A stretch of 64,000 nucleotides of DNA from Cyclobacteriaceae bacterium (GTDB lineage: Bacteria > Bacteroidota > Bacteroidia > Cytophagales > Cyclobacteriaceae): contig JAIBBC010000003.1 of NCBI GenBank assembly GCA_019694875.1, forward strand, positions 62,001 to 126,000, given 5' to 3'. The notes below the pieces were generated by a model. That model saw nothing but the letters and a program-made list of their open reading frames with translations. It was not told the origin of the DNA and searched no databases. Below are positions 1 to 64,000 of the stretch, in pieces. Numbering within the stretch: position 1 is the stretch's first letter; each line of letters begins with the position of its first letter. A program made the position numbers and the translations under genes.

Positions 1-1
1 A

Positions 2-781
2 ACATTTACGATAGATCCTAAAGAGATTCAGCGAATCAATAATCATATCGATGCGTTAACATCTGAGGTGAGAAGTGAAGCTCATCGAGCGGAGAGTATC
101 ATTGAAAAGGACTTAGATCGTCTCAACCTCTTGATCACTGTGGGTATTGGATTCTTGGCGATGGTTGGAGTATTTGTGCCACTATTTTTTAATCTAGTGA
201 GTTCACAAGATATGAAAGAACAACAACGAGAATTGCGGAGTGAAGTTTCAACAGCCATGGAAACCATGAAAACGCTGGACGAGAATGTTACAAATCTCGG
301 TACAAGCATTAAAGACGTATACGGAAATGTTAAGAAGGTCGGCAAAAAGACCGATGTAGCTCACCTACACGTTTGCAATCTGATGCTCCAACATGCGGTA
401 ACTCGATTTTACAATGTTGCGTCAATCATCATGGCAAAGAGTGCGTCCGGTGATGAGGCAAATTACATGAGGGAATTGTTCAAAAATCTTAAACGCGCGC
501 TGAAAGCATGTGATGACGATGAAGGCCATAAGATTTGCGAGAATCCACATTTCACTCAATCGATATATGACCTGCATCGGATGTTTAGTGGAAATATCGT
601 TCAGCATTCAATTTTTACTACTCGAATTCAAACTGCGGAAGTAGAAGCCTTTACCAAATGCCTAGACGCACTGCAGAATTCTACGAAAGAGAATGAAAAG
701 GCGAACTATGAGAAGATGTACGAACGTATTGACTTGATAATGGGAGCATGGCCAGACAGCAAAGGTAACAAGGCTGCCTAA
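2..781 (+). CDS. Membrane-anchored coiled-coil protein, 5' end outside the window
   Basis: The reading frame is open from base 2 with no stop, so the gene starts left of the window. The GTG at 68 is only the first possible start inside it. The visible part has a charged helical stretch, one strong transmembrane segment (about 24 residues beginning LNLLITVGIGFLAMVGV), and then a heptad-like region (QQRELRSEVSTAMETMKTLDENV) that looks like a coiled coil. The rest is soluble and carries several cysteines. I do not recognise the family. A single-TM coiled-coil protein next to defence-type genes could be a membrane sensor or a partner of a gene to the left, but that is only a guess from position. 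About 220 bases without an obvious gene follow before the convergent gene at 1003. Confidence 0.7.
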   Translation, partial: TFTIDPKEIQRINNHIDALTSEVRSEAHRAESIIEKDLDRLNLLITVGIGFLAMVGVFVPLFFNLVSSQDMKEQQRELRSEVSTAMETMKTLDENVTNLGTSIKDVYGNVKKVGKKTDVAHLHVCNLMLQHAVTRFYNVASIIMAKSASGDEANYMRELFKNLKRALKACDDDEGHKICENPHFTQSIYDLHRMFSGNIVQHSIFTTRIQTAEVEAFTKCLDALQNSTKENEKANYEKMYERIDLIMGAWPDSKGNKAA

Positions 782-1002
782 CGTACTAGTTATCTCAGGC
801 CGTGCATTTTATGAAGAGCAAAAATAACTCTCAAACTGCTCTAAATTTTGGTGAGAAGCTGCCGGATGATTATCGGTGGCATAATCATTCCTAGAATCTA
901 CAAACAGCACGTCAAATTAATTCCTAGACAAGGAAAACAATCTTCATATTTTCAACTTTGCGGATAATTAAGTAACAAATAAAACCGACAAATTCTGATT
1001 CA

Positions 1003-1716
1003 TCATTTCAAAAATAATCGTTCAACTTTTCTTGTAAACTCGTGTGTTTGTTCAAGTGGTCTCGCATATTTGTCAATACAAATTCCCAGACTTCCTGTTT
1101 GACTGATATGCCTTCCTGTGAATTGATTAATATCAATAAAAATGATGCCTACATCCGAGTGAAGTGGCTCGTCCCATGGAACGGAATAGATACGTTCTAC
1201 ATCATCAGTCTTTGCTGACCGTAACATCACATTGGGCGTGTTTTTTAAACGTCCGTCATTCAATATAATCAGCATAAGATAGGATTGATGAAACCCTAGC
1301 GACTGATATTTATTTGCTTGAATGACTCCTTTGCTGATCTTCTCGACTCCGTTTACTTTCGATCTTTCTTCATTAATGGCTAACGCTTTGAGACGTTTGA
1401 CTTCGAAAGCTATAGATACTTTTAAATCTTTTGGATTAACGAGTAAAAGATCAATATCACCAGGCTTTTGGCCAACGGTTACAAAAGGGTCAGTCAAGCC
1501 ATAGAATGTTTGTACAGAACTAATGTCTTTAAAGAATTTCGAAAGAAACATTTCCTTGAAATGACGATGTTCCAGTAACCATTTGATAATAGCTTCTTCG
1601 GTAATCGCTGTTACACTATCAGAATTATCTTCGGATTCAGCAAAAAACGAAATTCTCGATTTGTCGCCAACAAGCTGGGCGTCATATTTAACGGTTTCGA
1701 AAATCATCACATCCAT
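1003..1716 (-). CDS. PD-(D/E)XK nuclease-like hypothetical protein
   Basis: This 237-residue protein has the layout of a restriction-endonuclease-like fold. PGDIDLLLVNPKDL gives the metal-binding Asp, and IAFEVKRLKAL, about 20 residues later, gives the E-x-K pair. No transmembrane segment or signal peptide is visible. The start is the ATG at 1716, with a second Met three residues in. It lies on the minus strand 120 bases downstream of the HEPN-like gene at 1837-3264, so the two may share a transcript. A lone nuclease-fold protein beside a HEPN protein suggests a conflict-system effector. Function is inferred from the motif only, and a non-catalytic DNA-binding role is possible. Confidence 0.65.
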   Translation of the reverse strand: MDVMIFETVKYDAQLVGDKSRISFFAESEDNSDSVTAITEEAIIKWLLEHRHFKEMFLSKFFKDISSVQTFYGLTDPFVTVGQKPGDIDLLLVNPKDLKVSIAFEVKRLKALAINEERSKVNGVEKISKGVIQANKYQSLGFHQSYLMLIILNDGRLKNTPNVMLRSAKTDDVERIYSVPWDEPLHSDVGIIFIDINQFTGRHISQTGSLGICIDKYARPLEQTHEFTRKVERLFLK

Positions 1717-1836
1717 GCTTTCGCGAATAAAAAATAAGAACTTAAATCTATTGAGAACGATTGAAATACTAAAATTATGCAGACTATCAATAAGCTTATG
1801 TCGAGCTGTAATCTTTGGTGGTCAACAATTCAACTT

Positions 1837-3264
1837 CTAAATAGTGTAATATAAGGAGTGATCTATGTCAATACCTTCATCGCGCATACCCAAGTTTCGC
1901 TTGAAATGAAGTTCCATTTCTGCTGAGTAATTTTTAAGAAATCCCCGATATCCAGCTAATTTCAGTACGAGTATGTTGGCTAAAAACTGCAATTCAAAGG
2001 CTTTGAATTTAGTATCAGCTTCCGTTGAAGATAAATACGGTTTAGGCGCTGAACCATGAAGATACTTGTCCCGGTATCGGATTGCTTTTTTGAATTTGTC
2101 TGGTAAGTTGGTAATGTTTAACTGTTCAAACGCACGCTGGAGTTTATCAATGTTTGTCGGTTTATTCAGATAAGGCAATTTCTTTTGAATTAGAAATTCC
2201 TGTTCACCTGCTGTTAGTTGATCATTTTGTAAGATTGCGTTCGCTAAGATTGTTTCGATGTTGCTGTTCTTATAACGTTTGGCATCAATAGGCGCTTGGG
2301 TAACATCAGATGGGACCAGGTTTGCCAAAATTTCTAATGCGGTGCAAAATAAAATACAGGTTGAAAGTGAAAACGGGCTTGTGTTTGCTTCGTAAATGAT
2401 TTTCAAAGCATTTCGGAATTTATCTTCCGAAATCACCCGATTACATAATCCTTCGAATGCAGTTACGGGAAACTGAAAAAAGTCTGAATGAAACTGATAG
2501 TGACGTATTTCCCAGGGATCAAAAACGATCCATCGATGTGATGCATGATCTGGTTTTGAATGGAATTGTATGGCGTTAATGGAGTTGAATGAGGCATCAT
2601 GGCTGGATAGGATAAAGGCACCTTTTCCCCATAAGTTTCCCCAAATAAAGGCATATATAGTCAGGACGGCATTTGCACAATTTTCAAACTGCTGAAGATC
2701 TGCTCGCTGCTGACAATCCAGTACAAGATATTGCTGATCATGATGAGATATCCGGAATAGTTGCATCGGAAAACCTGAAGTTTTCAAGTCAACAATTCCA
2801 ACGGCATACCGAATTTCCTGATCCGTCATCAGGTCTGTTGCCGTTGAGATCAACCCAACGTTCAAATCGGTGTTGATCGGTTGTATATACCTGAGAAAGT
2901 GTTCCTGGTAGTTGTCAGGCGTTCCTTCCGCCAGCGAGTTTAATTCTCCCGAATAGGATTGGCTTACGATCTTGGTTTCAATTTTCTGAAAGCCATTCTT
3001 TCGGGTCGTATGCAAAAGTGATCCAGCCTGAAGTACGCCCCGCTCAACAAGGTCAGCAAATTCATGTTGAACTTCTCTGGGGCTTCGGGGCTCGCGATGA
3101 TCAAACGTAAATCGAATGGTCATGTCTGAATCAAGCCAGACTTCAAGATTTTGATTGTGAAGAAATGATTCAGGCCTGTTAATAATAAACTGCCTTCTTG
3201 CTGCAAAGGCATCAATCCTGCGGAAAGTTTCGAGTACAGCTTTTGATTTTGAAGGGGAATTCAT
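1837..3264 (-). CDS. HEPN-like protein, possible ApeA-type abortive-infection RNase
   Basis: The 475-residue protein has a beta-rich N-terminal half and an all-helical C-terminal half. The C-terminal part contains CTALEILANLV and, about 95 residues later, KKAIRYRDKYLHGS. The latter includes R-D-K-Y-L-H, which fits the R-x4-H active site of HEPN ribonucleases. The general build (large N-terminal domain, C-terminal HEPN, acidic and charged linker) resembles ApeA-type proteins, but I cannot confirm the family. It is divergent from the plus-strand gene at 3356 across about 90 bases, a likely shared regulatory region. If it acts as in known HEPN systems, it would cleave RNA after an infection cue. 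Confidence 0.6.
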   Translation of the reverse strand: MNSPSKSKAVLETFRRIDAFAARRQFIINRPESFLHNQNLEVWLDSDMTIRFTFDHREPRSPREVQHEFADLVERGVLQAGSLLHTTRKNGFQKIETKIVSQSYSGELNSLAEGTPDNYQEHFLRYIQPINTDLNVGLISTATDLMTDQEIRYAVGIVDLKTSGFPMQLFRISHHDQQYLVLDCQQRADLQQFENCANAVLTIYAFIWGNLWGKGAFILSSHDASFNSINAIQFHSKPDHASHRWIVFDPWEIRHYQFHSDFFQFPVTAFEGLCNRVISEDKFRNALKIIYEANTSPFSLSTCILFCTALEILANLVPSDVTQAPIDAKRYKNSNIETILANAILQNDQLTAGEQEFLIQKKLPYLNKPTNIDKLQRAFEQLNITNLPDKFKKAIRYRDKYLHGSAPKPYLSSTEADTKFKAFELQFLANILVLKLAGYRGFLKNYSAEMELHFKRNLGMRDEGIDIDHSLYYTI

Positions 3265-3355
3265 ACTCGAAAGTGCTTGAAATTAGCCAGAATGACGAAC
3301 AGATAAACTCGGAACAGTGACAAGTCGTGTCAGTGATTTTTGAATGATGTAAAAG

Positions 3356-4489
3356 GTGCATTCAAACACCGTAAATTTATACTATAATTTCTTCGGTATG
3401 AACCCATTCGGAAATACGCTCACGCTGCTGGAAACACAGCGCCAAATGATTCAAAATCTCAGCAGCATGAACCCTTTTCTGGAGATGAGGCAAGCTGCAG
3501 ACATGCACCGAACCCTGAGTAATTTTAGAAATCAGATTTTAGGGACAGCTGCTTTTCCAGACTATGCAAACGAATTAAGACAGCTTAAAGATTGCTTTTC
3601 TCCGTGGATGAAAGATCTGACTATGAAGCCTTTGATGGTTGATTCACTTTCAGCAATTGTAAGGGATCAACAATTGATCTTCGACAACCTCAAAGGGATG
3701 GGTAATATCCTGAAGGATCAATCCCGAGGGGAAAGGTTGACGTATGGGGACCGGATGAATGATTTCGCAAGTGCATTTAATCTTCAGGGTTTAGGCAATG
3801 CACTGAAAGGCCCAAGGGAAATGATGGACAACGTGAAGATGCTGCATGGCTTCCCCAAGTTCAATGGATCGTTACTTGACCTGGCAGGATTGCCTAAAGC
3901 TTTCCAATGGATCAATGTGCAATTGGCTTCAACGATTGCACAACGACAGCGTTGGGATGAGCTGGAAGATTTTAAAAACTTGAATCAAAAAGCTGCTGAG
4001 ATAATTGAGGAAGTAACTTCCGGACAATTGGTTGCAGGCAAGGTATCGGACAAGTTTGATGAACTGATTGCCGTAGCGAAGGATTTTATCAAACGAAATA
4101 AGAAGTATGCCCGGCAGATTTGCAGGTTTGTCGATATTATTCTAACCATAGTAGGACTTATTAATCTTTTACTTCCTCAGCCATCCGAATCGACTCAACT
4201 CACGCGGGATGATCTGGCTAAGCTTGTCACGAAAGATGATTTGAGAAAGGAGTTGGCAATACTTCGGGATGAATTGGAAGTTAAACCGGATATCCGATGT
4301 GTAAACCGGCCAGCGCGCATCATGTTCAGACCATCAACTAAAACACTTGTTCAATATAAGGCACAGGCTGGATTTGAGGTTGTTGTCTTACAAGTCAATC
4401 ATCGATGGGTTTATGTGAGTTACCTGAATCCGGAACTGGACCTCCCGCAGACAGGATGGATCTTGAAGAAATATGTATCGGTTAATTAA
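3356..4489 (+). CDS. Hypothetical protein with TM segment and C-terminal SH3-like domain
   Basis: A 377-residue protein that I do not recognise as a whole. The long N-terminal part is helical. About residues 255-275 form a hydrophobic stretch (FVDIILTIVGLINLLLPQ) that is probably membrane-embedded. It is followed by a charged linker, and the last ~65 residues resemble a bacterial SH3 (SH3b) domain, with QVNHRWVYVSYLNPE and a terminal TGWILKKYV motif typical of such domains. Translation may start at the GTG at 3356 or at the ATG at 3398 (MNPFGNTLT). It is the first of four plus-strand genes (to 11043), with the next gene 26 bases away. SH3b domains often bind cell-wall peptides or other proteins, and the ligand here is unknown. 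Confidence 0.65.
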   Translation: MHSNTVNLYYNFFGMNPFGNTLTLLETQRQMIQNLSSMNPFLEMRQAADMHRTLSNFRNQILGTAAFPDYANELRQLKDCFSPWMKDLTMKPLMVDSLSAIVRDQQLIFDNLKGMGNILKDQSRGERLTYGDRMNDFASAFNLQGLGNALKGPREMMDNVKMLHGFPKFNGSLLDLAGLPKAFQWINVQLASTIAQRQRWDELEDFKNLNQKAAEIIEEVTSGQLVAGKVSDKFDELIAVAKDFIKRNKKYARQICRFVDIILTIVGLINLLLPQPSESTQLTRDDLAKLVTKDDLRKELAILRDELEVKPDIRCVNRPARIMFRPSTKTLVQYKAQAGFEVVVLQVNHRWVYVSYLNPELDLPQTGWILKKYVSVN

Positions 4490-4515
4490 TGTCCAAATTT
4501 TAAATAACGTGATGT

Positions 4516-5250
4516 ATGTACCAGGAATCAAGAAAACAAATCCGTATTGCCGCAAGTGAATTTCTACTGGCAGATAAAGATGCCTACATCGAATTTTGTC
4601 TGAACCCGGGTGCAACTGGGTATACGCTGACTTCACAAACACATAAAGACAGACGTTCCGAAAATGATACAAATGACTTGCAGGTCATCGCGGTTCAAGT
4701 GAGTCTTTCGGATGCATTTAAGCGCATCTTCCAGCAACTTAGATCACTTGAAATTGAAAACGGGTTATATCAGGTTTTGCACCATAAGAAATTGCCCTTG
4801 AAATTTTATGCTGGAATAATAAACCAATGGGTTAATCGCGTGAATCATGCGGACCTTACCTTCTTTTCTATACACGGCAATTATTCCAAGTTCGGGCCTA
4901 AGCCTTCTGCTGCTACCAAAGCATGGCATCTGAAAGTTTATGAACAGCTTAAAAGTAACTGGCAACGTCCACCGGCAAATACGCTGTGGATCGAAGAACT
5001 CATTAAGAAAGAAATTTCTGAATACAATGAAGCGTATTTTGAGAACGGTGTTTCGGAAGAACTTACAATAGGGGATTTCTTAAAAAAATTCTATCCTGAT
5101 TTTGAAGATCAAATTGATCGGTACTTGCTCCACCTGGATGTTATTAAAGAAAGAAATGTTGTAATAAAGGACAACAATCGTTTGGGGGTACAGGATCGGT
5201 TCGAACATCACCTGCTCGAAAAGGTAGAGCACCTAATCAGCAGTTACTGA
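4516..5250 (+). CDS. Hypothetical protein, second gene of a putative four-gene defence operon
   Basis: 244 residues, soluble, with no signal peptide and no motif that I can name. The N-terminal third (RKQIRIAASEFLLADKDAYI) is mixed alpha/beta, and the C-terminal half is strongly helical and acidic, ending in a leucine-rich stretch. The gene follows 3356-4489 by 26 bases on the same strand. It is separated by about 150 bases from the 1228-residue nuclease-motif gene, where a second promoter could lie. Its constant company with the large nuclease-like gene is the only clue to its role, for example as adaptor or specificity factor. The ATG at 4516 is the natural start. Confidence 0.6.
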   Translation: MYQESRKQIRIAASEFLLADKDAYIEFCLNPGATGYTLTSQTHKDRRSENDTNDLQVIAVQVSLSDAFKRIFQQLRSLEIENGLYQVLHHKKLPLKFYAGIINQWVNRVNHADLTFFSIHGNYSKFGPKPSAATKAWHLKVYEQLKSNWQRPPANTLWIEELIKKEISEYNEAYFENGVSEELTIGDFLKKFYPDFEDQIDRYLLHLDVIKERNVVIKDNNRLGVQDRFEHHLLEKVEHLISSY

Positions 5251-5399
5251 ATTTTGCGGAAAGAGTTGAGAACACCTTCAAACCAGAAATGATTTTCCAA
5301 ATTTAAATTTTCAGGCAGAAATCGAAAGTTCAGTAGAAGTAACTCCTATTGGTTTGCACATATGCGTGATGAACTTCCATTCTTTAATCCCACTACAGC

Positions 5400-8300
5400 A
5401 TGTCAAATAGGAAAGGATCTATGACTGACTTTTTAAAATCCTGTAATAGCCTGTCGCTATTGTCTGTAAACGCAGCACTTCAGCTGATTCCCGAAAACCA
5501 TGGGAAGAATATCCGATTTGAAAGTCTTGCCATGCAAGCCATTAAAAAGCTCAATACCAATAAGCCTGTTCCGGATTATTTCCAGCTTCGGAAAGCACTT
5601 GAAAACCTTTTGCCATACCATCCATTTGAAGATGCACCAGAACGATTCTTTACGGAGAACATCATGTTTTTCGGTGGAAACTACATCGCGTTTCCTGGAA
5701 TCATGAATGACGGGTCTGAAATCCTGAACGCGTTGTTAAAGGCTTTGTTTCTTTCATTAAATGATGTTGACAAAGACCTGAAAAAGGAAGTCGAAGATGG
5801 TGTAACATTTATCCTGGCGTGGTGCAATCAGATGGCTGTCAAGGCTGGTCTCAGCCGGAATCAGTTCGTGAGCCAACCTGAAATAAACACGGTCATTCCA
5901 AAGCGCGACCAATTTCAGGCGCTCGTAAACCTCGTGGCTATGAGCGAACAGGATGCTGCAAACTTCTGTAGCACGTTGGGCTTGTCACCTGATGTCATTC
6001 AGTCTTTTGTATATGAAGCGGTTGATCCATCGCTGGATGAGAATGATTTCGAATCTAACCCGTTGCTTCACAAGCCGATTATTAAGATTGACGGTCACTA
6101 TGTATTCACACTTCCAACGGCTGAGATTTCATGCTTGGTTGAGTTTACCCAGGAGCATGCAAGAACACATGGTTACTTCGATAAACTCATGACTATGTTT
6201 CATGAAATCAAGTGGCGGGAAATCCGAAGTAATCTGGCGCGTGTCGGTTGGTACGAAACGGATATTGAACTTCCGCCAACCCGTTTAGCACTGCGGGAAA
6301 AAGTCCTGAAGTTTGATGCTGAGAAGCTGGCCTACCTGTGCTACTTAATGCCTTCAACTGAAAAGATTAATTCGCTGGAGGATATGAAGAAGGCGGAGAA
6401 GAGGGTTGAATCGGTAAACGCGCGGGAAAAAGATGTTCTTCGATTTTTACAAGGTTTTGTAAAACAGCCGCATCAATACTTAACGTTGTATGCATTGCCC
6501 AATACGGGCAGTGGGTTTTCTTTTTTCTCGTATGATAAACCGGGAGCCGGAAACGGTGTGCTCAGTTTTGAAGCTTCAGACTTGGTGAAAATCCTGATGG
6601 ATGATCAAACGGATGCGTTGACCTTATGGAAGTTTTGGAAAGCCGTAAGTAGGCTGTATGCTAAAAGTGAAGTGAGTCCAATGACATCGCTCATCGATAT
6701 GTTCATCAATTACAAGGCAGCGGACGATACGCTGTTGCCCATTGATGATGCTGTCGGGAACTTTATGATCTTTGCCCCCGGGGATGCAGGGGATTTCAGA
6801 CGGAGCATAATCGCTAAGCAGGATTTACACAATGTTCCCTTGGTAACAACTTCCGGGATTGCGCATACTCCGGTTGCCCGATACCGGGAATTTGCGCCCA
6901 TCTACAAGGCAACCGAATACTACGGTGAATATCGTTTTCTGTGCGATGCGTACATGGTTCCGGTCTGGGTGACGTTCAGGAAAACGAAAGGCCTGCCGAA
7001 TGAAAATGCGTTATACTATTGCGAAGCAATTACATTTTGGTTAGCAAGATTTGCGCCCGGCATCAAACGATTTATCGATACGATGCCGATCCCGGTTGAG
7101 ACTGAAATCTTTCTGCCTGACATTCTCCTGGGTCGATTAGAAAATATACCCACAGATGTCCCCGAAACAGGTTCAATTGAGGTGGAGATCTTCGAATTCA
7201 AAATAAAGCTCAGTATCCCGGATAGCTTCATCTATCAGATAGGTCGTAAGGATAATTTCGGAGAGCAACAGTTAATGAGTACCGTACTTTCAGGATTATC
7301 GAAGTTCCGCGTTTCAGTTGAGCTGGATGGCTTTGATGATCAGATCGGGTCAGTGATTGATTTGTATATGCCACTGGGTCCGGCAAAAATGATTATTCCC
7401 ATTAACCCGAATGGCGACATGCGGCTCGAGCCGCGATGGATTCCTCCCGTTCGATTGGTCCAGGAATCAGAATTATCTCATGTACTGGAAAGTATTTCTG
7501 GATGGATTGGGCAACCGATTCCAGAGGATATTAAAACGCCAAAAGAGAAGTCTGAGCTCTGTGTAAAGATTGTAAACACATTGCTGGCGAACCTAGTAAA
7601 AAAACTTTCTAGATTCGACCGGGAGCAAGTATTGCTCTTTGCCATGCAGTTTCACGAGAGCGCAATTCAATCCCGTGAGTTCAAGGATATTTTAATTCCG
7701 GCTAAGATTGCCTGTTACAGTACGTTTAGTAAGGAAGTTGAAAAGCAACTAGCCCGCGGTAACCGATCAGTTAGTACATCCTTGTCCTTGCGACTACTGA
7801 TTGAATTGATCATTGCACACCCATTTAAAGGCAAGGATAACATCAGCATGGATGCGCTGGATGAATTAATGGCGTTAACGCACGAGATCTCAGGTTGGGG
7901 AAATATCGGGGATTCGATTCAACTGGGGCTCGATAATCCGAAGATGGGTCTTCTGCCATCCGGTCGGATTGGAACAAACAAGGATTTTTTTAATAACCAG
8001 GTAAAACCGTTTAACGAAGCCCGGCTTCAGCAGGAACTCGAGTATTCCATAACTGAGTTTGAAAGTAAGTTTTGGGATGAACAGCTGAATGCAAAATCTC
8101 CGGATGCAAAAGGCGAGAAATTACTCGACCAGATCAATGCTGCTTTTTTGGCAGACGCAGGAATATCGTTTGAGGACCTCATGGATGTTATGACTTGCAT
8201 GGCCAACCTAGTGTATACGAGTCAGAAGTCGGTATTGAAGATCAGTAAATCTGACCTGTTGCAAAAAGTTTCGGCAGTGCTCCCTCAAATCGATCCAAAT

Positions 8301-9086
8301 TCAATCGAAGCTGCAATTAAGTTACTTACACTGATCGAACGCACGGATATTCATGCAGCTGCGGATGGATTTGATAAACATGAAATTTTTCCATGGCGCT
8401 ATGGAAGATTACTGGCATACATCAGGCGGCCGATTGTTCCACTGCCTGCCTCAAATGGCTCTCAAAACTTCCTGATCGGTTTCCGGCACATGACGGATGC
8501 CCGAAAGAACCTGCGATACCTCTTGAACAATGGGCGATTGAAGGTAAAGAAAGATGGAAAGCTTGACAGTGTAATGGGTACATTGAATAAGATGAAAGGT
8601 GCACTCTATCGGGAACAGGCATGGCAATGGTTTAAGAAGCATTCGGGATTACTTGTCGTTGACTATCAGGTTCGTATAGCTCCTAAAGGCCACCTTGTTT
8701 CGCAGGACGATCTCGGGGATGTGGATATTATGGCGTTTGATCCATCCCGAAATATCGCTTACCTGATCGAATGCAAGAAAACATTACCCGGTCGCGTCAT
8801 GTATGAAATGAAGGGTGAACTCGATAAGTACTTAGGCCGGGACGGGAAAAGCGGTGACATTGATATGCATGTCAAACGAAATGCATGGGCTATCAGTAAT
8901 CGAAAAATAATTGCTTCCTTTCTTCAGGCGAAACCCGGACTTAAAATTGTCTCGTTTGTACTCACGTCTGAAGAACTTCCGTTGATATACTTGGCCGCGA
9001 AAAAATTGCCGTTGCCATTCCTCGCTTTTACACGTCTTAAGAGGGAGGGGTTCTCGACATTGACGTCACTGAGGCTTTACTCATGA
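5400..9086 (+). CDS. Very large protein with C-terminal PD-(D/E)XK (NERD-like) nuclease motif
   Basis: 1228 residues, no signal peptide and no clear transmembrane helix. Only the C-terminus is recognisable: LGDVDIMAFDPSRN, then IAYLIECKKTLPG. This is a D-x(n)-E-x-K nuclease core near residues 1105-1130, followed by a lysine-rich helical cap. The preceding ~1050 residues are unfamiliar, being mostly helical with beta-rich insertions around 550-690. An alternative ATG at 5421 is preceded by an AAAGGA stretch and could be the true start. It is followed after 64 bases by an AAA ATPase gene on the same strand. A large protein with a terminal nuclease next to an ATPase is a common plan in anti-phage systems, but this one matches none that I know. 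The nuclease call is by motif, and the defence role is inferred. Confidence 0.65.
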   Translation: MSNRKGSMTDFLKSCNSLSLLSVNAALQLIPENHGKNIRFESLAMQAIKKLNTNKPVPDYFQLRKALENLLPYHPFEDAPERFFTENIMFFGGNYIAFPGIMNDGSEILNALLKALFLSLNDVDKDLKKEVEDGVTFILAWCNQMAVKAGLSRNQFVSQPEINTVIPKRDQFQALVNLVAMSEQDAANFCSTLGLSPDVIQSFVYEAVDPSLDENDFESNPLLHKPIIKIDGHYVFTLPTAEISCLVEFTQEHARTHGYFDKLMTMFHEIKWREIRSNLARVGWYETDIELPPTRLALREKVLKFDAEKLAYLCYLMPSTEKINSLEDMKKAEKRVESVNAREKDVLRFLQGFVKQPHQYLTLYALPNTGSGFSFFSYDKPGAGNGVLSFEASDLVKILMDDQTDALTLWKFWKAVSRLYAKSEVSPMTSLIDMFINYKAADDTLLPIDDAVGNFMIFAPGDAGDFRRSIIAKQDLHNVPLVTTSGIAHTPVARYREFAPIYKATEYYGEYRFLCDAYMVPVWVTFRKTKGLPNENALYYCEAITFWLARFAPGIKRFIDTMPIPVETEIFLPDILLGRLENIPTDVPETGSIEVEIFEFKIKLSIPDSFIYQIGRKDNFGEQQLMSTVLSGLSKFRVSVELDGFDDQIGSVIDLYMPLGPAKMIIPINPNGDMRLEPRWIPPVRLVQESELSHVLESISGWIGQPIPEDIKTPKEKSELCVKIVNTLLANLVKKLSRFDREQVLLFAMQFHESAIQSREFKDILIPAKIACYSTFSKEVEKQLARGNRSVSTSLSLRLLIELIIAHPFKGKDNISMDALDELMALTHEISGWGNIGDSIQLGLDNPKMGLLPSGRIGTNKDFFNNQVKPFNEARLQQELEYSITEFESKFWDEQLNAKSPDAKGEKLLDQINAAFLADAGISFEDLMDVMTCMANLVYTSQKSVLKISKSDLLQKVSAVLPQIDPNSIEAAIKLLTLIERTDIHAAADGFDKHEIFPWRYGRLLAYIRRPIVPLPASNGSQNFLIGFRHMTDARKNLRYLLNNGRLKVKKDGKLDSVMGTLNKMKGALYREQAWQWFKKHSGLLVVDYQVRIAPKGHLVSQDDLGDVDIMAFDPSRNIAYLIECKKTLPGRVMYEMKGELDKYLGRDGKSGDIDMHVKRNAWAISNRKIIASFLQAKPGLKIVSFVLTSEELPLIYLAAKKLPLPFLAFTRLKREGFSTLTSLRLYS

Positions 9087-9150
9087 ATTACTTAATCAAA
9101 AGTAGAACAAAAAACCAAATATGGAATAAGTATTCCAGACCTAATTAACT

Positions 9151-11043
9151 ATGACAACTAAAAACTTAAAGATTAGTAAACTACAGGGATACTCAGGTAT
9201 TCGTTTGAAAGAAGGGAAGCCATTGATATTTAAACCTGGTTTGAATCTTTTGGTCGGAAGGAACGGTAGCGGTAAAAGTAACCTGATAGCACTTCTTCAT
9301 CATATCGCAACTGACAATGGTGATTTAAAGGGTAAGATTGAATCATCTTTTTTCGCGAAACAATTGAGCGGAACTCTACGTCACAAAGGGAAAGCTATAG
9401 AACAGAAATTTGGTCAACCAACAATTGCAAAATACTCCTTTAGAAACAACTCTGGGAATCTTAAACTATTTTTAAAAAATACTCCAGAACAGTATGTGGC
9501 AAAAAATATACTGCGCGACTTGTCTGGATTTCATGGACATATCGGACTGAAGAATACATCAGTGCCAATCAATTATAAACAGGTATATGGAAATCTGAAT
9601 GCACCCAAATTCGAAATGTCTGGATTCATTAGCACAAATGTCCTTGCGAAACAACATGACAATCAGATTCACGAAGTTATGTCTGGTCCAATTAGGGAGG
9701 TCTCTGACTTCATTCGGTCAAAAATGATTGAGTTTTATCAGAGTAGTGATTTCTTGAATAAAATTACACATCTGGAAAATGAAATAAACGGAAGATTCTC
9801 AAAATTTTTAGGAACTACTAGTAAAGAGGTCAAGATTAACTGCAATGATATTAATGTTTCCGGCCGCGTATCTCTTTCGTTAATGGACAACGGAAATTAT
9901 ATTCAATCTGCTGATGTGAGTTCTGGAGAAGCGATATTGTTAAATCTTGTTTTCTCTCTGGCTGTAGCAAAAGATATTGGTTGTGACGTGCTAACATTCG
10001 ATGAGCCTGACATACATATGCATGACGACATGATTAGTGTTTTGGTTGAAGAATTGACACAGCTATCGCAATCAATGCCCAACTGTATAATCGTTATCGC
10101 AAGCCATTCGACTGCTTTGATTGAGAAACTTGCTGCGCTCGGATCAAACCAATTGAATGTAATAACTTTTGATAAGAGTAGAAATGTTTCTAATTCAAAG
10201 AAAGATGTTGAATTGATAAATGCACTAACAAGAAACGGAGTTAAATTTTCCCCATTGATGATTTCCAGAAAGCGAAATCTATTTATCGAAAATCAATTCA
10301 AGAGCAGAGACGCCAGCAATCAAATCTTTTCAAAGTTCTTTAATCAAGAGGAGATGCCTAACATAATTCCAATTGGCAATAGTGGAAATGTCCAAGATAG
10401 TAACTCATTTAGAGGAATTTTTGAAGATATCCTCAAAATGGGAAATTTAAGATCCGTGGGTATTCAAGATGGAGATATATGGTTTAAACCTCGTCTGCGT
10501 GAATATATGATGGGACAAATGGTTTTAACTGATTTTATTGCAACATTGAAAAAACTTAAGGGTTGCTACATAAAAGGTGATGCGCCACATCTCTGCTATT
10601 TCAATTTCTGGGAAATCGAGAATCTCTTCTTAATTGAAGAAATCTTGACATGCTGGAAGTCAAAGGACGGAAGTATTTTGACTTCCCAACGGTATAGTGA
10701 ACTAATAGAGAAAAATATTAAACTGATATGTGATGAATATTCAAAAATGTTCTACAAATCGATCTTAAGATTTCCAGTTGACAAAGCCAAGCCCAGTTTG
10801 AAGATGCGTGATTATTTAAGCGTTAAGTTTAATAAAACTCTTAGTATTCTAGGCGAAGGCGAGGAAGTTGATCACAGAGTAAAACAACTTTTTCGATCTT
10901 TGCTCGATAACAATTTACTGAACTGGATTCCCGGCAAAGAGTTAAAAGGTGTACTTGAGAATAATGGATACACTTTCATTGACTCAGATTTTGAATATCT
11001 TAAAACAATTACATCCAAACGGATACAGAAACTTCCGGAGTAA
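9151..11043 (+). CDS. AAA/ABC-type ATPase with DUF4435-like C-terminal region
   Basis: The 630-residue protein starts with an SMC/OLD-type ATPase. Walker A is GRNGSGKS (residues 36-43), the signature region is VSSGEAILLNLVF, Walker B is CDVLTFDEPD followed by IHMHDD, and the H-switch is VIASHS. The C-terminal half carries LRSVGIQDGDIW and the aromatic YFNFWEIENLFLIEE, which resembles the conserved WxIEN block of DUF4435 proteins. No TOPRIM EGxxD motif is visible, so I do not call it an OLD nuclease. It would use ATP to sense or move DNA or protein, with the upstream 1228-residue protein as the probable nuclease. It is convergent with the gene pair at 11100-11983. Confidence 0.75.
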   Translation: MTTKNLKISKLQGYSGIRLKEGKPLIFKPGLNLLVGRNGSGKSNLIALLHHIATDNGDLKGKIESSFFAKQLSGTLRHKGKAIEQKFGQPTIAKYSFRNNSGNLKLFLKNTPEQYVAKNILRDLSGFHGHIGLKNTSVPINYKQVYGNLNAPKFEMSGFISTNVLAKQHDNQIHEVMSGPIREVSDFIRSKMIEFYQSSDFLNKITHLENEINGRFSKFLGTTSKEVKINCNDINVSGRVSLSLMDNGNYIQSADVSSGEAILLNLVFSLAVAKDIGCDVLTFDEPDIHMHDDMISVLVEELTQLSQSMPNCIIVIASHSTALIEKLAALGSNQLNVITFDKSRNVSNSKKDVELINALTRNGVKFSPLMISRKRNLFIENQFKSRDASNQIFSKFFNQEEMPNIIPIGNSGNVQDSNSFRGIFEDILKMGNLRSVGIQDGDIWFKPRLREYMMGQMVLTDFIATLKKLKGCYIKGDAPHLCYFNFWEIENLFLIEEILTCWKSKDGSILTSQRYSELIEKNIKLICDEYSKMFYKSILRFPVDKAKPSLKMRDYLSVKFNKTLSILGEGEEVDHRVKQLFRSLLDNNLLNWIPGKELKGVLENNGYTFIDSDFEYLKTITSKRIQKLPE

Positions 11044-11069
11044 AAGATGACACTTTTCAAGATATGCAA

Positions 11070-11105
11070 AGCCTTGATGAACTGTTTAGCCTTGATGAAC
11101 TATTC
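11070..11105. repeat. Two tandem 18-base units downstream of the ATPase gene
   Basis: The unit AGCCTTGATGAACTGTTT is followed at once by AGCCTTGATGAACTATTC, with two mismatches. It fills the 56-base gap between the convergent genes and the last codons of the minus-strand gene. In one plus frame it would encode SLDELF twice, from an ATG at 11064, but that 40-codon frame overlaps the opposite gene and is unlikely to be translated. Confidence 0.6.
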
Positions 11106-11534
11106 CTTTCGATGCAATTGTTCGCAAAATTGTCTATTGTCGGGAAAGCACCAATGCCGAATTGGTATTTCTATAATTTGCTTTAAATGAATCTCACCTT
11201 GATGAGTTAATTCCTTTGGCGCATATAGCATGTCCATTTCAGCGTCCATAACATACCAATCACCAAATATACTGTCACATTTAAAGCATCCAAAAGATGT
11301 ATAAGAGTCTTCCACTGTATGACTATACCTGCTTTTAATCTGCCCCAGCTTAAGGTCTAAGTCTTTCCGGTTCTCAATGAAGTGTCGTGCAAGTTCAACT
11401 ATTTCAGGTCTAAACTTCATGCTGTTTGACTGCCACAATGCTTCTTCGGGCAATATTCTTGCATTGCAGGCCGAATAAAAGGTACTTTCTACATAATACA
11501 AATGATTTATCTCGTGACATTTCCAGCATTCCAT
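11100..11534 (-). CDS. Zinc-ribbon protein, probable C-terminal half of a split CoiA-like protein
   Basis: 144 residues beginning MECWKCHEINHLYYV, with a second CxxC (FGCFKCDSIFGDW) about 80 residues on. Together these would bind one zinc. No catalytic motif is visible. The ATG at 11534 lies inside the 3' end of the upstream gene (11507-11983), in a different frame. The frame of this protein is open for nine codons upstream of its ATG, back to a TAA near 11562. In sense and order the two look like halves of one competence-CoiA-like protein. Either the pair is translationally coupled or a one-base shift has broken a single gene. The function is unknown. Confidence 0.6.
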   Translation of the reverse strand: MECWKCHEINHLYYVESTFYSACNARILPEEALWQSNSMKFRPEIVELARHFIENRKDLDLKLGQIKSRYSHTVEDSYTSFGCFKCDSIFGDWYVMDAEMDMLYAPKELTHQGEIHLKQIIEIPIRHWCFPDNRQFCEQLHRKE

Positions 11535-11983
11535 CGTGTAGTCACGAGTTGCTTCGATTTAGTTATTGCCACTGATTTGAATAATATATTGTTAGTGATA
11601 AAATTCTGTAAGAATGTATGCAAATCAATTTTCCTTCTGTCGCCCAAGTTTACCTGAAGCGGTGAGTCAGTCGATTCTTCAACATAAAATAATGGCAAGT
11701 CTGGCCTTTCTTCATTTAGTTTCGAAACTGGATTCTCAAAAAACCAACAGCCTATAACCGAATCTCTTGTGTACTTGGCTTGTCTTTCAAGAGTTTTCTT
11801 TAACGATTGTGGGCTCAATTGAATCTCAAATGCAATCGGCTTATTGCCATTAGGAACATACACATCTGCTCTCCAATCTTGACCGCTGTATTCTTGAGTT
11901 GCTGAAATCCCTAACTCATTGCATGTTGAAACAATTTCTTGTTGTATTCTATTGTGCTTTATGCTACATCTATACATATACAT
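11507..11983 (-). CDS. CoiA-like nuclease-domain protein
   Basis: 158 residues. The core QDWRADVYVPNGNKPIAFEIQLS gives the D-x(n)-E-x-Q arrangement of the CoiA nuclease-like domain, a PD-(D/E)XK relative. It is followed by SLKKTLERQAKYTRDSV and VIGCWFFEN, also typical of CoiA-like proteins. CoiA is known from competence, but many stand-alone relatives sit in genomic islands, where their role is undefined. The C-terminal 12 residues overlap the start of the zinc-ribbon gene at 11534 in another frame. The start is the ATG at 11983, about 220 bases from the divergent imuA gene. Confidence 0.65.
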   Translation of the reverse strand: MYMYRCSIKHNRIQQEIVSTCNELGISATQEYSGQDWRADVYVPNGNKPIAFEIQLSPQSLKKTLERQAKYTRDSVIGCWFFENPVSKLNEERPDLPLFYVEESTDSPLQVNLGDRRKIDLHTFLQNFITNNILFKSVAITKSKQLVTTRWNAGNVTR

Positions 11984-12201
11984 TCAAACTTATAGTACTC
12001 CATTAGTTGTCAGAATCATTCTGAAAAATCGTAAATTTTTTAAAATCGTATACTTGTTTGAAGTTTAATATTGCTCATTCTGTCACTAGAAGATGTATTG
12101 CGTCACAACCTGTCAGTCCTTGTTTCTTCCTTGTTTGAAATTCAGCAAAGGCTCAACCTACATTTGAACCCACGCGAATGGAGGGTTGATACAGACGAGG
12201 A

Positions 12202-12933
12202 ATGCAGACCGCCAAAAATGATATTATTTCAAAGCTTCAAACGGATATTCTCCGATTGCAAGGATTTAAGCAGGAACGGGGTAATAACTCACTCGATGCT
12301 GGATTAGGTACAATTATTAAATCCTTTCCCAACTCCACATTTCCAGTTGGATGTATTCACGAATTCTTATCTCAAAAGAAAGAAGATGCTACTGCAACAA
12401 CAGGTTTTGTTGCCGGATTGATTAATTCGCTAATGCTCAATTCTGGAGCTGCTCTTTGGATTAGCTCATCACGAACGTTATTCCCGCCCGCATTAAAAGC
12501 TTTTGGTATCCAACCTGATCGTTTCATTTTTATTGATCTGAAAAGAGAGCGTGATGTGCTGTGGGCTATGGACGAAGCACTGAAATGTGGAGCACTCTCT
12601 GTTGTAGTAGGAGAAATGCAAAATATCAGCTTCATGGAGTCGAGACGTTTGCAACTTGCTGTGGAGCAAAGTCAGGTTACCGGATTTATTCTTCGAAACA
12701 ACCTTAATAAAGTAAATACAACTGCATGTGTCTCTCGCTGGAATATCACATCGTTACCAAGCGAAGAAATTGAAAACTTACCAGGCATTGGATTTCCTAA
12801 ATGGAAAGTTGAGTTGTTGAAAGTTCGGAATGGCAAACCTGGAACATGGAATATGCAATGGATGAACGGAAAGTTTGCTCCAATTTATCGAGCTCCTGTC
12901 ATCACACACCTGGAACGAAAGCAAGCGGGATGA
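12202..12933 (+). CDS. imuA: ImuA, RecA/SulA-like accessory protein of mutagenic repair
   Basis: 243 residues with the ImuA pattern of bacteria that carry an imuB-dnaE2 cassette. The N-terminus is KNDIISKLQTDILRLQGF, followed by FPVGCIHEFLS, the RecA-like core with LWISSSRTLFPPALKAFGI, and GALSVVVGE. A full Walker A is absent, as is usual in this family. It is expected to help assemble the ImuB/DnaE2 mutasome at damaged DNA. The gene ends one base before the start of imuB, so the two are probably co-translated. About 220 bases of upstream DNA separate it from the divergent CoiA-like gene, and I see no convincing LexA box there. Confidence 0.88.
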   Translation: MQTAKNDIISKLQTDILRLQGFKQERGNNSLDAGLGTIIKSFPNSTFPVGCIHEFLSQKKEDATATTGFVAGLINSLMLNSGAALWISSSRTLFPPALKAFGIQPDRFIFIDLKRERDVLWAMDEALKCGALSVVVGEMQNISFMESRRLQLAVEQSQVTGFILRNNLNKVNTTACVSRWNITSLPSEEIENLPGIGFPKWKVELLKVRNGKPGTWNMQWMNGKFAPIYRAPVITHLERKQAG

Positions 12934-12934
12934 T

Positions 12935-14434
12935 ATGGCAAAGCGTTTTGTATCCATCTGGTTCCGGCATCTTACCACGGACTGGTTCACTGTCCGCCAA
13001 CCTGAATTGAAAGATGTTCCGTTCGTCTTGCGTGCGCCATCACGTGGACGAATGTTGATTATGGCATCAAATGAAATAGCTGAACGAAAAGGTGCTAAGG
13101 TGGGAATGGCACTAGCCGATGCCCGTGCAGTCTTACCTGAATTACAGGCATTGGACTATAAGCCTGAGTTGATTGATGACTTACTAAAACGTATTGCGGA
13201 ATGGAGTATTCGATTTACTCCGGTTGTCGCCTTGGATCCACCAGATGGTATTTTATTGGATGTAACAGGATGCTCTCATTTGTGGGGTGGGGACGAATCC
13301 TACTTAAATGATATTGTCAATAAGTTTAACTCACATGGTTATGGTGTGTCGGTTGCTATCGCAGATACGATTGGAGTTGCATGGGGTGTAGCACGTTTCG
13401 GAAAACAGTCACACGTTGTTCCGGAAGACATGCACTTTAACGCATTACTTCCGCTACCACCGCAAGCACTTCGTGTTGAGCCTGTCGTTGTTGATCGTTT
13501 GCATAAACTTGGCCTTCGCCAGGTGAAGCAGTTTATCAACATGCCAAGAGCATCACTTCGCAGAAGGTTCGGTCAACATTTCATGATGCGTTTGAACCAA
13601 GCGATCGGATTGGATATTGAAGTGTTAGAACCGATTGAACCCATCGAACCTTACCAGGAACGCTTGCCCTGCATGGAGCCAATTTCTACGCTAACAGGAA
13701 TTGAAATAGCGCTGAACAAATTATTAGAAGCACTTTGCTTTCGTTTAAGAGAAGATCAGAAAGGACTTCGAACTGCCATCTTCAAATGTTACCGGATTGA
13801 TGGAAAGGTTGAACAGATTACAATTGGAACCCATCGTCCATCACATTACGTAAAACATCTCTTCAAATTATTTGAGAATAAGCTGTCGACTATCGAGCCT
13901 GCACTAGGGATTGAGTTGTTTGTACTGGAAGCGCCAAAAGTTGAAGATCATCTCTCACAACAGGAAGCGATGTGGGAAGAAACCGGTCGACTGGAAGATC
14001 CCAGAATATCTGAGTTAATTGATCGAATTGCAGGTAAGGTTGGAAGCGAGGCCATTCACCGCTATTTACCCGATGAACATTATTGGCCTGAGCGATCCTT
14101 CAAGTTGGCTACATCATTGGATGAAAAGCCAACCACAACCTGGCGTAGTGATAAACCGCGTCCGTTGCAAATCTTGAAGATTCCGGAACGTATTGAAGTT
14201 ACTGCACCCATTCCGGATTACCCTCCGATGCTTTTTATCTACAAAGGCAAGCGTCATGCGATTGTTAAGGCAGACGGCCCGGAGCGGATTGAGCAGGAGT
14301 GGTGGCTACAGCAAGGCCAGCACCGGGATTATTATAGGGTAGAAGATGAAGAGGGGAGTCGATACTGGCTATTTAGGTTGGGACACTACCATGATAAAAC
14401 CTATCAATGGTTCATCCACGGGTTCTTTGCATAG
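12935..14434 (+). CDS. imuB: ImuB, catalytically inactive Y-family polymerase homologue
   Basis: 499 residues from the ATG at 12935 (MAKRFVSIWFRHL). The frame is open further upstream, but that part overlaps imuA. The Y-family fold is visible in LRAPSRGRMLIMASNEIAERKGAKVGMALADARAVLPEL, DGILLDVTGCSHLWGGDE and the helix-hairpin region KLGLRQVKQFINMPRASLRRRFG. ImuB normally lacks the polymerase carboxylates and acts as a hub that contacts the sliding clamp, ImuA and DnaE2. The long C-terminal tail with several tryptophans (EQEWWLQQGQHRDYYRVED) is usual for the family. It is followed by dnaE2 after 12 bases. Confidence 0.9.
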   Translation: MAKRFVSIWFRHLTTDWFTVRQPELKDVPFVLRAPSRGRMLIMASNEIAERKGAKVGMALADARAVLPELQALDYKPELIDDLLKRIAEWSIRFTPVVALDPPDGILLDVTGCSHLWGGDESYLNDIVNKFNSHGYGVSVAIADTIGVAWGVARFGKQSHVVPEDMHFNALLPLPPQALRVEPVVVDRLHKLGLRQVKQFINMPRASLRRRFGQHFMMRLNQAIGLDIEVLEPIEPIEPYQERLPCMEPISTLTGIEIALNKLLEALCFRLREDQKGLRTAIFKCYRIDGKVEQITIGTHRPSHYVKHLFKLFENKLSTIEPALGIELFVLEAPKVEDHLSQQEAMWEETGRLEDPRISELIDRIAGKVGSEAIHRYLPDEHYWPERSFKLATSLDEKPTTTWRSDKPRPLQILKIPERIEVTAPIPDYPPMLFIYKGKRHAIVKADGPERIEQEWWLQQGQHRDYYRVEDEEGSRYWLFRLGHYHDKTYQWFIHGFFA

Positions 14435-14446
14435 TGAAGTTGAGAT

Positions 14447-17400
14447 ATGAAGTACACAGAACTACAAGTCACCTCAAATTTTAGTTTTCTCCGGGGAGCA
14501 TCACATCCGGAAGAAATGGTTGACCAGGCTGTTGCGCTTGGGTACAATGCTATTGCCATTACGGATCGAAATACGTTTGCCGGAATTGTACGTGCTCATG
14601 CTGCCGCCAAGAAAGCTGGTATAAGACTTATCCCTGCGTGTAGACTTGATCTGATGGACGGCCCAAGTTTATTGGCATTCCCAACCGACATTAAAGCCTA
14701 TGCTCAGATCTCTGCTCTATTAACACTCGGTAATCTACGTGCAGAGAAAGGAAGCTGTCATTTATATAAAGCAGATGTGTATGCACACGCAGTTGGTTCA
14801 AAATTCATTGTCATTCCTCAGGCCACACTAAATGAAAACTTTGATTTTGAAGATGATTTCAAGAATCAGGTAAGAGAATTTCGCGAGAACTTAGGTGATC
14901 AACTATCCATTGCTGTATCACGAGCATACAATGGTGACGACTCAAAAATGCTTGCCCGCATTCACCAGCTTGCTGTCCGATTCAGGATTCCAATGGTTGC
15001 CACCAATGACGTGCATTACCATAATTTGATGCGAAGGGAACTTCAGGACATCGTAACCTGTGTTCGCGAGAAATGCACAATTCATAATGCCGGTTTCAAG
15101 TTGCATCCAAATGCAGAACGCTATCTCAAACCGAATGAGGAAATGCTTCGTTTGTTCCGACAATATCCGGATGCAATTCGCGAGGCACAGAAAATTGCTG
15201 AAGCCTGTATGTTCTCGCTGGACCAGCTGAAGTATCAATACCCTAAAGAAATAACGAGTGAAGGCCGAACTCCACAGGAAGAACTTGTCTACCTGACCTG
15301 GGAAGGCGCGAACAGGATTTTTAATAATGCCATACCAGATAAAGTCAAAGCAACTATTGAGTATGAACTGACATTCATTGCTCAGGTAAATTATGCAGAG
15401 TACTTCTTAACAGTATATGATATCGTACGATTCGCACGTGAAAAGAAAATCCTTTGCCAGGGAAGAGGATCTGCCGCTAATTCAACCGTGTGCTATTGCC
15501 TGGGTATTACCTCGGTAGATCCATCCAAGTTCGATTTACTGTTTGAACGTTTCATTTCTTCAGCTCGCAACGAGCCTCCGGACATTGATGTTGACTTCGA
15601 ACATGAGAGGCGGGAGGAAGTCATGCAGTACATCTATGAGAAGTATGGTCGCGACCGGGCTGCGATTGTTGCTACGGTAACTCAGCAACATCATAGAGGT
15701 GCCATCCGTGATGTAGGAAAAGCCATGGGACTATCGGTTGACACCATCAAACAGCTTTCCGGGTTGATCTGGGATTTTAGAGATGAAGGCTTCGATAAGA
15801 AACGTATTGCTGAACAAGGATTGAATCCAAATGATAAAACCATTCAGAAGGTGTTAGAGCTTACGTCTCAGTTCATGGGATTTCCGCGACAGCTTGGTCA
15901 GCATACCGGTGGCTTCGTGATCACGGAAGGAAAGTTGTCGGACCTGTGCCCGGTACTGAATGCTCGTATGGAGAATCGCACAAACATTGAATGGAATAAG
16001 GATGATATCGAAGCGCTCGGATTTTTAAAGATCGATGTCCTGGCGTTAGGAATGCTTACCTGTATCCGGAAAGCATTTGACCTGGCTAAACAGCATTACA
16101 ATCTTGACCTGACACTGGCCAACATTCCGCAAGACGATTCAAAAGTTTACGAGATGACCAGTCGGGGCGATACCATTGGCGTGTTTCAGATTGAAAGCCG
16201 GGCACAGAAATCTATGCTGCCCCGGCTACGACCTAAATGCTTTTACGACTTGGTGATTGAAGTGGCCATTGTTCGGCCGGGGCCGATTCAGGGGGACATG
16301 GTACATCCTTATTTAAGAAGACGTAATGGAGAAGAGCCGGTTGAATATCCGTCTAAAGAGCTGGAAGATATTTTAAAGCGGACATTAGGCGTGCCGTTGT
16401 TCCAGGAGCAAGCCATGAAGATCGCCATTGTGGCCGCCAGCTTTACACCCAGCGAAGCTGACGAATTGAGAAGGAGCATGGCCACCTTTAAAGCGAAAGG
16501 TAAAGTCTCTTATTTCCAGGAGAAATTGATCAGCGGCATGATCAGGAATGGATACACCGAAGCTTATGCCCAGCGGGTGTTCCGGCAGTTAGAGGGATTT
16601 GGTAGCTATGGATTCCCGGAGAGTCACGCGGTGAGTTTTGCTCTTCTGGTATATGTCTCAGCCTGGACCAAATGTTATTACCCGGATATCTTCTGCTGCG
16701 CTCTCCTGAACAGCTATCCAATGGGCTTCTACGAACCGGCACAATTGATCATCGATGCACAGAATCACGGTGTGGAGATGCTACCCGTAGATATTAATTA
16801 CTCAAACTGGGATAATACGCTGGAAATCAAGGCTGATAAATACTATCAATTGAGACTTGGCTTTCGGCAGGTTAAAGGACTGCGTGAAGACGAAATGAAG
16901 TTGTTGATTGGCAGCAGGCAAGCAGGTTATCGATCTGTAAATCAGCTGCGTAAAGCCGGATTGTCAGATGCTTCACTTGAGCTACTGGCTGATGCGGATG
17001 CGTTTCGGTCGATTGGCCTTGACAGGAGGGAAGCTCTATGGGACGCTTCCACGCAGGATAAGCCGCTTTCGCTGTTCGACACGCAACAATCCAATAAATC
17101 GGAAGAGGGGAAGATTAGTCTTCCCAAGATGAGTTTATCAGAACATGTTGTTCAGGACTATGCAACCTTGGGTTTATCACTCAAGGCACATCCAGTCAGC
17201 TTTGTTCGGGAACAATTAAGTAGTCTTCATGTAACTCGGAATTCAGATTTAAGCAAAGCTCAAGATGGCGATATCGTTAAAGTTGCTGGACTTATTCTTG
17301 TCCGGCAGCGGCCCGGAACAGCCAGTGGCATTTGCTTCATTACGCTCGAAGATGAAACCGGAGACGCAAACCTGGTTGTGTTTGCCAAACTTTTCGATGA

Positions 17401-17629
17401 ATACCGAAAAGAGATTATTCAATCAAAGCTTCTGATGGTAGAAGGAAAACTTCAGAAAGAAGGCGAGGTTATCCACGTAATTGTAAAGCGTTGCTTTAAT
17501 GTCACTGGATTGCTGGGAAAGCTAACTGCTTCTGCTGAACTCAACTTAGAGGTTCAGCGCTCTCGAGCGGATGAAACTACTTCGCCTTTTCAGGGGAAGA
17601 TGTTTCCGGATGGCAGGAATTTCCGGTAA
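14447..17629 (+). CDS. dnaE2: DnaE2/ImuC, error-prone DNA polymerase III alpha subunit
   Basis: 1060 residues, full length for DnaE2. The PHP domain is at the N-terminus (YTELQVTSNFSFLRGASHPEE, AITDRNTFAGIVRAH). The palm has CQGRGSAANSTVCYCLGIT and ARNEPPDIDVDFEHERREEV, with the catalytic aspartates near residues 380-385. The finger and beta-binding parts include VRPGPIQGDMVHPYLRRR and EGFGSYGFPESHAVSFALL. A C-terminal OB domain follows near residue 940. It performs translesion synthesis together with ImuA and ImuB and is usually damage-induced. The gene closes the three-gene cassette, and a strong hairpin terminator lies 37 bases downstream. Confidence 0.95.
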   Translation: MKYTELQVTSNFSFLRGASHPEEMVDQAVALGYNAIAITDRNTFAGIVRAHAAAKKAGIRLIPACRLDLMDGPSLLAFPTDIKAYAQISALLTLGNLRAEKGSCHLYKADVYAHAVGSKFIVIPQATLNENFDFEDDFKNQVREFRENLGDQLSIAVSRAYNGDDSKMLARIHQLAVRFRIPMVATNDVHYHNLMRRELQDIVTCVREKCTIHNAGFKLHPNAERYLKPNEEMLRLFRQYPDAIREAQKIAEACMFSLDQLKYQYPKEITSEGRTPQEELVYLTWEGANRIFNNAIPDKVKATIEYELTFIAQVNYAEYFLTVYDIVRFAREKKILCQGRGSAANSTVCYCLGITSVDPSKFDLLFERFISSARNEPPDIDVDFEHERREEVMQYIYEKYGRDRAAIVATVTQQHHRGAIRDVGKAMGLSVDTIKQLSGLIWDFRDEGFDKKRIAEQGLNPNDKTIQKVLELTSQFMGFPRQLGQHTGGFVITEGKLSDLCPVLNARMENRTNIEWNKDDIEALGFLKIDVLALGMLTCIRKAFDLAKQHYNLDLTLANIPQDDSKVYEMTSRGDTIGVFQIESRAQKSMLPRLRPKCFYDLVIEVAIVRPGPIQGDMVHPYLRRRNGEEPVEYPSKELEDILKRTLGVPLFQEQAMKIAIVAASFTPSEADELRRSMATFKAKGKVSYFQEKLISGMIRNGYTEAYAQRVFRQLEGFGSYGFPESHAVSFALLVYVSAWTKCYYPDIFCCALLNSYPMGFYEPAQLIIDAQNHGVEMLPVDINYSNWDNTLEIKADKYYQLRLGFRQVKGLREDEMKLLIGSRQAGYRSVNQLRKAGLSDASLELLADADAFRSIGLDRREALWDASTQDKPLSLFDTQQSNKSEEGKISLPKMSLSEHVVQDYATLGLSLKAHPVSFVREQLSSLHVTRNSDLSKAQDGDIVKVAGLILVRQRPGTASGICFITLEDETGDANLVVFAKLFDEYRKEIIQSKLLMVEGKLQKEGEVIHVIVKRCFNVTGLLGKLTASAELNLEVQRSRADETTSPFQGKMFPDGRNFR

Positions 17630-17666
17630 AGCCGGGATGGTATATCTAATTTATTTGAACAACCAA

Positions 17667-17701
17667 AAAACTGCCATTCTGAGGTAATTTTAGGCAGTTT
17701 T
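17667..17701 (+). terminator. Intrinsic-type terminator after dnaE2
   Basis: A perfect 9-base stem (AAAACTGCC / GGCAGTTTT) with a 17-base loop, ending in T residues. It lies 37 bases after the dnaE2 stop codon, so it should end the imuA-imuB-dnaE2 transcript. The A and T tracts on both sides make it possibly bidirectional. Confidence 0.8.
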
Positions 17702-17704
17702 AAT

Positions 17705-17947
17705 ACTCAGAAGAACCGGAATTGATGACCTTCCTAACGAACTAGAGGAATCTTGCGGAATATTGAATTGAAAGGGATAACGGTGCCTGCCATATTGCGG
17801 ACAAATAAATTCCCAGGGAAGAAGAAATAGTGGCTAAAACGTGCTAAATACTTGAACTTTCATAGGCTCTTTGGAGAGCCCACCCCCGTTACTGCCTTTT
17901 GTAAAAGCAGGGTGCTTTTCAGTGTCTATTGGGCATAAAAGGCCTGA
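17705..17947. other. Non-coding stretch after the dnaE2 terminator
   Basis: No credible gene in about 240 bases. It holds a short hairpin at 17868-17883 (GGCTCT-TTGG-AGAGCC). It also holds GGGCATAAAAGGCC just before the minus-strand XRE gene, which resembles GCCATAAAATGCC before the XRE gene at 31124. This fits the idea that the two XRE regions are duplicates. Confidence 0.5.
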
Positions 17948-18169
17948 TTATTCCTTGATGAAATCGGAAATCTTAACCCCCAGCACCTGGGCTATTTTGT
18001 AAAGGGTCATGACCGAGGCGAGGGTCTTTCCACTTTCAATTTCTGAAAGGCTGCCACGAGAGATAGCATTTTCATGGATTTCAAAATCTTTTAAGGAAAT
18101 GCCCTTTTTCACGCGAATTTCGCGGATACGGTAACCTATTTCCTTAGCGAGTTTATGCCTGGTAAGCAA
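17948..18169 (-). CDS. Small XRE-family helix-turn-helix regulator
   Basis: 73 residues, essentially one HTH_XRE domain: IGYRIREIRVKKGISLKDFE for helices 1-2, SRGSLSEIESGKTLASVMTL for the recognition part, and KIAQVLGVKISDFI at the end. It is a probable DNA-binding repressor. It faces away from the exported-protein gene at 18273, and about 100 bases lie between them. A similar arrangement (minus-strand XRE, then a plus-strand small gene of the same family as 18868-19092) recurs at 31124-31692, so this belongs to a duplicated module. Confidence 0.8.
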   Translation of the reverse strand: MLTRHKLAKEIGYRIREIRVKKGISLKDFEIHENAISRGSLSEIESGKTLASVMTLYKIAQVLGVKISDFIKE

Positions 18170-18272
18170 AATCCATGATTTGACCTTCGCAAACCAATAG
18201 ATAATGTTTCAAAAAAGGGTTCGCCAATTGGAGAACCATTGCTATATTCGCCTGTCACAAAACGTAGAAATC

Positions 18273-18845
18273 ATGTTAAAAACAGGCATTTTCCTATTTA
18301 TCCAACTTTCGATAGCGGGAGGAGCGACCTGCCAAACCTTATCGCGTGGACCGGAACCAGAATTTACGAATACTGTCACATTCGTAAGCGGGGGAAAGCC
18401 TGTTCAGCTCGAGAAGCAGAAGGTTGTCATGAAGACAAGCAGGAACGCCTCAGCCGTGATTGTGGGCATTGGAAAAGTGAAAATACTTGGTACAGTAAAA
18501 GGGGAGAGGTCCCCGATTCGGATTACGAAAGCTGATACGCTTCATTTTCTGGTGCGGGTAGGCGATAATACGAAAGATCCGGCTACGGTCATTAATTTTG
18601 CCAGATTTGAGATCAATAAGGATAAAAAAAACCGCTTTATAGAAGTTGAAAGTGCGCAGACATTTTCGGCAGATACTCAGCGGGATAATGTCGATTTCAT
18701 CCAATTTACTGCTGCAAAATACGGTATGAGTTCTTACTTGATTACCGTTATAAACTTGATGCCGGGTGAATACACGATAACACTCGATGGGTCACGCGAG
18801 CTCTGCCAGATGTTCGGAGTCGATGAGATAAGTGCCGGGAAGTGA
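18273..18845 (+). CDS. Exported hypothetical protein (intact copy of a duplicated gene)
   Basis: 190 residues from the ATG at 18273. The frame is open further upstream, but this start gives a clean signal peptide (MLKTGIFLFIQLSIAGGATC, cleavage near TCQTL). The mature part is beta-rich with no known motif. A shrunken, inverted copy of the same gene lies at 30160-30372. The similarity runs past the stop codon into the start of the next gene's leader, so this was a segmental duplication. The next gene (18868) begins 22 bases later. The function is unknown, and a periplasmic or surface role follows only from the signal peptide. Confidence 0.7.
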   Translation: MLKTGIFLFIQLSIAGGATCQTLSRGPEPEFTNTVTFVSGGKPVQLEKQKVVMKTSRNASAVIVGIGKVKILGTVKGERSPIRITKADTLHFLVRVGDNTKDPATVINFARFEINKDKKNRFIEVESAQTFSADTQRDNVDFIQFTAAKYGMSSYLITVINLMPGEYTITLDGSRELCQMFGVDEISAGK

Positions 18846-18867
18846 AACAATTAGGTTAATAGGACTT

Positions 18868-19092
18868 ATGGACGTCAATTTAAGATCGATCGAGGTAAGA
18901 ATGTTGATTCCCGAGGTGAGCTTCGGTTCAAAAGGATATTTTCATAGGTGGTGTGATCGATTCTCTTGGGAGGGGCCACCGGACTATCCTTTGCGGAAGA
19001 CTTTTGCGTTAATTGAATTCCAGGATGGGAGCGTTAAATTTCTAGAACCAGAAGCAATTCGTTTCCTCGAACCGTTGCGAAAAGCGTATTGA
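18868..19092 (+). CDS. Small hypothetical protein, paralogue of 31471-31692
   Basis: 74 residues from the ATG at 18868 (MDVNLRSIEVRMLIPEVSFG). It shares its whole plan with the protein at 31471: LRSIE near the start, then S[KR]GYFH[RK]WCD, a DYP-[LI]-RKT block, and an FLEPL[RK]K ending. Conservation between the two copies shows that both are real genes under selection. No known domain. It follows the exported protein by 22 bases, so it is probably in the same transcript. Confidence 0.7.
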   Translation: MDVNLRSIEVRMLIPEVSFGSKGYFHRWCDRFSWEGPPDYPLRKTFALIEFQDGSVKFLEPEAIRFLEPLRKAY

Positions 19093-19112
19093 TCACTACT
19101 TTGAAAGATAGG

Positions 19113-19481
19113 TTATTGCCCTGATTCTACTGTTACTTGGGGTGTTGAGTATTCAGGTTTTTCCAAAATTGAAAGACACATCAAGTTAATCAATTTGGCA
19201 TCTGAACGTTTCAATTTTGCTTGGCCTATCCTCAATAGCGTTGATCGCAGTTCCGAATAATCTACGGTGTCGGATTCCCTATTTGTATAGAATCCTAAGT
19301 ACTGATCTTCATCAATCTCTAAAAATTTTGAAATTTTTTTCATGGTGTCCAAAGTTGGCCTGACTTTGTCCTTTTCGTAGTTCGAAATTTGAACATAACT
19401 GATTGAAGCCTTATCTCCCAATTCGCTCTGTGTGAGGATTTTACGTTTTCGATGAGTTCTGATTAGTTGGCCTAAAGTCAT
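19113..19481 (-). CDS. XRE-family regulator with C-terminal extension
   Basis: 122 residues from the ATG at 19481 (a TTG two codons upstream is possible). It has an N-terminal HTH_XRE domain: LGQLIRTHRKRKILTQSELG, then SISYVQISNYEKDKVRPTLD, then ISKFLEIDEDQYL. A charged helical tail follows that could be an oligomerisation or sensing part. TAAATTTG lies just upstream of the ATG and matches the Bacteroidetes -7 consensus TAnnTTTG, which would imply an almost leaderless mRNA. No -33 element is clear, so this is weak. It sits about 100 bases outside the left end of the transposon-like element and points away from it. Confidence 0.8.
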   Translation of the reverse strand: MTLGQLIRTHRKRKILTQSELGDKASISYVQISNYEKDKVRPTLDTMKKISKFLEIDEDQYLGFYTNRESDTVDYSELRSTLLRIGQAKLKRSDAKLINLMCLSILEKPEYSTPQVTVESGQ

Positions 19482-19580
19482 ATACAAATTTAACTACGTT
19501 TGGGCTTAAATTGAAGTTAAAAACACATCAATAATTTCTGTTTTTCAACATTTTACCTTGCATAATTTAATTCTTCAATT

Positions 19581-19730
19581 AAATTTGCACTTATAAGTCG
19601 CTGATCGGTTCGCCCGAATCGTCAACGACTACCGTAAATCCATAATAATCATTCCTGTAAAATGAACGACCGGTTCCCAGCCGTCAGTTCATAATTCAAT
19701 GAGTTACGTGGTTCTCAGCCCCTGACTCAT
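19581..19730. repeat. Left end of the transposon: terminal repeat and three sub-terminal boxes
   Basis: AAATTTGCACTTAT (19581-19594) is the exact inverse of 29525-29538. Inside it lie three related boxes with a GGTTC core at 19607, 19672 and 19710. The second and third align over about 31 bases (ATGA...GGTTC-CAGCC...TCAT). Several ordered boxes near an end are typical binding sites for TnsB/MuA-type transposases. About 220 bases without a credible gene then lead to the first gene at 19953. Confidence 0.6.
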
Positions 19731-19952
19731 CCAAATAATGATTATTAATTTATGGTAAATAAACAGCAGTACCGACATACGTTAATTTCAAAAAACAATT
19801 CGAGTTGGGAAAACTTATTTCCCAACAACCAACTTTGCTTTTTAAAGAATTTTAGTCCTTTAATAATTCCAATGGCTCATGGCCCTCCAATAGGCCAAAA
19901 CCCGCAACGCCATCAATTTTTACGACACCAGTACTTTTAACATCTATGATTT

Positions 19953-20429
19953 ATGCAACTGATAAAAACTTATATTATTAATTCATTAACACCTCCTGTT
20001 TACGAGGTCTTTAAACCATCAAAACCGACATTCGTCCGTCCCGGATTTCCGGGCCAGCCATATGGTCCTGGTGATTTCTCTAAAATGGCTATAGATGCTA
20101 TAGCAAAATTTCACACCAAATCTGCCTGGCTGCCTTATTATGAATCTTGCCTAGCACTCCAGAAAACGGACCGCCTAGGAGCAATTCATCGCGCGATGTC
20201 AACTGCAGTGATTTTTGCGTTAAATCAATCTATTGAAAATGTTCGTGAATTCTATTCGAATCCCTGTGAGGTAATCTTTGAACACGTCTTACCAATCGTT
20301 AGTGATGGTATTACATTTTGTCCCGAATTCTACCTGTCTACGTTGGATCGTTTTGTTACATGCATTAAGCAACAATCTGCCATTCACGCTCCAACAATCG
20401 TGTCAGTTTCAAACCCCTCGCGACTATGA
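19953..20429 (+). CDS. Hypothetical first gene of the left transposition operon
   Basis: 158 residues with no recognisable domain. The sequence has a proline- and glycine-rich N-terminal part (PSKPTFVRPGFPGQPYGPGD) and a helical C-terminal part. Its stop overlaps the transposase start in an ATGA, so translation is coupled. The three ATGA-linked ORFs (this one, the catalytic one and the barrel one) add up to about 780 residues, close to the size of one TnsB protein. It may therefore be a detached N-terminal domain of the transposase. That is an inference from size and coupling, not from sequence similarity. The start is the ATG at 19953. Confidence 0.6.
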   Translation: MQLIKTYIINSLTPPVYEVFKPSKPTFVRPGFPGQPYGPGDFSKMAIDAIAKFHTKSAWLPYYESCLALQKTDRLGAIHRAMSTAVIFALNQSIENVREFYSNPCEVIFEHVLPIVSDGITFCPEFYLSTLDRFVTCIKQQSAIHAPTIVSVSNPSRL

Positions 20430-21634
20430 GAACAATTTTAACAATTCAAAAAAAGAAGTTCGTTAACCTGCGGAAGGCCACTGAAAAAAGTATTCTGGCA
20501 CCACGCACAGTCAGAAAGCTTCTAACTCCCGGCCATAAGAATTTGGTTAAGATTGCCGGAGTTGAATTTCTTCCACTTGAGGATTTATCACCCGTACTAA
20601 AGAAAAGGGCTGCCCAGGTTGAACAGGAAGAAATGAAGGATGAACAGACGCATGAGCTTGATCAGTCCGTTATCAAGGAACTTGAGTTCATTCTCCTGTT
20701 CAGCATTACTACAGACAGGCTTTGGCGGCAACATCTTACAAGGTTTCAGGAACCTTACCTGTTGGATGAAGAGCGCGAAAAGCTTGCTAAAACGTATAGC
20801 TGTGTTGATGCATTGGAAGGGCTGAGCAAAGAAGGGCATTCCCTAAAATCACTTTTCCTGGCATACTCTAACATTAAAGATCACTTTACCTTTTCCAACT
20901 TTGATTGTAGTAGTTATGACTACTTCACCTTAAAGCTTAAGGATATGCGCATTAATGGTATTGAACGTTCTATTATTAATGCGAAACGAAGTGTGATTCG
21001 TTTAAAAAAAGCTGTCACGCCTGTTCATGAGAAGTTTTTAATTGAACAATACTCTTCATCCGAAAGGCTGAAGTATAAAGATATCCGTGAACGCGTCAAT
21101 AATGCAGTTATTGAACTTGGTTTGTGCCCGATCAGTCTCAGTTCGGTTAAAGCGTTTCTCAGAAATCCCGAGATTCAAAATACGTACAAGCCTTTTAGAC
21201 TTGGTTGGAAATGGGCCGAGGAGAGACTATGGCCGTATCTCATTCGCGAGAAACCAAAAAAGACTAATTACTTATGGCAAACCGATTGCACATGCCTAAA
21301 TTTTTATGTGCAAGGAAATGAACCAAAACCTGGGAGGCGCTGGATCTGTAAGGTCATCGATGTTAAATCAAGGAAGATAATAGCACACAGGATTGGCACA
21401 TATGAAACAGCTGAACTTGTAGTTGCCACCCTTCGTGATGCGATTATGAATACCCGAACTATCCCCATGGAGATCAATCATGATCAATCTTCTGCGTACA
21501 TGTCTTTAAGAATGAAAGAAATTGAAGAACGACTAATTGCATTGGGTTCATTCGTACGCATTTCCAAGGTCGGGGATCCTAAGGATCGTGGATTGGGGGA
21601 AGTAACTTTTCGGATCCTCCAAACCGATTATTAG
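20426..21634 (+). CDS. TnsB/Mu-type DDE transposase, catalytic part, ended by an in-frame amber codon
   Basis: 402 residues. An N-terminal helical region with likely HTH segments is followed by an integrase (rve) core. The catalytic triad is D287 (LWQTDCTCL), D353 (EINHDQSSAY) and E392 (DRGLGEVTF), with 38 residues between the second and third. The TAG at 21632-21634 comes only 11 codons after E392, and the same frame stays open for 58 more codons to a TGA at 21809. The part before TAG therefore keeps all three acidic residues but lacks the end of the RNase H fold. The ATGA overlap with the gene at 21808 belongs to the longer frame, which argues that the long form was the original. It acts with the ATPase at 22300. 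Confidence 0.8.
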   Translation: MRTILTIQKKKFVNLRKATEKSILAPRTVRKLLTPGHKNLVKIAGVEFLPLEDLSPVLKKRAAQVEQEEMKDEQTHELDQSVIKELEFILLFSITTDRLWRQHLTRFQEPYLLDEEREKLAKTYSCVDALEGLSKEGHSLKSLFLAYSNIKDHFTFSNFDCSSYDYFTLKLKDMRINGIERSIINAKRSVIRLKKAVTPVHEKFLIEQYSSSERLKYKDIRERVNNAVIELGLCPISLSSVKAFLRNPEIQNTYKPFRLGWKWAEERLWPYLIREKPKKTNYLWQTDCTCLNFYVQGNEPKPGRRWICKVIDVKSRKIIAHRIGTYETAELVVATLRDAIMNTRTIPMEINHDQSSAYMSLRMKEIEERLIALGSFVRISKVGDPKDRGLGEVTFRILQTDY

Positions 21635-21811
21635 AAGAAGGAGAGGGGCTATTTGGGAGACGGGGTACGATCTTTTATTGAGGAAGGGCGGGTGGATCCT
21701 AAGCTCCGCTCAGAGTATTACAACGGCCTCCATAATGGTATTTGGGAGGAGAGTGAATTTGAACAAATGATAAACAGATCAATCGAAAACTATAATTCCA
21801 GAGAGCTATGA
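21635..21811 (+). other. Open continuation of the transposase frame after the amber codon
   Basis: 58 sense codons in the same frame follow the TAG. The translation contains RGYLGDGVRSFIEEGRVDP, which resembles the segment after the catalytic Glu in related transposases and matches SYIGPGIKSKGVNAHP in the second transposase of this element. The frame ends in a TGA that overlaps the next ATG. Either the TAG is a recent nonsense mutation or it is read through some of the time. Sequence alone does not decide. Confidence 0.65.
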
Positions 21812-22284
21812 CACCAAATTCCATGTATGCAGACCAATCCTTGCGTGGGGGAATTCATGTAACCTCAGCAGATGTAATTAAAATATTCTGTGATATTGAT
21901 GTTATCAAAAAGATTTCTCGTTCTATCATCAAAATAGAACGGAATAAATCCACACGTCACTATATGATTACCTCAAGTGATATCGCTCTTAAGATCAATG
22001 GCACCGCTGTACGGGTAAGAGCCATATCTTCTCAGCCGGAGGTGATCTATTTGTTTGATCAAAAAACAGATGCCTTCATTGGTCAAGTCAAAGAGTTCAT
22101 TAAGCCTTACGGTGACAAAGCCAGCATCGAATCTGAGGGGGATGACCGAAGCGAGAAACAGACTAAGCGGGTTGGGAGTGTTAGGAAAAATCTCAAAAGC
22201 AAAGCAACTGCCAAGCTCGAAACTATTCAGGATTATAATCCTCCCGTTGTGAAATCCAATTTTGATATACCTGCTATGGACTAA
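21808..22284 (+). CDS. Detached Mu-transposase C-terminal beta-barrel protein
   Basis: 158 residues. The middle part (RHYMITSSDIALKINGTAVRVRA, then PEVIYLFDQKTDAFIGQVKEF) has the strand pattern of the beta-barrel found after the rve core in MuA/TnsB proteins, where it contacts DNA and the ATPase. The tail is basic (KQTKRVGSVRKNLKSKATAK) and ends in a short hydrophobic peptide, as expected for an ATPase-binding tail. The ATG overlaps the end of the extended transposase frame as ATGA. In most families this domain is part of the transposase polypeptide, so its separation here is unusual. It is followed by the ATPase gene after 15 bases. Confidence 0.65.
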   Translation: MTPNSMYADQSLRGGIHVTSADVIKIFCDIDVIKKISRSIIKIERNKSTRHYMITSSDIALKINGTAVRVRAISSQPEVIYLFDQKTDAFIGQVKEFIKPYGDKASIESEGDDRSEKQTKRVGSVRKNLKSKATAKLETIQDYNPPVVKSNFDIPAMD

Positions 22285-22299
22285 TCTTAAAGCTCTGCT

Positions 22300-22983
22300 A
22301 TGAAACAAGAATGGAAAACACTCGAGATTGACTCCTTCAAGAAGATCAAAGCTTTGCTTACAAAAGCCCAAGCGCTCTCAAGCTTGCACGTGATCATCGG
22401 CCCGGCTGGATGTGGTAAGTCTTCATCATATGAATGGTATAAACGCAATCACGCCAATGTCTTTTTGGTAAAGATCGAACACACATACAGCCCGAAAGAT
22501 TTCTATATAGAGATCTTGCGCAAACTCGGGGTAAATGATCATGATCGCACAGCGAACCTTAAAACTATGTCGGATCGAATCGCTTATTTGTTGCGAGAAC
22601 GAAAGGAGAAATGTCTTTTATTGCTGGACGAGTGCTCGAAAGCATCGTCACGTTTTTTGCAAAACTTTCAATGCGTCCGGGACCTAACTGTTGATAATCT
22701 CGGTATTATCATGTCTGGCACTGAAAAGTTTAAAAAAGATTTTGAGTCATGGGTAAGTAAGAATCATATCGGGATTCCGGAACTTAATTCCCGGATTTAT
22801 TCGTGGGAAGAAATTGATTTCCCATCATATCATGAGAAGCATCAGATTATTGAGGCTAATGGCATCAATACAGCAAGCGTTATCAAAAAGATTGCCATGG
22901 AATCAAAAGATTTGCGAAAAGTTTATCAAGCAGTGATCGAATTGCGTTACGAGGCAGAGTTAAAGGACAATAAAAAGACTTAG
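22300..22983 (+). CDS. MuB/TnsC/TniB-type AAA ATPase of transposition
   Basis: 227 residues. Walker A is GPAGCGKSS (residues 34-42) and Walker B is CLLLLDECSKAS. A sensor-like IIMSGTEKFKKDF follows. The C-terminal helical part has ESKDLRKVYQAVIELRYEAE, as in MuB and TniB proteins. It would form ATP-dependent filaments on target DNA and activate the transposase encoded upstream. The spacing of 15 bases before and 4 bases after places it firmly in the operon. Unlike the AAA protein of the minus-strand operon (24417-25154), all nucleotide-binding residues are present, so this is probably the working ATPase of the element. Confidence 0.85.
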   Translation: MKQEWKTLEIDSFKKIKALLTKAQALSSLHVIIGPAGCGKSSSYEWYKRNHANVFLVKIEHTYSPKDFYIEILRKLGVNDHDRTANLKTMSDRIAYLLRERKEKCLLLLDECSKASSRFLQNFQCVRDLTVDNLGIIMSGTEKFKKDFESWVSKNHIGIPELNSRIYSWEEIDFPSYHEKHQIIEANGINTASVIKKIAMESKDLRKVYQAVIELRYEAELKDNKKT

Positions 22984-22987
22984 AAAT

Positions 22988-24142
22988 ATGACACTAACAA
23001 AATTATATCCAACAATCAGCAGATTGTGTTTACGCTTGGCACTTATTAGGATCATTCTGGATTGCTATCGTGAAGAGATTACGAAAAAGAAGAAAGTCAC
23101 TATGGAATTTTGGTTAGATAGGATTTACCAAGCGTTCCATTCTTCCAATGATGTCTACCAATTACTACGAAAGTCATACATTCCCCGGATCGATCCCCGC
23201 AGCGTTAAGGCAGTTAGGGAAGGAGCAACCTTTACAGTAATTCCGTTTGGCTACATACGGAAACGGTCACCAAGCGGAGAGGCTAAACTCGTGAAGTGCG
23301 AGAAAGACGCAAAAATCATCCGGCTTATGTACAAGCTTAAGTTGGAAAACAAACTAACAGCGGTTGAGATTTTTAATCGCCTTAAGAAGTTAGGCTATCC
23401 ACATCGCCACCACGCCAGCATACCACAGACATTACTTAACCCAATGTATTGTGGAAAGTTTAGATACAATGGCGAACTTATTGACGGTACACATGAGCCT
23501 ATTGTCAGCGAAGAAACTTTCAATACAGTTTCCAAGCAGATCTTAGACCACCGGAAAAATCTAGCGTCACGCCCAACTGTGCGGTTATTTCCACTCAAAC
23601 ATTCAGTAAAACTTAAGGAAGGCTTGAGATCCCTTAACGGCTCGTATGGAAAACAAAATTACCTTTACTACCGCGACACGATGATTAACATACCGAAAAG
23701 CTTTAATATTCGACTTCATCAGTTCCATTCAATGTTCAAAGGTTTTTTGAAACAGAACTTACCAGTTCAACTCAAATGGATAGCTCAAAATCAGGAAAGC
23801 ATTTATAAATTTTTCCTCGAGAATAGCGACAAGCTTGAGCTTATCAATGAAAACGAGATCTACAACACAAATGGCCAATATAGCCAGGTTAAGGATTTGT
23901 TTCAAAAGGAACAAGTTCTTGACTTTCTGAAAGAACGACTTGACGCATTCATTGAAGTCCGTAAGCTTATCCAGGAATTTCGCGACAAAGACAAGTTCGA
24001 CAAGGCGGTTTCTGCCGAGATAAGTCGGGCTTCAAATTGGGACTCCGAAAATTATGATAGCCAAATCCAAATCCAGCATTTGCTGTTTCCCAAAGGTCTA
24101 TTGTTTGACGAGGACATTCATCAATTTATGGAAGTGAAATAA
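22988..24142 (+). CDS. Protein with the DNA-binding half of a large serine recombinase, no catalytic domain
   Basis: 384 residues. About residues 75-200 match the 'Recombinase' DNA-binding domain: VIPFGYIRKRSPSGEAKL, then AKIIRLMYKLKLENKLTAVE, EIFNRLKKLGYP, and LLNPMYCGKFRYNG with HEPIVSEETFN. The N-terminal ~75 residues contain no resolvase motif and no catalytic Ser context (YxRVS), so it cannot recombine DNA by itself. The zinc ribbon normally following the domain is not evident, and the C-terminal half is helical. As the last gene of the operon, four bases after the ATPase, it stands where TnsD/TniQ-type target selectors stand in other transposons. A role as target or end-binding protein is a reasonable inference. 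A Met at 23103 is an alternative start. Confidence 0.75.
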   Translation: MTLTKLYPTISRLCLRLALIRIILDCYREEITKKKKVTMEFWLDRIYQAFHSSNDVYQLLRKSYIPRIDPRSVKAVREGATFTVIPFGYIRKRSPSGEAKLVKCEKDAKIIRLMYKLKLENKLTAVEIFNRLKKLGYPHRHHASIPQTLLNPMYCGKFRYNGELIDGTHEPIVSEETFNTVSKQILDHRKNLASRPTVRLFPLKHSVKLKEGLRSLNGSYGKQNYLYYRDTMINIPKSFNIRLHQFHSMFKGFLKQNLPVQLKWIAQNQESIYKFFLENSDKLELINENEIYNTNGQYSQVKDLFQKEQVLDFLKERLDAFIEVRKLIQEFRDKDKFDKAVSAEISRASNWDSENYDSQIQIQHLLFPKGLLFDEDIHQFMEVK

Positions 24143-24166
24143 TAAACTCGCTCTTACTATTGAACG

Positions 24167-24185
24167 AAGCCCCTGATTGGGGCTT
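24167..24185. terminator. Hairpin terminator between the two convergent transposition operons
   Basis: AAGCCCC-TGATT-GGGGCTT followed by TCTCTTT, 24 bases after the stop of the recombinase-derived gene. It should end the plus-strand operon. The next 230 bases to the minus-strand operon have no gene. They contain a short palindrome (GCGCT-GT-AGCGC at 24259-24270). Confidence 0.75.
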
Positions 24186-24416
24186 TCTCTTTGCCAACTT
24201 AAATTCAGATGCTAACCGGAACTTAAATCTAATTTTAACCGCAACATATCATTATAAAGCGCTGTAGCGCATAAACAGTTCAGCGATAGTTATATAATTT
24301 ATATTATGTTAAGTTAATGACTAATGCCCTCTTGTCTTGCGTGGACGATAAGTTAAAGTGTCCAGCTACAATGAAAAAACGTTTGAAAGCAGTGCCGTAA
24401 CGAAGATTGGGACAAT

Positions 24417-25154
24417 TTAACTCCCCTCTTTGAGCTGCTCTGCAATAAGTTTCTTGTAGTTGGCTACGATCGTGACGACCTTCCTTATTAGTCTGTGCCG
24501 CTGGCTTATATCTGAAATAAGGGCTTCATCCGTCAGCCCGAGCCCAATAAGAAAACTTTTAATTTCTGAAGCGCTGTAAGTGTTCAAACGCTTAGTGTCA
24601 TCACATATCCTGAGCAACGCTTCGTATACCGGCTCGTTTTTGGCTTTGATTCTTGATAAATGTTTTGGCGTAATACGAACCAATATTCCGCATTTGGCTG
24701 GACGCTTTGAGCTCACCATGCTCTTATAGTTGGTCAGATAACTCACCAGGTATTTTATGCCCACCATATTCAGCGCATCGATGCTATCGAGAATCACCAA
24801 AACATCTTCCTTAAGGTCTGTAAGGATTCTATTCCAAAGGGCCTTGGCTAAAAGATCAAAATCCACCCTCATGTAGTTGAGACTCGAGATTCTTATATTA
24901 GATAATGCTGTTGAAACTTCGACAAACAAGCTTTTATTACCTTGGCTAAAAATGCAATTAACATAAAGTAGTTTTAAACGCGGATTTTCCTTCATCAAGA
25001 CAGCCGTAGCTGCATATTCAAATCCGACTCCCGATGGGGCCACCATTAGTGAAACATTTTTTTTCTCATAACATCTAATGCAACCTTTCAGAACTGTCGC
25101 TTGGTTAGTCGTAATGTAGTTATTCATCAATTTTTGTTGCTTAGTAGGTGTCAA
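24417..25154 (-). CDS. TnsC-like AAA protein with a defective Walker A motif
   Basis: 245 residues from a TTG at 25154, or 236 from the ATG at 25127. The fold pattern is that of MuB/TnsC/ExeA-type ATPases: TTNQATVLKGCIRCYEKK, a P-loop position reading VAPSGVGFEYAA, Walker B VLVILDSIDAL, and a helical C-terminus. At the P-loop the invariant Lys and the next Ser/Thr are replaced (GVGFE instead of GVGKT). It should therefore bind ATP poorly or not at all. It may still bind the transposase encoded just upstream (25141-27276), as a regulatory or scaffold subunit. It is the last gene of the minus-strand operon. Confidence 0.75.
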   Translation of the reverse strand: MTPTKQQKLMNNYITTNQATVLKGCIRCYEKKNVSLMVAPSGVGFEYAATAVLMKENPRLKLLYVNCIFSQGNKSLFVEVSTALSNIRISSLNYMRVDFDLLAKALWNRILTDLKEDVLVILDSIDALNMVGIKYLVSYLTNYKSMVSSKRPAKCGILVRITPKHLSRIKAKNEPVYEALLRICDDTKRLNTYSASEIKSFLIGLGLTDEALISDISQRHRLIRKVVTIVANYKKLIAEQLKEGS

Positions 25155-27276
25155 AGAGATCTCCTTTAAAGTTCTGCTCCTCCCCTTTCTGAATTCGTCT
25201 CTTAATTCTGGATTTCCTGCTGTTTGCCCATTTCATTTCGGGTTCTGGCTTGGGCTCGCTAACTCCTAACTGGTAACCAATGTATTGGCTGTCGATTCTT
25301 TTCTTGATTGTTGCGGCATTGAGATATTCTCGATAATCCTTACCCTTAAGGAATTTGGTAACTTCGGTTTGCATATTTACAATGCTATCTTCCAGTTGAT
25401 CAGTGATCTCAGCCACATCTTTGCCATACATTCTGATTAGATCGCTATGGACCTCGCTCCGATCAAAAAGCGCTTCCGGAATTGTGGTCAAAAAATCCAG
25501 CGTTCCCAGATATTCAGTTGTTCCCCGCCTGAAAATGCGAGCAGATCCCTGCCTTTCATCCTGATTTATATAAGCATCAACCAGCACATCATTCAGTTTG
25601 GTTGCTGTATTGAAATCTCTTCGATTGTAGATGAAAACCTCCTTGTCTTTTTTGATGATAATACCGCAGCCAATAATTGTGGACATATGCCATTCGTGAG
25701 TCATGTATGCAATAAAGGGTGCGCTGTAGACCTTTAAATGATTGTGAGTTTCTGATCTGAATCGACTCATTGGTGATTCGATAGGTAGTCGCTTTCTAAG
25801 TGTACCAAAATTTGCCTCTTCCATAATTAAATGCCGCACTATTCTTTTCATTTCACCCATGTCTTTCAGAAATTCTTCTCTCGTCAATTCAAGCTTAAAT
25901 ATCCTTGACGGATGCGCATTAACCCCCTTGCTCTTGATGCCTGGTCCGATGTAGGAAATGGAATTTGATAGATATTTATCCTGGAAATCAAGGTTACTCC
26001 TTTCATACCTTCCTTGATAATTTGCGGTCTTCGACACTTTCACAATGACACCATCCCGGACCATCATCGACAGCAAGTTTTTTGTTTGCTTTGATTGGTA
26101 AGCCAAATGGCCATCGAATGCAACTTCTCTTGCCATCTCTCCGTCTGTTGTGTGAAAATACTCCTTCCATGCTTCAAGCACAGTTTCTGAATTTTCTGTC
26201 TCGGAAATGCCAATTCCCAATGTGGCCATAGTGCACAAATCTTTGATTTTGACCACCAGCAATTGGACGTATTTCTTATCCTCGCTCCCTTTAGACACAC
26301 ACTGAAGTACGTAGCCATCAACGCCAATCTTTACCAACGGAGCTGACGGTGGATCAAACTTTAGAATCCCTACCACCTTGCGTTTGAACTCCAATGGTTC
26401 ATCTTTAGCAAAGCTGATATAAGGCTTCGCGTCTTCAGCCAAGAATTTTGATATCGAAGGTTCAGAAAGAGGAACAATGCCTTGCTCATCCCGAAGCTCT
26501 GGATTGTCTTCCAAGAGATTTTCAATAGCATCGCGAATTTCAGATGCAGATACTCGTGTCGGCTTGCTTAGCGCGAAAAGTGTAACAATCCATTTTAATG
26601 CCTCACTCCATTTGTGATTGTTGGACACCTTTCCAGTGTGACCATGGATTAGGCCTTTCGGTAATGTTTGCAGTTTCTTACGCTTGACAAATTTAATGAA
26701 AGACTCGGGCGATGTTAATCGGATCTCTCCTAAATGATATTCTACAATAGACTCAACTGCGTCATACGATGTAGGCTGTTTATCAAACTTTTTCTTTTGC
26801 TCTAATAGTATGTTGTAAATTAGTCCTAATCTGTATGAGTTTATTTTTGAAATATATCGGAAACAAACACGCAGGATGCAATGAGCTATTGATTTACTGA
26901 TAACCTGTTGATGAGACAATGTGGGGATGCAAGAGTAGAGCTGTTTGATTTCTGCATACCCTTCAATCGCATAATTCAACTCTTTCTCATGATCTTCTTT
27001 ATCACGCAAAATTGTCTTAATTTCATTTTGCTCCTGTTCTATTCTAAGGGTATTTAAGGCTGTAGATACTTGAGTGACGCTGGTCTTTAATTCTTTAGCT
27101 ACGCTAGCAGAAAATTCAATCATATCCAAATACGGTGAGTTGCTTTCACCTGAGAGTATTTCCGGCTTTAAAAGCTGGAGAAGTTTTCGGCTGATGAAGA
27201 GTTTCTTATCTCTCCTTTTAAAAGATTTTGAGAAAAGCTCTTGAACGAACCTGTTCTTCAATATGGGTTGTTTCAT
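25141..27276 (-). CDS. Second TnsB/Mu-type DDE transposase, uninterrupted
   Basis: 711 residues. Helical N-terminal DNA-binding domains precede an integrase core with D near residue 319 (KIGVDGYVLQ), D near 386 (REVAFDGHLAYQS) and E near 423 (YQGRYERSNLDF), followed by SYIGPGIKSKG. A beta-barrel region (IIIKKDKEVFIYNRRDFN, ARIFRRGTTEYLGTLDF) and a long basic helical tail come after. This is the normal domain order of MuA/TnsB. The core differs strongly from the plus-strand transposase, so the two are not recent duplicates. It follows the 186-residue gene by three bases and is followed by the AAA protein. It would cut and join the transposon ends. Confidence 0.85.
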   Translation of the reverse strand: MKQPILKNRFVQELFSKSFKRRDKKLFISRKLLQLLKPEILSGESNSPYLDMIEFSASVAKELKTSVTQVSTALNTLRIEQEQNEIKTILRDKEDHEKELNYAIEGYAEIKQLYSCIPTLSHQQVISKSIAHCILRVCFRYISKINSYRLGLIYNILLEQKKKFDKQPTSYDAVESIVEYHLGEIRLTSPESFIKFVKRKKLQTLPKGLIHGHTGKVSNNHKWSEALKWIVTLFALSKPTRVSASEIRDAIENLLEDNPELRDEQGIVPLSEPSISKFLAEDAKPYISFAKDEPLEFKRKVVGILKFDPPSAPLVKIGVDGYVLQCVSKGSEDKKYVQLLVVKIKDLCTMATLGIGISETENSETVLEAWKEYFHTTDGEMAREVAFDGHLAYQSKQTKNLLSMMVRDGVIVKVSKTANYQGRYERSNLDFQDKYLSNSISYIGPGIKSKGVNAHPSRIFKLELTREEFLKDMGEMKRIVRHLIMEEANFGTLRKRLPIESPMSRFRSETHNHLKVYSAPFIAYMTHEWHMSTIIGCGIIIKKDKEVFIYNRRDFNTATKLNDVLVDAYINQDERQGSARIFRRGTTEYLGTLDFLTTIPEALFDRSEVHSDLIRMYGKDVAEITDQLEDSIVNMQTEVTKFLKGKDYREYLNAATIKKRIDSQYIGYQLGVSEPKPEPEMKWANSRKSRIKRRIQKGEEQNFKGDLFDTY

Positions 27277-27279
27277 AGA

Positions 27280-27840
27280 TTACGGATTTAGTTTAGACAG
27301 ACCGAAATCAAATACATCCCTGGCATATTGGTAGAACTCCTTGCCTGAACCGAGTGGAATCTCGGTGCGGACATCCACTGTTTTTAAAACAGAGTATAAC
27401 AATTGATAGTCCCCGGTTTCCCGGATAACCCTCACTACTACACTCATCACCGCAAGGGTTCTCGCTTTCAATTCAATGGTAGCAGTATCCTTTATTTCGA
27501 AGAAATTTGAGTGATATCTGCTCGAATGTTGTAAGGCTAGTTCTATGTCATGACGAACCTCGTCAAATGGAAGTTTGGCTTTGGTAATAGTTTTTTTGCG
27601 TACTCCCGGAAATAGCTCGTCAACATCATGATCCGTTAGCTTCAGTTCATCTCTAATGCTACGAGGGATAAGTTCCAGGTTGATGAAATCCCGGTTGGGA
27701 TGCTTTTGAAGAAAATAGTTGAATCTTGAATTTGAGAATAATCTAATTATCTCACAGTTGATCTCTATTGCACGGCCTTTAATTCGAAAAGCCTGCCCGA
27801 TGACATGATCAAGTAGTGAAATACCTGTTGTAGTTTTCAT
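27280..27840 (-). CDS. Hypothetical protein of the minus-strand transposition operon
   Basis: 186 residues with no motif that I recognise. It is charged and mostly helical, without a signal peptide or TM segment. It ends three bases before the start of the 711-residue transposase, so the two are surely co-transcribed. Its place directly before a transposase matches that of the 158-residue unknown at 19953 before the other transposase, but I see no convincing similarity between them. A role as transposase partner or target-choice subunit is possible. Confidence 0.65.
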   Translation of the reverse strand: MKTTTGISLLDHVIGQAFRIKGRAIEINCEIIRLFSNSRFNYFLQKHPNRDFINLELIPRSIRDELKLTDHDVDELFPGVRKKTITKAKLPFDEVRHDIELALQHSSRYHSNFFEIKDTATIELKARTLAVMSVVVRVIRETGDYQLLYSVLKTVDVRTEIPLGSGKEFYQYARDVFDFGLSKLNP

Positions 27841-28274
27841 TGGTAAAAAAATGTTAGGTGGAGATTAAAAAGTGACTTTGAGAGATTTAATAGTGATGCA
27901 AACTTATTGCAAGCCGGTTGCTGACACGTTGAAAAGCTATCTTTTTGTGTACCATTGTCTGATGCATAGGCAACTGGTATCCAACATCAAGAGTGATTCG
28001 TATACCCAGGCGGGGATGAACGCCAGGTTGTTAATTGATTTGTTTCTGGTTTTCATAGAGTTTAAAGAATAGTTAGTTTAAAAAATTACCAGGAAGAATA
28101 GTCGCAATACGTGTTAAAGAGTTTTCATAAGCGTAGTTTTAGTTCATGTTTGAAAGCCTTGTTAGCGTCGGTAGCTAAGTAAGTAATTGAGTTAACCGAA
28201 TCACCTAGCAGTTGATGCTGGAAAGGAAAATCCGTTTTGATCATTGTATAAGCCTGGTCATCCATAAAGATTTT
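27841..28274. other. Gap inside the minus-strand transposition operon
   Basis: About 430 bases with no gene that I can support. A 66-codon plus-strand frame at 27872-28072 exists (it contains a Met-Thr-Leu start and a hydrophobic end) but has no family likeness and runs against the operon. The gap suggests that the genes at 28275-29278 and those at 24417-27840 are separate transcripts. Confidence 0.4.
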
Positions 28275-28688
28275 CTATGAGAAGTTTGGTTTGGTAGTTT
28301 TTACGATATAATCTAAAGTTTCGGCCTCCATAGTAGTGAGGTGGCTCAGGTAAAGCTGCAGTAAAAGCCGTGCCTTCCTTCTTTTACCCCCTATCGATGC
28401 CATCTTGTTGAAGAGAGGTAACAGTTCGGTGGGGAATCCCCTATCATATGTGCGTAAAGAATTATTTCTGATACCATTTTCAGAGCACCCTATGCAGGTA
28501 AATGCTGCCGAATAATTCTGAATTTCTCTTCGGTGTTGATGCGATTTATCCTTTGCGTTAAAATCAGTACCAATGAGTTCTCTGGTATGTGCGGATAGTG
28601 ATTTGAAAAGTGTTGCTGGCGACATTTCATAGTAGTCAGCGTTAACGCGTACTGGTTTCATAGTATGATTTTTAACTCGCCTCATCAT
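28275..28688 (-). CDS. Hypothetical small protein, ATGA-coupled to the upstream AAA-like gene
   Basis: 137 residues from the ATG at 28688, whose bases overlap the stop of the preceding gene as ATGA. This coupling fixes the start. It is basic, with KGKRRKARLLL-like helices near the C-terminus (GGKRRKARLLLQLYLSHL) and two cysteines in FTCIGCSENG. I do not recognise the family. It could be a small DNA-binding accessory factor of the transposon, judged only by charge and place. Confidence 0.55.
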   Translation of the reverse strand: MMRRVKNHTMKPVRVNADYYEMSPATLFKSLSAHTRELIGTDFNAKDKSHQHRREIQNYSAAFTCIGCSENGIRNNSLRTYDRGFPTELLPLFNKMASIGGKRRKARLLLQLYLSHLTTMEAETLDYIVKTTKPNFS

Positions 28689-29278
28689 CCCCAACGGGTA
28701 TCTTTCAGGAAATTACCGGATTGATCAAACTCAATCCCTTCCGAATTGTCATTAAAGAAACGTTCGACATCAGCGAGGTTTTTGAATGTAAACTGTACTG
28801 GCTTTAGAACCTGCCGAAATTCATAAAGACCGGATTCCAAATACTGCTCGGGCAGGATGAATAATGTTGAGAAAGGAAACATCCCGTGGCTGAAGAAATT
28901 TATGAGCATATGTTGCTGTGCGGGGGTGAGGTAATCAATTCGATCTATCGCCAAGACACCCATTCCCAGTGCATTGTCCTTGACCATAATATGTTCGTTC
29001 AATTCCTTCGCCAAAGCATATGGATCTACAGTTTGATCTGGACGCTCAGACAGGCAGTCTAATCGGATTGTAGTCTCATATTGAAGAACGTTCAAATGAA
29101 TATTGAATTCTTTCTGAAACTTTTCTTTACCATTTACTCGTGCGTAAACAATTGCGAAATCGCGATTTGACTCCCTATAATGCGTTTTGAATGTCGCACG
29201 AAAATCAACTTCAGATGTTGCGCAAAACAAGTTCCGCCAACTTGCTGCCAGCCACAAGGCCTTCTTTTTCAAATGCAT
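28685..29278 (-). CDS. Degenerate AAA-like protein, first gene of the minus-strand operon
   Basis: 197 residues. The stretch LGMGVLAIDRIDYLTPAQQ, then MLINFFSHGMFPFSTLFILP, has the shape of the Walker B and sensor region of TnsC/IstB-like ATPases. No Walker A motif is present before it, and the protein is short. It may be a cut-down paralogue of the transposition ATPases that keeps only an interaction surface. The start is the ATG at 29278, about 255 bases inside the right end of the element. It is coupled by ATGA to the next gene. The AAA assignment is tentative. Confidence 0.55.
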   Translation of the reverse strand: MHLKKKALWLAASWRNLFCATSEVDFRATFKTHYRESNRDFAIVYARVNGKEKFQKEFNIHLNVLQYETTIRLDCLSERPDQTVDPYALAKELNEHIMVKDNALGMGVLAIDRIDYLTPAQQHMLINFFSHGMFPFSTLFILPEQYLESGLYEFRQVLKPVQFTFKNLADVERFFNDNSEGIEFDQSGNFLKDTRWG

Positions 29279-29432
29279 ATGCTATACGTTAAGCTATACA
29301 ACCGTTTTAAAGTCCGTTATACTACAGGTTGAACATCCGAGATGGGAAAATTCTGGATAGTACGAACACTGCTAACAAAAATGTTAGATTTTTTTAGACG
29401 GCGGGGCGTTAGAAGTCACCCCGATGGTTGTC

Positions 29433-29538
29433 CTGCTGGGAAGCAGTTTGTAAGTCCGGATGACCAGGTTTTTCCTTACCATCCTCTTACGATGTCTCTT
29501 TGCTTGACTTGCCAGACATCATTGATAAGTGCAAATTT
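29433..29538. repeat. Right end of the transposon: sub-terminal box and terminal repeat
   Basis: CTGCTGGGAAGCAGTTTGT (29433-29451) matches the inverse of the left box around 19672 (GCTGGGAA-C-GT--GT). It lies about 93 bases from the terminus, against about 90 on the left. ATAAGTGCAAATTT (29525-29538) is the exact inverse of 19581-19594. The 255 bases between the first minus-strand gene and this end hold no credible gene. Confidence 0.6.
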
Positions 29539-29580
29539 TATATTATTTTACAGGAGAAATAGTCTCCGAGCTGCACTTAT
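29525..29580. promoter_or_regulatory. Nested inverted repeat at and beyond the right transposon end
   Basis: ATAAGTGCA (29525-29533) is followed 38 bases later by its inverse TGCACTTAT (29572-29580). A second hairpin (GGAGA-AATAG-TCTCC) lies between them. The structure is about 120 bases upstream of the XRE gene at 29698. It could be an operator of that gene or a decayed second copy of the transposon end. Confidence 0.4.
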
Positions 29581-29697
29581 GTTTATATAATATAAAGATA
29601 TAAAGGGAATTATAACTTTTGCAAATCTTTTTTTAAGTAGTTCATAAGTTTTTTTATAGTCCGGGTTTACCTCTTGAAATGATCGATCGTTTAGAAT

Positions 29698-30051
29698 ATG
29701 AATAGTTTTGGTGAGGAGTTGAAGAGATTGCGAAAGGAGCGTGGACTTTCGCAGAAAGAGTTAGCTGATTCGGCTGAGCTAGGTGACGTCCAAATTAGTA
29801 CGTATGAAAATGGCAGGGTCGTCCCCACAAAGAAAAGTTTAAGAGCTTTGGCAAGAGCTTTGAATCTACCTGAAGGATATTTCAATGACTTCATGCCTGA
29901 AGAAAGTGAAGAGATTGTTTCTCATGATGTCATGATCCGTGAACTGCTGGATTTTCTGAATTTACGTCCGTCCTACCGACATTCTAAAATGATCCTCGAT
30001 ATGATGAGAACAATATCGGAGACCTATCAGAAAAGAGAGCCGGTTAGTTAG
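29698..30051 (+). CDS. XRE-family regulator
   Basis: 117 residues. The HTH_XRE domain fills the first ~65 residues: LKRLRKERGLSQKELADSAE, VQISTYENGRVVPTKKSL, ALARALNLPEGYF. The helical tail (DVMIRELLDFLNLRPSYRH) is probably for dimer contact. It sits just outside the right end of the transposon-like element and points away from it, mirroring the XRE gene at 19113-19481 on the left. Both have the sequence ATAAGTGCAAATTT upstream in the same relative orientation. It is most likely a DNA-binding repressor, with unknown targets. Confidence 0.85.
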   Translation: MNSFGEELKRLRKERGLSQKELADSAELGDVQISTYENGRVVPTKKSLRALARALNLPEGYFNDFMPEESEEIVSHDVMIRELLDFLNLRPSYRHSKMILDMMRTISETYQKREPVS

Positions 30052-30159
30052 CATTGATAAATTCCGTGAAAGTGATTTGCCGACTGTTTTTTAGAGATGA
30101 GACAGGAGTTTCCGAGAACGTGAGGCTGTATTGAGCATGCATGATCTATCATTAAAGGA

Positions 30160-30372
30160 GTCCTATTAGCCTAATTGTTTCATTTCTCCACACTTATCTC
30201 ATCGACTCCGAACATCTGGCAAAGGTCGCCTGAGCACCGGGTGTTATCTGCTTTCGTAATCCGAATCGGGGCCTCTCCCCTTTACTGTGTTTAAGCATTT
30301 TCACCTTTTCAATGCCCACACAATCACAGCTGAGGCGTTCTGTTTGTCTTCAAAACAACCTTCTTCTTCTCC
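30160..30372 (-). pseudogene. Shrunken inverted copy of the exported-protein gene at 18273-18845
   Basis: Read on the minus strand, this segment follows 18409-18540 closely (for example GATTCGGATTACGAAAGC is identical). It then jumps over about 250 bases and resumes at CAGATGTTCGGAGTCGATG, through the stop codon and into GAAACAATTAGG-TAATAGGACT past the gene end. The reading frame is broken by small indels and no start remains, so it is not expressed as protein. The copy ties the two sides of the transposon together as duplicated DNA. About 110 bases on each side are without a gene. Confidence 0.85.
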
Positions 30373-30483
30373 AATAGCATGGTAAATTGCATTCTGATTG
30401 CAGCTGCACAACCAATGATAACCCGATTTAACATATCATCCATTGTCCCTCAAAAGGCGCAAATCTGACCACGCTGGTGGAGG

Positions 30484-30876
30484 TTAAAACTTCAAATACC
30501 CATACTTATAAACATACTTCACCAAGCCCACTGTCGATTTTACAGCCAATTTCTTAAAGATGTTAAGCCTTGTGTTAAAAAAGGTCTTTTCAGTAATATT
30601 CAATTTGCTGGCGATTTCTTTTACCGTTTTTTCCTTGCAGATCATAAAAACGATTTGCACCTGGTGACGAGTTAGTAGCACAAAATTTGCACGATCTACC
30701 TTCTTGGGCAAAACTATTTTTTTAAACCTTTTTGAAGCTTCCTCCCTGTATCTATCCTGCTTCATACTTTCTAACAGTATTGTCGAATTAGCTTTATTTG
30801 AAAGTAGGTAGTCTGTTTCTGTACTTACCTTTTGCGAAGGTAGATTCTTTCTAAGTCGTTTTATTGTCCTATTCAT
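30484..30876 (-). CDS. LuxR-type helix-turn-helix regulator without receiver domain
   Basis: 130 residues with a basic N-terminal half and a C-terminal LuxR/GerE HTH: VLLTRHQVQIVFMICKEKTV, KEIASKLNITEKTFFNTRLN, IFKKLAVKSTVGLVKYVYKYG. There is no receiver or other sensor domain, so it should bind DNA constitutively or depend on a partner. It is surrounded by XRE genes and the pseudogene at 30160, with 250 gene-free bases downstream of it on the plus side. The target genes cannot be named from the sequence. Confidence 0.8.
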   Translation of the reverse strand: MNRTIKRLRKNLPSQKVSTETDYLLSNKANSTILLESMKQDRYREEASKRFKKIVLPKKVDRANFVLLTRHQVQIVFMICKEKTVKEIASKLNITEKTFFNTRLNIFKKLAVKSTVGLVKYVYKYGYLKF

Positions 30877-31123
30877 GCCGCTAAGGTAGTACTCTGGTGA
30901 AGAATACTAATTAATTAAATAGTCTAGTCCGGTATTCCTCAATCGAAGAAGCTTAACATTTTTGGCAATTCTAAAGTCGAAAATTCGGGACCTGTTCGCA
31001 TGATCTCTTAAGCTGATCCGCGGGAGTATGCACTAGCTAGCGCCCCGCTCCGGAAGGCCATAGCATAAAAAAATAGCAGAATTGTCGCTGGCCCCTTTAT
31101 TGCAATTATGCCATAAAATGCCT

Positions 31124-31372
31124 CTACTTCTTCCCTTTCTTGTTAAGCGAATGGACTCTGTCAGTAAGCTCGCCAGGAGTAAGTCCAAAGTAGGCTGATA
31201 TTTTAAAGATAGTGGTTAAGGACGGATCAGATATTCCCCGCTCCAGGCGCGAAATATATGCCCGTTCAAGATCGCAATGGTATCCCACAACATATTGACT
31301 GTCACCCCGTTCCACGCGCAATTGGCGAATAACTTTGCCAAAGTGCACTTTGATTCGGGAGTTTGCTTTCAT
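31124..31372 (-). CDS. Small XRE-family regulator, second module
   Basis: 82 residues with a full HTH_XRE domain: FGKVIRQLRVERGDSQYVVG, LERAYISRLERGISDPSL, FKISAYFGLTPGEL, and a basic tail ending NKKGKK. It lies divergent to the small gene at 31471, about 100 bases apart. This repeats the order seen at 17948-19092 but without the exported-protein gene between. The two XRE proteins are not close copies, so the modules have diverged or were assembled separately. Confidence 0.85.
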   Translation of the reverse strand: MKANSRIKVHFGKVIRQLRVERGDSQYVVGYHCDLERAYISRLERGISDPSLTTIFKISAYFGLTPGELTDRVHSLNKKGKK

Positions 31373-31470
31373 TAAGGCAAGCTATCCGTACGTCGCAAAA
31401 ATTGTCGAGCACTATAGTGCTCATTTATGTGACAATTTGTAGATTTGATCCGGGCAAAGTTTCACACGAA

Positions 31471-31692
31471 ATGAAAACAGACCTGCGTTCGATTGAGACG
31501 ACTTATGCGCTCCCAGGTATTCAACGCGGATCGCGAGGGTATTTCCATAAATGGTGTGACCAACCCTTCTACGACAGCAACCTTGACTATCCAATCCGGA
31601 AGACTTATGCTCTCGTTGAACTCATTGATGGTAGGGTCAAATTGTTTGATCCGGAACTGGTCAAATTCCTAGAACCTCTTAAAAAATACTAG
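31471..31692 (+). CDS. Small hypothetical protein, paralogue of 18868-19092
   Basis: 73 residues from the ATG at 31471. Aligned with the 18868 protein it keeps LRSIE, SRGYFHKWCDQ, LDYPIRKTYALVEL and a closing KFLEPLKKY. Most differences are conservative, which argues for a functional protein rather than a chance frame. No known domain. The one cysteine and the WCD motif are invariant in both copies. Confidence 0.7.
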   Translation: MKTDLRSIETTYALPGIQRGSRGYFHKWCDQPFYDSNLDYPIRKTYALVELIDGRVKLFDPELVKFLEPLKKY

Positions 31693-31750
31693 ATCTCGTC
31701 GCTCTATTCGGAAGGAAAGTCTTCGATGTCTATTTTGAAGTAATAACAGG

Positions 31751-32182
31751 ATGCAAATAAAGCAAGTTGAGTTCCAATTAAGTTCATCTTTGACCATGAA
31801 CTACGATATCTTCCGTGTCGATGATCTGGTACCCTCATCTTCCGCATGGACTCAAGTTTCTCAACTGCATTTACCAACACCGACTGTGTACTCCGATTGG
31901 AGACTACGCGATTCGTTTCCTGGCAAGGTAATCTCAATTAACGAAGAAACTGCATTGGTTGAAATTGTCGTGGATAGCGAACGGAAAAATACTCGAGAGT
32001 ACATTGTTTCAATTTCTTTGTTTTCCGGATTGGGGTTGCAAGTTGGAAGCTTCTTTAAGTTGCTCTACTTCGAACGACCAAATGCAATAACGATTCAGGC
32101 TATTAATAGCCAGTACATTACTGAAAAAGACTTTCCTCAATTTGACTTCGAAAAATTCTCAACTATTTCTGTTTTCGACTGA
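31751..32182 (+). CDS. Hypothetical protein, probably a small beta-barrel
   Basis: 143 residues with alternating strand-like stretches (FPGKVISINEETALVEIVVD, QVGSFFKLLYFERPNAIT) and no signal peptide or catalytic motif. It follows the small gene at 31471 by about 60 bases on the same strand, so it may be in its transcript. I do not recognise the family. The start ATG at 31751 is the first in frame. It is convergent with the exported protein gene ending at 32259. Confidence 0.55.
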   Translation: MQIKQVEFQLSSSLTMNYDIFRVDDLVPSSSAWTQVSQLHLPTPTVYSDWRLRDSFPGKVISINEETALVEIVVDSERKNTREYIVSISLFSGLGLQVGSFFKLLYFERPNAITIQAINSQYITEKDFPQFDFEKFSTISVFD

Positions 32183-32258
32183 GTCCTTGTATTTATCGGA
32201 CTTAGACCTACACTTTTTTGTAAAAGATCAACCTTAATCTTGGCGTCTGAAAACCTCC

Positions 32259-33929
32259 TCAACGCATTATCTGCAGCCAGCCCTTAAATGGCTTACATCC
32301 ATGTACTTCAACTAAATAGTAATATATGCCGGACGACAGGTCTTCCCTACTTGGTGACTCCGGCCAGTTGTTCTTATATGCTGCATCATAAAAGATGCTA
32401 TTGCCGTATCGATTGAAGATCGAAACCGCAGGATACGTATCTGCTGGCATCCCTTGAATGGTAAAAAAAGTATTCAAGGCGTCTTCATTTGGTGTAATGA
32501 TATTAGGTATAAATAGCTTGTCTAGTGTTTCAATTTTCACAGTATCCGATATTTCTCCGCAAATATTCGTTACCTTCATCGAATAGTCCCCCTCCTGCCT
32601 TACAGCAATTGCATTACTAGTTTCACCGGTCGACCATAGATAGCTTTCCTCGGCTTTGTAAGGAACTCTCAGTTTTATTTGCCCGCCTTCGGGACAAAGG
32701 ATTTTATCCTCGCCTAGCTCCAGTGTTGGTTTTGCAAGCGAGTTTATCTCAATTTCAGTTGTCCCGGAGCATCCAACGGTATTAATGACTGTAACTGCGT
32801 ACCGTCCAGGTACGCCTATTACTAGACTGGAATCAGTTGAAGAGTTGTTCCATTCGTAGGATTGATAGCCCAGACCCGGATCAAGCGTCATTGTTGTTCC
32901 TTCACATAGGATTGTTTTATCACCGAGGTCAGGTTGGGTGAATGGATGGACGGTAACAGTAATCTGGTCAAAAACATCCCATTTACAGAATTTGCCTTTA
33001 AGATAGTAGGTCGTAGTTACCTCCGGTGATACACGGATAGTTGCTCCTGTACCCTTCAGGTTTGTGTATTCAGGGTCGTTGAACCATTGAATAGCTTCAA
33101 TATCATCCCGTGCCTGTAAAGTTAAGTCTTTGCCTTCGCAAATTGAGATATTTTCAATGGTAGTTATGAGTTGTTCCGGGAACTGAACAACCGAAACATC
33201 GTCTATAAAATAGTAAGCGAATCTATAAGAGTATGCCTGTGGATGGGTACCTCCTTTATCAATAAATTTCGTGTGGGCATTATCGAAGAAATTTCCCAAG
33301 ACGAGATATCGGGAAGCTGAAGATGCTGTGAAAGGTCCGCCCACATAGGTCCAATCTGTCGTGTTCGAAATCACTGCATCTTCCAGAATGACCGGTTCAA
33401 CAGGAATGTGCTCCCTTGATGTGATATCTAATATATTGTCTGAAAAATATATCCCCATATTGTTGGCTACATACCTGGGCTGTTCGGCAGGCGAAACATA
33501 CATTCCAGCACAATAACTCTTACCTGGGACGAGAGATTCCGATAACCAAGCCTGAAGGTATTCACGATAAAGCGTGTCGCGGGGATTTTCGTAGCCAATT
33601 GGTCTACGGCTGAAGGTGAAGATACCCCCAAATCGATTGCCGGTCCGCGGAGACTGTGAGCCGATGTGAGGATTCAGTTCGTTGTAATCCCCTCCTTCAG
33701 GCATGGATCCCCAGCAGATTTTATTAATGTTCGAGGAAAATATGTCGGATGTTCCCAAGTTGGGGCATGACCAGGAACTCACATAGTTTCCATAAAAATC
33801 GGAAATGAGTGTAAAATCACACTGCGGCTGGCCGTCCTCGAAGCTTGGATTTACAACAAGGTTTTGGGCTTGTATTGAAGTAAATGAAAAAGCAACTACG
33901 ACACAGAAATGCTGAATTCGAAAGTTCAT
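32259..33929 (-). CDS. Exported protein with gliding-motility-type (T9SS) C-terminal sorting domain
   Basis: 556 residues from the ATG at 33929, chosen because it opens a signal peptide (MNFRIQHFCVVVAFSFTSIQ, cleavage after AQ). The N-terminal half is beta-rich, starting NLVVNPSFEDGQPQC as in carbohydrate-binding-like domains. The middle has Ig/PKD-like repeats (EGTTMTLDPGLGYQSYEWNN, then ATEESYLWSTGET-like blocks). The last ~85 residues are a CHU_C gliding-motility-associated domain (LFIPNIITPNEDALNTFFTI, FNRYGNSIFYD, DLSSGIYYYLVEV). Such domains direct export by type IX secretion, so the protein is probably placed on or outside the cell surface. This is the best single pointer to a Bacteroidetes host. 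Confidence 0.85.
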   Translation of the reverse strand: MNFRIQHFCVVVAFSFTSIQAQNLVVNPSFEDGQPQCDFTLISDFYGNYVSSWSCPNLGTSDIFSSNINKICWGSMPEGGDYNELNPHIGSQSPRTGNRFGGIFTFSRRPIGYENPRDTLYREYLQAWLSESLVPGKSYCAGMYVSPAEQPRYVANNMGIYFSDNILDITSREHIPVEPVILEDAVISNTTDWTYVGGPFTASSASRYLVLGNFFDNAHTKFIDKGGTHPQAYSYRFAYYFIDDVSVVQFPEQLITTIENISICEGKDLTLQARDDIEAIQWFNDPEYTNLKGTGATIRVSPEVTTTYYLKGKFCKWDVFDQITVTVHPFTQPDLGDKTILCEGTTMTLDPGLGYQSYEWNNSSTDSSLVIGVPGRYAVTVINTVGCSGTTEIEINSLAKPTLELGEDKILCPEGGQIKLRVPYKAEESYLWSTGETSNAIAVRQEGDYSMKVTNICGEISDTVKIETLDKLFIPNIITPNEDALNTFFTIQGMPADTYPAVSIFNRYGNSIFYDAAYKNNWPESPSREDLSSGIYYYLVEVHGCKPFKGWLQIMR

Positions 33930-34004
33930 TAACACGTCAACGATCTCCAAATATACTATTACGAATCAAGAGTCTGGATTAACCACGCAATGGCGACAAA
34001 CAAT

Positions 34005-34532
34005 CTACTTCTTTACAGGTTGATCAATTACCGCCAAACGCCATTTTTCTTCGATATCCAATGATGTGTTGTTTAACGAATTAATCACACCAAGTGTAAG
34101 TATGGTAACGCCAAAACCAACTTCCAGCGCAGTATAGTTCTGATCGGACGAACTCGTATCAATACAATCGGGGCATGGATCATCATTGGAGAATGCCGAA
34201 ATAATAATGCCTGTGCCCATTAAACCTGACATATAGGCAAGAAATCCAGTTCCTTTTCTCCGTCTTCCAATGGCTTTCAGTTCTGAGAATAGTATGGTTG
34301 CATCACCAACAGTAAATCCGCTATCGGATATGGCCTTTATTCGGCCTACCAATCGAAGGTTTGGTTTTTCTTTAAACCTAAACTCGACCCGATGACCGCT
34401 TACGATAATCTTCTTCTTCCCTATCTTAACATTTGTCAACTCAATTGCTTGCTGCGAAAAGCCGGCATAATGCATGCCCATCAACAGCACGGTGCAGACA
34501 ATTGCTTTTCTGATTAATAATATATTGGGCAT
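34005..34532 (-). CDS. Exported hypothetical protein
   Basis: 175 residues from the ATG at 34532, which opens a signal peptide (MPNILLIRKAIVCTVLLMGM, cleavage near GFSQQ). The frame is open further upstream, but that part has no export signal. The mature part has a basic beta-rich domain (VKIGKKKIIVSGHRVEFRFK) and a hydrophobic glycine-rich segment (FLAYMSGLMGTGIIISAF) that may sit in a membrane. There is no known family. It lies between the T9SS-type protein and the Rhs locus on the same strand, with 250 bases upstream to the next gene. Confidence 0.6.
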   Translation of the reverse strand: MPNILLIRKAIVCTVLLMGMHYAGFSQQAIELTNVKIGKKKIIVSGHRVEFRFKEKPNLRLVGRIKAISDSGFTVGDATILFSELKAIGRRRKGTGFLAYMSGLMGTGIIISAFSNDDPCPDCIDTSSSDQNYTALEVGFGVTILTLGVINSLNNTSLDIEEKWRLAVIDQPVKK

Positions 34533-34789
34533 TTGCAAATAACGTTTTTTTGGGGCCCGGTGCCGTTCCAATGTTGAACGTGAAAACTGCACGTTTACCA
34601 CTGAGGCCGGATAGATTCCGTGAAATCCAATGTAATCGTAAGGCAATATTACTCTAAGTCTTGTTCGGAAGATGAGTTTTTGATAACCTTTGGCAACTTC
34701 CCAGATATTGGTGAAAAATCACAATCGCAAAAACACATCATTTTCAAGTTACCAACATTAAAACTTTTTTTGAACTACAGTGAACCTAA

Positions 34790-35344
34790 TCAATTTGTTA
34801 GATTGATGAAAGGGCTATTTTTTACACGAACATCAGCAAGTACCCAGGTATTACCATCCCATCTTGCCGTGCAAGTGACTTTAAGATAGGTAAATGAATC
34901 AACCTTCTTGGTGGAAAGCGTTGAAGTGCGAAAAATTAATTTCGCAAAATGATAGTTCATTTTGAATTTACGCACAACTATAACTGAAGTGTGTAGTGAG
35001 TTTTGTATATCTACTATTTTGCTGTGAAATGGGTCAATAATTAAATATATCTGTCCAAACTTTGTCTTCACAAAAGGAGCTGTCTGACTCTCAGTTGTTG
35101 CGATGGAGTCACGAAACTCGTTATAATTTGATATATACCTAATCACCTCGTTTGTTGGCATCACATACGCAAACTTCTCGCCATGAAGTTCTGAAGTAAA
35201 AATGTAGTCCCTCACTTGCATGTCAGTTACAGCCAAGTTTGTAAGGGCTTTGATATCGTCATGAATTATCTGCGAGAAGCTCAAAACTGGTAGACAAAGG
35301 AAACAAGTTAAGGAGATAAATTTGAGATTGTTCATATTCCGCAT
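34790..35344 (-). CDS. Exported protein directly downstream of an Rhs protein, possible immunity partner
   Basis: 184 residues with a signal peptide (MNNLKFISLTCFLCLPVLSF, cleavage at SFSQ). It starts within the stop codon of the giant Rhs gene (TAATG overlap), so translation of the two is coupled. The mature protein is alpha/beta with no known motif. Genes placed directly after the toxin tip of an Rhs protein usually encode its immunity protein. An exported one would protect against a toxin acting in the periplasm or on the membrane. This is inference from order only. Confidence 0.6.
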   Translation of the reverse strand: MRNMNNLKFISLTCFLCLPVLSFSQIIHDDIKALTNLAVTDMQVRDYIFTSELHGEKFAYVMPTNEVIRYISNYNEFRDSIATTESQTAPFVKTKFGQIYLIIDPFHSKIVDIQNSLHTSVIVVRKFKMNYHFAKLIFRTSTLSTKKVDSFTYLKVTCTARWDGNTWVLADVRVKNSPFINLTN

Positions 35345-38300
35345 TAATGAATTCGTTGAAAACTCACTACAATATAGCTAACTTTTCCTGGATGGCTAGG
35401 TGAAATATTACCGCCTTTTAACTCTATGATTAGAGGTTTCGGGCGGGCTCCCTTTTTAAAAAGTTTTTTGTAACCAGGATTACCATATTCAGGTTCATCT
35501 TTAATTTTGTCCGGTAATTCGTAATAGATGCTACAGCAGTCCTGCCCCCTTCCAGGGTCATAATCATGCCCCCTTACGGTCGAGGGTTTAAGTTGGCGCC
35601 CTTGATTGTCCCTCAGGGTAGGATGTTTTTTTTTGTTCTTATTCAGAAAGTCAAGCCATAGTTCATACGTCGAGCTCGCATGCTTTGCGAGTTCCTTTAG
35701 AGGTTTCGCGTACAGTTCATCGAAAGAGGCTGCAAATCGATTGTTTATTGATCCTATAGAGTTGATATCAGTGGGTATATACCTCACGTAGCTACTGCTT
35801 CCAGCTCCGGACGCTACTCCTTCACCGAATTTTGCAGTAAACTTATCCCATGCATTTGCCGCATGGGAACTTTGATCGTGAGAACTGTGCATAACCTCAC
35901 CCAAAATTCCGCCCGCAATAAATCCCCCCGCTGCATACATATACCAATGGTCTTCGTCGCCAAGAGCAAAACTTAATCCAACTCCAAACGCTGTACCGAT
36001 AACCGAGCCTACGAAACTCCACTGTCCATCCGTGTCAATAGCTATTGTGGGATTGTTTCCCATACCAACATACGGGCTTGCGTATTGATCCGCAGGATCA
36101 ACACTCAACCACCTTCCAAACCGGGCATCATACATGCGCAGTTCAAATTCATTCCAACCTGTAACGCTGTTTTTTTCGCTGTACTGACCCTGATACCCGT
36201 ACCGGTAAAATTCATCGTTGATTTCACGGCCTTCCATTACCAAGCCAAAGGGATAGAAGTCGGCCCCTGCAACCACGGGCGAGTGCTCGTGCGTTACCAC
36301 CACATCATCGAAATAAACGTCAACATAATAAGGATGTTCATTACTTAAGAATATGAATGCATATCCAGCCTCTTCGACAACATAGCTGGTGGTAAGCAAA
36401 TCGTGCGGGGGCTGCTTTACGGTTGAGCTTGTTTGTGCGCCTGTTGCGCTAACCTGATCCCAGGTTGCATCGAGCAGATTATAATTTTTGTCAAAGAGCA
36501 GAATAGTAACAAACGCTTTTGGTGCGCCCTCATCGTCACCAACATGGTCTCCTGCCGGCACGGTCCCAGCATAGTTGTTTAATCCATTATAAATCTTTAG
36601 TTGTTCACCCGTTGATGAAGATGATACTCCAAAGGCCGCTGCCAGCGAAGTGATAAATGGCGTAGCGTTGCCGGTGGTGGTTAAGTTCATGTACTTTACA
36701 TACGCTGAAACATTAAGTTGGTCGCCAGGACGAACCGCGAGTGATTTCGACAATCCTACCCTGCCACTTGCTCCGCCATTAAGGAGTTGAGATCGCTGGT
36801 ATACTGTACCAGCAGCATCGGTATGATCTACCAGATCAAAACTTGTGCTTGTGTAATTGTCAAAGACGCCCTGGCCGCTTCCTGATAACCCGCTTTCAAG
36901 ATTTGCCGAAAATGTTTCTGTGTCTGAAACGCCGATAACACCCCGAACATTACCGAGGTGATCGTTAACTTCATAAAAATACGTGTTTGCAAGCGGCTTG
37001 TAAGTTGCGATACGGGTCGAACCGTAAATTGGTACTTCAATCAGTTGTGCAGTACCGCCCGGAAGCAGCTGTTCGTAGATAGCCATGGAAGAACCTCCGG
37101 CATCACTTACATAAAAAACACTTTTTGAAGCTACGCCATTCGTATAGTACACCTTATTAACAAGATCTCCCCGGTCATCATACCGGTATTCGAGAATAAG
37201 TTGGTTGCTGCCGTTACGGATTTCCTTCACCAACCCATACGCATTGTATTTTATGTTCATCACATTACTGCCTTCGGTTTGGGTGATCATCTGCCCAATT
37301 GCATTGTAGCTATAATCGGTAAGCGTGGTGGTAGTAGCACCGTTGTTATGATCTACCCTGTCGAGCTTGTTGGTATTGGCTTCATATACATACGTGTAGT
37401 TTGCCAGGGTTTGGGCATCCTTTCCTTTTCGTACCAGCGATTGGATATTCCCGTTCTTGTCATAAGCAGGTATTTGCTCGCGATAAGCTTCCGTAAAGCT
37501 TGCCCCGTAGTTTCCGGCAGAACCTGTAACCGAACCCCACTGCGCATTGCTCATTTGGTTCAATGCGTCATATTGGAATCCATACACATGATTATTATTC
37601 GGTTGGGCGGGGCTGGTATACGACATTGCCTTTATGTTACCGCCATATTGATTCGGATAGGACCCTCCAACCGTGAGTGAGCCCGCCGAGTAAGATGCTC
37701 CTGCATAGTCGTTATCGTAATAATGCAGATTCATTCCAAAAATATCCTTTTCGAACCCAGAATTGGGCCCGCTGATACCATCAAGCCCTGGATCTTTTGT
37801 ACCGTCCGCATGATTGATACCTTTCAACCCTCCGGAAATTGTGTACACGTAGTCAATCCCTTGTTTATTTCCTGCCAATTCTACGCGCTTAAGCGGGCCA
37901 TGCAGGTAGTAACTGTATTTTGCCTGGAGCGCCGGGTCCGCGCCTTGTTTATTTGTCCATACTTCTTTTAATCGCTGATCCAGATCATACACATACTGAT
38001 GGTAAAACGCATCAGTTTGGTTTTTTTGATATGCCACGGTTGTGACGTTTCCGGAGTTATCGTACGTATAGTCAACGGTTTTTGTCCCTAATCCAAAAAT
38101 TGCCTGCTTACTCCACTTAAGCTGGCCAAGTTCATCGTAACTGTACCACGTAATCGCATTTCCGTTTTTGGTTTTTGAAACCTGACCCATCAATTCAGTT
38201 TGAACAGGGTGATCCGTGTCGGTTGTATAATCAATCGAGGGAAAATCATATTCAACAAATGTGGTGTCACTGTATCGGCTTGCTGTAGCGTTATTCCCCC

Positions 38301-40986
38301 TGCGCGTAACACCGGTGTAACCTTCCGCATTGATAATTGACAGGATACTGTTTGAAGCCGGGGTTGCAACATTGTGGGTTTCAAACACATAATACCCGGA
38401 GCCTGACATCGTGTACTCGCCTGCTTCTATCAATCTTCCAAGATAATCGTAGTTTGTGTATGAAAAGCGTGGTGGCGTTGCATTACGCTGCTCCTGATCC
38501 TGACTAAAGCGAATCTTGCCATCATCGCTGTATGTAAATTTAGAAGTCCCCTCATCTGGCGATGTAGTTTCAATCACCCTCGCTAAATGGTCATACTTAT
38601 ATGTAGTAACGAATGAAGGCATGGCTGTGCTCGCTGTATTCACGCCATTAGGCGCAACAGTTGCCAACACCTGGCCCATGTCGTTGTAATACGCGTAGCT
38701 CCAGTTGCTGTATGTGAACACTTGGTTCGTCCCCGTGCCAGTAGCTGTCGCGACCAATGCAGATGCCAAGCTCCGGCCATCCATATCAACAAACGATGCG
38801 GTCTTCTTTCCATCCGAATCTGTACTTATGTATTTGTGACCAAGTACACCTGCACCATCGTACATATTAGTAAGCGATACTTCTGTAATATTCATCCGGG
38901 CATTTATTGCCGGAGTTGTCCACATCACTCCAACCCTTATTGATGTGCAACCCGCAGGTATTGTGAATAAGACTTCTACAAAATCAAAATTCGTTGGAAG
39001 CACTGTTGTGGACCATGCGAGGTCACTGTTTGCGGAGATATTCTTTACATACAACTTCGCTGTGCTTGCCGGGCTGCTGTCAACGGAACCGTTTATCCTT
39101 AATTTGTAAGTTGTTCCCGGTGTTACTGTCTTTGCCGCATCAATCCAGACACCGGGGTTACCAGTACTCTGATTAGCAGTTACTCGCACATAGGGATTAC
39201 CGCCTCCCAGGTAAGATATTGACGCACTTAGATTAGCTGTGAAATTTGCAGCTGAGGAAACATCTCCATCCAACATGAGATTACTTCCCTCTGTTACGGG
39301 AATCGAGGAAGGGGTCAGCAGTGGCCAGATCGCATAGTAATGCTGAAGCTCACTGCGCGTAAATTTAAATTTTTCACCCAGTGCTTCATGAGATGCCCCC
39401 ATCCGGTAAGCATCGCCCGGCCCGGCAGATTTGGCAGAAGTTGGATTAGGTCCGGTAGCTGAATAAGAACGAGCATAGGGAAAACTCGTAGTGGGTGCGT
39501 TAGGTTCGAGAGTATTTGCTGAACTATAATACCACCCTAAACTTCCGATACCATTATTTGCCACTGGCTTTGGGTTAGCGATTTCTCCAAGGGCCCCAGT
39601 CTGAGTACGCAAATCGAAGTCACTTGCACTGTACTTTGCCCCTCCTGCGCGGCTAACGAACTTATCCAGGTATCCGAATGAACTGGAGTTAATGGGAGCT
39701 GCTAGTGTTGACAGCGTTTGATTTCCCTCTGTATCGTAAATATTCTGCGTGGCAAAAACCTGGTTCGTCGCAAATGACTTAGCCTGGGATTGCACAACAG
39801 CATCATGCCCATCCGCATATACCTTGCTTGCCTGAACAGGGATGGAATTTCCGGAATCATCAAACGTATAGCTAGTATTCTCGGACCAGTTTAAATTGTC
39901 ATCGCAACTGCTTCCGCTTGTGACAGTAAGTGTTACCGCACTTTTGGAACTCTCGCAACCTGCAGAGCTTACATTGGCAACATAGTAGGTGTAGCTTCCG
40001 ACATAAAGATTGGTTGGTGTGTAGGTATAGCCGGTATAGAGGTAGTTATTATTTGTGTCATACCATTTTGGCGGCAGCAGACCATCGTCTCCCCAAAGCG
40101 GCATGCTGCTCATCGATTCACAATATTGAGTAGTGCTCGCCGGAGGAGCGGCTGGAAAATCTACCGTAACTGATTTTGCAACCGCTGTTCCCCAGCAACC
40201 TCCTGTGGTGCGAGGTCGAAGATAAATACTGTAAGTTCCATTGGTTGAGGCGGTATAGGTAGTTGCTGTGGCAATGGCCGAAATGTAGTCTTCTCCCGTA
40301 GCAGTGGTTTGCCAGTACCACCCTACTCCGCCTGGCGGAGTTCCCCGTGTTAGCGTTTTCGCCCCGCATGTATTTGTTGTGGCAGTCGGGGCCGTTGGGG
40401 TGGCGGGGGGGGTATCCATTGTCACTGCGTAAGCCGCAGAATTTGTGCTCCAACACGCACCATTCCAGGCGCGCAAAAAATACGTTCCAGACGATGCCGC
40501 GGAATAAGAAGCTGTTGAACTACTGAACGAGGTACCTGAACTAGATATTTGCCAATACCATGTAACTCCTGAGGGCGGTGTTTCTGCATAGCTTATTGTC
40601 CGGGGGGCGCAGGTACTGGAATTTGCGGAAAATGTAACTGATGGTGTGGCCGGCGGAGTGCAGGCAGTAACTGTAACAGCTAATGTGGCAATAACTGTAC
40701 CTCCGGGAGAGGATAAAAACTGGATTGTGGCACTCCCGGCGCTGTACCACGCAATATCAGCATAATATGTGTTACCAGACTTCCAAATCACATCGGGAGA
40801 ACCAATAGTGCTGGTCACTACGTTCCAAGTATAGTTTGGATAAACAGTGGAATTAATGTAGCTGTAGTTTGTAATTTGACCGGCCATTACCGTAGTGGGG
40901 CCAATAATCACCGGGGGCGGAAGTTCTTCTTTCGCAAAAGATGAAAGCGAATAGAGTAATATGAATATTGTATAAAGCTTTTTCAT
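35344..40986 (-). CDS. Giant Rhs/YD-repeat protein with variable C-terminal tip
   Basis: 1880 residues from the ATG at 40986, with a signal peptide (MKKLYTIFILLYSLSSFAKE). The N-terminal part has Ig-like, threonine-rich repeats separated by CTPPATPS-type linkers. The centre has many YD repeats (for example DYTYDNSGNVTTVAYQ and YNAIGQMITQTEG). The Rhs core ends at MYDARFGRWLSVDPADQY with GMGNNPTIAIDTDG. After the core comes a hydrophobic glycine-rich segment and a unique ~130-residue tip with GHDYDPGRGQDCC and KGGNISPSHPGKVSY. The core forms a shell around its tip in known Rhs proteins. The tip is the probable toxin, of unknown activity. The overlapping gene at 34790 may encode immunity. Confidence 0.9.
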   Translation of the reverse strand: MKKLYTIFILLYSLSSFAKEELPPPVIIGPTTVMAGQITNYSYINSTVYPNYTWNVVTSTIGSPDVIWKSGNTYYADIAWYSAGSATIQFLSSPGGTVIATLAVTVTACTPPATPSVTFSANSSTCAPRTISYAETPPSGVTWYWQISSSGTSFSSSTASYSAASSGTYFLRAWNGACWSTNSAAYAVTMDTPPATPTAPTATTNTCGAKTLTRGTPPGGVGWYWQTTATGEDYISAIATATTYTASTNGTYSIYLRPRTTGGCWGTAVAKSVTVDFPAAPPASTTQYCESMSSMPLWGDDGLLPPKWYDTNNNYLYTGYTYTPTNLYVGSYTYYVANVSSAGCESSKSAVTLTVTSGSSCDDNLNWSENTSYTFDDSGNSIPVQASKVYADGHDAVVQSQAKSFATNQVFATQNIYDTEGNQTLSTLAAPINSSSFGYLDKFVSRAGGAKYSASDFDLRTQTGALGEIANPKPVANNGIGSLGWYYSSANTLEPNAPTTSFPYARSYSATGPNPTSAKSAGPGDAYRMGASHEALGEKFKFTRSELQHYYAIWPLLTPSSIPVTEGSNLMLDGDVSSAANFTANLSASISYLGGGNPYVRVTANQSTGNPGVWIDAAKTVTPGTTYKLRINGSVDSSPASTAKLYVKNISANSDLAWSTTVLPTNFDFVEVLFTIPAGCTSIRVGVMWTTPAINARMNITEVSLTNMYDGAGVLGHKYISTDSDGKKTASFVDMDGRSLASALVATATGTGTNQVFTYSNWSYAYYNDMGQVLATVAPNGVNTASTAMPSFVTTYKYDHLARVIETTSPDEGTSKFTYSDDGKIRFSQDQEQRNATPPRFSYTNYDYLGRLIEAGEYTMSGSGYYVFETHNVATPASNSILSIINAEGYTGVTRRGNNATASRYSDTTFVEYDFPSIDYTTDTDHPVQTELMGQVSKTKNGNAITWYSYDELGQLKWSKQAIFGLGTKTVDYTYDNSGNVTTVAYQKNQTDAFYHQYVYDLDQRLKEVWTNKQGADPALQAKYSYYLHGPLKRVELAGNKQGIDYVYTISGGLKGINHADGTKDPGLDGISGPNSGFEKDIFGMNLHYYDNDYAGASYSAGSLTVGGSYPNQYGGNIKAMSYTSPAQPNNNHVYGFQYDALNQMSNAQWGSVTGSAGNYGASFTEAYREQIPAYDKNGNIQSLVRKGKDAQTLANYTYVYEANTNKLDRVDHNNGATTTTLTDYSYNAIGQMITQTEGSNVMNIKYNAYGLVKEIRNGSNQLILEYRYDDRGDLVNKVYYTNGVASKSVFYVSDAGGSSMAIYEQLLPGGTAQLIEVPIYGSTRIATYKPLANTYFYEVNDHLGNVRGVIGVSDTETFSANLESGLSGSGQGVFDNYTSTSFDLVDHTDAAGTVYQRSQLLNGGASGRVGLSKSLAVRPGDQLNVSAYVKYMNLTTTGNATPFITSLAAAFGVSSSSTGEQLKIYNGLNNYAGTVPAGDHVGDDEGAPKAFVTILLFDKNYNLLDATWDQVSATGAQTSSTVKQPPHDLLTTSYVVEEAGYAFIFLSNEHPYYVDVYFDDVVVTHEHSPVVAGADFYPFGLVMEGREINDEFYRYGYQGQYSEKNSVTGWNEFELRMYDARFGRWLSVDPADQYASPYVGMGNNPTIAIDTDGQWSFVGSVIGTAFGVGLSFALGDEDHWYMYAAGGFIAGGILGEVMHSSHDQSSHAANAWDKFTAKFGEGVASGAGSSSYVRYIPTDINSIGSINNRFAASFDELYAKPLKELAKHASSTYELWLDFLNKNKKKHPTLRDNQGRQLKPSTVRGHDYDPGRGQDCCSIYYELPDKIKDEPEYGNPGYKKLFKKGARPKPLIIELKGGNISPSHPGKVSYIVVSFQRIH

Positions 40987-41003
40987 AGTAACAGGCATGT
41001 CGG

Positions 41004-41417
41004 TTAATATGTCATTTGGCTAATTTCAAAAAACAGGGTGAGCGACCCGGAGGCCAATCCGTTTATCTCAAGCAATGCGGACAACTTACCCTGTAGCCTC
41101 TGTACTGTAAGTGACCCTTGCGTGTTATAGCAATCGAACGTGTATTTAACATATCCTTCCTGATCGAGGTTAGTCCATTTGTTTTCAGTATTCTTGATAC
41201 TAAAAATCTGCTTTGCCTCTGCCGTTGCTTGATTCCACTCAATCTCGCTGCCATTAATAACGAAAGTATTGGGTGCTTCAATTCTATCATTGGTTGCGCG
41301 GTCGATATAGGCCGGAGACTGCCATTCAATTGTTTTACCGTTAACAGAGTTCTCACCAGTTTGCGCCTGACAACATATCGCGACAAGCATCAACAATAGT
41401 ATACCTTTAAACTTCAT
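41004..41417 (-). CDS. Small exported protein between the two giant genes
   Basis: 137 residues with a short signal peptide (MKFKGILLLMLVAICCQAQT). The Cys-Cys before the cleavage site is not followed by the normal lipobox spacing, so I do not call it a lipoprotein. The mature part is beta-rich and without a known motif. It lies three bases after the 1676-residue protein's stop and 17 bases before the Rhs gene's start. It is thus the middle gene of a tight three-gene set. Small exported proteins in such sets may help secretion or assembly of the Rhs shell. Confidence 0.7.
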   Translation of the reverse strand: MKFKGILLLMLVAICCQAQTGENSVNGKTIEWQSPAYIDRATNDRIEAPNTFVINGSEIEWNQATAEAKQIFSIKNTENKWTNLDQEGYVKYTFDCYNTQGSLTVQRLQGKLSALLEINGLASGSLTLFFEISQMTY

Positions 41418-41420
41418 TTT

Positions 41421-44400
41421 TTACGGGTTAGCATGGAACCTTTTATAGTCAGTTTTAGATTCAGAAATTTGTCTAACGCCCTTGGTACGAATCGACTCAA
41501 TGTATGTCTTCACCAATTGACCGCGTTCGTTATACTCATACTTAATGAACAAGTTATCGTTATCAAGCACATATTCATACTTCGTTAATATGGTTGCGCT
41601 TGGTGCGTAAGAAAAATCCAGTGGATCAAAGACGTAACACTTCATAACCGCGTCCGACGGCTGGAACCTGAAGTCATCAAACAGAACATCTCCGCCCGTT
41701 GTTGTAACGCCAACTTCAAGTGAGGTAATCGAAGATGGTGTTTTAAATTCATAGGTAATTCGATACCAGTTGCCAACTTTTATTGATTCCTGCGGGGCTC
41801 CTGAGAGAGGTTGATCCACACCATTAATTTTGAGGTAAATTCTGCCATTTGTTGAGTTAGTCCACACACTGGACTTATAATAAGAATTCGGCTTAATACC
41901 CTTTGACTTGAATGTAAAGGACTTACCGGTTCCGGTAACCTTTACAACAGCATCACCAGTATGTACCTCCGACACCTGAGCAGCACTCTTTCGCAAAACG
42001 ATGCCATCCCCTACTGCTACCTCGCCTCCAAAAAAAGCGGGGCTGGTATTCATTTTGTCTTCGGCACTGCTGAATGCGATCTCCTGATACTCCGCATTGC
42101 TCGCTTCAGCAATTACCATGCGATTCTCATATCCGAATTTCGAAGATGAGAACATATCCTTAAAGTCTTTTGACTCTACCGGATTCGTGAGATGATCGTA
42201 TTGTTTTGCTTCACTCAAATACTTCCAGCCTGGATTCGAAGCACCAAGACCGAAAGCAAACTCATCGGACGGGCTGAACGTATGAGTTCCGTCAGTTTTC
42301 TGCCGGGTAACATCGCCTATCCAAACATAGGATTTATGCTTTCTCCAGACTCCCGGTCCTTCAGTTACATTCTCATGCGTTCCAGTTGTTGAACTATAGC
42401 TTCTGTAAAGCCAATCCTTATTCCAGGTTATAACCGACCCGGAAATCAATCCGGTCACACTTCCCGAAGCATCGGTTCGGTAAACGTACTGGGCAGTTTC
42501 CTGTGAAAGCATGTTCTTATTGGTTGAAGCCAATCCCTTCGGTCCTAACTCAGAATACTTCGTGTATGCGGGCACAGTTACCGATTTGGTAGTGATACCA
42601 CCCGGGCTTGTCGATAGCTTCTCTAATACCTGCGAAGAGTACAAATCCCACTTTAAATTTTCTGATTTTGATGTGAAGCCATCTTTTGTTGTCACAACCG
42701 ACTTCAAAACACTAGGGTATTTTAAAACAGTTGTTCTAGTCTGTTTATAGATTTGTTTGTCATTGTCTTCACTAACTCGCTCAACCATGAGAGTACCCTC
42801 AGAGAAAACACCAAGGTCATTCGGGTTGATAATATCCTGGGTATATGTTAAAATGGTGGATGCCTGCAACACTCCCGATTTGTCATACACTTTAATGGAT
42901 TTCAGGCTACCCATTCGGGAGGTACGATCTGAAATTTTATTATGGACACGCGTTAAATAGTCCCTAAAATTGACAAAGCCAACAACGTTTGAAGCAATTT
43001 CTGTCTTTGTGTTTGGATTACTCTGGGACACGGTAATCATACTCTCATCCGGAGTTTCAAACTCGTAAACCTCCTTAGTATGATAGTCCGCATCCGTTGA
43101 CAGATTTCCGCTTAAGACGGTAACTTTCTTATACATAACGGGGGTAACCGGAAAGCCCGGAACATTCACATTGTCGGGCTGCGTTTCAAGATCATTGTTA
43201 ATATAGTCTGGTTCTTGCGCCACTACCCCGGAAGTTAAGCCTGTCGGTGTCTCATCTTCCGAATAGATATATCTAATTTTCTTTTGAATACTGCCGTCGG
43301 AGGTAGTGAGCGACTTGACCCTAAGATTACCCCCTTTCCTGCTGGTGGATTGCGGCTGGATTGTGCCAGTAATTTTTGAGTTGTTTCCAAAGCACGAGGG
43401 AGTAGTAACAAAGCTTGAAGTAAACGTTACCAGGGTCCCCACGACAGATTGCACAGTCTTAATTTGATCGAATGTGACAGTGGTTCCACCCACCAAGCAA
43501 ACGACCGAACCTACAATTCGAACTTGGTCACCTGCTTTTAGCGCACAATTTGAAGCAAGCACTTTTATCTCGTTTAGTGAAGTTCCTCCAGCTACGCTCA
43601 GGTCACGATCAAACCGATGCGCAGTTGTAACAGGAATTCCGCTGACAGAAGCATAAGAATCTCTTTCATATTCAATTTGGATTTCGGCACCGCTGGGGGT
43701 GGTTACTTTCGTCAAACTCCACGCTGCCCCGTGCGAATCTGAATTCGAAGCTTTATGAGAGGCATTAGTAGCATCGCCATCTGGGGTGTACATTCCCCAC
43801 CCATCCCACTTATTTGCATCATAATTATAATTACTCCCGTTGTACGAAAACAGATAGTCCGGGATAAATTTCATGTCATTTTTTCCTACAACCGATAACC
43901 TGTCTAGCGTAAGTTTTCCCGAACCTGAGTTAGGCGTGCCCTGCGCCAACGAATAACTGTGGTTGAATTTTATTCGTTTTAATGTATTCTTATACAGAAA
44001 ATTTTGGCGATCTGAAGTCGCGTTTATGTGACTGCTCATTAGATTAACATTCAGCACGCCTGAAACATTGGGGAACGCATAGTCAGCGATCAACTTTTTA
44101 TACGCTTCCTTTGTCAATAAATTGATCTCAGTCAATTTTAAACTTTTAACCACACCCGTGGCATCCTTATTGTCGTTTCGCTCATCCTTAAAAAATAATG
44201 CTACATGCGTTCTGGTCTCAATACTATTTAGATAATATGTTTGTTTTTGCCCTTCGCTATAGGTTTTGGATGAGTTTTCGGCATCAATGGTATATGTGTT
44301 TGCAGCATAAGGTGTCCGCCACTTGTAGTCATTTGAATGAAGACCATAGTTGAATTTAACCCAATGTCCCCAGTCATACTCATCGATCACGCCATTGGCT

Positions 44401-46451
44401 TCACCTGTTGCACTTCGATCAACAAAATCTGATCCCGTAATCGCGGTCAATAACCATGTGTTTGCAAAAGGATCGTTTCGCTTTATTTCTGTGTTCTTGT
44501 TCGAATCACTCTTGTCTTCTATCCGGGTCTTTTGATTGTAGTCATACACTGGCAGAGCGAAATGATACGTCAATCCGTCTGTTCCGGTAATTGTGTAACC
44601 ACCTATAGCAAGTTCAGATTTTGGGGGTGTCGGGGCCGATAAGAGAATATCTACTGACTTTCCAGTAACGCTTGTGAGGAAGTTTGCTGTGTTGACGGTG
44701 ACAGTCTTATTGGTAAGGTTGTACCCTTGGACTTGGCCTGTTGTGACAAGTGATGTCGGAGTACCAGTTCGCTGACCTGAAGCGTCCTTATCATAAATGG
44801 TTAATGTCATTGAAACGTTAGGTGCTGGCCCAGAGGAGAAATATGCTACGTCAATAGGGCTTTTCAGCTGAATCAACCCATTGGTAAAATCGTTGCTGGT
44901 TGCATTGAAGGTTTTAAATGCGCCAATTCCGGTGACTGCTCTAAACGCAACTCGCTCTGCTCCTGCAAAATAATCGATGAAACCAGAAGAGAACCCGTTC
45001 GGCGTATTCTTAATTTCGTCATTACTGAGCCATGTTATGTCGTTCCCTTGTGGTACTTTTTTTATCCCACTAACATCACTTCGAATCCGGTTTGTACTTC
45101 CAAAGATAATGTCATCAAAATTCAAAGTTTGGAGTGTGTTGTTTGATGGATTTGAATTGCTCTGGGTAGCAGTCAATCCATTGTCATAAAAGCTAGGTGA
45201 CGTTATCGCGGTAGCCGCGCCAACATGGTGATAATAGTTATTAGAAGGCGCGCCCTTGTAGATAAAAGGGACTTTGTAATCCTGATATTTCACGGGTGCA
45301 AACCGGCTATGTAAGGAAGACATCTTGCGGGGCATAGAAACGGAGCCGATGTCCAAACGATATGGCTGAATATATCCTGAAATCCCTCCAGCCATGACAT
45401 TATAATCGTCTAAAGCAAGGGTAGCCGGGCTCGTTGCATCGCTATAAGACTGGCCACTCGCCATATAATAATTGATATCACTTGCTGCTCCCTGATCGTT
45501 AGCGTTTGAAAATTTTTCCATTGAAGTTGATAAGCCGTTAACTTTAATCGCAAGGTTCACCCAGTCATCATTGTTTGTGAATGACTGCAAACTCTCGTTT
45601 GCCTTATGCAAATACAACGCCCCGTACATATCTTCCTGACGGGTTTTATCCAACCAAATCCAATAATTTTTGTGGAGAACTCTCTGTTGAGTTTCCTTTT
45701 TGTATTTCCAATACCCATTCGATGGTGCAGCAGGGGTTTGCCCACCGGCAATCATCGTCATGGCCATAGATGTGCCTTGCCCGATTGCTTCAAGTATTAA
45801 AGCTTCCTTAAAGGCAGTTGTGGCTTCAGCAATAGCCGCCGTTCCCAAGTCCTTGGCGGCTGCAATTTTGCCGTACGCTCCAACGATTGAGATAACGGAA
45901 GCAATTGTCAATCCTAATTGAATTGGGTTAACGGACACTCCCTTGTCGTCCCAAGACAATCCCAACAGACTAATTTGACCATAGTGCCCAGCTTGGCTGT
46001 CCCAACCAATGTTTCCTAAACCCAATAACGATGATGTCCAGCCACGCACGCCGGTAAGATCTTTGACGGTAATTTCCTGTGTCTCGCCTCCTGCATCATC
46101 CGGAAATCCCGTGTATTGTCTTGTTATTGCTCCCGCGTTCATGGTCCATCCCAAACCTACCCATGAGGCTTCCTGCTCAGTTCCAATACCTGCATTATAG
46201 GTAAGCGGAAGAGAAAAATCTCCACCGGGCGCTGGTACATCTAAGACTGGGATGCTAAAAGTAAAATCTCCTGTCACCAGGTTAACCATATCGCTTGAAC
46301 CAGGCGCCTCGTACGAAGTATACTCGGGCTGGTGCGGACCGGTTGTCAACGCAAAAACATAATGCGGCAGAAATGCGGACTGCAGTGTAACGACCAATAA
46401 TGTGATCGCTATTACTCGTAAAACTGCTTTGCTTCTTGGAAGTAGTACCAT
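41421..46451 (-). CDS. Giant exported Rhs-associated protein (N-terminal partner type)
   Basis: 1676 residues with a signal peptide or anchor (residues ~8-34, VLRVIAITLLVVTLQSAFL). The segment PEYTSYEAPGSSDMVNLVTG with FTFSIPVLDVPAPGGDFSLP is the hallmark opening of the large Bacteroidetes proteins that travel with Rhs genes. The length is filled with beta-rich repeats. Near residues 1540-1610 there is a carbohydrate-binding-like domain (SYYKSSVWTNSTNGRIYLK, VLFDDFRF). The C-terminus has a few YD-like repeats (YEYNERGQLVKTYIES). It probably forms a surface complex with the Rhs protein encoded downstream. No toxin tip is evident. Confidence 0.85.
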   Translation of the reverse strand: MVLLPRSKAVLRVIAITLLVVTLQSAFLPHYVFALTTGPHQPEYTSYEAPGSSDMVNLVTGDFTFSIPVLDVPAPGGDFSLPLTYNAGIGTEQEASWVGLGWTMNAGAITRQYTGFPDDAGGETQEITVKDLTGVRGWTSSLLGLGNIGWDSQAGHYGQISLLGLSWDDKGVSVNPIQLGLTIASVISIVGAYGKIAAAKDLGTAAIAEATTAFKEALILEAIGQGTSMAMTMIAGGQTPAAPSNGYWKYKKETQQRVLHKNYWIWLDKTRQEDMYGALYLHKANESLQSFTNNDDWVNLAIKVNGLSTSMEKFSNANDQGAASDINYYMASGQSYSDATSPATLALDDYNVMAGGISGYIQPYRLDIGSVSMPRKMSSLHSRFAPVKYQDYKVPFIYKGAPSNNYYHHVGAATAITSPSFYDNGLTATQSNSNPSNNTLQTLNFDDIIFGSTNRIRSDVSGIKKVPQGNDITWLSNDEIKNTPNGFSSGFIDYFAGAERVAFRAVTGIGAFKTFNATSNDFTNGLIQLKSPIDVAYFSSGPAPNVSMTLTIYDKDASGQRTGTPTSLVTTGQVQGYNLTNKTVTVNTANFLTSVTGKSVDILLSAPTPPKSELAIGGYTITGTDGLTYHFALPVYDYNQKTRIEDKSDSNKNTEIKRNDPFANTWLLTAITGSDFVDRSATGEANGVIDEYDWGHWVKFNYGLHSNDYKWRTPYAANTYTIDAENSSKTYSEGQKQTYYLNSIETRTHVALFFKDERNDNKDATGVVKSLKLTEINLLTKEAYKKLIADYAFPNVSGVLNVNLMSSHINATSDRQNFLYKNTLKRIKFNHSYSLAQGTPNSGSGKLTLDRLSVVGKNDMKFIPDYLFSYNGSNYNYDANKWDGWGMYTPDGDATNASHKASNSDSHGAAWSLTKVTTPSGAEIQIEYERDSYASVSGIPVTTAHRFDRDLSVAGGTSLNEIKVLASNCALKAGDQVRIVGSVVCLVGGTTVTFDQIKTVQSVVGTLVTFTSSFVTTPSCFGNNSKITGTIQPQSTSRKGGNLRVKSLTTSDGSIQKKIRYIYSEDETPTGLTSGVVAQEPDYINNDLETQPDNVNVPGFPVTPVMYKKVTVLSGNLSTDADYHTKEVYEFETPDESMITVSQSNPNTKTEIASNVVGFVNFRDYLTRVHNKISDRTSRMGSLKSIKVYDKSGVLQASTILTYTQDIINPNDLGVFSEGTLMVERVSEDNDKQIYKQTRTTVLKYPSVLKSVVTTKDGFTSKSENLKWDLYSSQVLEKLSTSPGGITTKSVTVPAYTKYSELGPKGLASTNKNMLSQETAQYVYRTDASGSVTGLISGSVITWNKDWLYRSYSSTTGTHENVTEGPGVWRKHKSYVWIGDVTRQKTDGTHTFSPSDEFAFGLGASNPGWKYLSEAKQYDHLTNPVESKDFKDMFSSSKFGYENRMVIAEASNAEYQEIAFSSAEDKMNTSPAFFGGEVAVGDGIVLRKSAAQVSEVHTGDAVVKVTGTGKSFTFKSKGIKPNSYYKSSVWTNSTNGRIYLKINGVDQPLSGAPQESIKVGNWYRITYEFKTPSSITSLEVGVTTTGGDVLFDDFRFQPSDAVMKCYVFDPLDFSYAPSATILTKYEYVLDNDNLFIKYEYNERGQLVKTYIESIRTKGVRQISESKTDYKRFHANP

Positions 46452-46477
46452 ATTGTCAGTGAATTCAGATTGGTCTT

Positions 46478-47080
46478 TTAATTATTAGATCTAAGTAAAG
46501 GTGTTTTTCGTATGTCACTGGCATTGAATAAAAATTCAATTCTACCAACGCCAACGAAACTGTCATCATAAATTATTTTTACCTCACCTGAGATGTCTTG
46601 GCTCGTTTCAAAGGCAAATAAGATTTGCGTGGCGCTTGACGATCCATAGAAAGGAGAATAGATGAAGTCAACTACAGTTGCGGTATTTTCACCAGTCTGC
46701 ATTTGTAAGTCTTTTCCGATCGTTGAAGAAAGGTGTGATGTGAGATTCGCAAGTTGTCCGGGTATAGAAGCAAAAGACTGCTCAATGCTTTTGCCATCCC
46801 TGGAGATGGCTAACCGAAAATAGTAAATCTTATTATATAATTTTCTCAGGCTATCACGTTTCTGATCAAATCGATTTCCAATTGCAAGTTCATTTGAAAA
46901 CACAAGATCAACGGGTTGATACGCACAGGTGACGGTGTAACCGTTCGAATCAGCCGACTTAATTAAACCATTGGACGGCTCACCTATAAAGTTTCGTAAA
47001 TCCTCGCGCGACAACTCACCGTGGGTACACCCTAAAAGAGCGAACGAGAATACGAGGCTTAATGGGAGCTTATTATTCAT
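46478..47080 (-). CDS. Lipoprotein of the Rhs locus
   Basis: 200 residues with a clear lipobox (LPLSLVFSFALLGC, Cys 18), so it should be lipid-anchored and face the periplasm or surface. The mature part is alpha/beta with no known motif. It begins at the last base of the OmpH-like gene (one-base overlap) and ends 26 bases before the 1676-residue protein gene. It is therefore part of the same operon. A role in holding or exporting the giant proteins is likely but not shown. Confidence 0.75.
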   Translation of the reverse strand: MNNKLPLSLVFSFALLGCTHGELSREDLRNFIGEPSNGLIKSADSNGYTVTCAYQPVDLVFSNELAIGNRFDQKRDSLRKLYNKIYYFRLAISRDGKSIEQSFASIPGQLANLTSHLSSTIGKDLQMQTGENTATVVDFIYSPFYGSSSATQILFAFETSQDISGEVKIIYDDSFVGVGRIEFLFNASDIRKTPLLRSNN

Positions 47081-47625
47081 TACCTGGCAGCCTTATACTC
47101 CACATTCAACCCTTGGATAATCTCGTCAGTGATATCCATATTAGGAGTTCCATAAACAATATTTCCATACTGCGTAGCGGCTATGATTAATTCATAGCCA
47201 TGGTTCTCGCCATATTGCTTTATGAAGATGTTTATCTTATCAAGCGCTTTTTGTGTTAATTCCAGATTTTCTTTTTGGGCCTTTTCTTGAACCATTTGCT
47301 GGTAGTTAAGCAACTGCTGTTCTTTTGTCGCGATAAGTTCTTCAAAAAGTGTCCGTTCGGCAGCCGAGAGCCTAACGCGCTTCAGAGCATATTCACTGTT
47401 TTTGGAACTTAATTCCATTTTTAAGGTGTCAATGTTCTTTTGGTATACAAGAAGCTTTGACTCCAACTCGGCTTTAGCAACCTTCATTCCTTCATAGTTT
47501 GAAACAAGTTTTAGGGCGTCAACGTAAGCGATCTTACTTGATCTGGAAGTGAGGTCAAATGAAACAAAAGCGATAAAAGCCAGCAGAATGAATAGAGTAG
47601 CTGCCCGGTGGAGTTTTTGAAACAT
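47080..47625 (-). CDS. OmpH/Skp-like periplasmic chaperone
   Basis: 181 residues from the ATG at 47625 (MFQKLHRAATLFILLAFIAF), which opens a signal peptide or anchor. The mature part is the OmpH/Skp pattern: a short strand (KIAYVDALKLVSNYEGMK), a long coiled coil with LLVYQKNIDTLKMELSSKNS and LFEELIATKEQQLLNYQQMV, and a return to the body (YELIIAATQYGNIVYGTPNM). Skp-type chaperones hold unfolded outer-membrane or exported proteins in the periplasm. As first gene of the operon, it is a sensible helper for the two giant exported proteins downstream. Confidence 0.8.
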   Translation of the reverse strand: MFQKLHRAATLFILLAFIAFVSFDLTSRSSKIAYVDALKLVSNYEGMKVAKAELESKLLVYQKNIDTLKMELSSKNSEYALKRVRLSAAERTLFEELIATKEQQLLNYQQMVQEKAQKENLELTQKALDKINIFIKQYGENHGYELIIAATQYGNIVYGTPNMDITDEIIQGLNVEYKAAR

Positions 47626-47688
47626 AAATTGTGTTGTAGGGGTGTTGGTAGGACAAGTTACTTTTCCGAGTCTAAAATTCCAATCCAA

Positions 47689-48051
47689 GAGATCTGAAAT
47701 CCTTTTATTGGCTCATTATTGGCTCAAATAAATATGAGCTAGGCGTGCCAAAATTCGGGAATTTATTCTTCTTGTCTCGTCAATAACCTGATTATCAATC
47801 TTTCAGGAGTCAGTTGGTAATTCCGTGAACTGTTTTTTTAGCAAAACGAAGATTTCAGGAAGGATACCAAAATTTCATGAGGTCTACTACGCTCGTGGCC
47901 CAGTAAATGAAAAAGGATATGGTGCCTTTAGCACCTTGCTTGTTATTTACCAAATGGGCAAGAGATACGCATATGCATGCATCTTTAAAGAAGCGTATAG
48001 CATTGATATTCTCTAATGAATCTAGCTTCTGCAATTAGGTTAACAGAGACC
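47689..48051. other. Intergenic region upstream of the Rhs operon
   Basis: About 360 bases. It contains an 11-base tandem duplication (TTATTGGCTCA twice, 47705-47726). It also contains a 63-codon plus-strand frame at 47825-48016 without family likeness, which I do not call as a gene. The promoter of the minus-strand Rhs operon should lie here, but I see no clear TAnnTTTG. Confidence 0.4.
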
Positions 48052-48261
48052 TTACTGCAACTTTTTTTTAGAGGCATGGACCTTTTGCTCGGCTATCTGT
48101 TTATAGACCGTTGGCCGGTTCTTCTTACATTTTTTTGCAAAATCATTGATCAGGCTTTCGATAAAAGGCTTCAGGGAGCCATATCCTTTTAGAGTCGCCT
48201 CAATCTGCAAAATGGCGATAGTTTCATTATCCAAATCAATGTTCTTTCGAAGCGTTTTCAC
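48052..48261 (-). CDS. Small RHH-like protein next to the tyrosine recombinase
   Basis: 69 residues from a GTG at 48261. The only upstream ATG is followed at once by a stop. NIDLDNETIAILQIEATLKG with SLKPFIESLINDFAKK looks like the strand-helix-helix of ribbon-helix-helix proteins and is followed by a lysine-rich tail. It is divergent from the recombinase gene at 48376, with an A/T palindrome between them that could be its operator. It is probably a small DNA-binding regulator or excision factor of the mobile unit. Confidence 0.65.
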   Translation of the reverse strand: MKTLRKNIDLDNETIAILQIEATLKGYGSLKPFIESLINDFAKKCKKNRPTVYKQIAEQKVHASKKKLQ

Positions 48262-48279
48262 ATCTATACATTTATATTT

Positions 48280-48295
48280 AAAAATATATATTTTT
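48280..48295. promoter_or_regulatory. A/T palindrome between the RHH-like gene and the recombinase
   Basis: AAAAATATATATTTTT is a perfect 16-base palindrome in a very A/T-rich 115-base divergent region. It is placed where a shared operator for both genes would be expected. A/T content makes chance palindromes common here. Confidence 0.35.
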
Positions 48296-48375
48296 ACTAC
48301 TAAATAAATATATCTTTATAATAAATAGTAAACTAATTCCAATACTGATTTTCGCCCTTTAGCATGTAATACTCT

Positions 48376-49578
48376 ATGCCCAACCTCCGGAAATCGTCCA
48401 CACTATCCAAAGCCACTCCCCGCGCCTCCCAAGTACTTGAAGACTATGATTATTGGCTCCAGAGGGAATACGGGAAATCTGGGACGTATCTCACCAATGC
48501 AAAGACATTCCTAAAAACGGTTAAGGCAGCCGGGACCGTCATCTCTCAGCTCGATACATATGCCAACGGTAAAAGCATTACGCTCCAGTCTTTCCTGAGA
48601 CGGTTGCGGAAGTTTCTGACTCTCAAAGGAATCGACTTCATTGTCAACGATCTCAATGAAAAGAAGCTTCCCATTAGCAACATTTACGTGAAGTTGTTCC
48701 TTGCCAGCAGACAGGATCGGTTACGCGGTGAACTTTCAAACAGCACTTACGCGACAGTCTTGAACGGGTATTTCAATTTTATCACGGACGACTTGAAATT
48801 CTTTAACAAGCGAACCGCTGAGAAGTATGTACTTTCCCCCGCTTCAGACTACACCAAGCGGCTTTACCGATCAGTTCTTAAGTCGTTTTGTCAATGGGCT
48901 CTTCTTTACCAGGAACAGAAGCTAACGGACCTTTCATCCGATCAAAAAAAGATTCAGAAAGGGCTAAAATTGATATCAGCACTATCACTGCGAGAGATAT
49001 CTTCGATTATTGTAAGAACGTCCCGATCGCAAATCAAGCGCTATCACAAGGAAAGCCTGACTGAATCTCAACGCGCCAAATTGTTAACTGCATGCGATAC
49101 ATCCAAAGAGAGGGCCATCATTAGTTTAATGGCCTGGAACGGGCTTCGGACAATTGAGGTATCCAGGCTCAACGTGCCTGACGTTGATTTTAATGAACGA
49201 AAACTCTCAGTTTGGGGTAAGGGAAAATCGAAGAAGAATAAAGATGTTATCAAACTTTTTAAAGTGGCGACTGCTGAAATCAAAGCCTATCTGAAGCAAG
49301 CGAGAATTCAATCAGGTTCATTGTTTCCGGGGTTGGGAAAGGGTGATATTTCAGCGTTGGTGAATCAACTCTACGACAAGGCGAAGTTGTCTAAGAAAGG
49401 AAAAAAGCTCACGCCTCACAGCCTTAGGCATACAGCTGGTCAAATAATGTACGACAAGGGTGTTCAATTGGAATTCATACAGAAGACACTAAGGCATTCT
49501 TCGATGGAGACGACTATGGTTTATGCGCAAAAGGCAATCGACAAAAATTACTTTCGAAAAATGCCCTATAAAATTTAA
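48376..49578 (+). CDS. Tyrosine recombinase / integrase
   Basis: 400 residues. The N-terminal ~200 residues form core-binding helices. The catalytic domain shows the first Arg in MAWNGLRTIEVSRLNV, a beta-hairpin Lys region (KLSVWGKGKSKKNKD), H-x-x-R in TPHSLRHTAGQIM, the second His in LRHSSMETT, and the nucleophile Tyr in TMVYAQKAID. All active-site residues are present. It is convergent with the ubiquitin/caspase operon (25 bases between the stops) and probably mobilises this island. I found no tRNA gene or clear direct repeat to mark att sites. Confidence 0.92.
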   Translation: MPNLRKSSTLSKATPRASQVLEDYDYWLQREYGKSGTYLTNAKTFLKTVKAAGTVISQLDTYANGKSITLQSFLRRLRKFLTLKGIDFIVNDLNEKKLPISNIYVKLFLASRQDRLRGELSNSTYATVLNGYFNFITDDLKFFNKRTAEKYVLSPASDYTKRLYRSVLKSFCQWALLYQEQKLTDLSSDQKKIQKGLKLISALSLREISSIIVRTSRSQIKRYHKESLTESQRAKLLTACDTSKERAIISLMAWNGLRTIEVSRLNVPDVDFNERKLSVWGKGKSKKNKDVIKLFKVATAEIKAYLKQARIQSGSLFPGLGKGDISALVNQLYDKAKLSKKGKKLTPHSLRHTAGQIMYDKGVQLEFIQKTLRHSSMETTMVYAQKAIDKNYFRKMPYKI

Positions 49579-49603
49579 TCTGTTGACGTTAACAAGTTGC
49601 ACC

Positions 49604-50131
49604 TCAAGTCAATTTATTTTGTTTGAAGTAACCCTTTAAGTCTTTTGTCCCGCTACCGCACAACCCCTTTTGCTCCAATTGCCTGCACGCCTGAAGCGCC
49701 TCCCACGGAGTCAGGCCACATTTATCCGCCAGATCGATGTAGTGGATGTAGTCATTGGTTAGCGCGTGCAGTATATTTTGCTCCACACCGCGGTCAATCT
49801 CGCGATAGCTTTCGTCTTCCTGGTCAGTATGCGAGCACCAGTAAATCTTATCGTTCCACAAAATAAAATGCGAGCGGCATGCACTTGTTCGCCAATAAGA
49901 CGGGTAAAGTGTGCTACCGGATTGGCGTTGATAAAAACGCCATGCCGGCCCGGCCCTTTTGTCCAAATTGATTAGTAAGTCATCTCCACAACCGCATGGA
50001 CATCGCATTACAAGCAGCAACGGCCAACCGCGTTCGACAACCAGGTAATCGCCGGGATTCTGGTTTAATCCAAACGCTTCACGCCGAAAAGAAACGGTAC
50101 CTCTGTATGACACTCTGATTGCTCTTGTCAC
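49604..50131 (-). CDS. DUF6527-like protein, last gene of the ubiquitin-like operon
   Basis: 175 residues. The core VMRCPCGCGDDLLINLD and the later PSYWRTSACRSHFILWNDKIYWC resemble the DUF6527 family, with its cysteine-rich CPCGC knuckle and Ser/His/Cys-rich centre. The C-terminal third is a separate helical part (LADKCGLTPWEALQACRQLE) that may be a winged helix. DUF6527 proteins are known to travel with bacterial ubiquitin-like conjugation genes, where they have been proposed to act on the conjugates. Here the gene follows the kinase by 17 bases, so it is part of that operon. Confidence 0.65.
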   Translation of the reverse strand: MTRAIRVSYRGTVSFRREAFGLNQNPGDYLVVERGWPLLLVMRCPCGCGDDLLINLDKRAGPAWRFYQRQSGSTLYPSYWRTSACRSHFILWNDKIYWCSHTDQEDESYREIDRGVEQNILHALTNDYIHYIDLADKCGLTPWEALQACRQLEQKGLCGSGTKDLKGYFKQNKLT

Positions 50132-50148
50132 AATTCAAATAACAGTAT

Positions 50149-51696
50149 TTATTTCCGCGATAACAAAAATTTAATAATGCGCTCAGCCGCTACAAGGGCG
50201 TAGGCATGCATGTCAAACTGTAGTCGATCACGATAACTGTTGGCGTCAACGGCTCCAGCCAATCTTGCAATCCGAATAAGGTAACAGGCAGTAATCGCTT
50301 CCACTTCATCCTGGCAGCAATCACAACCCACCATTATATGACGCAACTCTCTGAGCGATCGACGCAACCAATCAAACTGGTCCGCCATACGGTCAGTATG
50401 CGCTAACGGGGTGAGCATACGCTCAGGCGCATAAACCTCGTCTATAAATGCTTTCCATTCATTGAAAAAAAAATCGCACTTATCCTGGGTGTTAAAGCTG
50501 CTATTGGCCGGTTCCGGAAGGTTGAATGCCAAGCTTACTTCAAGTGTTGCCGGATCAGCAGTCATCGGACCTGCGGGCTTAATGGCCGAAAAATCAATAA
50601 CTATTGCATCATTTCCCCGGACCATAATATTACCCGAATGCAGGTCCCCATGAACAGGGCTGGTAAAACAGCTCTCAGCGGTGCATTCCAACAGCGAGCC
50701 GCACAGGTCCGGAACTGACGTTGTAAGACCTAATTGCTTTGCGCGGTCAACGACATCAACCCGCTCAACAAGTTTTTCTGACCAGATTCTTTCCTTAACA
50801 AAATCACGCAAGTTGCCAGATCTCAAGCGATTGTCTGGCGAAAAAGGCCGCCGCCTGAACCCTTTTAGTGTCTTTTCAAACAATGAATAAATGATCCCTG
50901 TATAGTGGGTGTTCGCAAGTGATTGTGTCAACGGCAACGCATCTTCGACAAAATTCCCCACCAGGCTCCCGTAATGAGAGGTAAGAACACACCGTTCGAT
51001 CCTGCAATTGGGCCGATACTGGAAGGATATGTATAAATCAGTGTATACACGGTAGTTGGCTAGTTCATCTTTTGTTTTTTGCGGCGTCGATATCTTTACA
51101 AAAAATGGCAACAGCGATGATTTCACCATCGAATTGCGCTGCCAGGCATGAACCTTCAACAGATGACTCGAATCCTTACCTCCGGCAATACGCTCCACGT
51201 AGATGTTTGCGCAGTCGTAAAACGACCTTCTTAGAAGCAGCAGCTGCTCTTCATTTAACATCTGACATTCGCCCTCAAGAATTACGTCACTATCTGGCGG
51301 GCCTGGACTGTACCGGGCGATCGATTCTGCAAGTCGTACCAAGTCATTCTCAAGGTAAAAGCTCTCAATTTTCACGTTGATTTGCCGGAAACGCTGGAAC
51401 GCCAAATCAAATTCCTCGGTAGAGCGGACAACAATTCTTACCAGTATACCATGATCTAAAGCTTCCTCATACAATTGTTTGAGGCAGTTGGCAATAAAAT
51501 CCAAGTCATTTGGCTCGCCTGCAAGAATGATTGCCCTGGCGAACCTGAACGATGAACGCGCTTTCTCAAGTGTGGTATTCACCATCACTAGGTTGCGTTC
51601 CAAAAAGGCCTGATGAGAAAAACTCGTTCCGCCAATAACAAGCACGGTGTCTCGCTGGAAACTGCCGCGTCTTAGAGCATCGTCTTGATGTATCAT
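50149..51696 (-). CDS. APH/fructosamine-kinase-type kinase of the ubiquitin-like operon
   Basis: 515 residues. The N-terminal ~130 residues look like a Rossmann-type or receiver-like domain (TVLVIGGTSFSHQAFLERN). The remainder is an aminoglycoside-phosphotransferase-like kinase. The catalytic loop is VHGDLHSGNIMV and the metal-binding loop AIVIDFSAIK, which has DFS in place of the usual DFG/DLD. An ATP-binding Lys could be in LLPFFVKIST. The ternary-complex-associated kinase domain (TCAD9) found with bacterial caspases has this look, but I cannot verify membership. It would phosphorylate a protein or small molecule. The gene lies 13 bases after the E1 gene. Confidence 0.7.
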   Translation of the reverse strand: MIHQDDALRRGSFQRDTVLVIGGTSFSHQAFLERNLVMVNTTLEKARSSFRFARAIILAGEPNDLDFIANCLKQLYEEALDHGILVRIVVRSTEEFDLAFQRFRQINVKIESFYLENDLVRLAESIARYSPGPPDSDVILEGECQMLNEEQLLLLRRSFYDCANIYVERIAGGKDSSHLLKVHAWQRNSMVKSSLLPFFVKISTPQKTKDELANYRVYTDLYISFQYRPNCRIERCVLTSHYGSLVGNFVEDALPLTQSLANTHYTGIIYSLFEKTLKGFRRRPFSPDNRLRSGNLRDFVKERIWSEKLVERVDVVDRAKQLGLTTSVPDLCGSLLECTAESCFTSPVHGDLHSGNIMVRGNDAIVIDFSAIKPAGPMTADPATLEVSLAFNLPEPANSSFNTQDKCDFFFNEWKAFIDEVYAPERMLTPLAHTDRMADQFDWLRRSLRELRHIMVGCDCCQDEVEAITACYLIRIARLAGAVDANSYRDRLQFDMHAYALVAAERIIKFLLSRK

Positions 51697-51709
51697 TACG
51701 TCCAGTCAA

Positions 51710-53032
51710 TTATCCCTTTCGCCCCGGTAACGGCCAGGAATGAGCTTTGCAAAGACTTCCACTCTCCGAACACACTACACACGTATCCTGAGGCGGGCAC
51801 ACTACATGTCGCACTGTGCCGTTAATCGCGTTATAGGTAAGCGCCCTCGCCAATCCGGGCATTCCCAGTACACAATTAAGTAACATGGTAACAGACAAGG
51901 AGGCTATCGTCGAGTTAAGAGACATTACTGCCGGAGCAGGTTCATCTGCATCTACGATATATGGATCGCTTTTCCGTTCAAAGTCAGATAAGAGGTCCCT
52001 TCGCACTTGTTCGGGATCAAGGATGTTGCCGCAAACGAGGCAGCCCAAACCCGGCACAAGCAACTGCGTTCGGGCTGCGATGTCACGGATTGTACCCTTA
52101 TGCGTTGAGATTACAACTCCCATGTCAATAACAGGCAGAAGATACTGGTAGGCAAGTTGATTAATAACTGCGCGGCTACCGTGGGAATCCGTGCAGCAAA
52201 ATGATAAATCCGTATCGGCCAGAAATTCGGCCACAGTATTTTTATTGACGCTATCTTGAATTACTGAAACCCGCGCGTCAGGATTTATTTGCGTAATAAA
52301 TCGCTTTGCAAGATCAATTTTAGGCAGGCCAATATCCCTGCGGGTGGAACCTGCAACACGATTAAGGTTGGTTTGCTCAATTAAATCCGGATCAATGAGC
52401 AAAAACTTATTTACACCAAGGTGCGCGAGTTGTTGGGCGACAACCGAACCTGTACCCCCTAAGCCAACGATCCCGATCGTTAGCTCTCCAAGCACATGTT
52501 GACCTGCTTTGCCGAAAATCCGAACTTGTCGGTCGTATCGTGCGTCGACCGAGGTTTGCCCCTGCCAATAGAATTGGGTTACAGGGCCAACAACCGCGGT
52601 CTTTAAATATTGCGCTTTACCTAATAAACGTGAAATAACAGTGTCAGGCGTGATGAGCATGGACACATGATCTATGCCCGGTGTCCGTTGGGTGAAGAAC
52701 TCCTCCAGACGCGTCTCCCCCAAGTCGTCAGTGTCAGAAAATTGATTGAACGAAAATGGATGATTATGGACCAAAACAATCGAATCGCCCGTCCGGCGGC
52801 TTCGCTGGGCCAATTGAGCAATCAATTCGGATTTAACCTGGACGCCAGCAGGACCCCGGTAGTCGTACCACTCGTCGTCTATTGCCATTAGCTCAAATAC
52901 AACGATCCTGCTAAGCAAGTTCTCCTTTCTAACCGACCTGGCGAACATGACGGCGCAACGTTCGTGCTCGTCACGAAACAATGACTTCTTTAGATCTTCA
53001 AAAAATCTTAAAGGGATAACAAGTCTACTCAT
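51710..53032 (-). CDS. JAB (JAMM) peptidase fused to E1-like ThiF/MoeB activating enzyme
   Basis: 440 residues from the ATG at 53032. That ATG overlaps the E2 stop as ATGA, while the frame itself is open to 53053. The N-terminal JAB domain has VLVHNHPFSFNQFSDTDD, giving the H-x-H...S...D zinc site near residue 90. The E1 domain has GIVGLGGTGSVVAQQL (ATP loop near 190), LIDPDLIEQTNLNR, and a zinc site from CLVC and CVVC. Beyond the zinc cysteines I see no cysteine at the usual E1 catalytic loop, where the sequence reads DEPAPAVMSLNSTIA. It should adenylate the ubiquitin-like protein at 53403 and also trim or remove it. Confidence 0.88.
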   Translation of the reverse strand: MSRLVIPLRFFEDLKKSLFRDEHERCAVMFARSVRKENLLSRIVVFELMAIDDEWYDYRGPAGVQVKSELIAQLAQRSRRTGDSIVLVHNHPFSFNQFSDTDDLGETRLEEFFTQRTPGIDHVSMLITPDTVISRLLGKAQYLKTAVVGPVTQFYWQGQTSVDARYDRQVRIFGKAGQHVLGELTIGIVGLGGTGSVVAQQLAHLGVNKFLLIDPDLIEQTNLNRVAGSTRRDIGLPKIDLAKRFITQINPDARVSVIQDSVNKNTVAEFLADTDLSFCCTDSHGSRAVINQLAYQYLLPVIDMGVVISTHKGTIRDIAARTQLLVPGLGCLVCGNILDPEQVRRDLLSDFERKSDPYIVDADEPAPAVMSLNSTIASLSVTMLLNCVLGMPGLARALTYNAINGTVRHVVCPPQDTCVVCSESGSLCKAHSWPLPGRKG

Positions 53033-53406
53033 ACTGCCTGTTGAAGCCTGCATTTAATTACATTAAAATAAGTCATCAAATTATCCGTGTTTGGATTCCA
53101 TGAGGCTAAATGCCAGGAAAACCACCATCGCTGGTCGGACAAATGTGGAATTTGATTCTGCTGGCTATTCTGCGGCAGCCCGCCATTAGCCAGTCGCAGA
53201 TCAAAATCTGTCCAAAAGCAATCTGGCTTGGCAAGTGGGTACCCAACTGGAGCAATGAATACAACGTCTGTTCTGGCCTTATTCCAGCCCGGCGGCAATT
53301 CCACGGAAGGTACGGTAATAAGGTAGGAACCATCGGCAAGGCCAGTTATGGCTGCCTCCGGCCACAACACCCGCAGCTGTTCAAACTGACGCTCGATAGG
53401 GGTCAT
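53029..53406 (-). CDS. E2-like ubiquitin-conjugating fold protein
   Basis: 125 residues. PPGWNKARTDVVFIAPVGYP with LAKPDCFWTD matches the strand block and the YPxxxP turn of E2 folds. RWWFSWHLASWNPNTDNLMT is the conserved tryptophan-rich segment of the prokaryotic Prok-E2_E group. There is no cysteine at the standard active-site place. Only C63 (KPDCFW) and C119 are present, so transfer may use another residue or a variant site. The ATG overlaps the Ubl stop by four bases, and its own stop overlaps the E1 start. It would receive the activated ubiquitin-like protein and pass it to a target. Confidence 0.8.
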   Translation of the reverse strand: MTPIERQFEQLRVLWPEAAITGLADGSYLITVPSVELPPGWNKARTDVVFIAPVGYPLAKPDCFWTDFDLRLANGGLPQNSQQNQIPHLSDQRWWFSWHLASWNPNTDNLMTYFNVIKCRLQQAV

Positions 53407-53657
53407 TTCTGCATGCCAAAAGTTGCGGCTGGCACGGTATAGAGGTGCTTCGCTCCGTGCTCCAACGAAACTATTGAGTCTTCGGTAATGAGCAGGTCGG
53501 GTTCATTACCGTGGCCTTCCAGGTAAAGTGGATAAGCGCGCCGTTCTTCGGGCAATTTCACCTTAATTGCTGCCCCCGATATTTGTGGTTCCTGGTGTTC
53601 ATACTTTACACCATCTACGAAGTATAAGTACTTCCGATTTCCATGTTCCTTTTCCAT
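53403..53657 (-). CDS. Ubiquitin-like protein (Multi_ubiq type, single copy)
   Basis: 84 residues with a beta-grasp pattern: KYLYFVDGVKYEHQEPQISG, then GAAIKVKLPEERRAYPLYLE, then EDSIVSLEHGAKHLYTVPAA. This fits the Multi_ubiq family (F-x-V-D-G-x-x-Y, I-x-G-x-x-I, V-x-L), here as one copy. The C-terminus is TFGMQK. It has no GG, but one Gly is followed by a three-residue tail that the JAB domain encoded two genes later could remove. It is preceded by a 92-base gap, the largest in the operon, which might hold an internal promoter. The start is the ATG at 53657. Confidence 0.82.
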   Translation of the reverse strand: MEKEHGNRKYLYFVDGVKYEHQEPQISGAAIKVKLPEERRAYPLYLEGHGNEPDLLITEDSIVSLEHGAKHLYTVPAATFGMQK

Positions 53658-53749
53658 TCTAATATTACTGTATTATTGATAATAATTTATTACTAAACTT
53701 TAGCTCGCTCCTGCTTACCGTTATTTCTCCAAATCATTTCAAAATCAAA

Positions 53750-54580
53750 TCAATCGTTCGAAAAAAATGCGATCAGCGCTATCATTGCCAGCGCAGCGAC
53801 GGTGAACGTCAACATACCCGCCGGCTTTATGCTTTCTTGTTGGACAGGTTTGTTTATGCCTGTCAATCCTCGAATTGCAAATACAAACGGAACGGACAAG
53901 TTGCCCGTCCGATAAGCGACATCGGGTACTTGATCACTATCCAACTCGCGAAGTTTATGCGGTAAAAATTTCACTAAAGAGTCAATCGCGTAACAATCAA
54001 TTTGCTGATTGACGGGTTGCAATTGATTACACTCCTGTAATAGTGTATGAGTAAACATACCACCGTTCACGGTGTCGACAGAATACTGTCCAGGTTTGGT
54101 CGCGTGAATGATCATATGCCCTTCCGGCGAATTGACAATCATCTGATCAAATAGTTCCCGGGTAGAGTAAACTTCAAAGTGACTTTCATGTTGGCTGAAG
54201 TCAGGAATACCGTCTAGCCCGCCCCGAACAAAATTTCGGCAGGCATCCACGATCACCAGTTGCTTTCTCGATTTTGTCAGCAACTCCAAATCCTGCATGG
54301 GGTGATCCCGCAAAACAATCATTCTATTACCGGTTTCAGCATCTGTGAATCCATGACCGAAAAAGTAAATCATGACATAATCTTCATGACACCAAACGAT
54401 TCGCAACGCCAGCTCGCTCCAATTCGGGTTTGAGAGAACTGATATCTCTTGCGGAAGCCAAGACCCGCCTTTTGGAGATTCGAGAAATTCTCTCATCATC
54501 CTTAAATCGCTAGCCGCGCCATAGAGATGATTTTCACCGCTGCCAGGAGCACCAATTAAAATTGCTCGTCTTGTTACCAT
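53750..54580 (-). CDS. Caspase-like (peptidase C14) protease with C-terminal membrane anchor
   Basis: 276 residues. The fold begins RRAILIGAPGSGENHLYGAA (loss of the usual ..VGINxY, but same strand). The catalytic His is H76 in YFFGHGFTD, and the nucleophile is C114 in LVIVDACRNFVRG. Later blocks are MIIHATKPGQYSVDT and GGMFTHTLLQE. Both active-site residues are present. The last 22 residues (GMLTFTVAALAMIALIAFFS) form a single transmembrane tail anchor, so the protease faces the cytoplasm from the inner membrane. It is 12 bases after the triple-TM gene. In this setting it is probably the death effector or a processing enzyme of the ubiquitin-like pathway. Confidence 0.88.
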   Translation of the reverse strand: MVTRRAILIGAPGSGENHLYGAASDLRMMREFLESPKGGSWLPQEISVLSNPNWSELALRIVWCHEDYVMIYFFGHGFTDAETGNRMIVLRDHPMQDLELLTKSRKQLVIVDACRNFVRGGLDGIPDFSQHESHFEVYSTRELFDQMIVNSPEGHMIIHATKPGQYSVDTVNGGMFTHTLLQECNQLQPVNQQIDCYAIDSLVKFLPHKLRELDSDQVPDVAYRTGNLSVPFVFAIRGLTGINKPVQQESIKPAGMLTFTVAALAMIALIAFFSND

Positions 54581-54592
54581 AAACTCTTGGTA

Positions 54593-55150
54593 TTACTTTC
54601 CAGTGCCATTCATTTCATCTTCCAATTGTTTCTCCTGGCGTTGCAAATTGGAAATTTCATTTTGCAGCTGAGCGATCCGCATGGGGTTAAATTTATTTCG
54701 GCGATAAACCCACGAGGTAATATATTCTTCAAGTTGCCGCATGATAAAATTAAATGTAAACACACGGGATTTGAACAGCAGTGTAAGGAGCGTACCGGCT
54801 AATGTAATAACAAAGAATGCATGTGAAAGCGATTCCATCGCTGAAAAGCCATTTAATAGAAAGACTATATAGATCGCTGTTGCTGCCGTTAAGAAGATCA
54901 ATTTCCCCGCAAACACAAGCCTGCGACTTTTTGTGTCGAGCCTGCGTTTGGTTGCTTGCTCAGTATTCAGTTGGTGAATTCTTGCCTCAATCTTTTCGCG
55001 TACCTGGCGCATCCGACTGGCTACCGTCTCAACTCCATGTGAAGCTTGATCAAATAGCCAGTTAAAAAACAAATAAAGTCCATAAAGAATTAACGGCACT
55101 GCCAATACTACAAGCAGGATCTGCAACGCGTCATACCTATTTCTTTTCAT
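54593..55150 (-). CDS. Triple-TM protein with coiled coils, partner of the caspase
   Basis: 185 residues from the ATG at 55150, preferred because AAGGAG lies just before it. The ATG at 55162 is four codons upstream. One TM helix is near the start (ALQILLVVLAVPLILYGLYL), then a helical coiled coil (VASRMRQVREKIEARIHQLN), two more TM helices (RLVFAGKLIFLTAATAIYIV and AFFVITLAGTLLTLLF), and a terminal coiled coil (RIAQLQNEISNLQRQEKQLE). No known family. It stands directly before the membrane-anchored caspase, so a membrane complex of the two is plausible, with pore or scaffold function. Confidence 0.65.
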   Translation of the reverse strand: MKRNRYDALQILLVVLAVPLILYGLYLFFNWLFDQASHGVETVASRMRQVREKIEARIHQLNTEQATKRRLDTKSRRLVFAGKLIFLTAATAIYIVFLLNGFSAMESLSHAFFVITLAGTLLTLLFKSRVFTFNFIMRQLEEYITSWVYRRNKFNPMRIAQLQNEISNLQRQEKQLEDEMNGTGK

Positions 55151-55183
55151 GCTCCTTATCATAAATCATGTCAAACATAAAAT

Positions 55184-56182
55184 CTAAATAGCCTTTAAAC
55201 TAAACGCATCGAGGTAATTCATCAGTTTTCTACCGGCATGGAAATTTTTTTGCCAAACGTCTTCGTTATGACTCCAATGAATAAGCTGATCGGTCGCCAT
55301 TTTACCTAGTTTGGTGACTACCAGGTTTAGTGAATCCAATTCCTCTGATGTAAAGATGGCTTCATTGAAATCTTTTGTTTCCGTACGCTGAAATTGCTCA
55401 CCCACAGCATTCTCGAACAAGCGTCGTGTAACCTTAACACATTGCTTCTGCTCCAGGTACTCAAAAATACTTTGAAAGTTATTTGGAACAGGCCCCATAT
55501 CGATGGCGCAGTACCTTACGCCGCTGATCGAAAAACCTGTTTTCTTGAAGTTATAGAAGTCTGAGTAAAAAAGAAGTTTATTTAACTTTGTCTTATAAGG
55601 CTGAATACTTGAAGCAAAAAAGATGACCATTTCAGAAAACTTCTTTAAATCTGGCTTTCTGAAACCGGACTCTTCATCCGGATCCGGGTTGCCCATAAAA
55701 TAAGCTTTCAAATCAAAGTCTATCTTATTTTGATTCTCCATGAGCTCCTGAACCCGCCTTAAAAGTCTTTCCTTTTCTTTGGGTTTAAGAATATCACTTC
55801 GTTCAACCATTTCTCCAAACTTTGACGGATCAAATGCGAAATCAAGAATGAGTGCGTTAGCAAGTGACGGTATTTCCCCGGACTCATAATTCCTATACGT
55901 GTTAACTCCAAAACATAAAATTTCGGATATACGGGTAGGTGTTAACTCATATTTGTCCCGAAGTTCAACCAACTGTTCAGGAAATGGAATTCCATGTCTT
56001 ACCCGGTATTGATTGTAAAGCGTTTCCAGGTTAAGTTGAGCTATTTTCTCATCCTCAAACCTCTCACCGCTATCTTCACATAAGTAATATTGGTAAACCG
56101 TTTCGAACTTCTCTTTTCGAAATTCAGTCTCGACCAATTCTACCTTCTTCACCATTTCCTTGCCTGTGATCGGGCTTTTCAT
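55184..56182 (-). CDS. Antitoxin with MqsA-like HTH and Panacea (SocA/DUF4065) domain
   Basis: 332 residues. The N-terminal part (MKSPITGKEMVKKVELVETE) stands in place of a zinc finger but lacks the full cysteine set. It is followed by an HTH: LTPTRISEILCFGVNTYRNY and ESGEIPSLANALIL. The C-terminal Panacea domain shows KLNKLLFYSDFYNFKKTGFS, CAIDMGPVPNNF and QLIHWSHNEDVWQ. Panacea proteins neutralise many unrelated toxins. The toxin gene lies seven bases upstream (56190-56540). The HTH should bind the palindromes at 56580-56631. It is followed after about 33 bases by the membrane protein of the ubiquitin/caspase operon. Confidence 0.85.
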   Translation of the reverse strand: MKSPITGKEMVKKVELVETEFRKEKFETVYQYYLCEDSGERFEDEKIAQLNLETLYNQYRVRHGIPFPEQLVELRDKYELTPTRISEILCFGVNTYRNYESGEIPSLANALILDFAFDPSKFGEMVERSDILKPKEKERLLRRVQELMENQNKIDFDLKAYFMGNPDPDEESGFRKPDLKKFSEMVIFFASSIQPYKTKLNKLLFYSDFYNFKKTGFSISGVRYCAIDMGPVPNNFQSIFEYLEQKQCVKVTRRLFENAVGEQFQRTETKDFNEAIFTSEELDSLNLVVTKLGKMATDQLIHWSHNEDVWQKNFHAGRKLMNYLDAFSLKAI

Positions 56183-56189
56183 AACTTAT

Positions 56190-56540
56190 TTAATTTTTGT
56201 ACGGATATTTCATTGGTGTCACCGGAAAATGAAATGAAATACATAACACCTCATTGCCTGGGTGGCCCATTGTAATTTTGATATAAATTTCTCTTGCCCT
56301 AACCGTTCGTCCGAATACCCACATGCATGCTCCGTTATAAAGTCTTTCAGTTATCGGCCCATCACAATAGTCAGACACCGCGAGTCTACCAAGTTCACCT
56401 TTTACCTGAATGACAGATAATTCCAACTCCTTCAACGTAGCGTAATTCTTTTCCCTGTCCGAACGGAATATCACTCCCCAAAACTCTAGCTTCTCCTTAA
56501 ATTCTTTAAGAAAACTCTCAATTTCACCAACCGTAGCCAT
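56190..56540 (-). CDS. Small putative toxin paired with the Panacea antitoxin
   Basis: 116 residues, soluble. The C-terminal half (GACMWVFGRTVRAREIYIKI, then ISFHFPVTPMKYPYK) is a conserved-looking block that I associate with toxins encoded just before MqsA/Panacea-type antitoxins. I cannot name the catalytic residues, and it may be an RNase of the MqsR/RelE fold. Toxin-first order and a seven-base gap to the antitoxin fit the mqsRA arrangement. The promoter and operator elements lie 30-90 bases upstream. It may be only a two-gene addiction unit that happens to sit before the caspase operon. Confidence 0.7.
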   Translation of the reverse strand: MATVGEIESFLKEFKEKLEFWGVIFRSDREKNYATLKELELSVIQVKGELGRLAVSDYCDGPITERLYNGACMWVFGRTVRAREIYIKITMGHPGNEVLCISFHFPVTPMKYPYKN

Positions 56541-56569
56541 CTGTAGAAATGTAAAAATCCAACCATGTC

Positions 56570-56577
56570 CAAATATA
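56570..56577 (-). promoter_or_regulatory. Bacteroidetes -7 promoter element of the TA/ubiquitin/caspase operon
   Basis: On the minus strand TATATTTG fits the TAnnTTTG consensus. It lies about 30 bases before the toxin ATG. No clear -33 TTG is seen at the right distance, which could mean that the promoter is weak or depends on an activator. Confidence 0.5.
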
Positions 56578-56579
56578 CG

Positions 56580-56631
56580 ACTTTAAAGTGATATTTGTTG
56601 CTCATAATACTTATATTTTAACTTTAAAGTT
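56580..56631. promoter_or_regulatory. Two ACTTTAAAGT palindromes, probable operator pair
   Basis: ACTTTAAAGT occurs at 56580-56589 and again as AACTTTAAAGTT at 56620-56631. The centres are 41 bases apart, about four turns of the helix. The first copy touches the -7 element, so binding there would block the promoter. The HTH of the antitoxin (55184-56182) is the natural candidate to bind it. Confidence 0.65.
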
Positions 56632-56964
56632 ACTTTTTATCTTTGGCGGAGCGCTAGAATTTGTCGATCAACCTGTTAGTTCACACAAATTCAGACCAAG
56701 TTCAATTACGAGTAACTTTCCAATTGATAATCAATATTTTATCGGCGAAGAGCGTTATTACAACTCTGGTTGAGGATCTAAATTCTATGCGCCGTACTTT
56801 CCTTACCGCTATTACTTTCCGCTGCGGGGTCGTTGGCAAAAGTGCAATTACTATTAATTCGACAAGGGAGTCAAAGGACTGCCGACACTCCTACTAGCTC
56901 GAACAACTGCTCAGGGATTTCCGGGCTAAAGAAGATGCCGGATCAATAGGCAGCCAAATAATAC

Positions 56965-57215
56965 ATGGAGATTCCGCTTTAACTGACCAGTTTATTCCGC
57001 AGCAATTGACCCCCCAAGGTTGATTGCAAAAGCGTAGTCTTATCGGTATCAGGTTTCGGTTGACGATAGCCGTGGTTTTAGTTTTGTGTTAGTTTTTTTC
57101 CTCGGTCAAGATAGTTTTTTTTTACCGATCGAGTCTCCCTTCAGCTCAAGCCCGGTGTGCATCGTGGATCACCCGGTCAAGGATCGCATCAGCGATCGTC
57201 TGTTCCCCGATGATA
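56965..57215 (-). pseudogene. Degraded IS21-family remnant (istB tail and element end)
   Basis: Read on the minus strand, 57210-57152 encodes TIADAILDRVIHDAHR, the typical C-terminal part of IstB. One base later in another frame it continues LELKGDS and KKK. The frame is thus broken by a one-base shift, and the upstream part is lost. Further along the minus strand, GGTCAGTTAAAGCGGAAT (56971-56988) and the GGGGGGTCAATTG tract near 57010 resemble the end repeats of IS21 elements. The rest of the 800-base gap (56541-57342) has no gene apart from the operators described. Confidence 0.7.
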
Positions 57216-57342
57216 TGAGTTTACTCATAGTGGATCGGGTTATTGGCCAGGTGTGGGTTGATTTAAAAAGGGCGCATTAAGCCCTATGAATCAATCGCAG
57301 GCTTTTGGTCAGACATCTTTTGCATTCATAAATTAATAAAAT

Positions 57343-59337
57343 TTATAACCACTCCCTAGGAACCAATGCGTTGTCCCCGCTCCACTCTTCTACAAGATGG
57401 ATATTATTGATGCCCTGCCAAGTGATTTCTGGCGCGTGTTCAACAATTATTATTTGCACGTTTCCTTTAGTACGGGTCAAACAATTGGCGGCTGCGCTGA
57501 ATATCTTTCTCGTTTGTGTTAAATCGTCCAATTGAGAACTATAATCTTCGAACGTCTTAATATTCTTATTAACTTTTGGGATGTCCTTAGGAAAATAGAC
57601 CTGACTGGGTTGATCAATGAAAAGAAACGATGGTACCGGGTTTTGCTTCGCTCCGCTAAAATGTTCATGTAATGCGAAAGCAGTTGAAAGATGATAGCCC
57701 ATCCAATTTGCACCACTACCAACTTCCCACAAATAATCCTGCCGACTAGATGTCGATGATAGAATCTTCAATGTCAAGTTTGTAATATCAAGTTCAACGG
57801 CGTCCGTTGGGCGATCAATGTCCAGCATAGCTACGTATGTGGAAATCAGTCCCGATATTTTTCGGAGAATGTTTTGCTGACTGTTCTTCGATTTAATTTC
57901 CCGAAGTTTCTCTCGTTTATCATCGAGTTGGGCTTCGAGCGCTTTGATATCATTATCAAATGAGCTGTCAACGCCTATTGCTTCAACGTTCTCAAGTTGC
58001 TGCTCCAGACGCCCCACAAACCGATAGATTTCTTCAATGGATTGTCGCTTTTGTTTTTCAGCGTCAGATTTTCGATAAAAATCACGCATGACCTCACGCA
58101 CATCACTGAGATCAATTTCCAGCGACCGTATTTCCTCTTTGACTTCAGAAATCTCTTTGTCCAAGTTCACATCGGGAGTATTAATGGCATTAGACACAGT
58201 CTCCAGGTTTTGATTATAAACGTGAAGCATCTCAATTTGCTTTTTAGCGGTTTCATTTTTTGATTCACAAAACGGACAATACTCGTCCGTGAGTTTCTTT
58301 TTAAACCAACTGACGGGCTCAAGTCTTTTCTGCTGAACAGTGACAGTTTGTTTGTATTGAGTCGTTGAAGTACTCAACTTCTGCAGTTTCAGCAATCTAA
58401 TTTTCCGCCCACTAATCTCACCCTGCAATCTGCGCTCTTCGTCTTCAAGTTTTTTCTGTCGCTCTACGTCCACTTCACTCGTTCCTCGCTGGAAGTCCGG
58501 AATAGGGTTATCTCTAAAACCATTAACCACCTGTTGCAAACGTTCTAGATACTGCGAAGTATCAAATTGTTCATTGTTCGTGGAGATATCTTTCATCAAT
58601 CCAAGTTGGATCGATCGAGAGTATAATGCCTTAAGATTGTTCAGCCACGTGTCAATAGCCTTTTTCCTGGCAGCAAGCTGGCCTTGTAAATTCTTAAGAT
58701 TTGCTTCCAACGATTTAATTTCCCGCTCAAGCATCAGAGCCTCATTATTTATGGCACCGATGAATAACGGAAAAGTCGTCTTGAGGCGCTGCTGATGTTC
58801 ATATGTATCAGCTTTGTAGAACAAGGCGTACGGATTCGCAACGATGTGCTGTGGTTGAAACTGAAAAGCACTTGTATCCCGAAAGCTCGCCGCACTTGTG
58901 AATCCGTTCCTCACATTCTCGTCAAAACGTTCGTTTGACAGTCCTGAAAGTTGATTCAATCTATTGACGACAACGTCACGATTTGCCTTTGGCTTTTTCT
59001 CTAAAGCCTCGTTCAAATCAAGTGCTCCGGCTTTCTCGTACATTATCATTTCGCCAGTTGACGTATGATTACCAGGTTCACGCCTGAACAGTACGAGTTC
59101 AGTTGAATCCGTTATTAAATGCAAACCAAACCATTCAGTCTTTTCCCGGATTACGCCTACCGGAATCGAGCATTTATCACTACCGAGACAATAGTCAATG
59201 ATATGGACCAGTGCCGATTTTCCTTTGTGACTTTCCCCAGTAATGACATTTACCTTATCCAACGAAAATTCTACAATGCGAACATTTTTGGATTCATCCT
59301 TAGGAAGCAAAAAGACTGATTTTATCTTCAGTTTCAT
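57343..59337 (-). CDS. DUF3732/Rad50-like ATPase of an ABC-three-component system
   Basis: 664 residues. Walker A is GESHKGKS (residues 34-41), in KVNVITGESHKGKSALVHII, typical of DUF3732. Two long coiled-coil arms flank a central CxxC (DEYCPFCESK near residue 350), which looks like a Rad50-type zinc hook. The signature, Walker B and later motifs are in the last ~150 residues (GSGANWMGYHLSTAFALHE, FLFIDQPSQVYFP, IIIVEHAPEI). It is the third gene of the operon and would act as the DNA- or signal-sensing ATPase that controls the two small partners encoded upstream. Confidence 0.85.
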   Translation of the reverse strand: MKLKIKSVFLLPKDESKNVRIVEFSLDKVNVITGESHKGKSALVHIIDYCLGSDKCSIPVGVIREKTEWFGLHLITDSTELVLFRREPGNHTSTGEMIMYEKAGALDLNEALEKKPKANRDVVVNRLNQLSGLSNERFDENVRNGFTSAASFRDTSAFQFQPQHIVANPYALFYKADTYEHQQRLKTTFPLFIGAINNEALMLEREIKSLEANLKNLQGQLAARKKAIDTWLNNLKALYSRSIQLGLMKDISTNNEQFDTSQYLERLQQVVNGFRDNPIPDFQRGTSEVDVERQKKLEDEERRLQGEISGRKIRLLKLQKLSTSTTQYKQTVTVQQKRLEPVSWFKKKLTDEYCPFCESKNETAKKQIEMLHVYNQNLETVSNAINTPDVNLDKEISEVKEEIRSLEIDLSDVREVMRDFYRKSDAEKQKRQSIEEIYRFVGRLEQQLENVEAIGVDSSFDNDIKALEAQLDDKREKLREIKSKNSQQNILRKISGLISTYVAMLDIDRPTDAVELDITNLTLKILSSTSSRQDYLWEVGSGANWMGYHLSTAFALHEHFSGAKQNPVPSFLFIDQPSQVYFPKDIPKVNKNIKTFEDYSSQLDDLTQTRKIFSAAANCLTRTKGNVQIIIVEHAPEITWQGINNIHLVEEWSGDNALVPREWL

Positions 59338-59338
59338 T

Positions 59339-59818
59339 TTAGAATTTTATTTTCAGCGTTATACAGATTTGATCCTCGGAAACAGCGGCGAACCATCGAC
59401 CTAGTCGGTCCGCACCTTGCACAATTTTCTTAATATCCTCATTATACTTTCCAGTTGTTACCGGGGTTTTGATGGGGAGCAATTCATTCAACTCTTTGCT
59501 GTAGGTTAGAATTTTTGACTGATAGGCCAGATTAAGTGCTTTAAAAGTTTGGATTGACATTTCCTCCATTCGCTGTTGAAGTCCCGCTGGCATTTCTCGG
59601 TAGTCGCTGAGCGCATTGAAAAAGCCACCCTCGAACGCTCGTCCGTAAATTGAATTGAGTGTGGCACGATGATACAACAATGGAAGAACCGGCATTGCTA
59701 ACGCCAGGCTTGGACCCCGCAGATTCTCGTTTTTCGCATAGAACGAATTGACAAACTTGTTAAGCGCAAGCGCGCCTATGCCAACATTTTGAATAATATC
59801 GTGCTCTGTTAATATCAT
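59339..59818 (-). CDS. Middle component of an ABC-three-component system
   Basis: 159 residues, helical, starting MILTEHDIIQNVGIGALALN with the pattern NSFYAKNENLRGPSLALAMP and VLPLLYHRATLNSIYGRAFE. This resembles the small 'middle component' proteins that link the effector and the SMC-type ATPase in ABC-3C defence systems. No catalytic motif. The start overlaps the stop of the upstream gene by one base, and the ATPase gene starts one base after its stop, so all three are tightly coupled. Its presumed role is to bridge the other two. Confidence 0.8.
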   Translation of the reverse strand: MILTEHDIIQNVGIGALALNKFVNSFYAKNENLRGPSLALAMPVLPLLYHRATLNSIYGRAFEGGFFNALSDYREMPAGLQQRMEEMSIQTFKALNLAYQSKILTYSKELNELLPIKTPVTTGKYNEDIKKIVQGADRLGRWFAAVSEDQICITLKIKF

Positions 59819-61002
59819 TATTTCTTAAACAAATCCGTCCATTTTGGATGCCACCCTATCTCGAGTCTGTCTGAAAGTTTCAGAAAGCTCCCCTTGGTAA
59901 AATATTCCTCTGTATCAAAGCCTCTCAGTTTACACAAGTATCCATTAAGTGTTTCATCGTATATAGCATGCGCGAGTTTGCCCATTTCTTCGTCTGACAT
60001 ACTAATGTTATAGCTTGTCATCTTACGTTGAAATGCAGTCTTCCAACGCTCATGGCTAGAAAAATCCATTGCGGCTAATTCAATGGATGTGATTTCACCT
60101 TCCTCTACTAACTTTGAACGGTGATGCTCGCAGAGCAAAAAGTCAGTGATAGCATCAACAATGATTTCATTTTTCAGTGGATGCTCGATTGCTTCGAGTT
60201 GCTTAACGAACGTTGAATCAATCTTTGCAGTTTCAATTTCCGCATCCGAGACGGGACGCTCCTTTTGAACGAGGAGTTTCGCCAACACTTTAACCCGTTT
60301 GTCACCTACCTTCTGCCGTGCGTGCTGCACACGGTTATTAAAATTTTTCTTCTTAATCAATGGAGCCTCACCCTTATCAAATGCCGCGAGGATTACTTCA
60401 TTGAGCCAACCTCGGAGATCTGTAATAACATCCTTTTTGATATCATCATTTAAGCCAAGCTTGTTGGCAATCTCTTCAGTTCGTTCAGTGAGGTCGCTTT
60501 CTTCAACTAGAGTAATTTGAGTTAAGAGACGTTTTGCCAACGCATCGTCATTCAATACGTTTGTCACAAAAGGCTTGATGGTATCCGATGGTTTCTTTCC
60601 CGCAGATTTCAATAGCTTGAAAGCCTTTTCGACATCCTTCGATGTGACCGCGGCCGAGATTATTTTTAGTAGGGATTGCGGGTCGAGTGCCTTGTTTGTC
60701 ACGCAAACGAGGCGTGTGGATTCAGGAATGAGCTTGCCCGATTTACAATCATCTGTCCAAATCGAAAGTGTATTCCACAGTTCCCGGCTTCGATCCGTCA
60801 ACGGGCTCCCAGTTGCCACGATACTATGTTTATCCTGCTCTCGATAGGTGACCTCGCCTTTGGCATCCATGATAGCCAGGTCATCGACCATTTCAATTGA
60901 AATGCTTTCATCATTATTGCAGGCGCACAGCAATACCAACGCCCTGTCGGGTTGAAATAAGTATCCGGCCATCTGGCCAGGTGCTGTATGCACTTGCGTC
61001 AT
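59818..61002 (-). CDS. Effector of the ABC-three-component system, DUF4297-like N-terminus
   Basis: 394 residues from the ATG at 61002. A TTG three codons upstream is less likely. The N-terminal domain (GQMAGYLFQPDRALVLLCA, SIEMVDDLAIMDAKGEVTY, REQDKHSI and LTDRSRELWNTLSIW) resembles the DUF4297/Cap4-type nuclease fold, where E-x-DD and Q-x-K are catalytic. Here QDK replaces QVK, so activity is likely but not certain. The C-terminal half is helical and ends in a domain that resembles ABC-3C CTDs. It is the first gene of the operon and most likely cleaves DNA when the ATPase signals infection. Confidence 0.7.
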   Translation of the reverse strand: MTQVHTAPGQMAGYLFQPDRALVLLCACNNDESISIEMVDDLAIMDAKGEVTYREQDKHSIVATGSPLTDRSRELWNTLSIWTDDCKSGKLIPESTRLVCVTNKALDPQSLLKIISAAVTSKDVEKAFKLLKSAGKKPSDTIKPFVTNVLNDDALAKRLLTQITLVEESDLTERTEEIANKLGLNDDIKKDVITDLRGWLNEVILAAFDKGEAPLIKKKNFNNRVQHARQKVGDKRVKVLAKLLVQKERPVSDAEIETAKIDSTFVKQLEAIEHPLKNEIIVDAITDFLLCEHHRSKLVEEGEITSIELAAMDFSSHERWKTAFQRKMTSYNISMSDEEMGKLAHAIYDETLNGYLCKLRGFDTEEYFTKGSFLKLSDRLEIGWHPKWTDLFKK

Positions 61003-61286
61003 GACTGCCAACTATAAATAAACAAACCTTTCAGCTTCAACTGAAGGGAAATAAACATTAGAGGCAATTTCAGGCGGGCTACAACTTACGCGTTGTCAAG
61101 AAATTGCTCGGTCAAATTAGCAATTGTTTAGATTTTCCTCAAACATTATAACATATTGATTATCAATTACTAATATTAAAAATATGGAGATATTTTTCGT
61201 CTGACAGTAATTGTCAGGCATGGAGACGAGATTTGTAATCTTTGCCGTCGGGCAATTTAATTTTGCAAACAGAAGCCGAATTGAGC

Positions 61287-62309
61287 ATGCATATCAACGG
61301 ACTAGAAGACAGAATTCTTGATGAATTCAGACAGGAAATTGAAGCACTATTTCCCGAAATTTATCATTGCAGCGGTGGTTATGGTTATAGCTTTCATACG
61401 GGATCGCTTGGCGCAAACCACTGTCTTCAGAACTCCAAGTATTTTCTGAATCCGGAAGGTCAAGAGTTTTTTCACTTGACTAGTTATCGAAATCTTTTCT
61501 CGATCATTAATTCTGGCGCATTCCGTCTTTATAATCTGAAAAATTCGGACGATCCTAACGAGCTAGAGTCTTTCCGGGACGTTGGGGCGGTTGATCAAAA
61601 TATAGAACACTATAAGCAACGGACATTCATATTGTCGGGCTGTCAGATTGATGATCTGGATAATGTGAAGCTGTGGGAAGGTTATGGAGAAGTTGCTATC
61701 GTTTATCAGGTCTTGAACTCTGCCATGCATTGGAGAAATTTTCATTTTTCAAAAATCATTTATGAACCAGAGTCTCGCTTCGGCCTGTTGAAAGAAATAC
61801 TCGAGAGATTTCAAACTAAGTATACAAGACCGTTTGAGTTCGATACCGTTCCCAACCTGATCGCGTTTCATAAAAACAAACAATTTGAATGGGAACGTGA
61901 AGTCCGGTTGATGTATATACCTCCTTTAAGTCCGAGAATGGAAGAGTTCGTTGATTTTAAGACGAGTGAACACCACACCGGATATACGGGATACATCAAC
62001 CTCCCCTTATATGTTGCTTCCGATCAGCATTTCAAAAGATGGACGAAATGCAAGCCAATCAAACACAATTTACCGAGAGATTTTTACACCTACGTTCCGC
62101 ATATAAAAATAAAACGCATCATTTTCGGTGACAACGAACCTAAAATTAATAACGAAAAGTTCAATGATCTTAAGTTAGAATTCACACGAACGTTTTTAGA
62201 AAAATTCGAATACTTTGTTGAAACCGAAAATGGATTCTTTAAGACCGGCGTGAAAAGTAAAAAGCCTGCCCGGTCGGGCAGACTTAGTGTGTCGGCACGG
62301 CACGTTTAA
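61287..62309 (+). CDS. DUF2971-like protein
   Basis: 340 residues from the ATG at 61287. A TTG at 61242 is in frame but less attractive. The core has FFHLTSYRNLFSIINSGAFR, LYNLKNSDDPNELESF, TFILSGCQIDDLDNVKLWEG and YGEVAIVYQV, the pattern of DUF2971 proteins, which are common in defence islands and related to ADP-ribosyl or nucleotide enzymes in fold (function unproven). The C-terminal 20 residues are encoded over a perfect hairpin (CTGCCCG-GT-CGGGCAG at 62268-62283), so the stop may once have been earlier. It is divergent from the ABC-3C operon across 280 bases. Confidence 0.75.
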   Translation: MHINGLEDRILDEFRQEIEALFPEIYHCSGGYGYSFHTGSLGANHCLQNSKYFLNPEGQEFFHLTSYRNLFSIINSGAFRLYNLKNSDDPNELESFRDVGAVDQNIEHYKQRTFILSGCQIDDLDNVKLWEGYGEVAIVYQVLNSAMHWRNFHFSKIIYEPESRFGLLKEILERFQTKYTRPFEFDTVPNLIAFHKNKQFEWEREVRLMYIPPLSPRMEEFVDFKTSEHHTGYTGYINLPLYVASDQHFKRWTKCKPIKHNLPRDFYTYVPHIKIKRIIFGDNEPKINNEKFNDLKLEFTRTFLEKFEYFVETENGFFKTGVKSKKPARSGRLSVSARHV

Positions 62310-62400
62310 ACCTTCACGCGCTTACGCATTGTTTTCTTCTGACGGGAAGCTTAAGGTTGAATTTCCATAGTGACTGGAGGATGCAATGAAATTAAATAAA

Positions 62401-62425
62401 AGAGAGAAGGCAAAGCCTTCTCTCT
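62401..62425. terminator. Strong hairpin, probable terminator after the DUF2971 gene
   Basis: An 11-base perfect stem (AGAGAGAAGGC / GCCTTCTCTCT) with a three-base loop, 91 bases after the DUF2971 stop. There is no long T tract, so it may work by stem strength alone. The rest of the 377-base gap to 62687 has no gene. A 20-base imperfect direct repeat (CTTCACGC-TTA-GCA) occurs near 62314 and 62658. Confidence 0.6.
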
Positions 62426-62686
62426 TCACTAGAACTCCTGAAGAAATGGAGCCCATCCAAATCGGTCAGGAGACTCAATAATACACGGAATAAATTTTGT
62501 CAGCGGGCGTCAATAGGAGTTACTCCTATCGATTCAGGCGGAAACCAGAGAAAATTTTTCCGGAAAAGTCATTTTTTAAGAAATTCCGCACGGAATGTTG
62601 TCACGCGTAGGATATCAGAATGGTCGCAATTCTCTATTTTTAATCAGCCGAAAAAGGCTTCACGCTTATACGCAATATTCGCCCCC

Positions 62687-64000
62687 ATGCCCATCAAGTT
62701 AAAACAACTCACGCTCAAAGACGGCTCCGTCCTACCTGCTGCCCTGATTACGATTATTGTTGGCGCGAACAATTGCGGAAAGACCCGCTTGTTGAAAGAG
62801 ATCAAACAACACCTACAGGGAGATTTAAACTATGATTACAAAATCCTCGACAGGATATCGAGTCATCCGGGAGATATGGACGAGATTATCAAGTCACTGA
62901 ATGTACAGATAACAAAAACACCTGACGGCACAACCACATCGTATCAATCACAAGGGTTCTTTGGAAGAATTAATACATCTGGCCAGACAAGTTACTTTGA
63001 TACGGTACGGGAAGACATTTCAAAAACCGGAGTCATCGAGCACTCTTTATTTAAAGGTACGTTCGGACCGATCCTCTTTGCCATGATTCAAACGGAGGAC
63101 AGGCTACTTGCGTCAAAAACATCGACTGTTCATCACGAAGAAATAGGGTTTCTGGATACAATTTTTAAAGAGGGGTCAGCACTCGATACCGAGATCTCCG
63201 CACATACATTCGCAGCCTTTGGAATGAATGTCAGACTCGATTCATCAAGGCCTGGCTATTTAACCATTCGGGTTGGTAAGGATTTTTCCATGCTACCGGA
63301 AAAAGACCGTGATGCCAGACCGTTACTTCAGGCTTATGAATTGCTGGAAGATCAGGGTGATGGATTTAGAAGCTTTGCCACTACCCTGTTTATGCTGAAA
63401 GTAACAAACCGACCTTTCATACTCATTGATGAACCGGAAGCATTTCTGCATCCACCTCAGGCAGCGGCACTGGGTAGGATTATCGCGCAGCTTGCGGCCT
63501 CTCATCAGCATATCTTCATATCCACGCACAGTACCGACTTTCTTAGATCACTGATCTCTCAGCGACAAGATGTTAATGTCGTTCGCCTCACACGAACGGA
63601 TGGCTCTACCCGCGGAAATGTATTGAACACAGAAGAGATTAAAAAGATCGTCCAAACACCTCTGCTGAATTCAACCCGGATTCTGGATAGTTTATTTTAT
63701 CAGGGTGTCGTGATTATCGAAGGCGACAGTGACAGGACGTTCTATGAAAAGATTGCCAGGCAGTACCGTCCCGATGATGAAGTTCATTATATCCATTCCC
63801 ACAGCAAGCAGGTTATTCATAAACTTGTTGCCCCGTATGTGAATGCAAACGTAAGCTTCGCTGTCATTGTGGACTTCGACATACTTCGTGAACGCGAAGA
63901 TTTGAAAAAGGTCGTAGAAGCCACGGGAAAGACTGAATCATTGGATCAGATACTTGATCTTCAAAAGAAAATCAAGGATGCCATTAATAAAAAGCCTGCA
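62687..64000 (+). CDS. OLD-family ATPase/TOPRIM nuclease, 3' end outside the window
   Basis: 438 codons are visible from the ATG at 62687, and the gene runs off the right edge. Walker A is GANNCGKT (residues 26-33). Walker B is FILIDEPEAFLHPPQ (near 245), followed by IFISTHSTDF. The TOPRIM domain begins at VVIIEGDSDRTFYEKI (near 340), giving the acidic E, and has FAVIVDFDIL (near 395) with the D-x-D pair. This is the full OLD-nuclease plan, as in Gabija GajA and related ATP-dependent nucleases. The partner genes, if any, lie outside. It follows the DUF2971 gene by 377 bases and may be a separate unit. Confidence 0.85.
   Translation, partial: MPIKLKQLTLKDGSVLPAALITIIVGANNCGKTRLLKEIKQHLQGDLNYDYKILDRISSHPGDMDEIIKSLNVQITKTPDGTTTSYQSQGFFGRINTSGQTSYFDTVREDISKTGVIEHSLFKGTFGPILFAMIQTEDRLLASKTSTVHHEEIGFLDTIFKEGSALDTEISAHTFAAFGMNVRLDSSRPGYLTIRVGKDFSMLPEKDRDARPLLQAYELLEDQGDGFRSFATTLFMLKVTNRPFILIDEPEAFLHPPQAAALGRIIAQLAASHQHIFISTHSTDFLRSLISQRQDVNVVRLTRTDGSTRGNVLNTEEIKKIVQTPLLNSTRILDSLFYQGVVIIEGDSDRTFYEKIARQYRPDDEVHYIHSHSKQVIHKLVAPYVNANVSFAVIVDFDILREREDLKKVVEATGKTESLDQILDLQKKIKDAINKKPA

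What the first reader, a model, noticed from the sequence alone, without database searches (positions are those of the whole stretch)
49604..55150. Ubiquitin-like conjugation operon coupled to a membrane-anchored caspase and a kinase
Seven adjacent minus-strand genes encode, in order, a triple-TM coiled-coil protein, a tail-anchored caspase with an intact His/Cys pair, a single beta-grasp Ubl, an E2-like protein, a JAB-E1 fusion, an APH-type kinase and a DUF6527-like protein. The Ubl, E2 and E1 genes overlap as ATGA, and the rest are 12-17 bases apart apart from one 92-base gap. Bacterial Ubl systems (CBASS type II, Bil, Bub) and bacterial caspases are each known. I know of no described system that joins both with a kinase and a membrane partner.
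Basis: partly seen in the sequence, partly recalled or inferred. Interest (0 to 1): 0.88.

Follow-up and report, generated by a model that had tools for sequence, protein, structure and literature searches.

The report
Bacterial ubiquitin-like operon joined to caspase
A bacterium carries a ubiquitin-like protein-tagging operon with its own kinase directly behind a membrane-anchored caspase; the tagging part is a side branch of a known bacterial pathway, and relatives of the caspase also sit beside other ubiquitin-like systems, so it may be their killing arm.

Summary
The seven genes are real and in the stated order. They are two parts. (1) A five-gene core, Ubl–E2–E1/JAB–kinase–DUF6527, found in 29 other loci of at least four phyla (kinase in 22 of 28 readable, DUF6527 in 26 of 26). 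It is homologous to the solved Bub pathway (BubCD 1.8e-58, BubB 5.6e-8) but its E1 forms a separate clade (100/100) with four extra cysteines, an E2 cysteine that Bub-type E2s lack, a Ubl ending in FG and an APH-like kinase. (2) A caspase with a C-terminal membrane anchor plus a three-TM partner, seen at none of the 29 loci (24 show at least 4.4 kb upstream). But the same tail-anchored caspase family sits beside another Ubl/E1 operon in two relatives and beside an E2-bearing CBASS operon in a third: 3 of 4 other tail-anchored members found. So the caspase looks like a swappable effector of Ubl/E2 systems, here joined to an imported core. Ubl–caspase coupling was predicted before, in another architecture (Kaur 2020). 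All function is inferred.

The parts
53403..53657 (-). Ubl, one beta-grasp domain, 84 aa, ending ATFG-MQK (conserved FG plus 3-residue tail)
   Evidence: FG within 4 residues of the stop in 28 of 28 loci that have a Ubl gene; 15 end exactly at FG, 13 carry 1-4 more residues
53029..53406 (-). E2-like protein (Prok-E2_E / BubB homologue) with Cys63 in PDCFW
   Evidence: Cys in 7 of 7 E2s not found by a Cys-requiring pattern (window plus 6 plasmid loci)
51710..53053 (-). JAB-E1 fusion (BubCD homologue); likely start at codon 8 (53032)
   Evidence: H96/H98/S106/D109 and Cys287/338/341/425/428 in 28 of 28 rows, window included
50149..51696 (-). APH/TCAD9-type kinase, 515 aa, variable N-terminal part plus kinase domain
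   Evidence: E211, H349, D351, N356, D368 in 17 of 17; K201 in 16 of 17
49604..50131 (-). DUF6527 protein (weak winged-helix match in its C-terminal part)
53750..54580 (-). Caspase (Peptidase_C14) with C-terminal membrane anchor, His76/Cys114
54593..55162 (-). Three-TM protein; no credible homologue found; likely start at codon 5 (55150, by look)
55184..56182 (-). MqsA-like HTH plus SocA/Panacea protein, 21 bp upstream of the TM ORF; possible regulator, membership uncertain
48376..49578 (+). Tyrosine recombinase facing the 3' end of the operon; possible mobility gene, not part of the system

Best explanation
A ubiquitin-like conjugation operon, probably for defence, of a Cys-E2/kinase clade next to Bub, carrying a caspase-membrane-protein pair as its effector in this lineage. 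Proposed working: the JAB domain trims the Ubl to its FG end; the E1 adenylates it; Cys63 of the E2 takes it, perhaps straight from the adenylate because no spare E1 cysteine is invariant; the Ubl is put on a target and taken off by JAB. The kinase, with its variable front part, and DUF6527 select or license the target. Conjugation or its release switches on the tail-anchored caspase at the membrane, which cuts its TM partner or host proteins and stops the infected cell. Shown here: anatomy, homology, conserved catalytic residues, clade structure, recurrent neighbourhood of the caspase. Inferred: conjugation chemistry, kinase substrate, caspase activation, antiphage role.
For: Core homologous to solved BubCD and BubB. 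Gene order Ubl-E2-E1-kinase-DUF6527 kept in Pseudomonadota, Deinococcota, Verrucomicrobiota and FCPU426. JAB H96/H98/S106/D109 invariant in 41 of 41 E1 rows; kinase residues invariant; kinase best read as ancestral to the clade with two losses. Caspase 12 bp from the TM gene and 92 bp from the Ubl on one strand. Caspase homologues in two relatives (42-44% identity) lie 2.8-2.9 kb from E1-JAB genes of Ubl-E2/E1 operons; a third, tail-anchored, lies next to a CBASS E2, CD-NTase and HNH-SAVED. Defence surroundings: Lamassu/ABC-3C genes at 57343-61011; relatives near CBASS, HMA and type III RM genes. WYL or HTH-M78 regulators upstream of two relatives scanned, of the kinds reported to control Bub operons (PMC13373217, passages).
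Against: None of 29 other core loci shows the caspase (for L025, one of the nearest, the contig ends about 250 bp upstream, though its genome has no Peptidase_C14 match at all). Core and caspase/TM differ in G+C (0.47-0.49 against 0.455 and 0.416) and in nearest relatives, so they were probably joined recently. In the two relatives the caspase is in a divergent operon. The CBASS operon already has an HNH-SAVED effector, so the caspase is not its only one. The JAB glutamate position is E in only 15 of 28 rows and D in 9. Bub operons have not been shown to stop phage (PMC13373217 passage). The TM gene has no homologue to test.
Confidence: 0.57

Rival explanations
1. Two independent units side by side in a defence island: a kinase-type Bub-like operon, and a caspase-membrane pair that belongs with the MqsA/Panacea gene upstream or stands alone.
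For: Core seen at 29 other loci without the caspase. The TM ORF is 21 bp from the Panacea gene, the caspase 92 bp from the Ubl. G+C falls stepwise from core to Panacea gene. Caspase relatives also occur with other TM partners or a helicase and no Ubl genes seen and near ABC-3C-like and type ISP genes. 13 of 22 core genomes carry Peptidase_C14 proteins somewhere, so caspases are common in these bacteria (not mapped to the operons).
Against: 3 of 4 other tail-anchored relatives sit by Ubl/E2 genes. Two of four order relatives within 5 kb of an E1 has a chance of about 3e-4 if three E1 loci per genome are assumed (clustering of defence genes is not controlled). The scan shows no terminator-like site on the minus strand in the 92-bp gap, but such sites are no commoner than in shuffles, so this weighs little.
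Confidence: 0.31
2. The caspase acts inside the tagging cycle rather than as a killer: it trims the Ubl tail or cuts Ubl-tagged proteins.
For: The window Ubl has a tail (MQK) after FG that would have to be removed.
Against: 13 core loci have tailed Ubls and no caspase seen, and 15 have no tail; H96/H98/S106/D109 of JAB are kept in 28 of 28 rows.
Confidence: 0.07
3. A stress or quality-control pathway, not defence.
For: Bub operons have no shown phage protection and answer to DNA-damage regulators (PMC13373217 passages).
Against: Patchy spread, plasmid carriage and defence-gene neighbours.
Confidence: 0.2

Closest known systems
Bub (bacterial ubiquitination-like) pathway, Citrobacter BubB/BubCD (PDB 9ea4, 9ea5, 9eav, 9eae)
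   Same: E1-JAB homologue along profile positions 3-391 (E=1.8e-58), E2 homologue, multi-ubiquitin-type Ubl; DUF6527 downstream in the Enterobacter plasmid operon
   Different: E2 has Cys where BubB has Met; E1 has two extra CxxC pairs; Ubl and E2 are separate genes; APH-like kinase between E1 and DUF6527; caspase pair upstream
Operon type 6e of Iyer et al. 2006 (PMC1779556, passages seen)
   Same: Ubl repeats, E2-like protein, JAB-E1, metal-binding protein
   Different: Its E2-like domains were described as lacking the Cys; no kinase or caspase in the passages seen
FtsH ternary systems of Kaur et al. 2020 (PMC7159879, passages seen)
   Same: Predicted coupling of a full Ubl conjugation set with a caspase effector
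   Different: Coupled by EAD1 with vWA, MoxR, FtsH and a RING E3; none of these was matched in the window genes of 48.4-61.0 kb
EACC1-caspase two-gene system (Kaur et al. 2020)
   Same: 5' membrane protein and 3' caspase pair
   Different: Caspase scores 30.5 bits against a 140-bit cut-off; no EACC1-named match for the TM gene
Caspase-nuclease (canu) and nuclease-protease pairs (PMC12799240, passages seen)
   Same: A protease module taken up by several unrelated immune systems
   Different: No MBL nuclease among the window genes scanned; the partner here is a membrane protein

Membership tests
Bub | E1-JAB fusion homologous to BubCD | tested here: met
   E=1.8e-58, profile 3-391 of 448
Bub | E2 homologous to BubB | tested here: met
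   E=5.6e-8
Bub | E2 without cysteine at the active position, as in Citrobacter BubB and 11 of 11 Ubl-E2 proteins of E1-found loci in the window's order (a feature taken from these sequences, not from a published definition) | tested here: not met
   Cys in the window and in 6 of 6 plasmid E2s; also in 22 genome loci, where the search pattern required it
Bub | E1 inside the Bub-type clade | tested here: not met
   split at 100/100 from 13 Bub-type rows; midpoint root, so 'sister' is not proven
Bub | CapW, CapH+CapP or CapK+CapS upstream (reported for a part of Bub operons) | tested here: not met
   Window has an MqsA/Panacea gene further upstream instead; WYL or HTH-M78 in two relatives scanned
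Bub | Covalent Ubl conjugation | not testable with these tools
   Needs biochemistry
Bil (BilABCD) | Separate JAB and E1 genes, E1 with a catalytic Cys (as told in PMC11354881, passages) | tested here: not met
   E1 and JAB fused; no invariant E1 Cys beyond C287 and the two CxxC pairs
Type II CBASS | CD-NTase in the operon | tested here: not met
   No such match among genes of 48.4-61.0 kb
Caspase / Peptidase_C14 | Over the Pfam cut-off with His/Cys dyad | tested here: met
   (45.1 bits, cut-off 21.4)
FtsH ternary Ubl-caspase system | vWA, MoxR, FtsH and EAD1 | tested here: not met
   No such Pfam match in the genes of 48.4-61.0 kb
EACC1-caspase system | Caspase of the EACC1-associated type and an EACC1 partner | tested here: not met
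   30.5 bits against a cut-off of 140; no EACC1 match

The most novel reading that the evidence does not exclude
Tail-anchored caspases are a dedicated, exchangeable death effector of bacterial ubiquitin-like conjugation: one caspase family is wired to three kinds of E2-bearing system (kinase-type Cys-E2 operon, Met-E2 Bub operon, E2-bearing CBASS), so that tagging of a protein controls a caspase at the membrane, with a kinase as a further input in the window's version. This would be a bacterial counterpart of ubiquitin control of caspase death signalling.
Probability: 0.35. Interest if true: 0.87.

Novelty: new variant of a known kind. Interest (0 to 1): 0.63.

Why it matters
It marks out a clade of bacterial ubiquitin-like pathways with an E2 cysteine and an operon kinase, beside the solved Bub pathway whose E2 lacks that cysteine, so the two chemistries can be compared directly. 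It also gives a testable link between ubiquitin-like tagging and a membrane-anchored caspase in bacteria: three kinds of gene neighbourhood point to one effector family.

Tried and rejected
Rejected: the TM protein as an EACC1 homologue (no match; in 390 genomes one other weak hit, E 5.9e-5 with stops inside). P2 of L053/L054/L057 as a relative of the window Panacea gene (hhalign probability 1.2%); P1 as related to the sigma-like gene of L037 (0.14%); P2 as related to the next gene of L037 (0.54%). P2's rear half matches DarG and type I RM models instead. The 254-aa CBASS gene of L056 had no Pfam match and no useful PDB match; it is called E2 on PADLOC models alone. No relative found: E1 and E2 in viral contigs. 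E1 in 387 genomes of the Limisphaerales phylum gave only the known locus (1 of 387 at 1e-60). Two further window proteins gave nothing in four genus relatives, with no positive control.

Limits found on checking: the genome scan used one peptide pattern that holds DCFW, so the E2 Cys in those 22 loci is forced by the search; the unforced count is 7 of 7 (window and six plasmid loci found through E1). Upstream DNA is short or absent in L025 (about 0.25 kb), L036 (1.1), L030 (1.3), L034 (1.9), and L021 lacks Ubl and E2; the other 24 of 29 show at least 4.4 kb. The check of the small gene of L054 used the wrong frame; the right frame, read, shows a short TM protein like that of L053. Rows dropped: L031 (E1 lost to an insertion) from the kinase count; L031, L036, L045 (insertion or contig end) from the DUF6527 count; L022 (E1 in two frames), L031 and L023 from the E1 tree; L023 (30.7% identical) from the core set. 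Of 13 close plasmid records (H1-H13) seven were fetched; H1-H7 look like near copies. Of five Leptospira plasmid hits two were fetched.
Full report
OBSERVATION. An MqsA-like HTH plus SocA/Panacea gene (55184-56182) ends 21 bp upstream of the TM ORF and was not in the finding. The window lies in a 4.68-Mb genome, contig C4.

THE CORE. Tblastn of the E1 on plasmids found 103 records at 1e-20; of the 20 listed, 13 are 39.8-44.1% identical. Seven were fetched. Six show Ubl-E2-E1/JAB-kinase-DUF6527 (L022 with its E1 in two frames); the Roseomonas one lacks Ubl, E2 and kinase and has IS21 genes on both sides. An E2 profile scan of the 84,980-species collection matched 65 stretches and confirmed 22 loci, in Pseudomonadota, Verrucomicrobiota, FCPU426 and an unplaced bin. 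Over these 29 loci the kinase is present in 22 of 28 readable ones and DUF6527 in 26 of 26; some are near copies (Bradyrhizobium L016, L033, L034). Five Sphingomonadales/Rhodoblastus loci and the Roseomonas one lack the kinase. No ORF in these 29 loci matched the window caspase (BLAST or phmmer at 0.01) or a nine-row caspase profile at E up to 10, which matched only L053-L056. Upstream DNA is at least 4.4 kb in 24 of 29. Of the three loci nearest by E1 (L024, L025, L045), L025 has almost no upstream DNA, but none of the three genomes has any Peptidase_C14 match; 13 of the 22 genomes do, at places I did not map to the operons.

RELATION TO BUB. The E1 profile matches Citrobacter BubCD at 1.8e-58 and the E2 profile matches BubB at 5.6e-8. 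BubB has Met where the window has Cys63. Cys is present in the window and in 6 of 6 plasmid E2s found through the E1; it is also in the 22 genome loci, but there the search pattern held DCFW, so those do not count as evidence. Met stands in 11 of 11 Ubl-E2 proteins of loci found through the E1 in the window's own order. The split shows also in the E1, where no pattern forced it: Cys338/341/425/428 in 28 of 28 rows (window and 27 loci), against Ser, Thr, Asn, Asp or a gap at 338, 341 and 425 in 13 of 13 Bub-type rows, four of which keep a Cys at 428. The E1 tree of 41 rows parts the two at 100/100; the window groups with L024, L025 and L045 (95/96); the kinase is best read as ancestral to the Cys clade with two losses (midpoint root, and one long row, L076, flagged). 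Besides C287, shared by the Bub-type rows, and the two CxxC pairs, no E1 Cys is invariant; a Cys at 33 is kept in 22 of 28. JAB residues H96, H98, S106, D109 are invariant in 41 of 41 rows; the glutamate position is E in 15 and D in 9 of 28. The Ubl ends in FG plus at most four residues in 28 of 28 loci with a Ubl gene: 15 stop at FG, 13 go on, as the window does with MQK. That the extra Cys bind zinc and that the E2 Cys takes the Ubl are inferences. The Bub papers cited in PMC13373217 (Gong 2025, Ye 2026) were not read: Ye 2026 is not held and Gong 2025 did not come up; what they say of Bub subtypes is unknown to me from the calls.

THE KINASE. E211, H349, D351, N356, D368 are present in 17 of 17 and K201 in 16 of 17 aligned kinases, with a variable front part (17 of the 23 known, window included). 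Pfam calls it TCAD9/APH. Solved relatives are weak and lie around the catalytic motif: 2pyw, an uncharacterized protein (2.4e-4), a PI3-kinase regulatory subunit (1.1e-3), maltokinase (0.0051). Substrate unknown.

THE CASPASE. In 390 genomes of the order the caspase has homologues in four others at 1e-6; the E1 rings in nine of the 390, own genome included, at 1e-30. A phylum sample of 395 adds four genomes at 1e-10, plasmids five Leptospira records, viral contigs two. Those of G019 and G144 lie 2.9 and 2.8 kb from E1-JAB matches of the Met-E2 type, as the last gene of a divergent set: two conserved proteins, a short TM protein, then the caspase. The first two proteins (55-58% identical) also flank a Bub-type operon of the window's own genome without caspase (L057). 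The caspase of G024 lies next to a CBASS E2 (PADLOC 2e-51), a CD-NTase and an HNH-SAVED protein; as HNH-SAVED is itself an effector, the caspase is not the only one there. That of G146 lies near ABC-3C-like and type ISP genes. These four and the window have a C-terminal hydrophobic segment (5 of 5); the seven others scanned lack it. Four of the latter (L071, L073, L079, L080) pair with a homologous 263-298-residue protein with one to three hydrophobic segments (E 7e-13 to 4e-51), the Leptospira one with a short one-segment protein. In L070-L075 no match to the window's Ubl, E2 or E1 was seen; L079 and L080 were only read as ORF lists. So a membrane link is the common theme, and three of the four other tail-anchored caspases stand by E2-bearing systems. 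A binomial with three E1 loci per genome assumed gives about 3e-4 for two of four order relatives within 5 kb of an E1; clustering of defence genes is not controlled.

JOINING. The core has G+C 0.47-0.49, the caspase 0.455, the TM gene 0.416, the Panacea gene 0.392. The caspase's nearest relatives found are in its own genus and family, those of the core in other phyla. The simplest history is an imported kinase-type core set behind a local caspase pair. Promoter and terminator scans decide nothing here.

LITERATURE. The listings of searches showed no paper that I could see to describe this gene set; the library lacks most subscription papers. Kaur 2020 (passages) predicted Ubl-caspase coupling in FtsH ternary systems. 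PMC13373217 (passages) reports 544 Bub operons, DNA-damage regulators and no shown phage protection by Bub. PMC12799240 (passages) shows protease modules moving among immune systems.

VERDICT. Two real modules: a core clade beside Bub with its own kinase, and a membrane-anchored caspase pair whose family recurs beside Ubl/E2 systems. Joint function is likely but unproven.

Noticed in passing
57343-61011 (-): Lamassu/ABC-3C type set: LmuA-like (59818-61011), LmuC/MC3-like (59339-59818), LmuB/DUF3732 (57343-59337).
   Followed up: partly
55184-56540 (-): MqsA-HTH/SocA-Panacea gene and a small gene with a weak MqsR toxin match (E 0.064, below cut-off); a possible toxin-antitoxin pair or regulator.
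   Followed up: partly
L057 and L058 (G000:C1:1135000-1152000 and 1619000-1636000): The same genome carries two more E1-JAB/DUF6527 operons of the Met-E2 Bub type; one (L057) has the two divergent partner genes without a caspase.
   Followed up: partly
L037:4477-9222; genes of similar size upstream in L029, L032, L038, L040, L042: Upstream of the Cys-E2 operon in L037: a gene with a weak sigma-70 region 4 match, an unknown gene, and a UvrD helicase fused to an IrrE-type peptidase and a PD-(D/E)XK nuclease (only L037 scanned, the others by size).
   Followed up: partly
L079:3180-4747, L080:7140-8753, L071, L073: Caspase plus a homologous TM protein as a two-gene pair, also on two viral contigs; could be a phage-borne defence or exclusion module.
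   Followed up: no
48376-49578 (+): Tyrosine recombinase facing the operon; no exact direct repeat of 14 bp with copies over 3 kb apart in 46.4-60.5 kb, no tRNA gene in the window.
   Followed up: partly
35344-46451 (-): Two very large ORFs (1884 and 1676 aa); the second was used once as a query, neither was studied.
   Followed up: no
L027:3164-9391: HmaB-like methylase gene and a HEPN_Swt1/DUF499 gene directly upstream of a Cys-E2 operon: an HMA-type defence set next to the Ubl operon.
   Followed up: no
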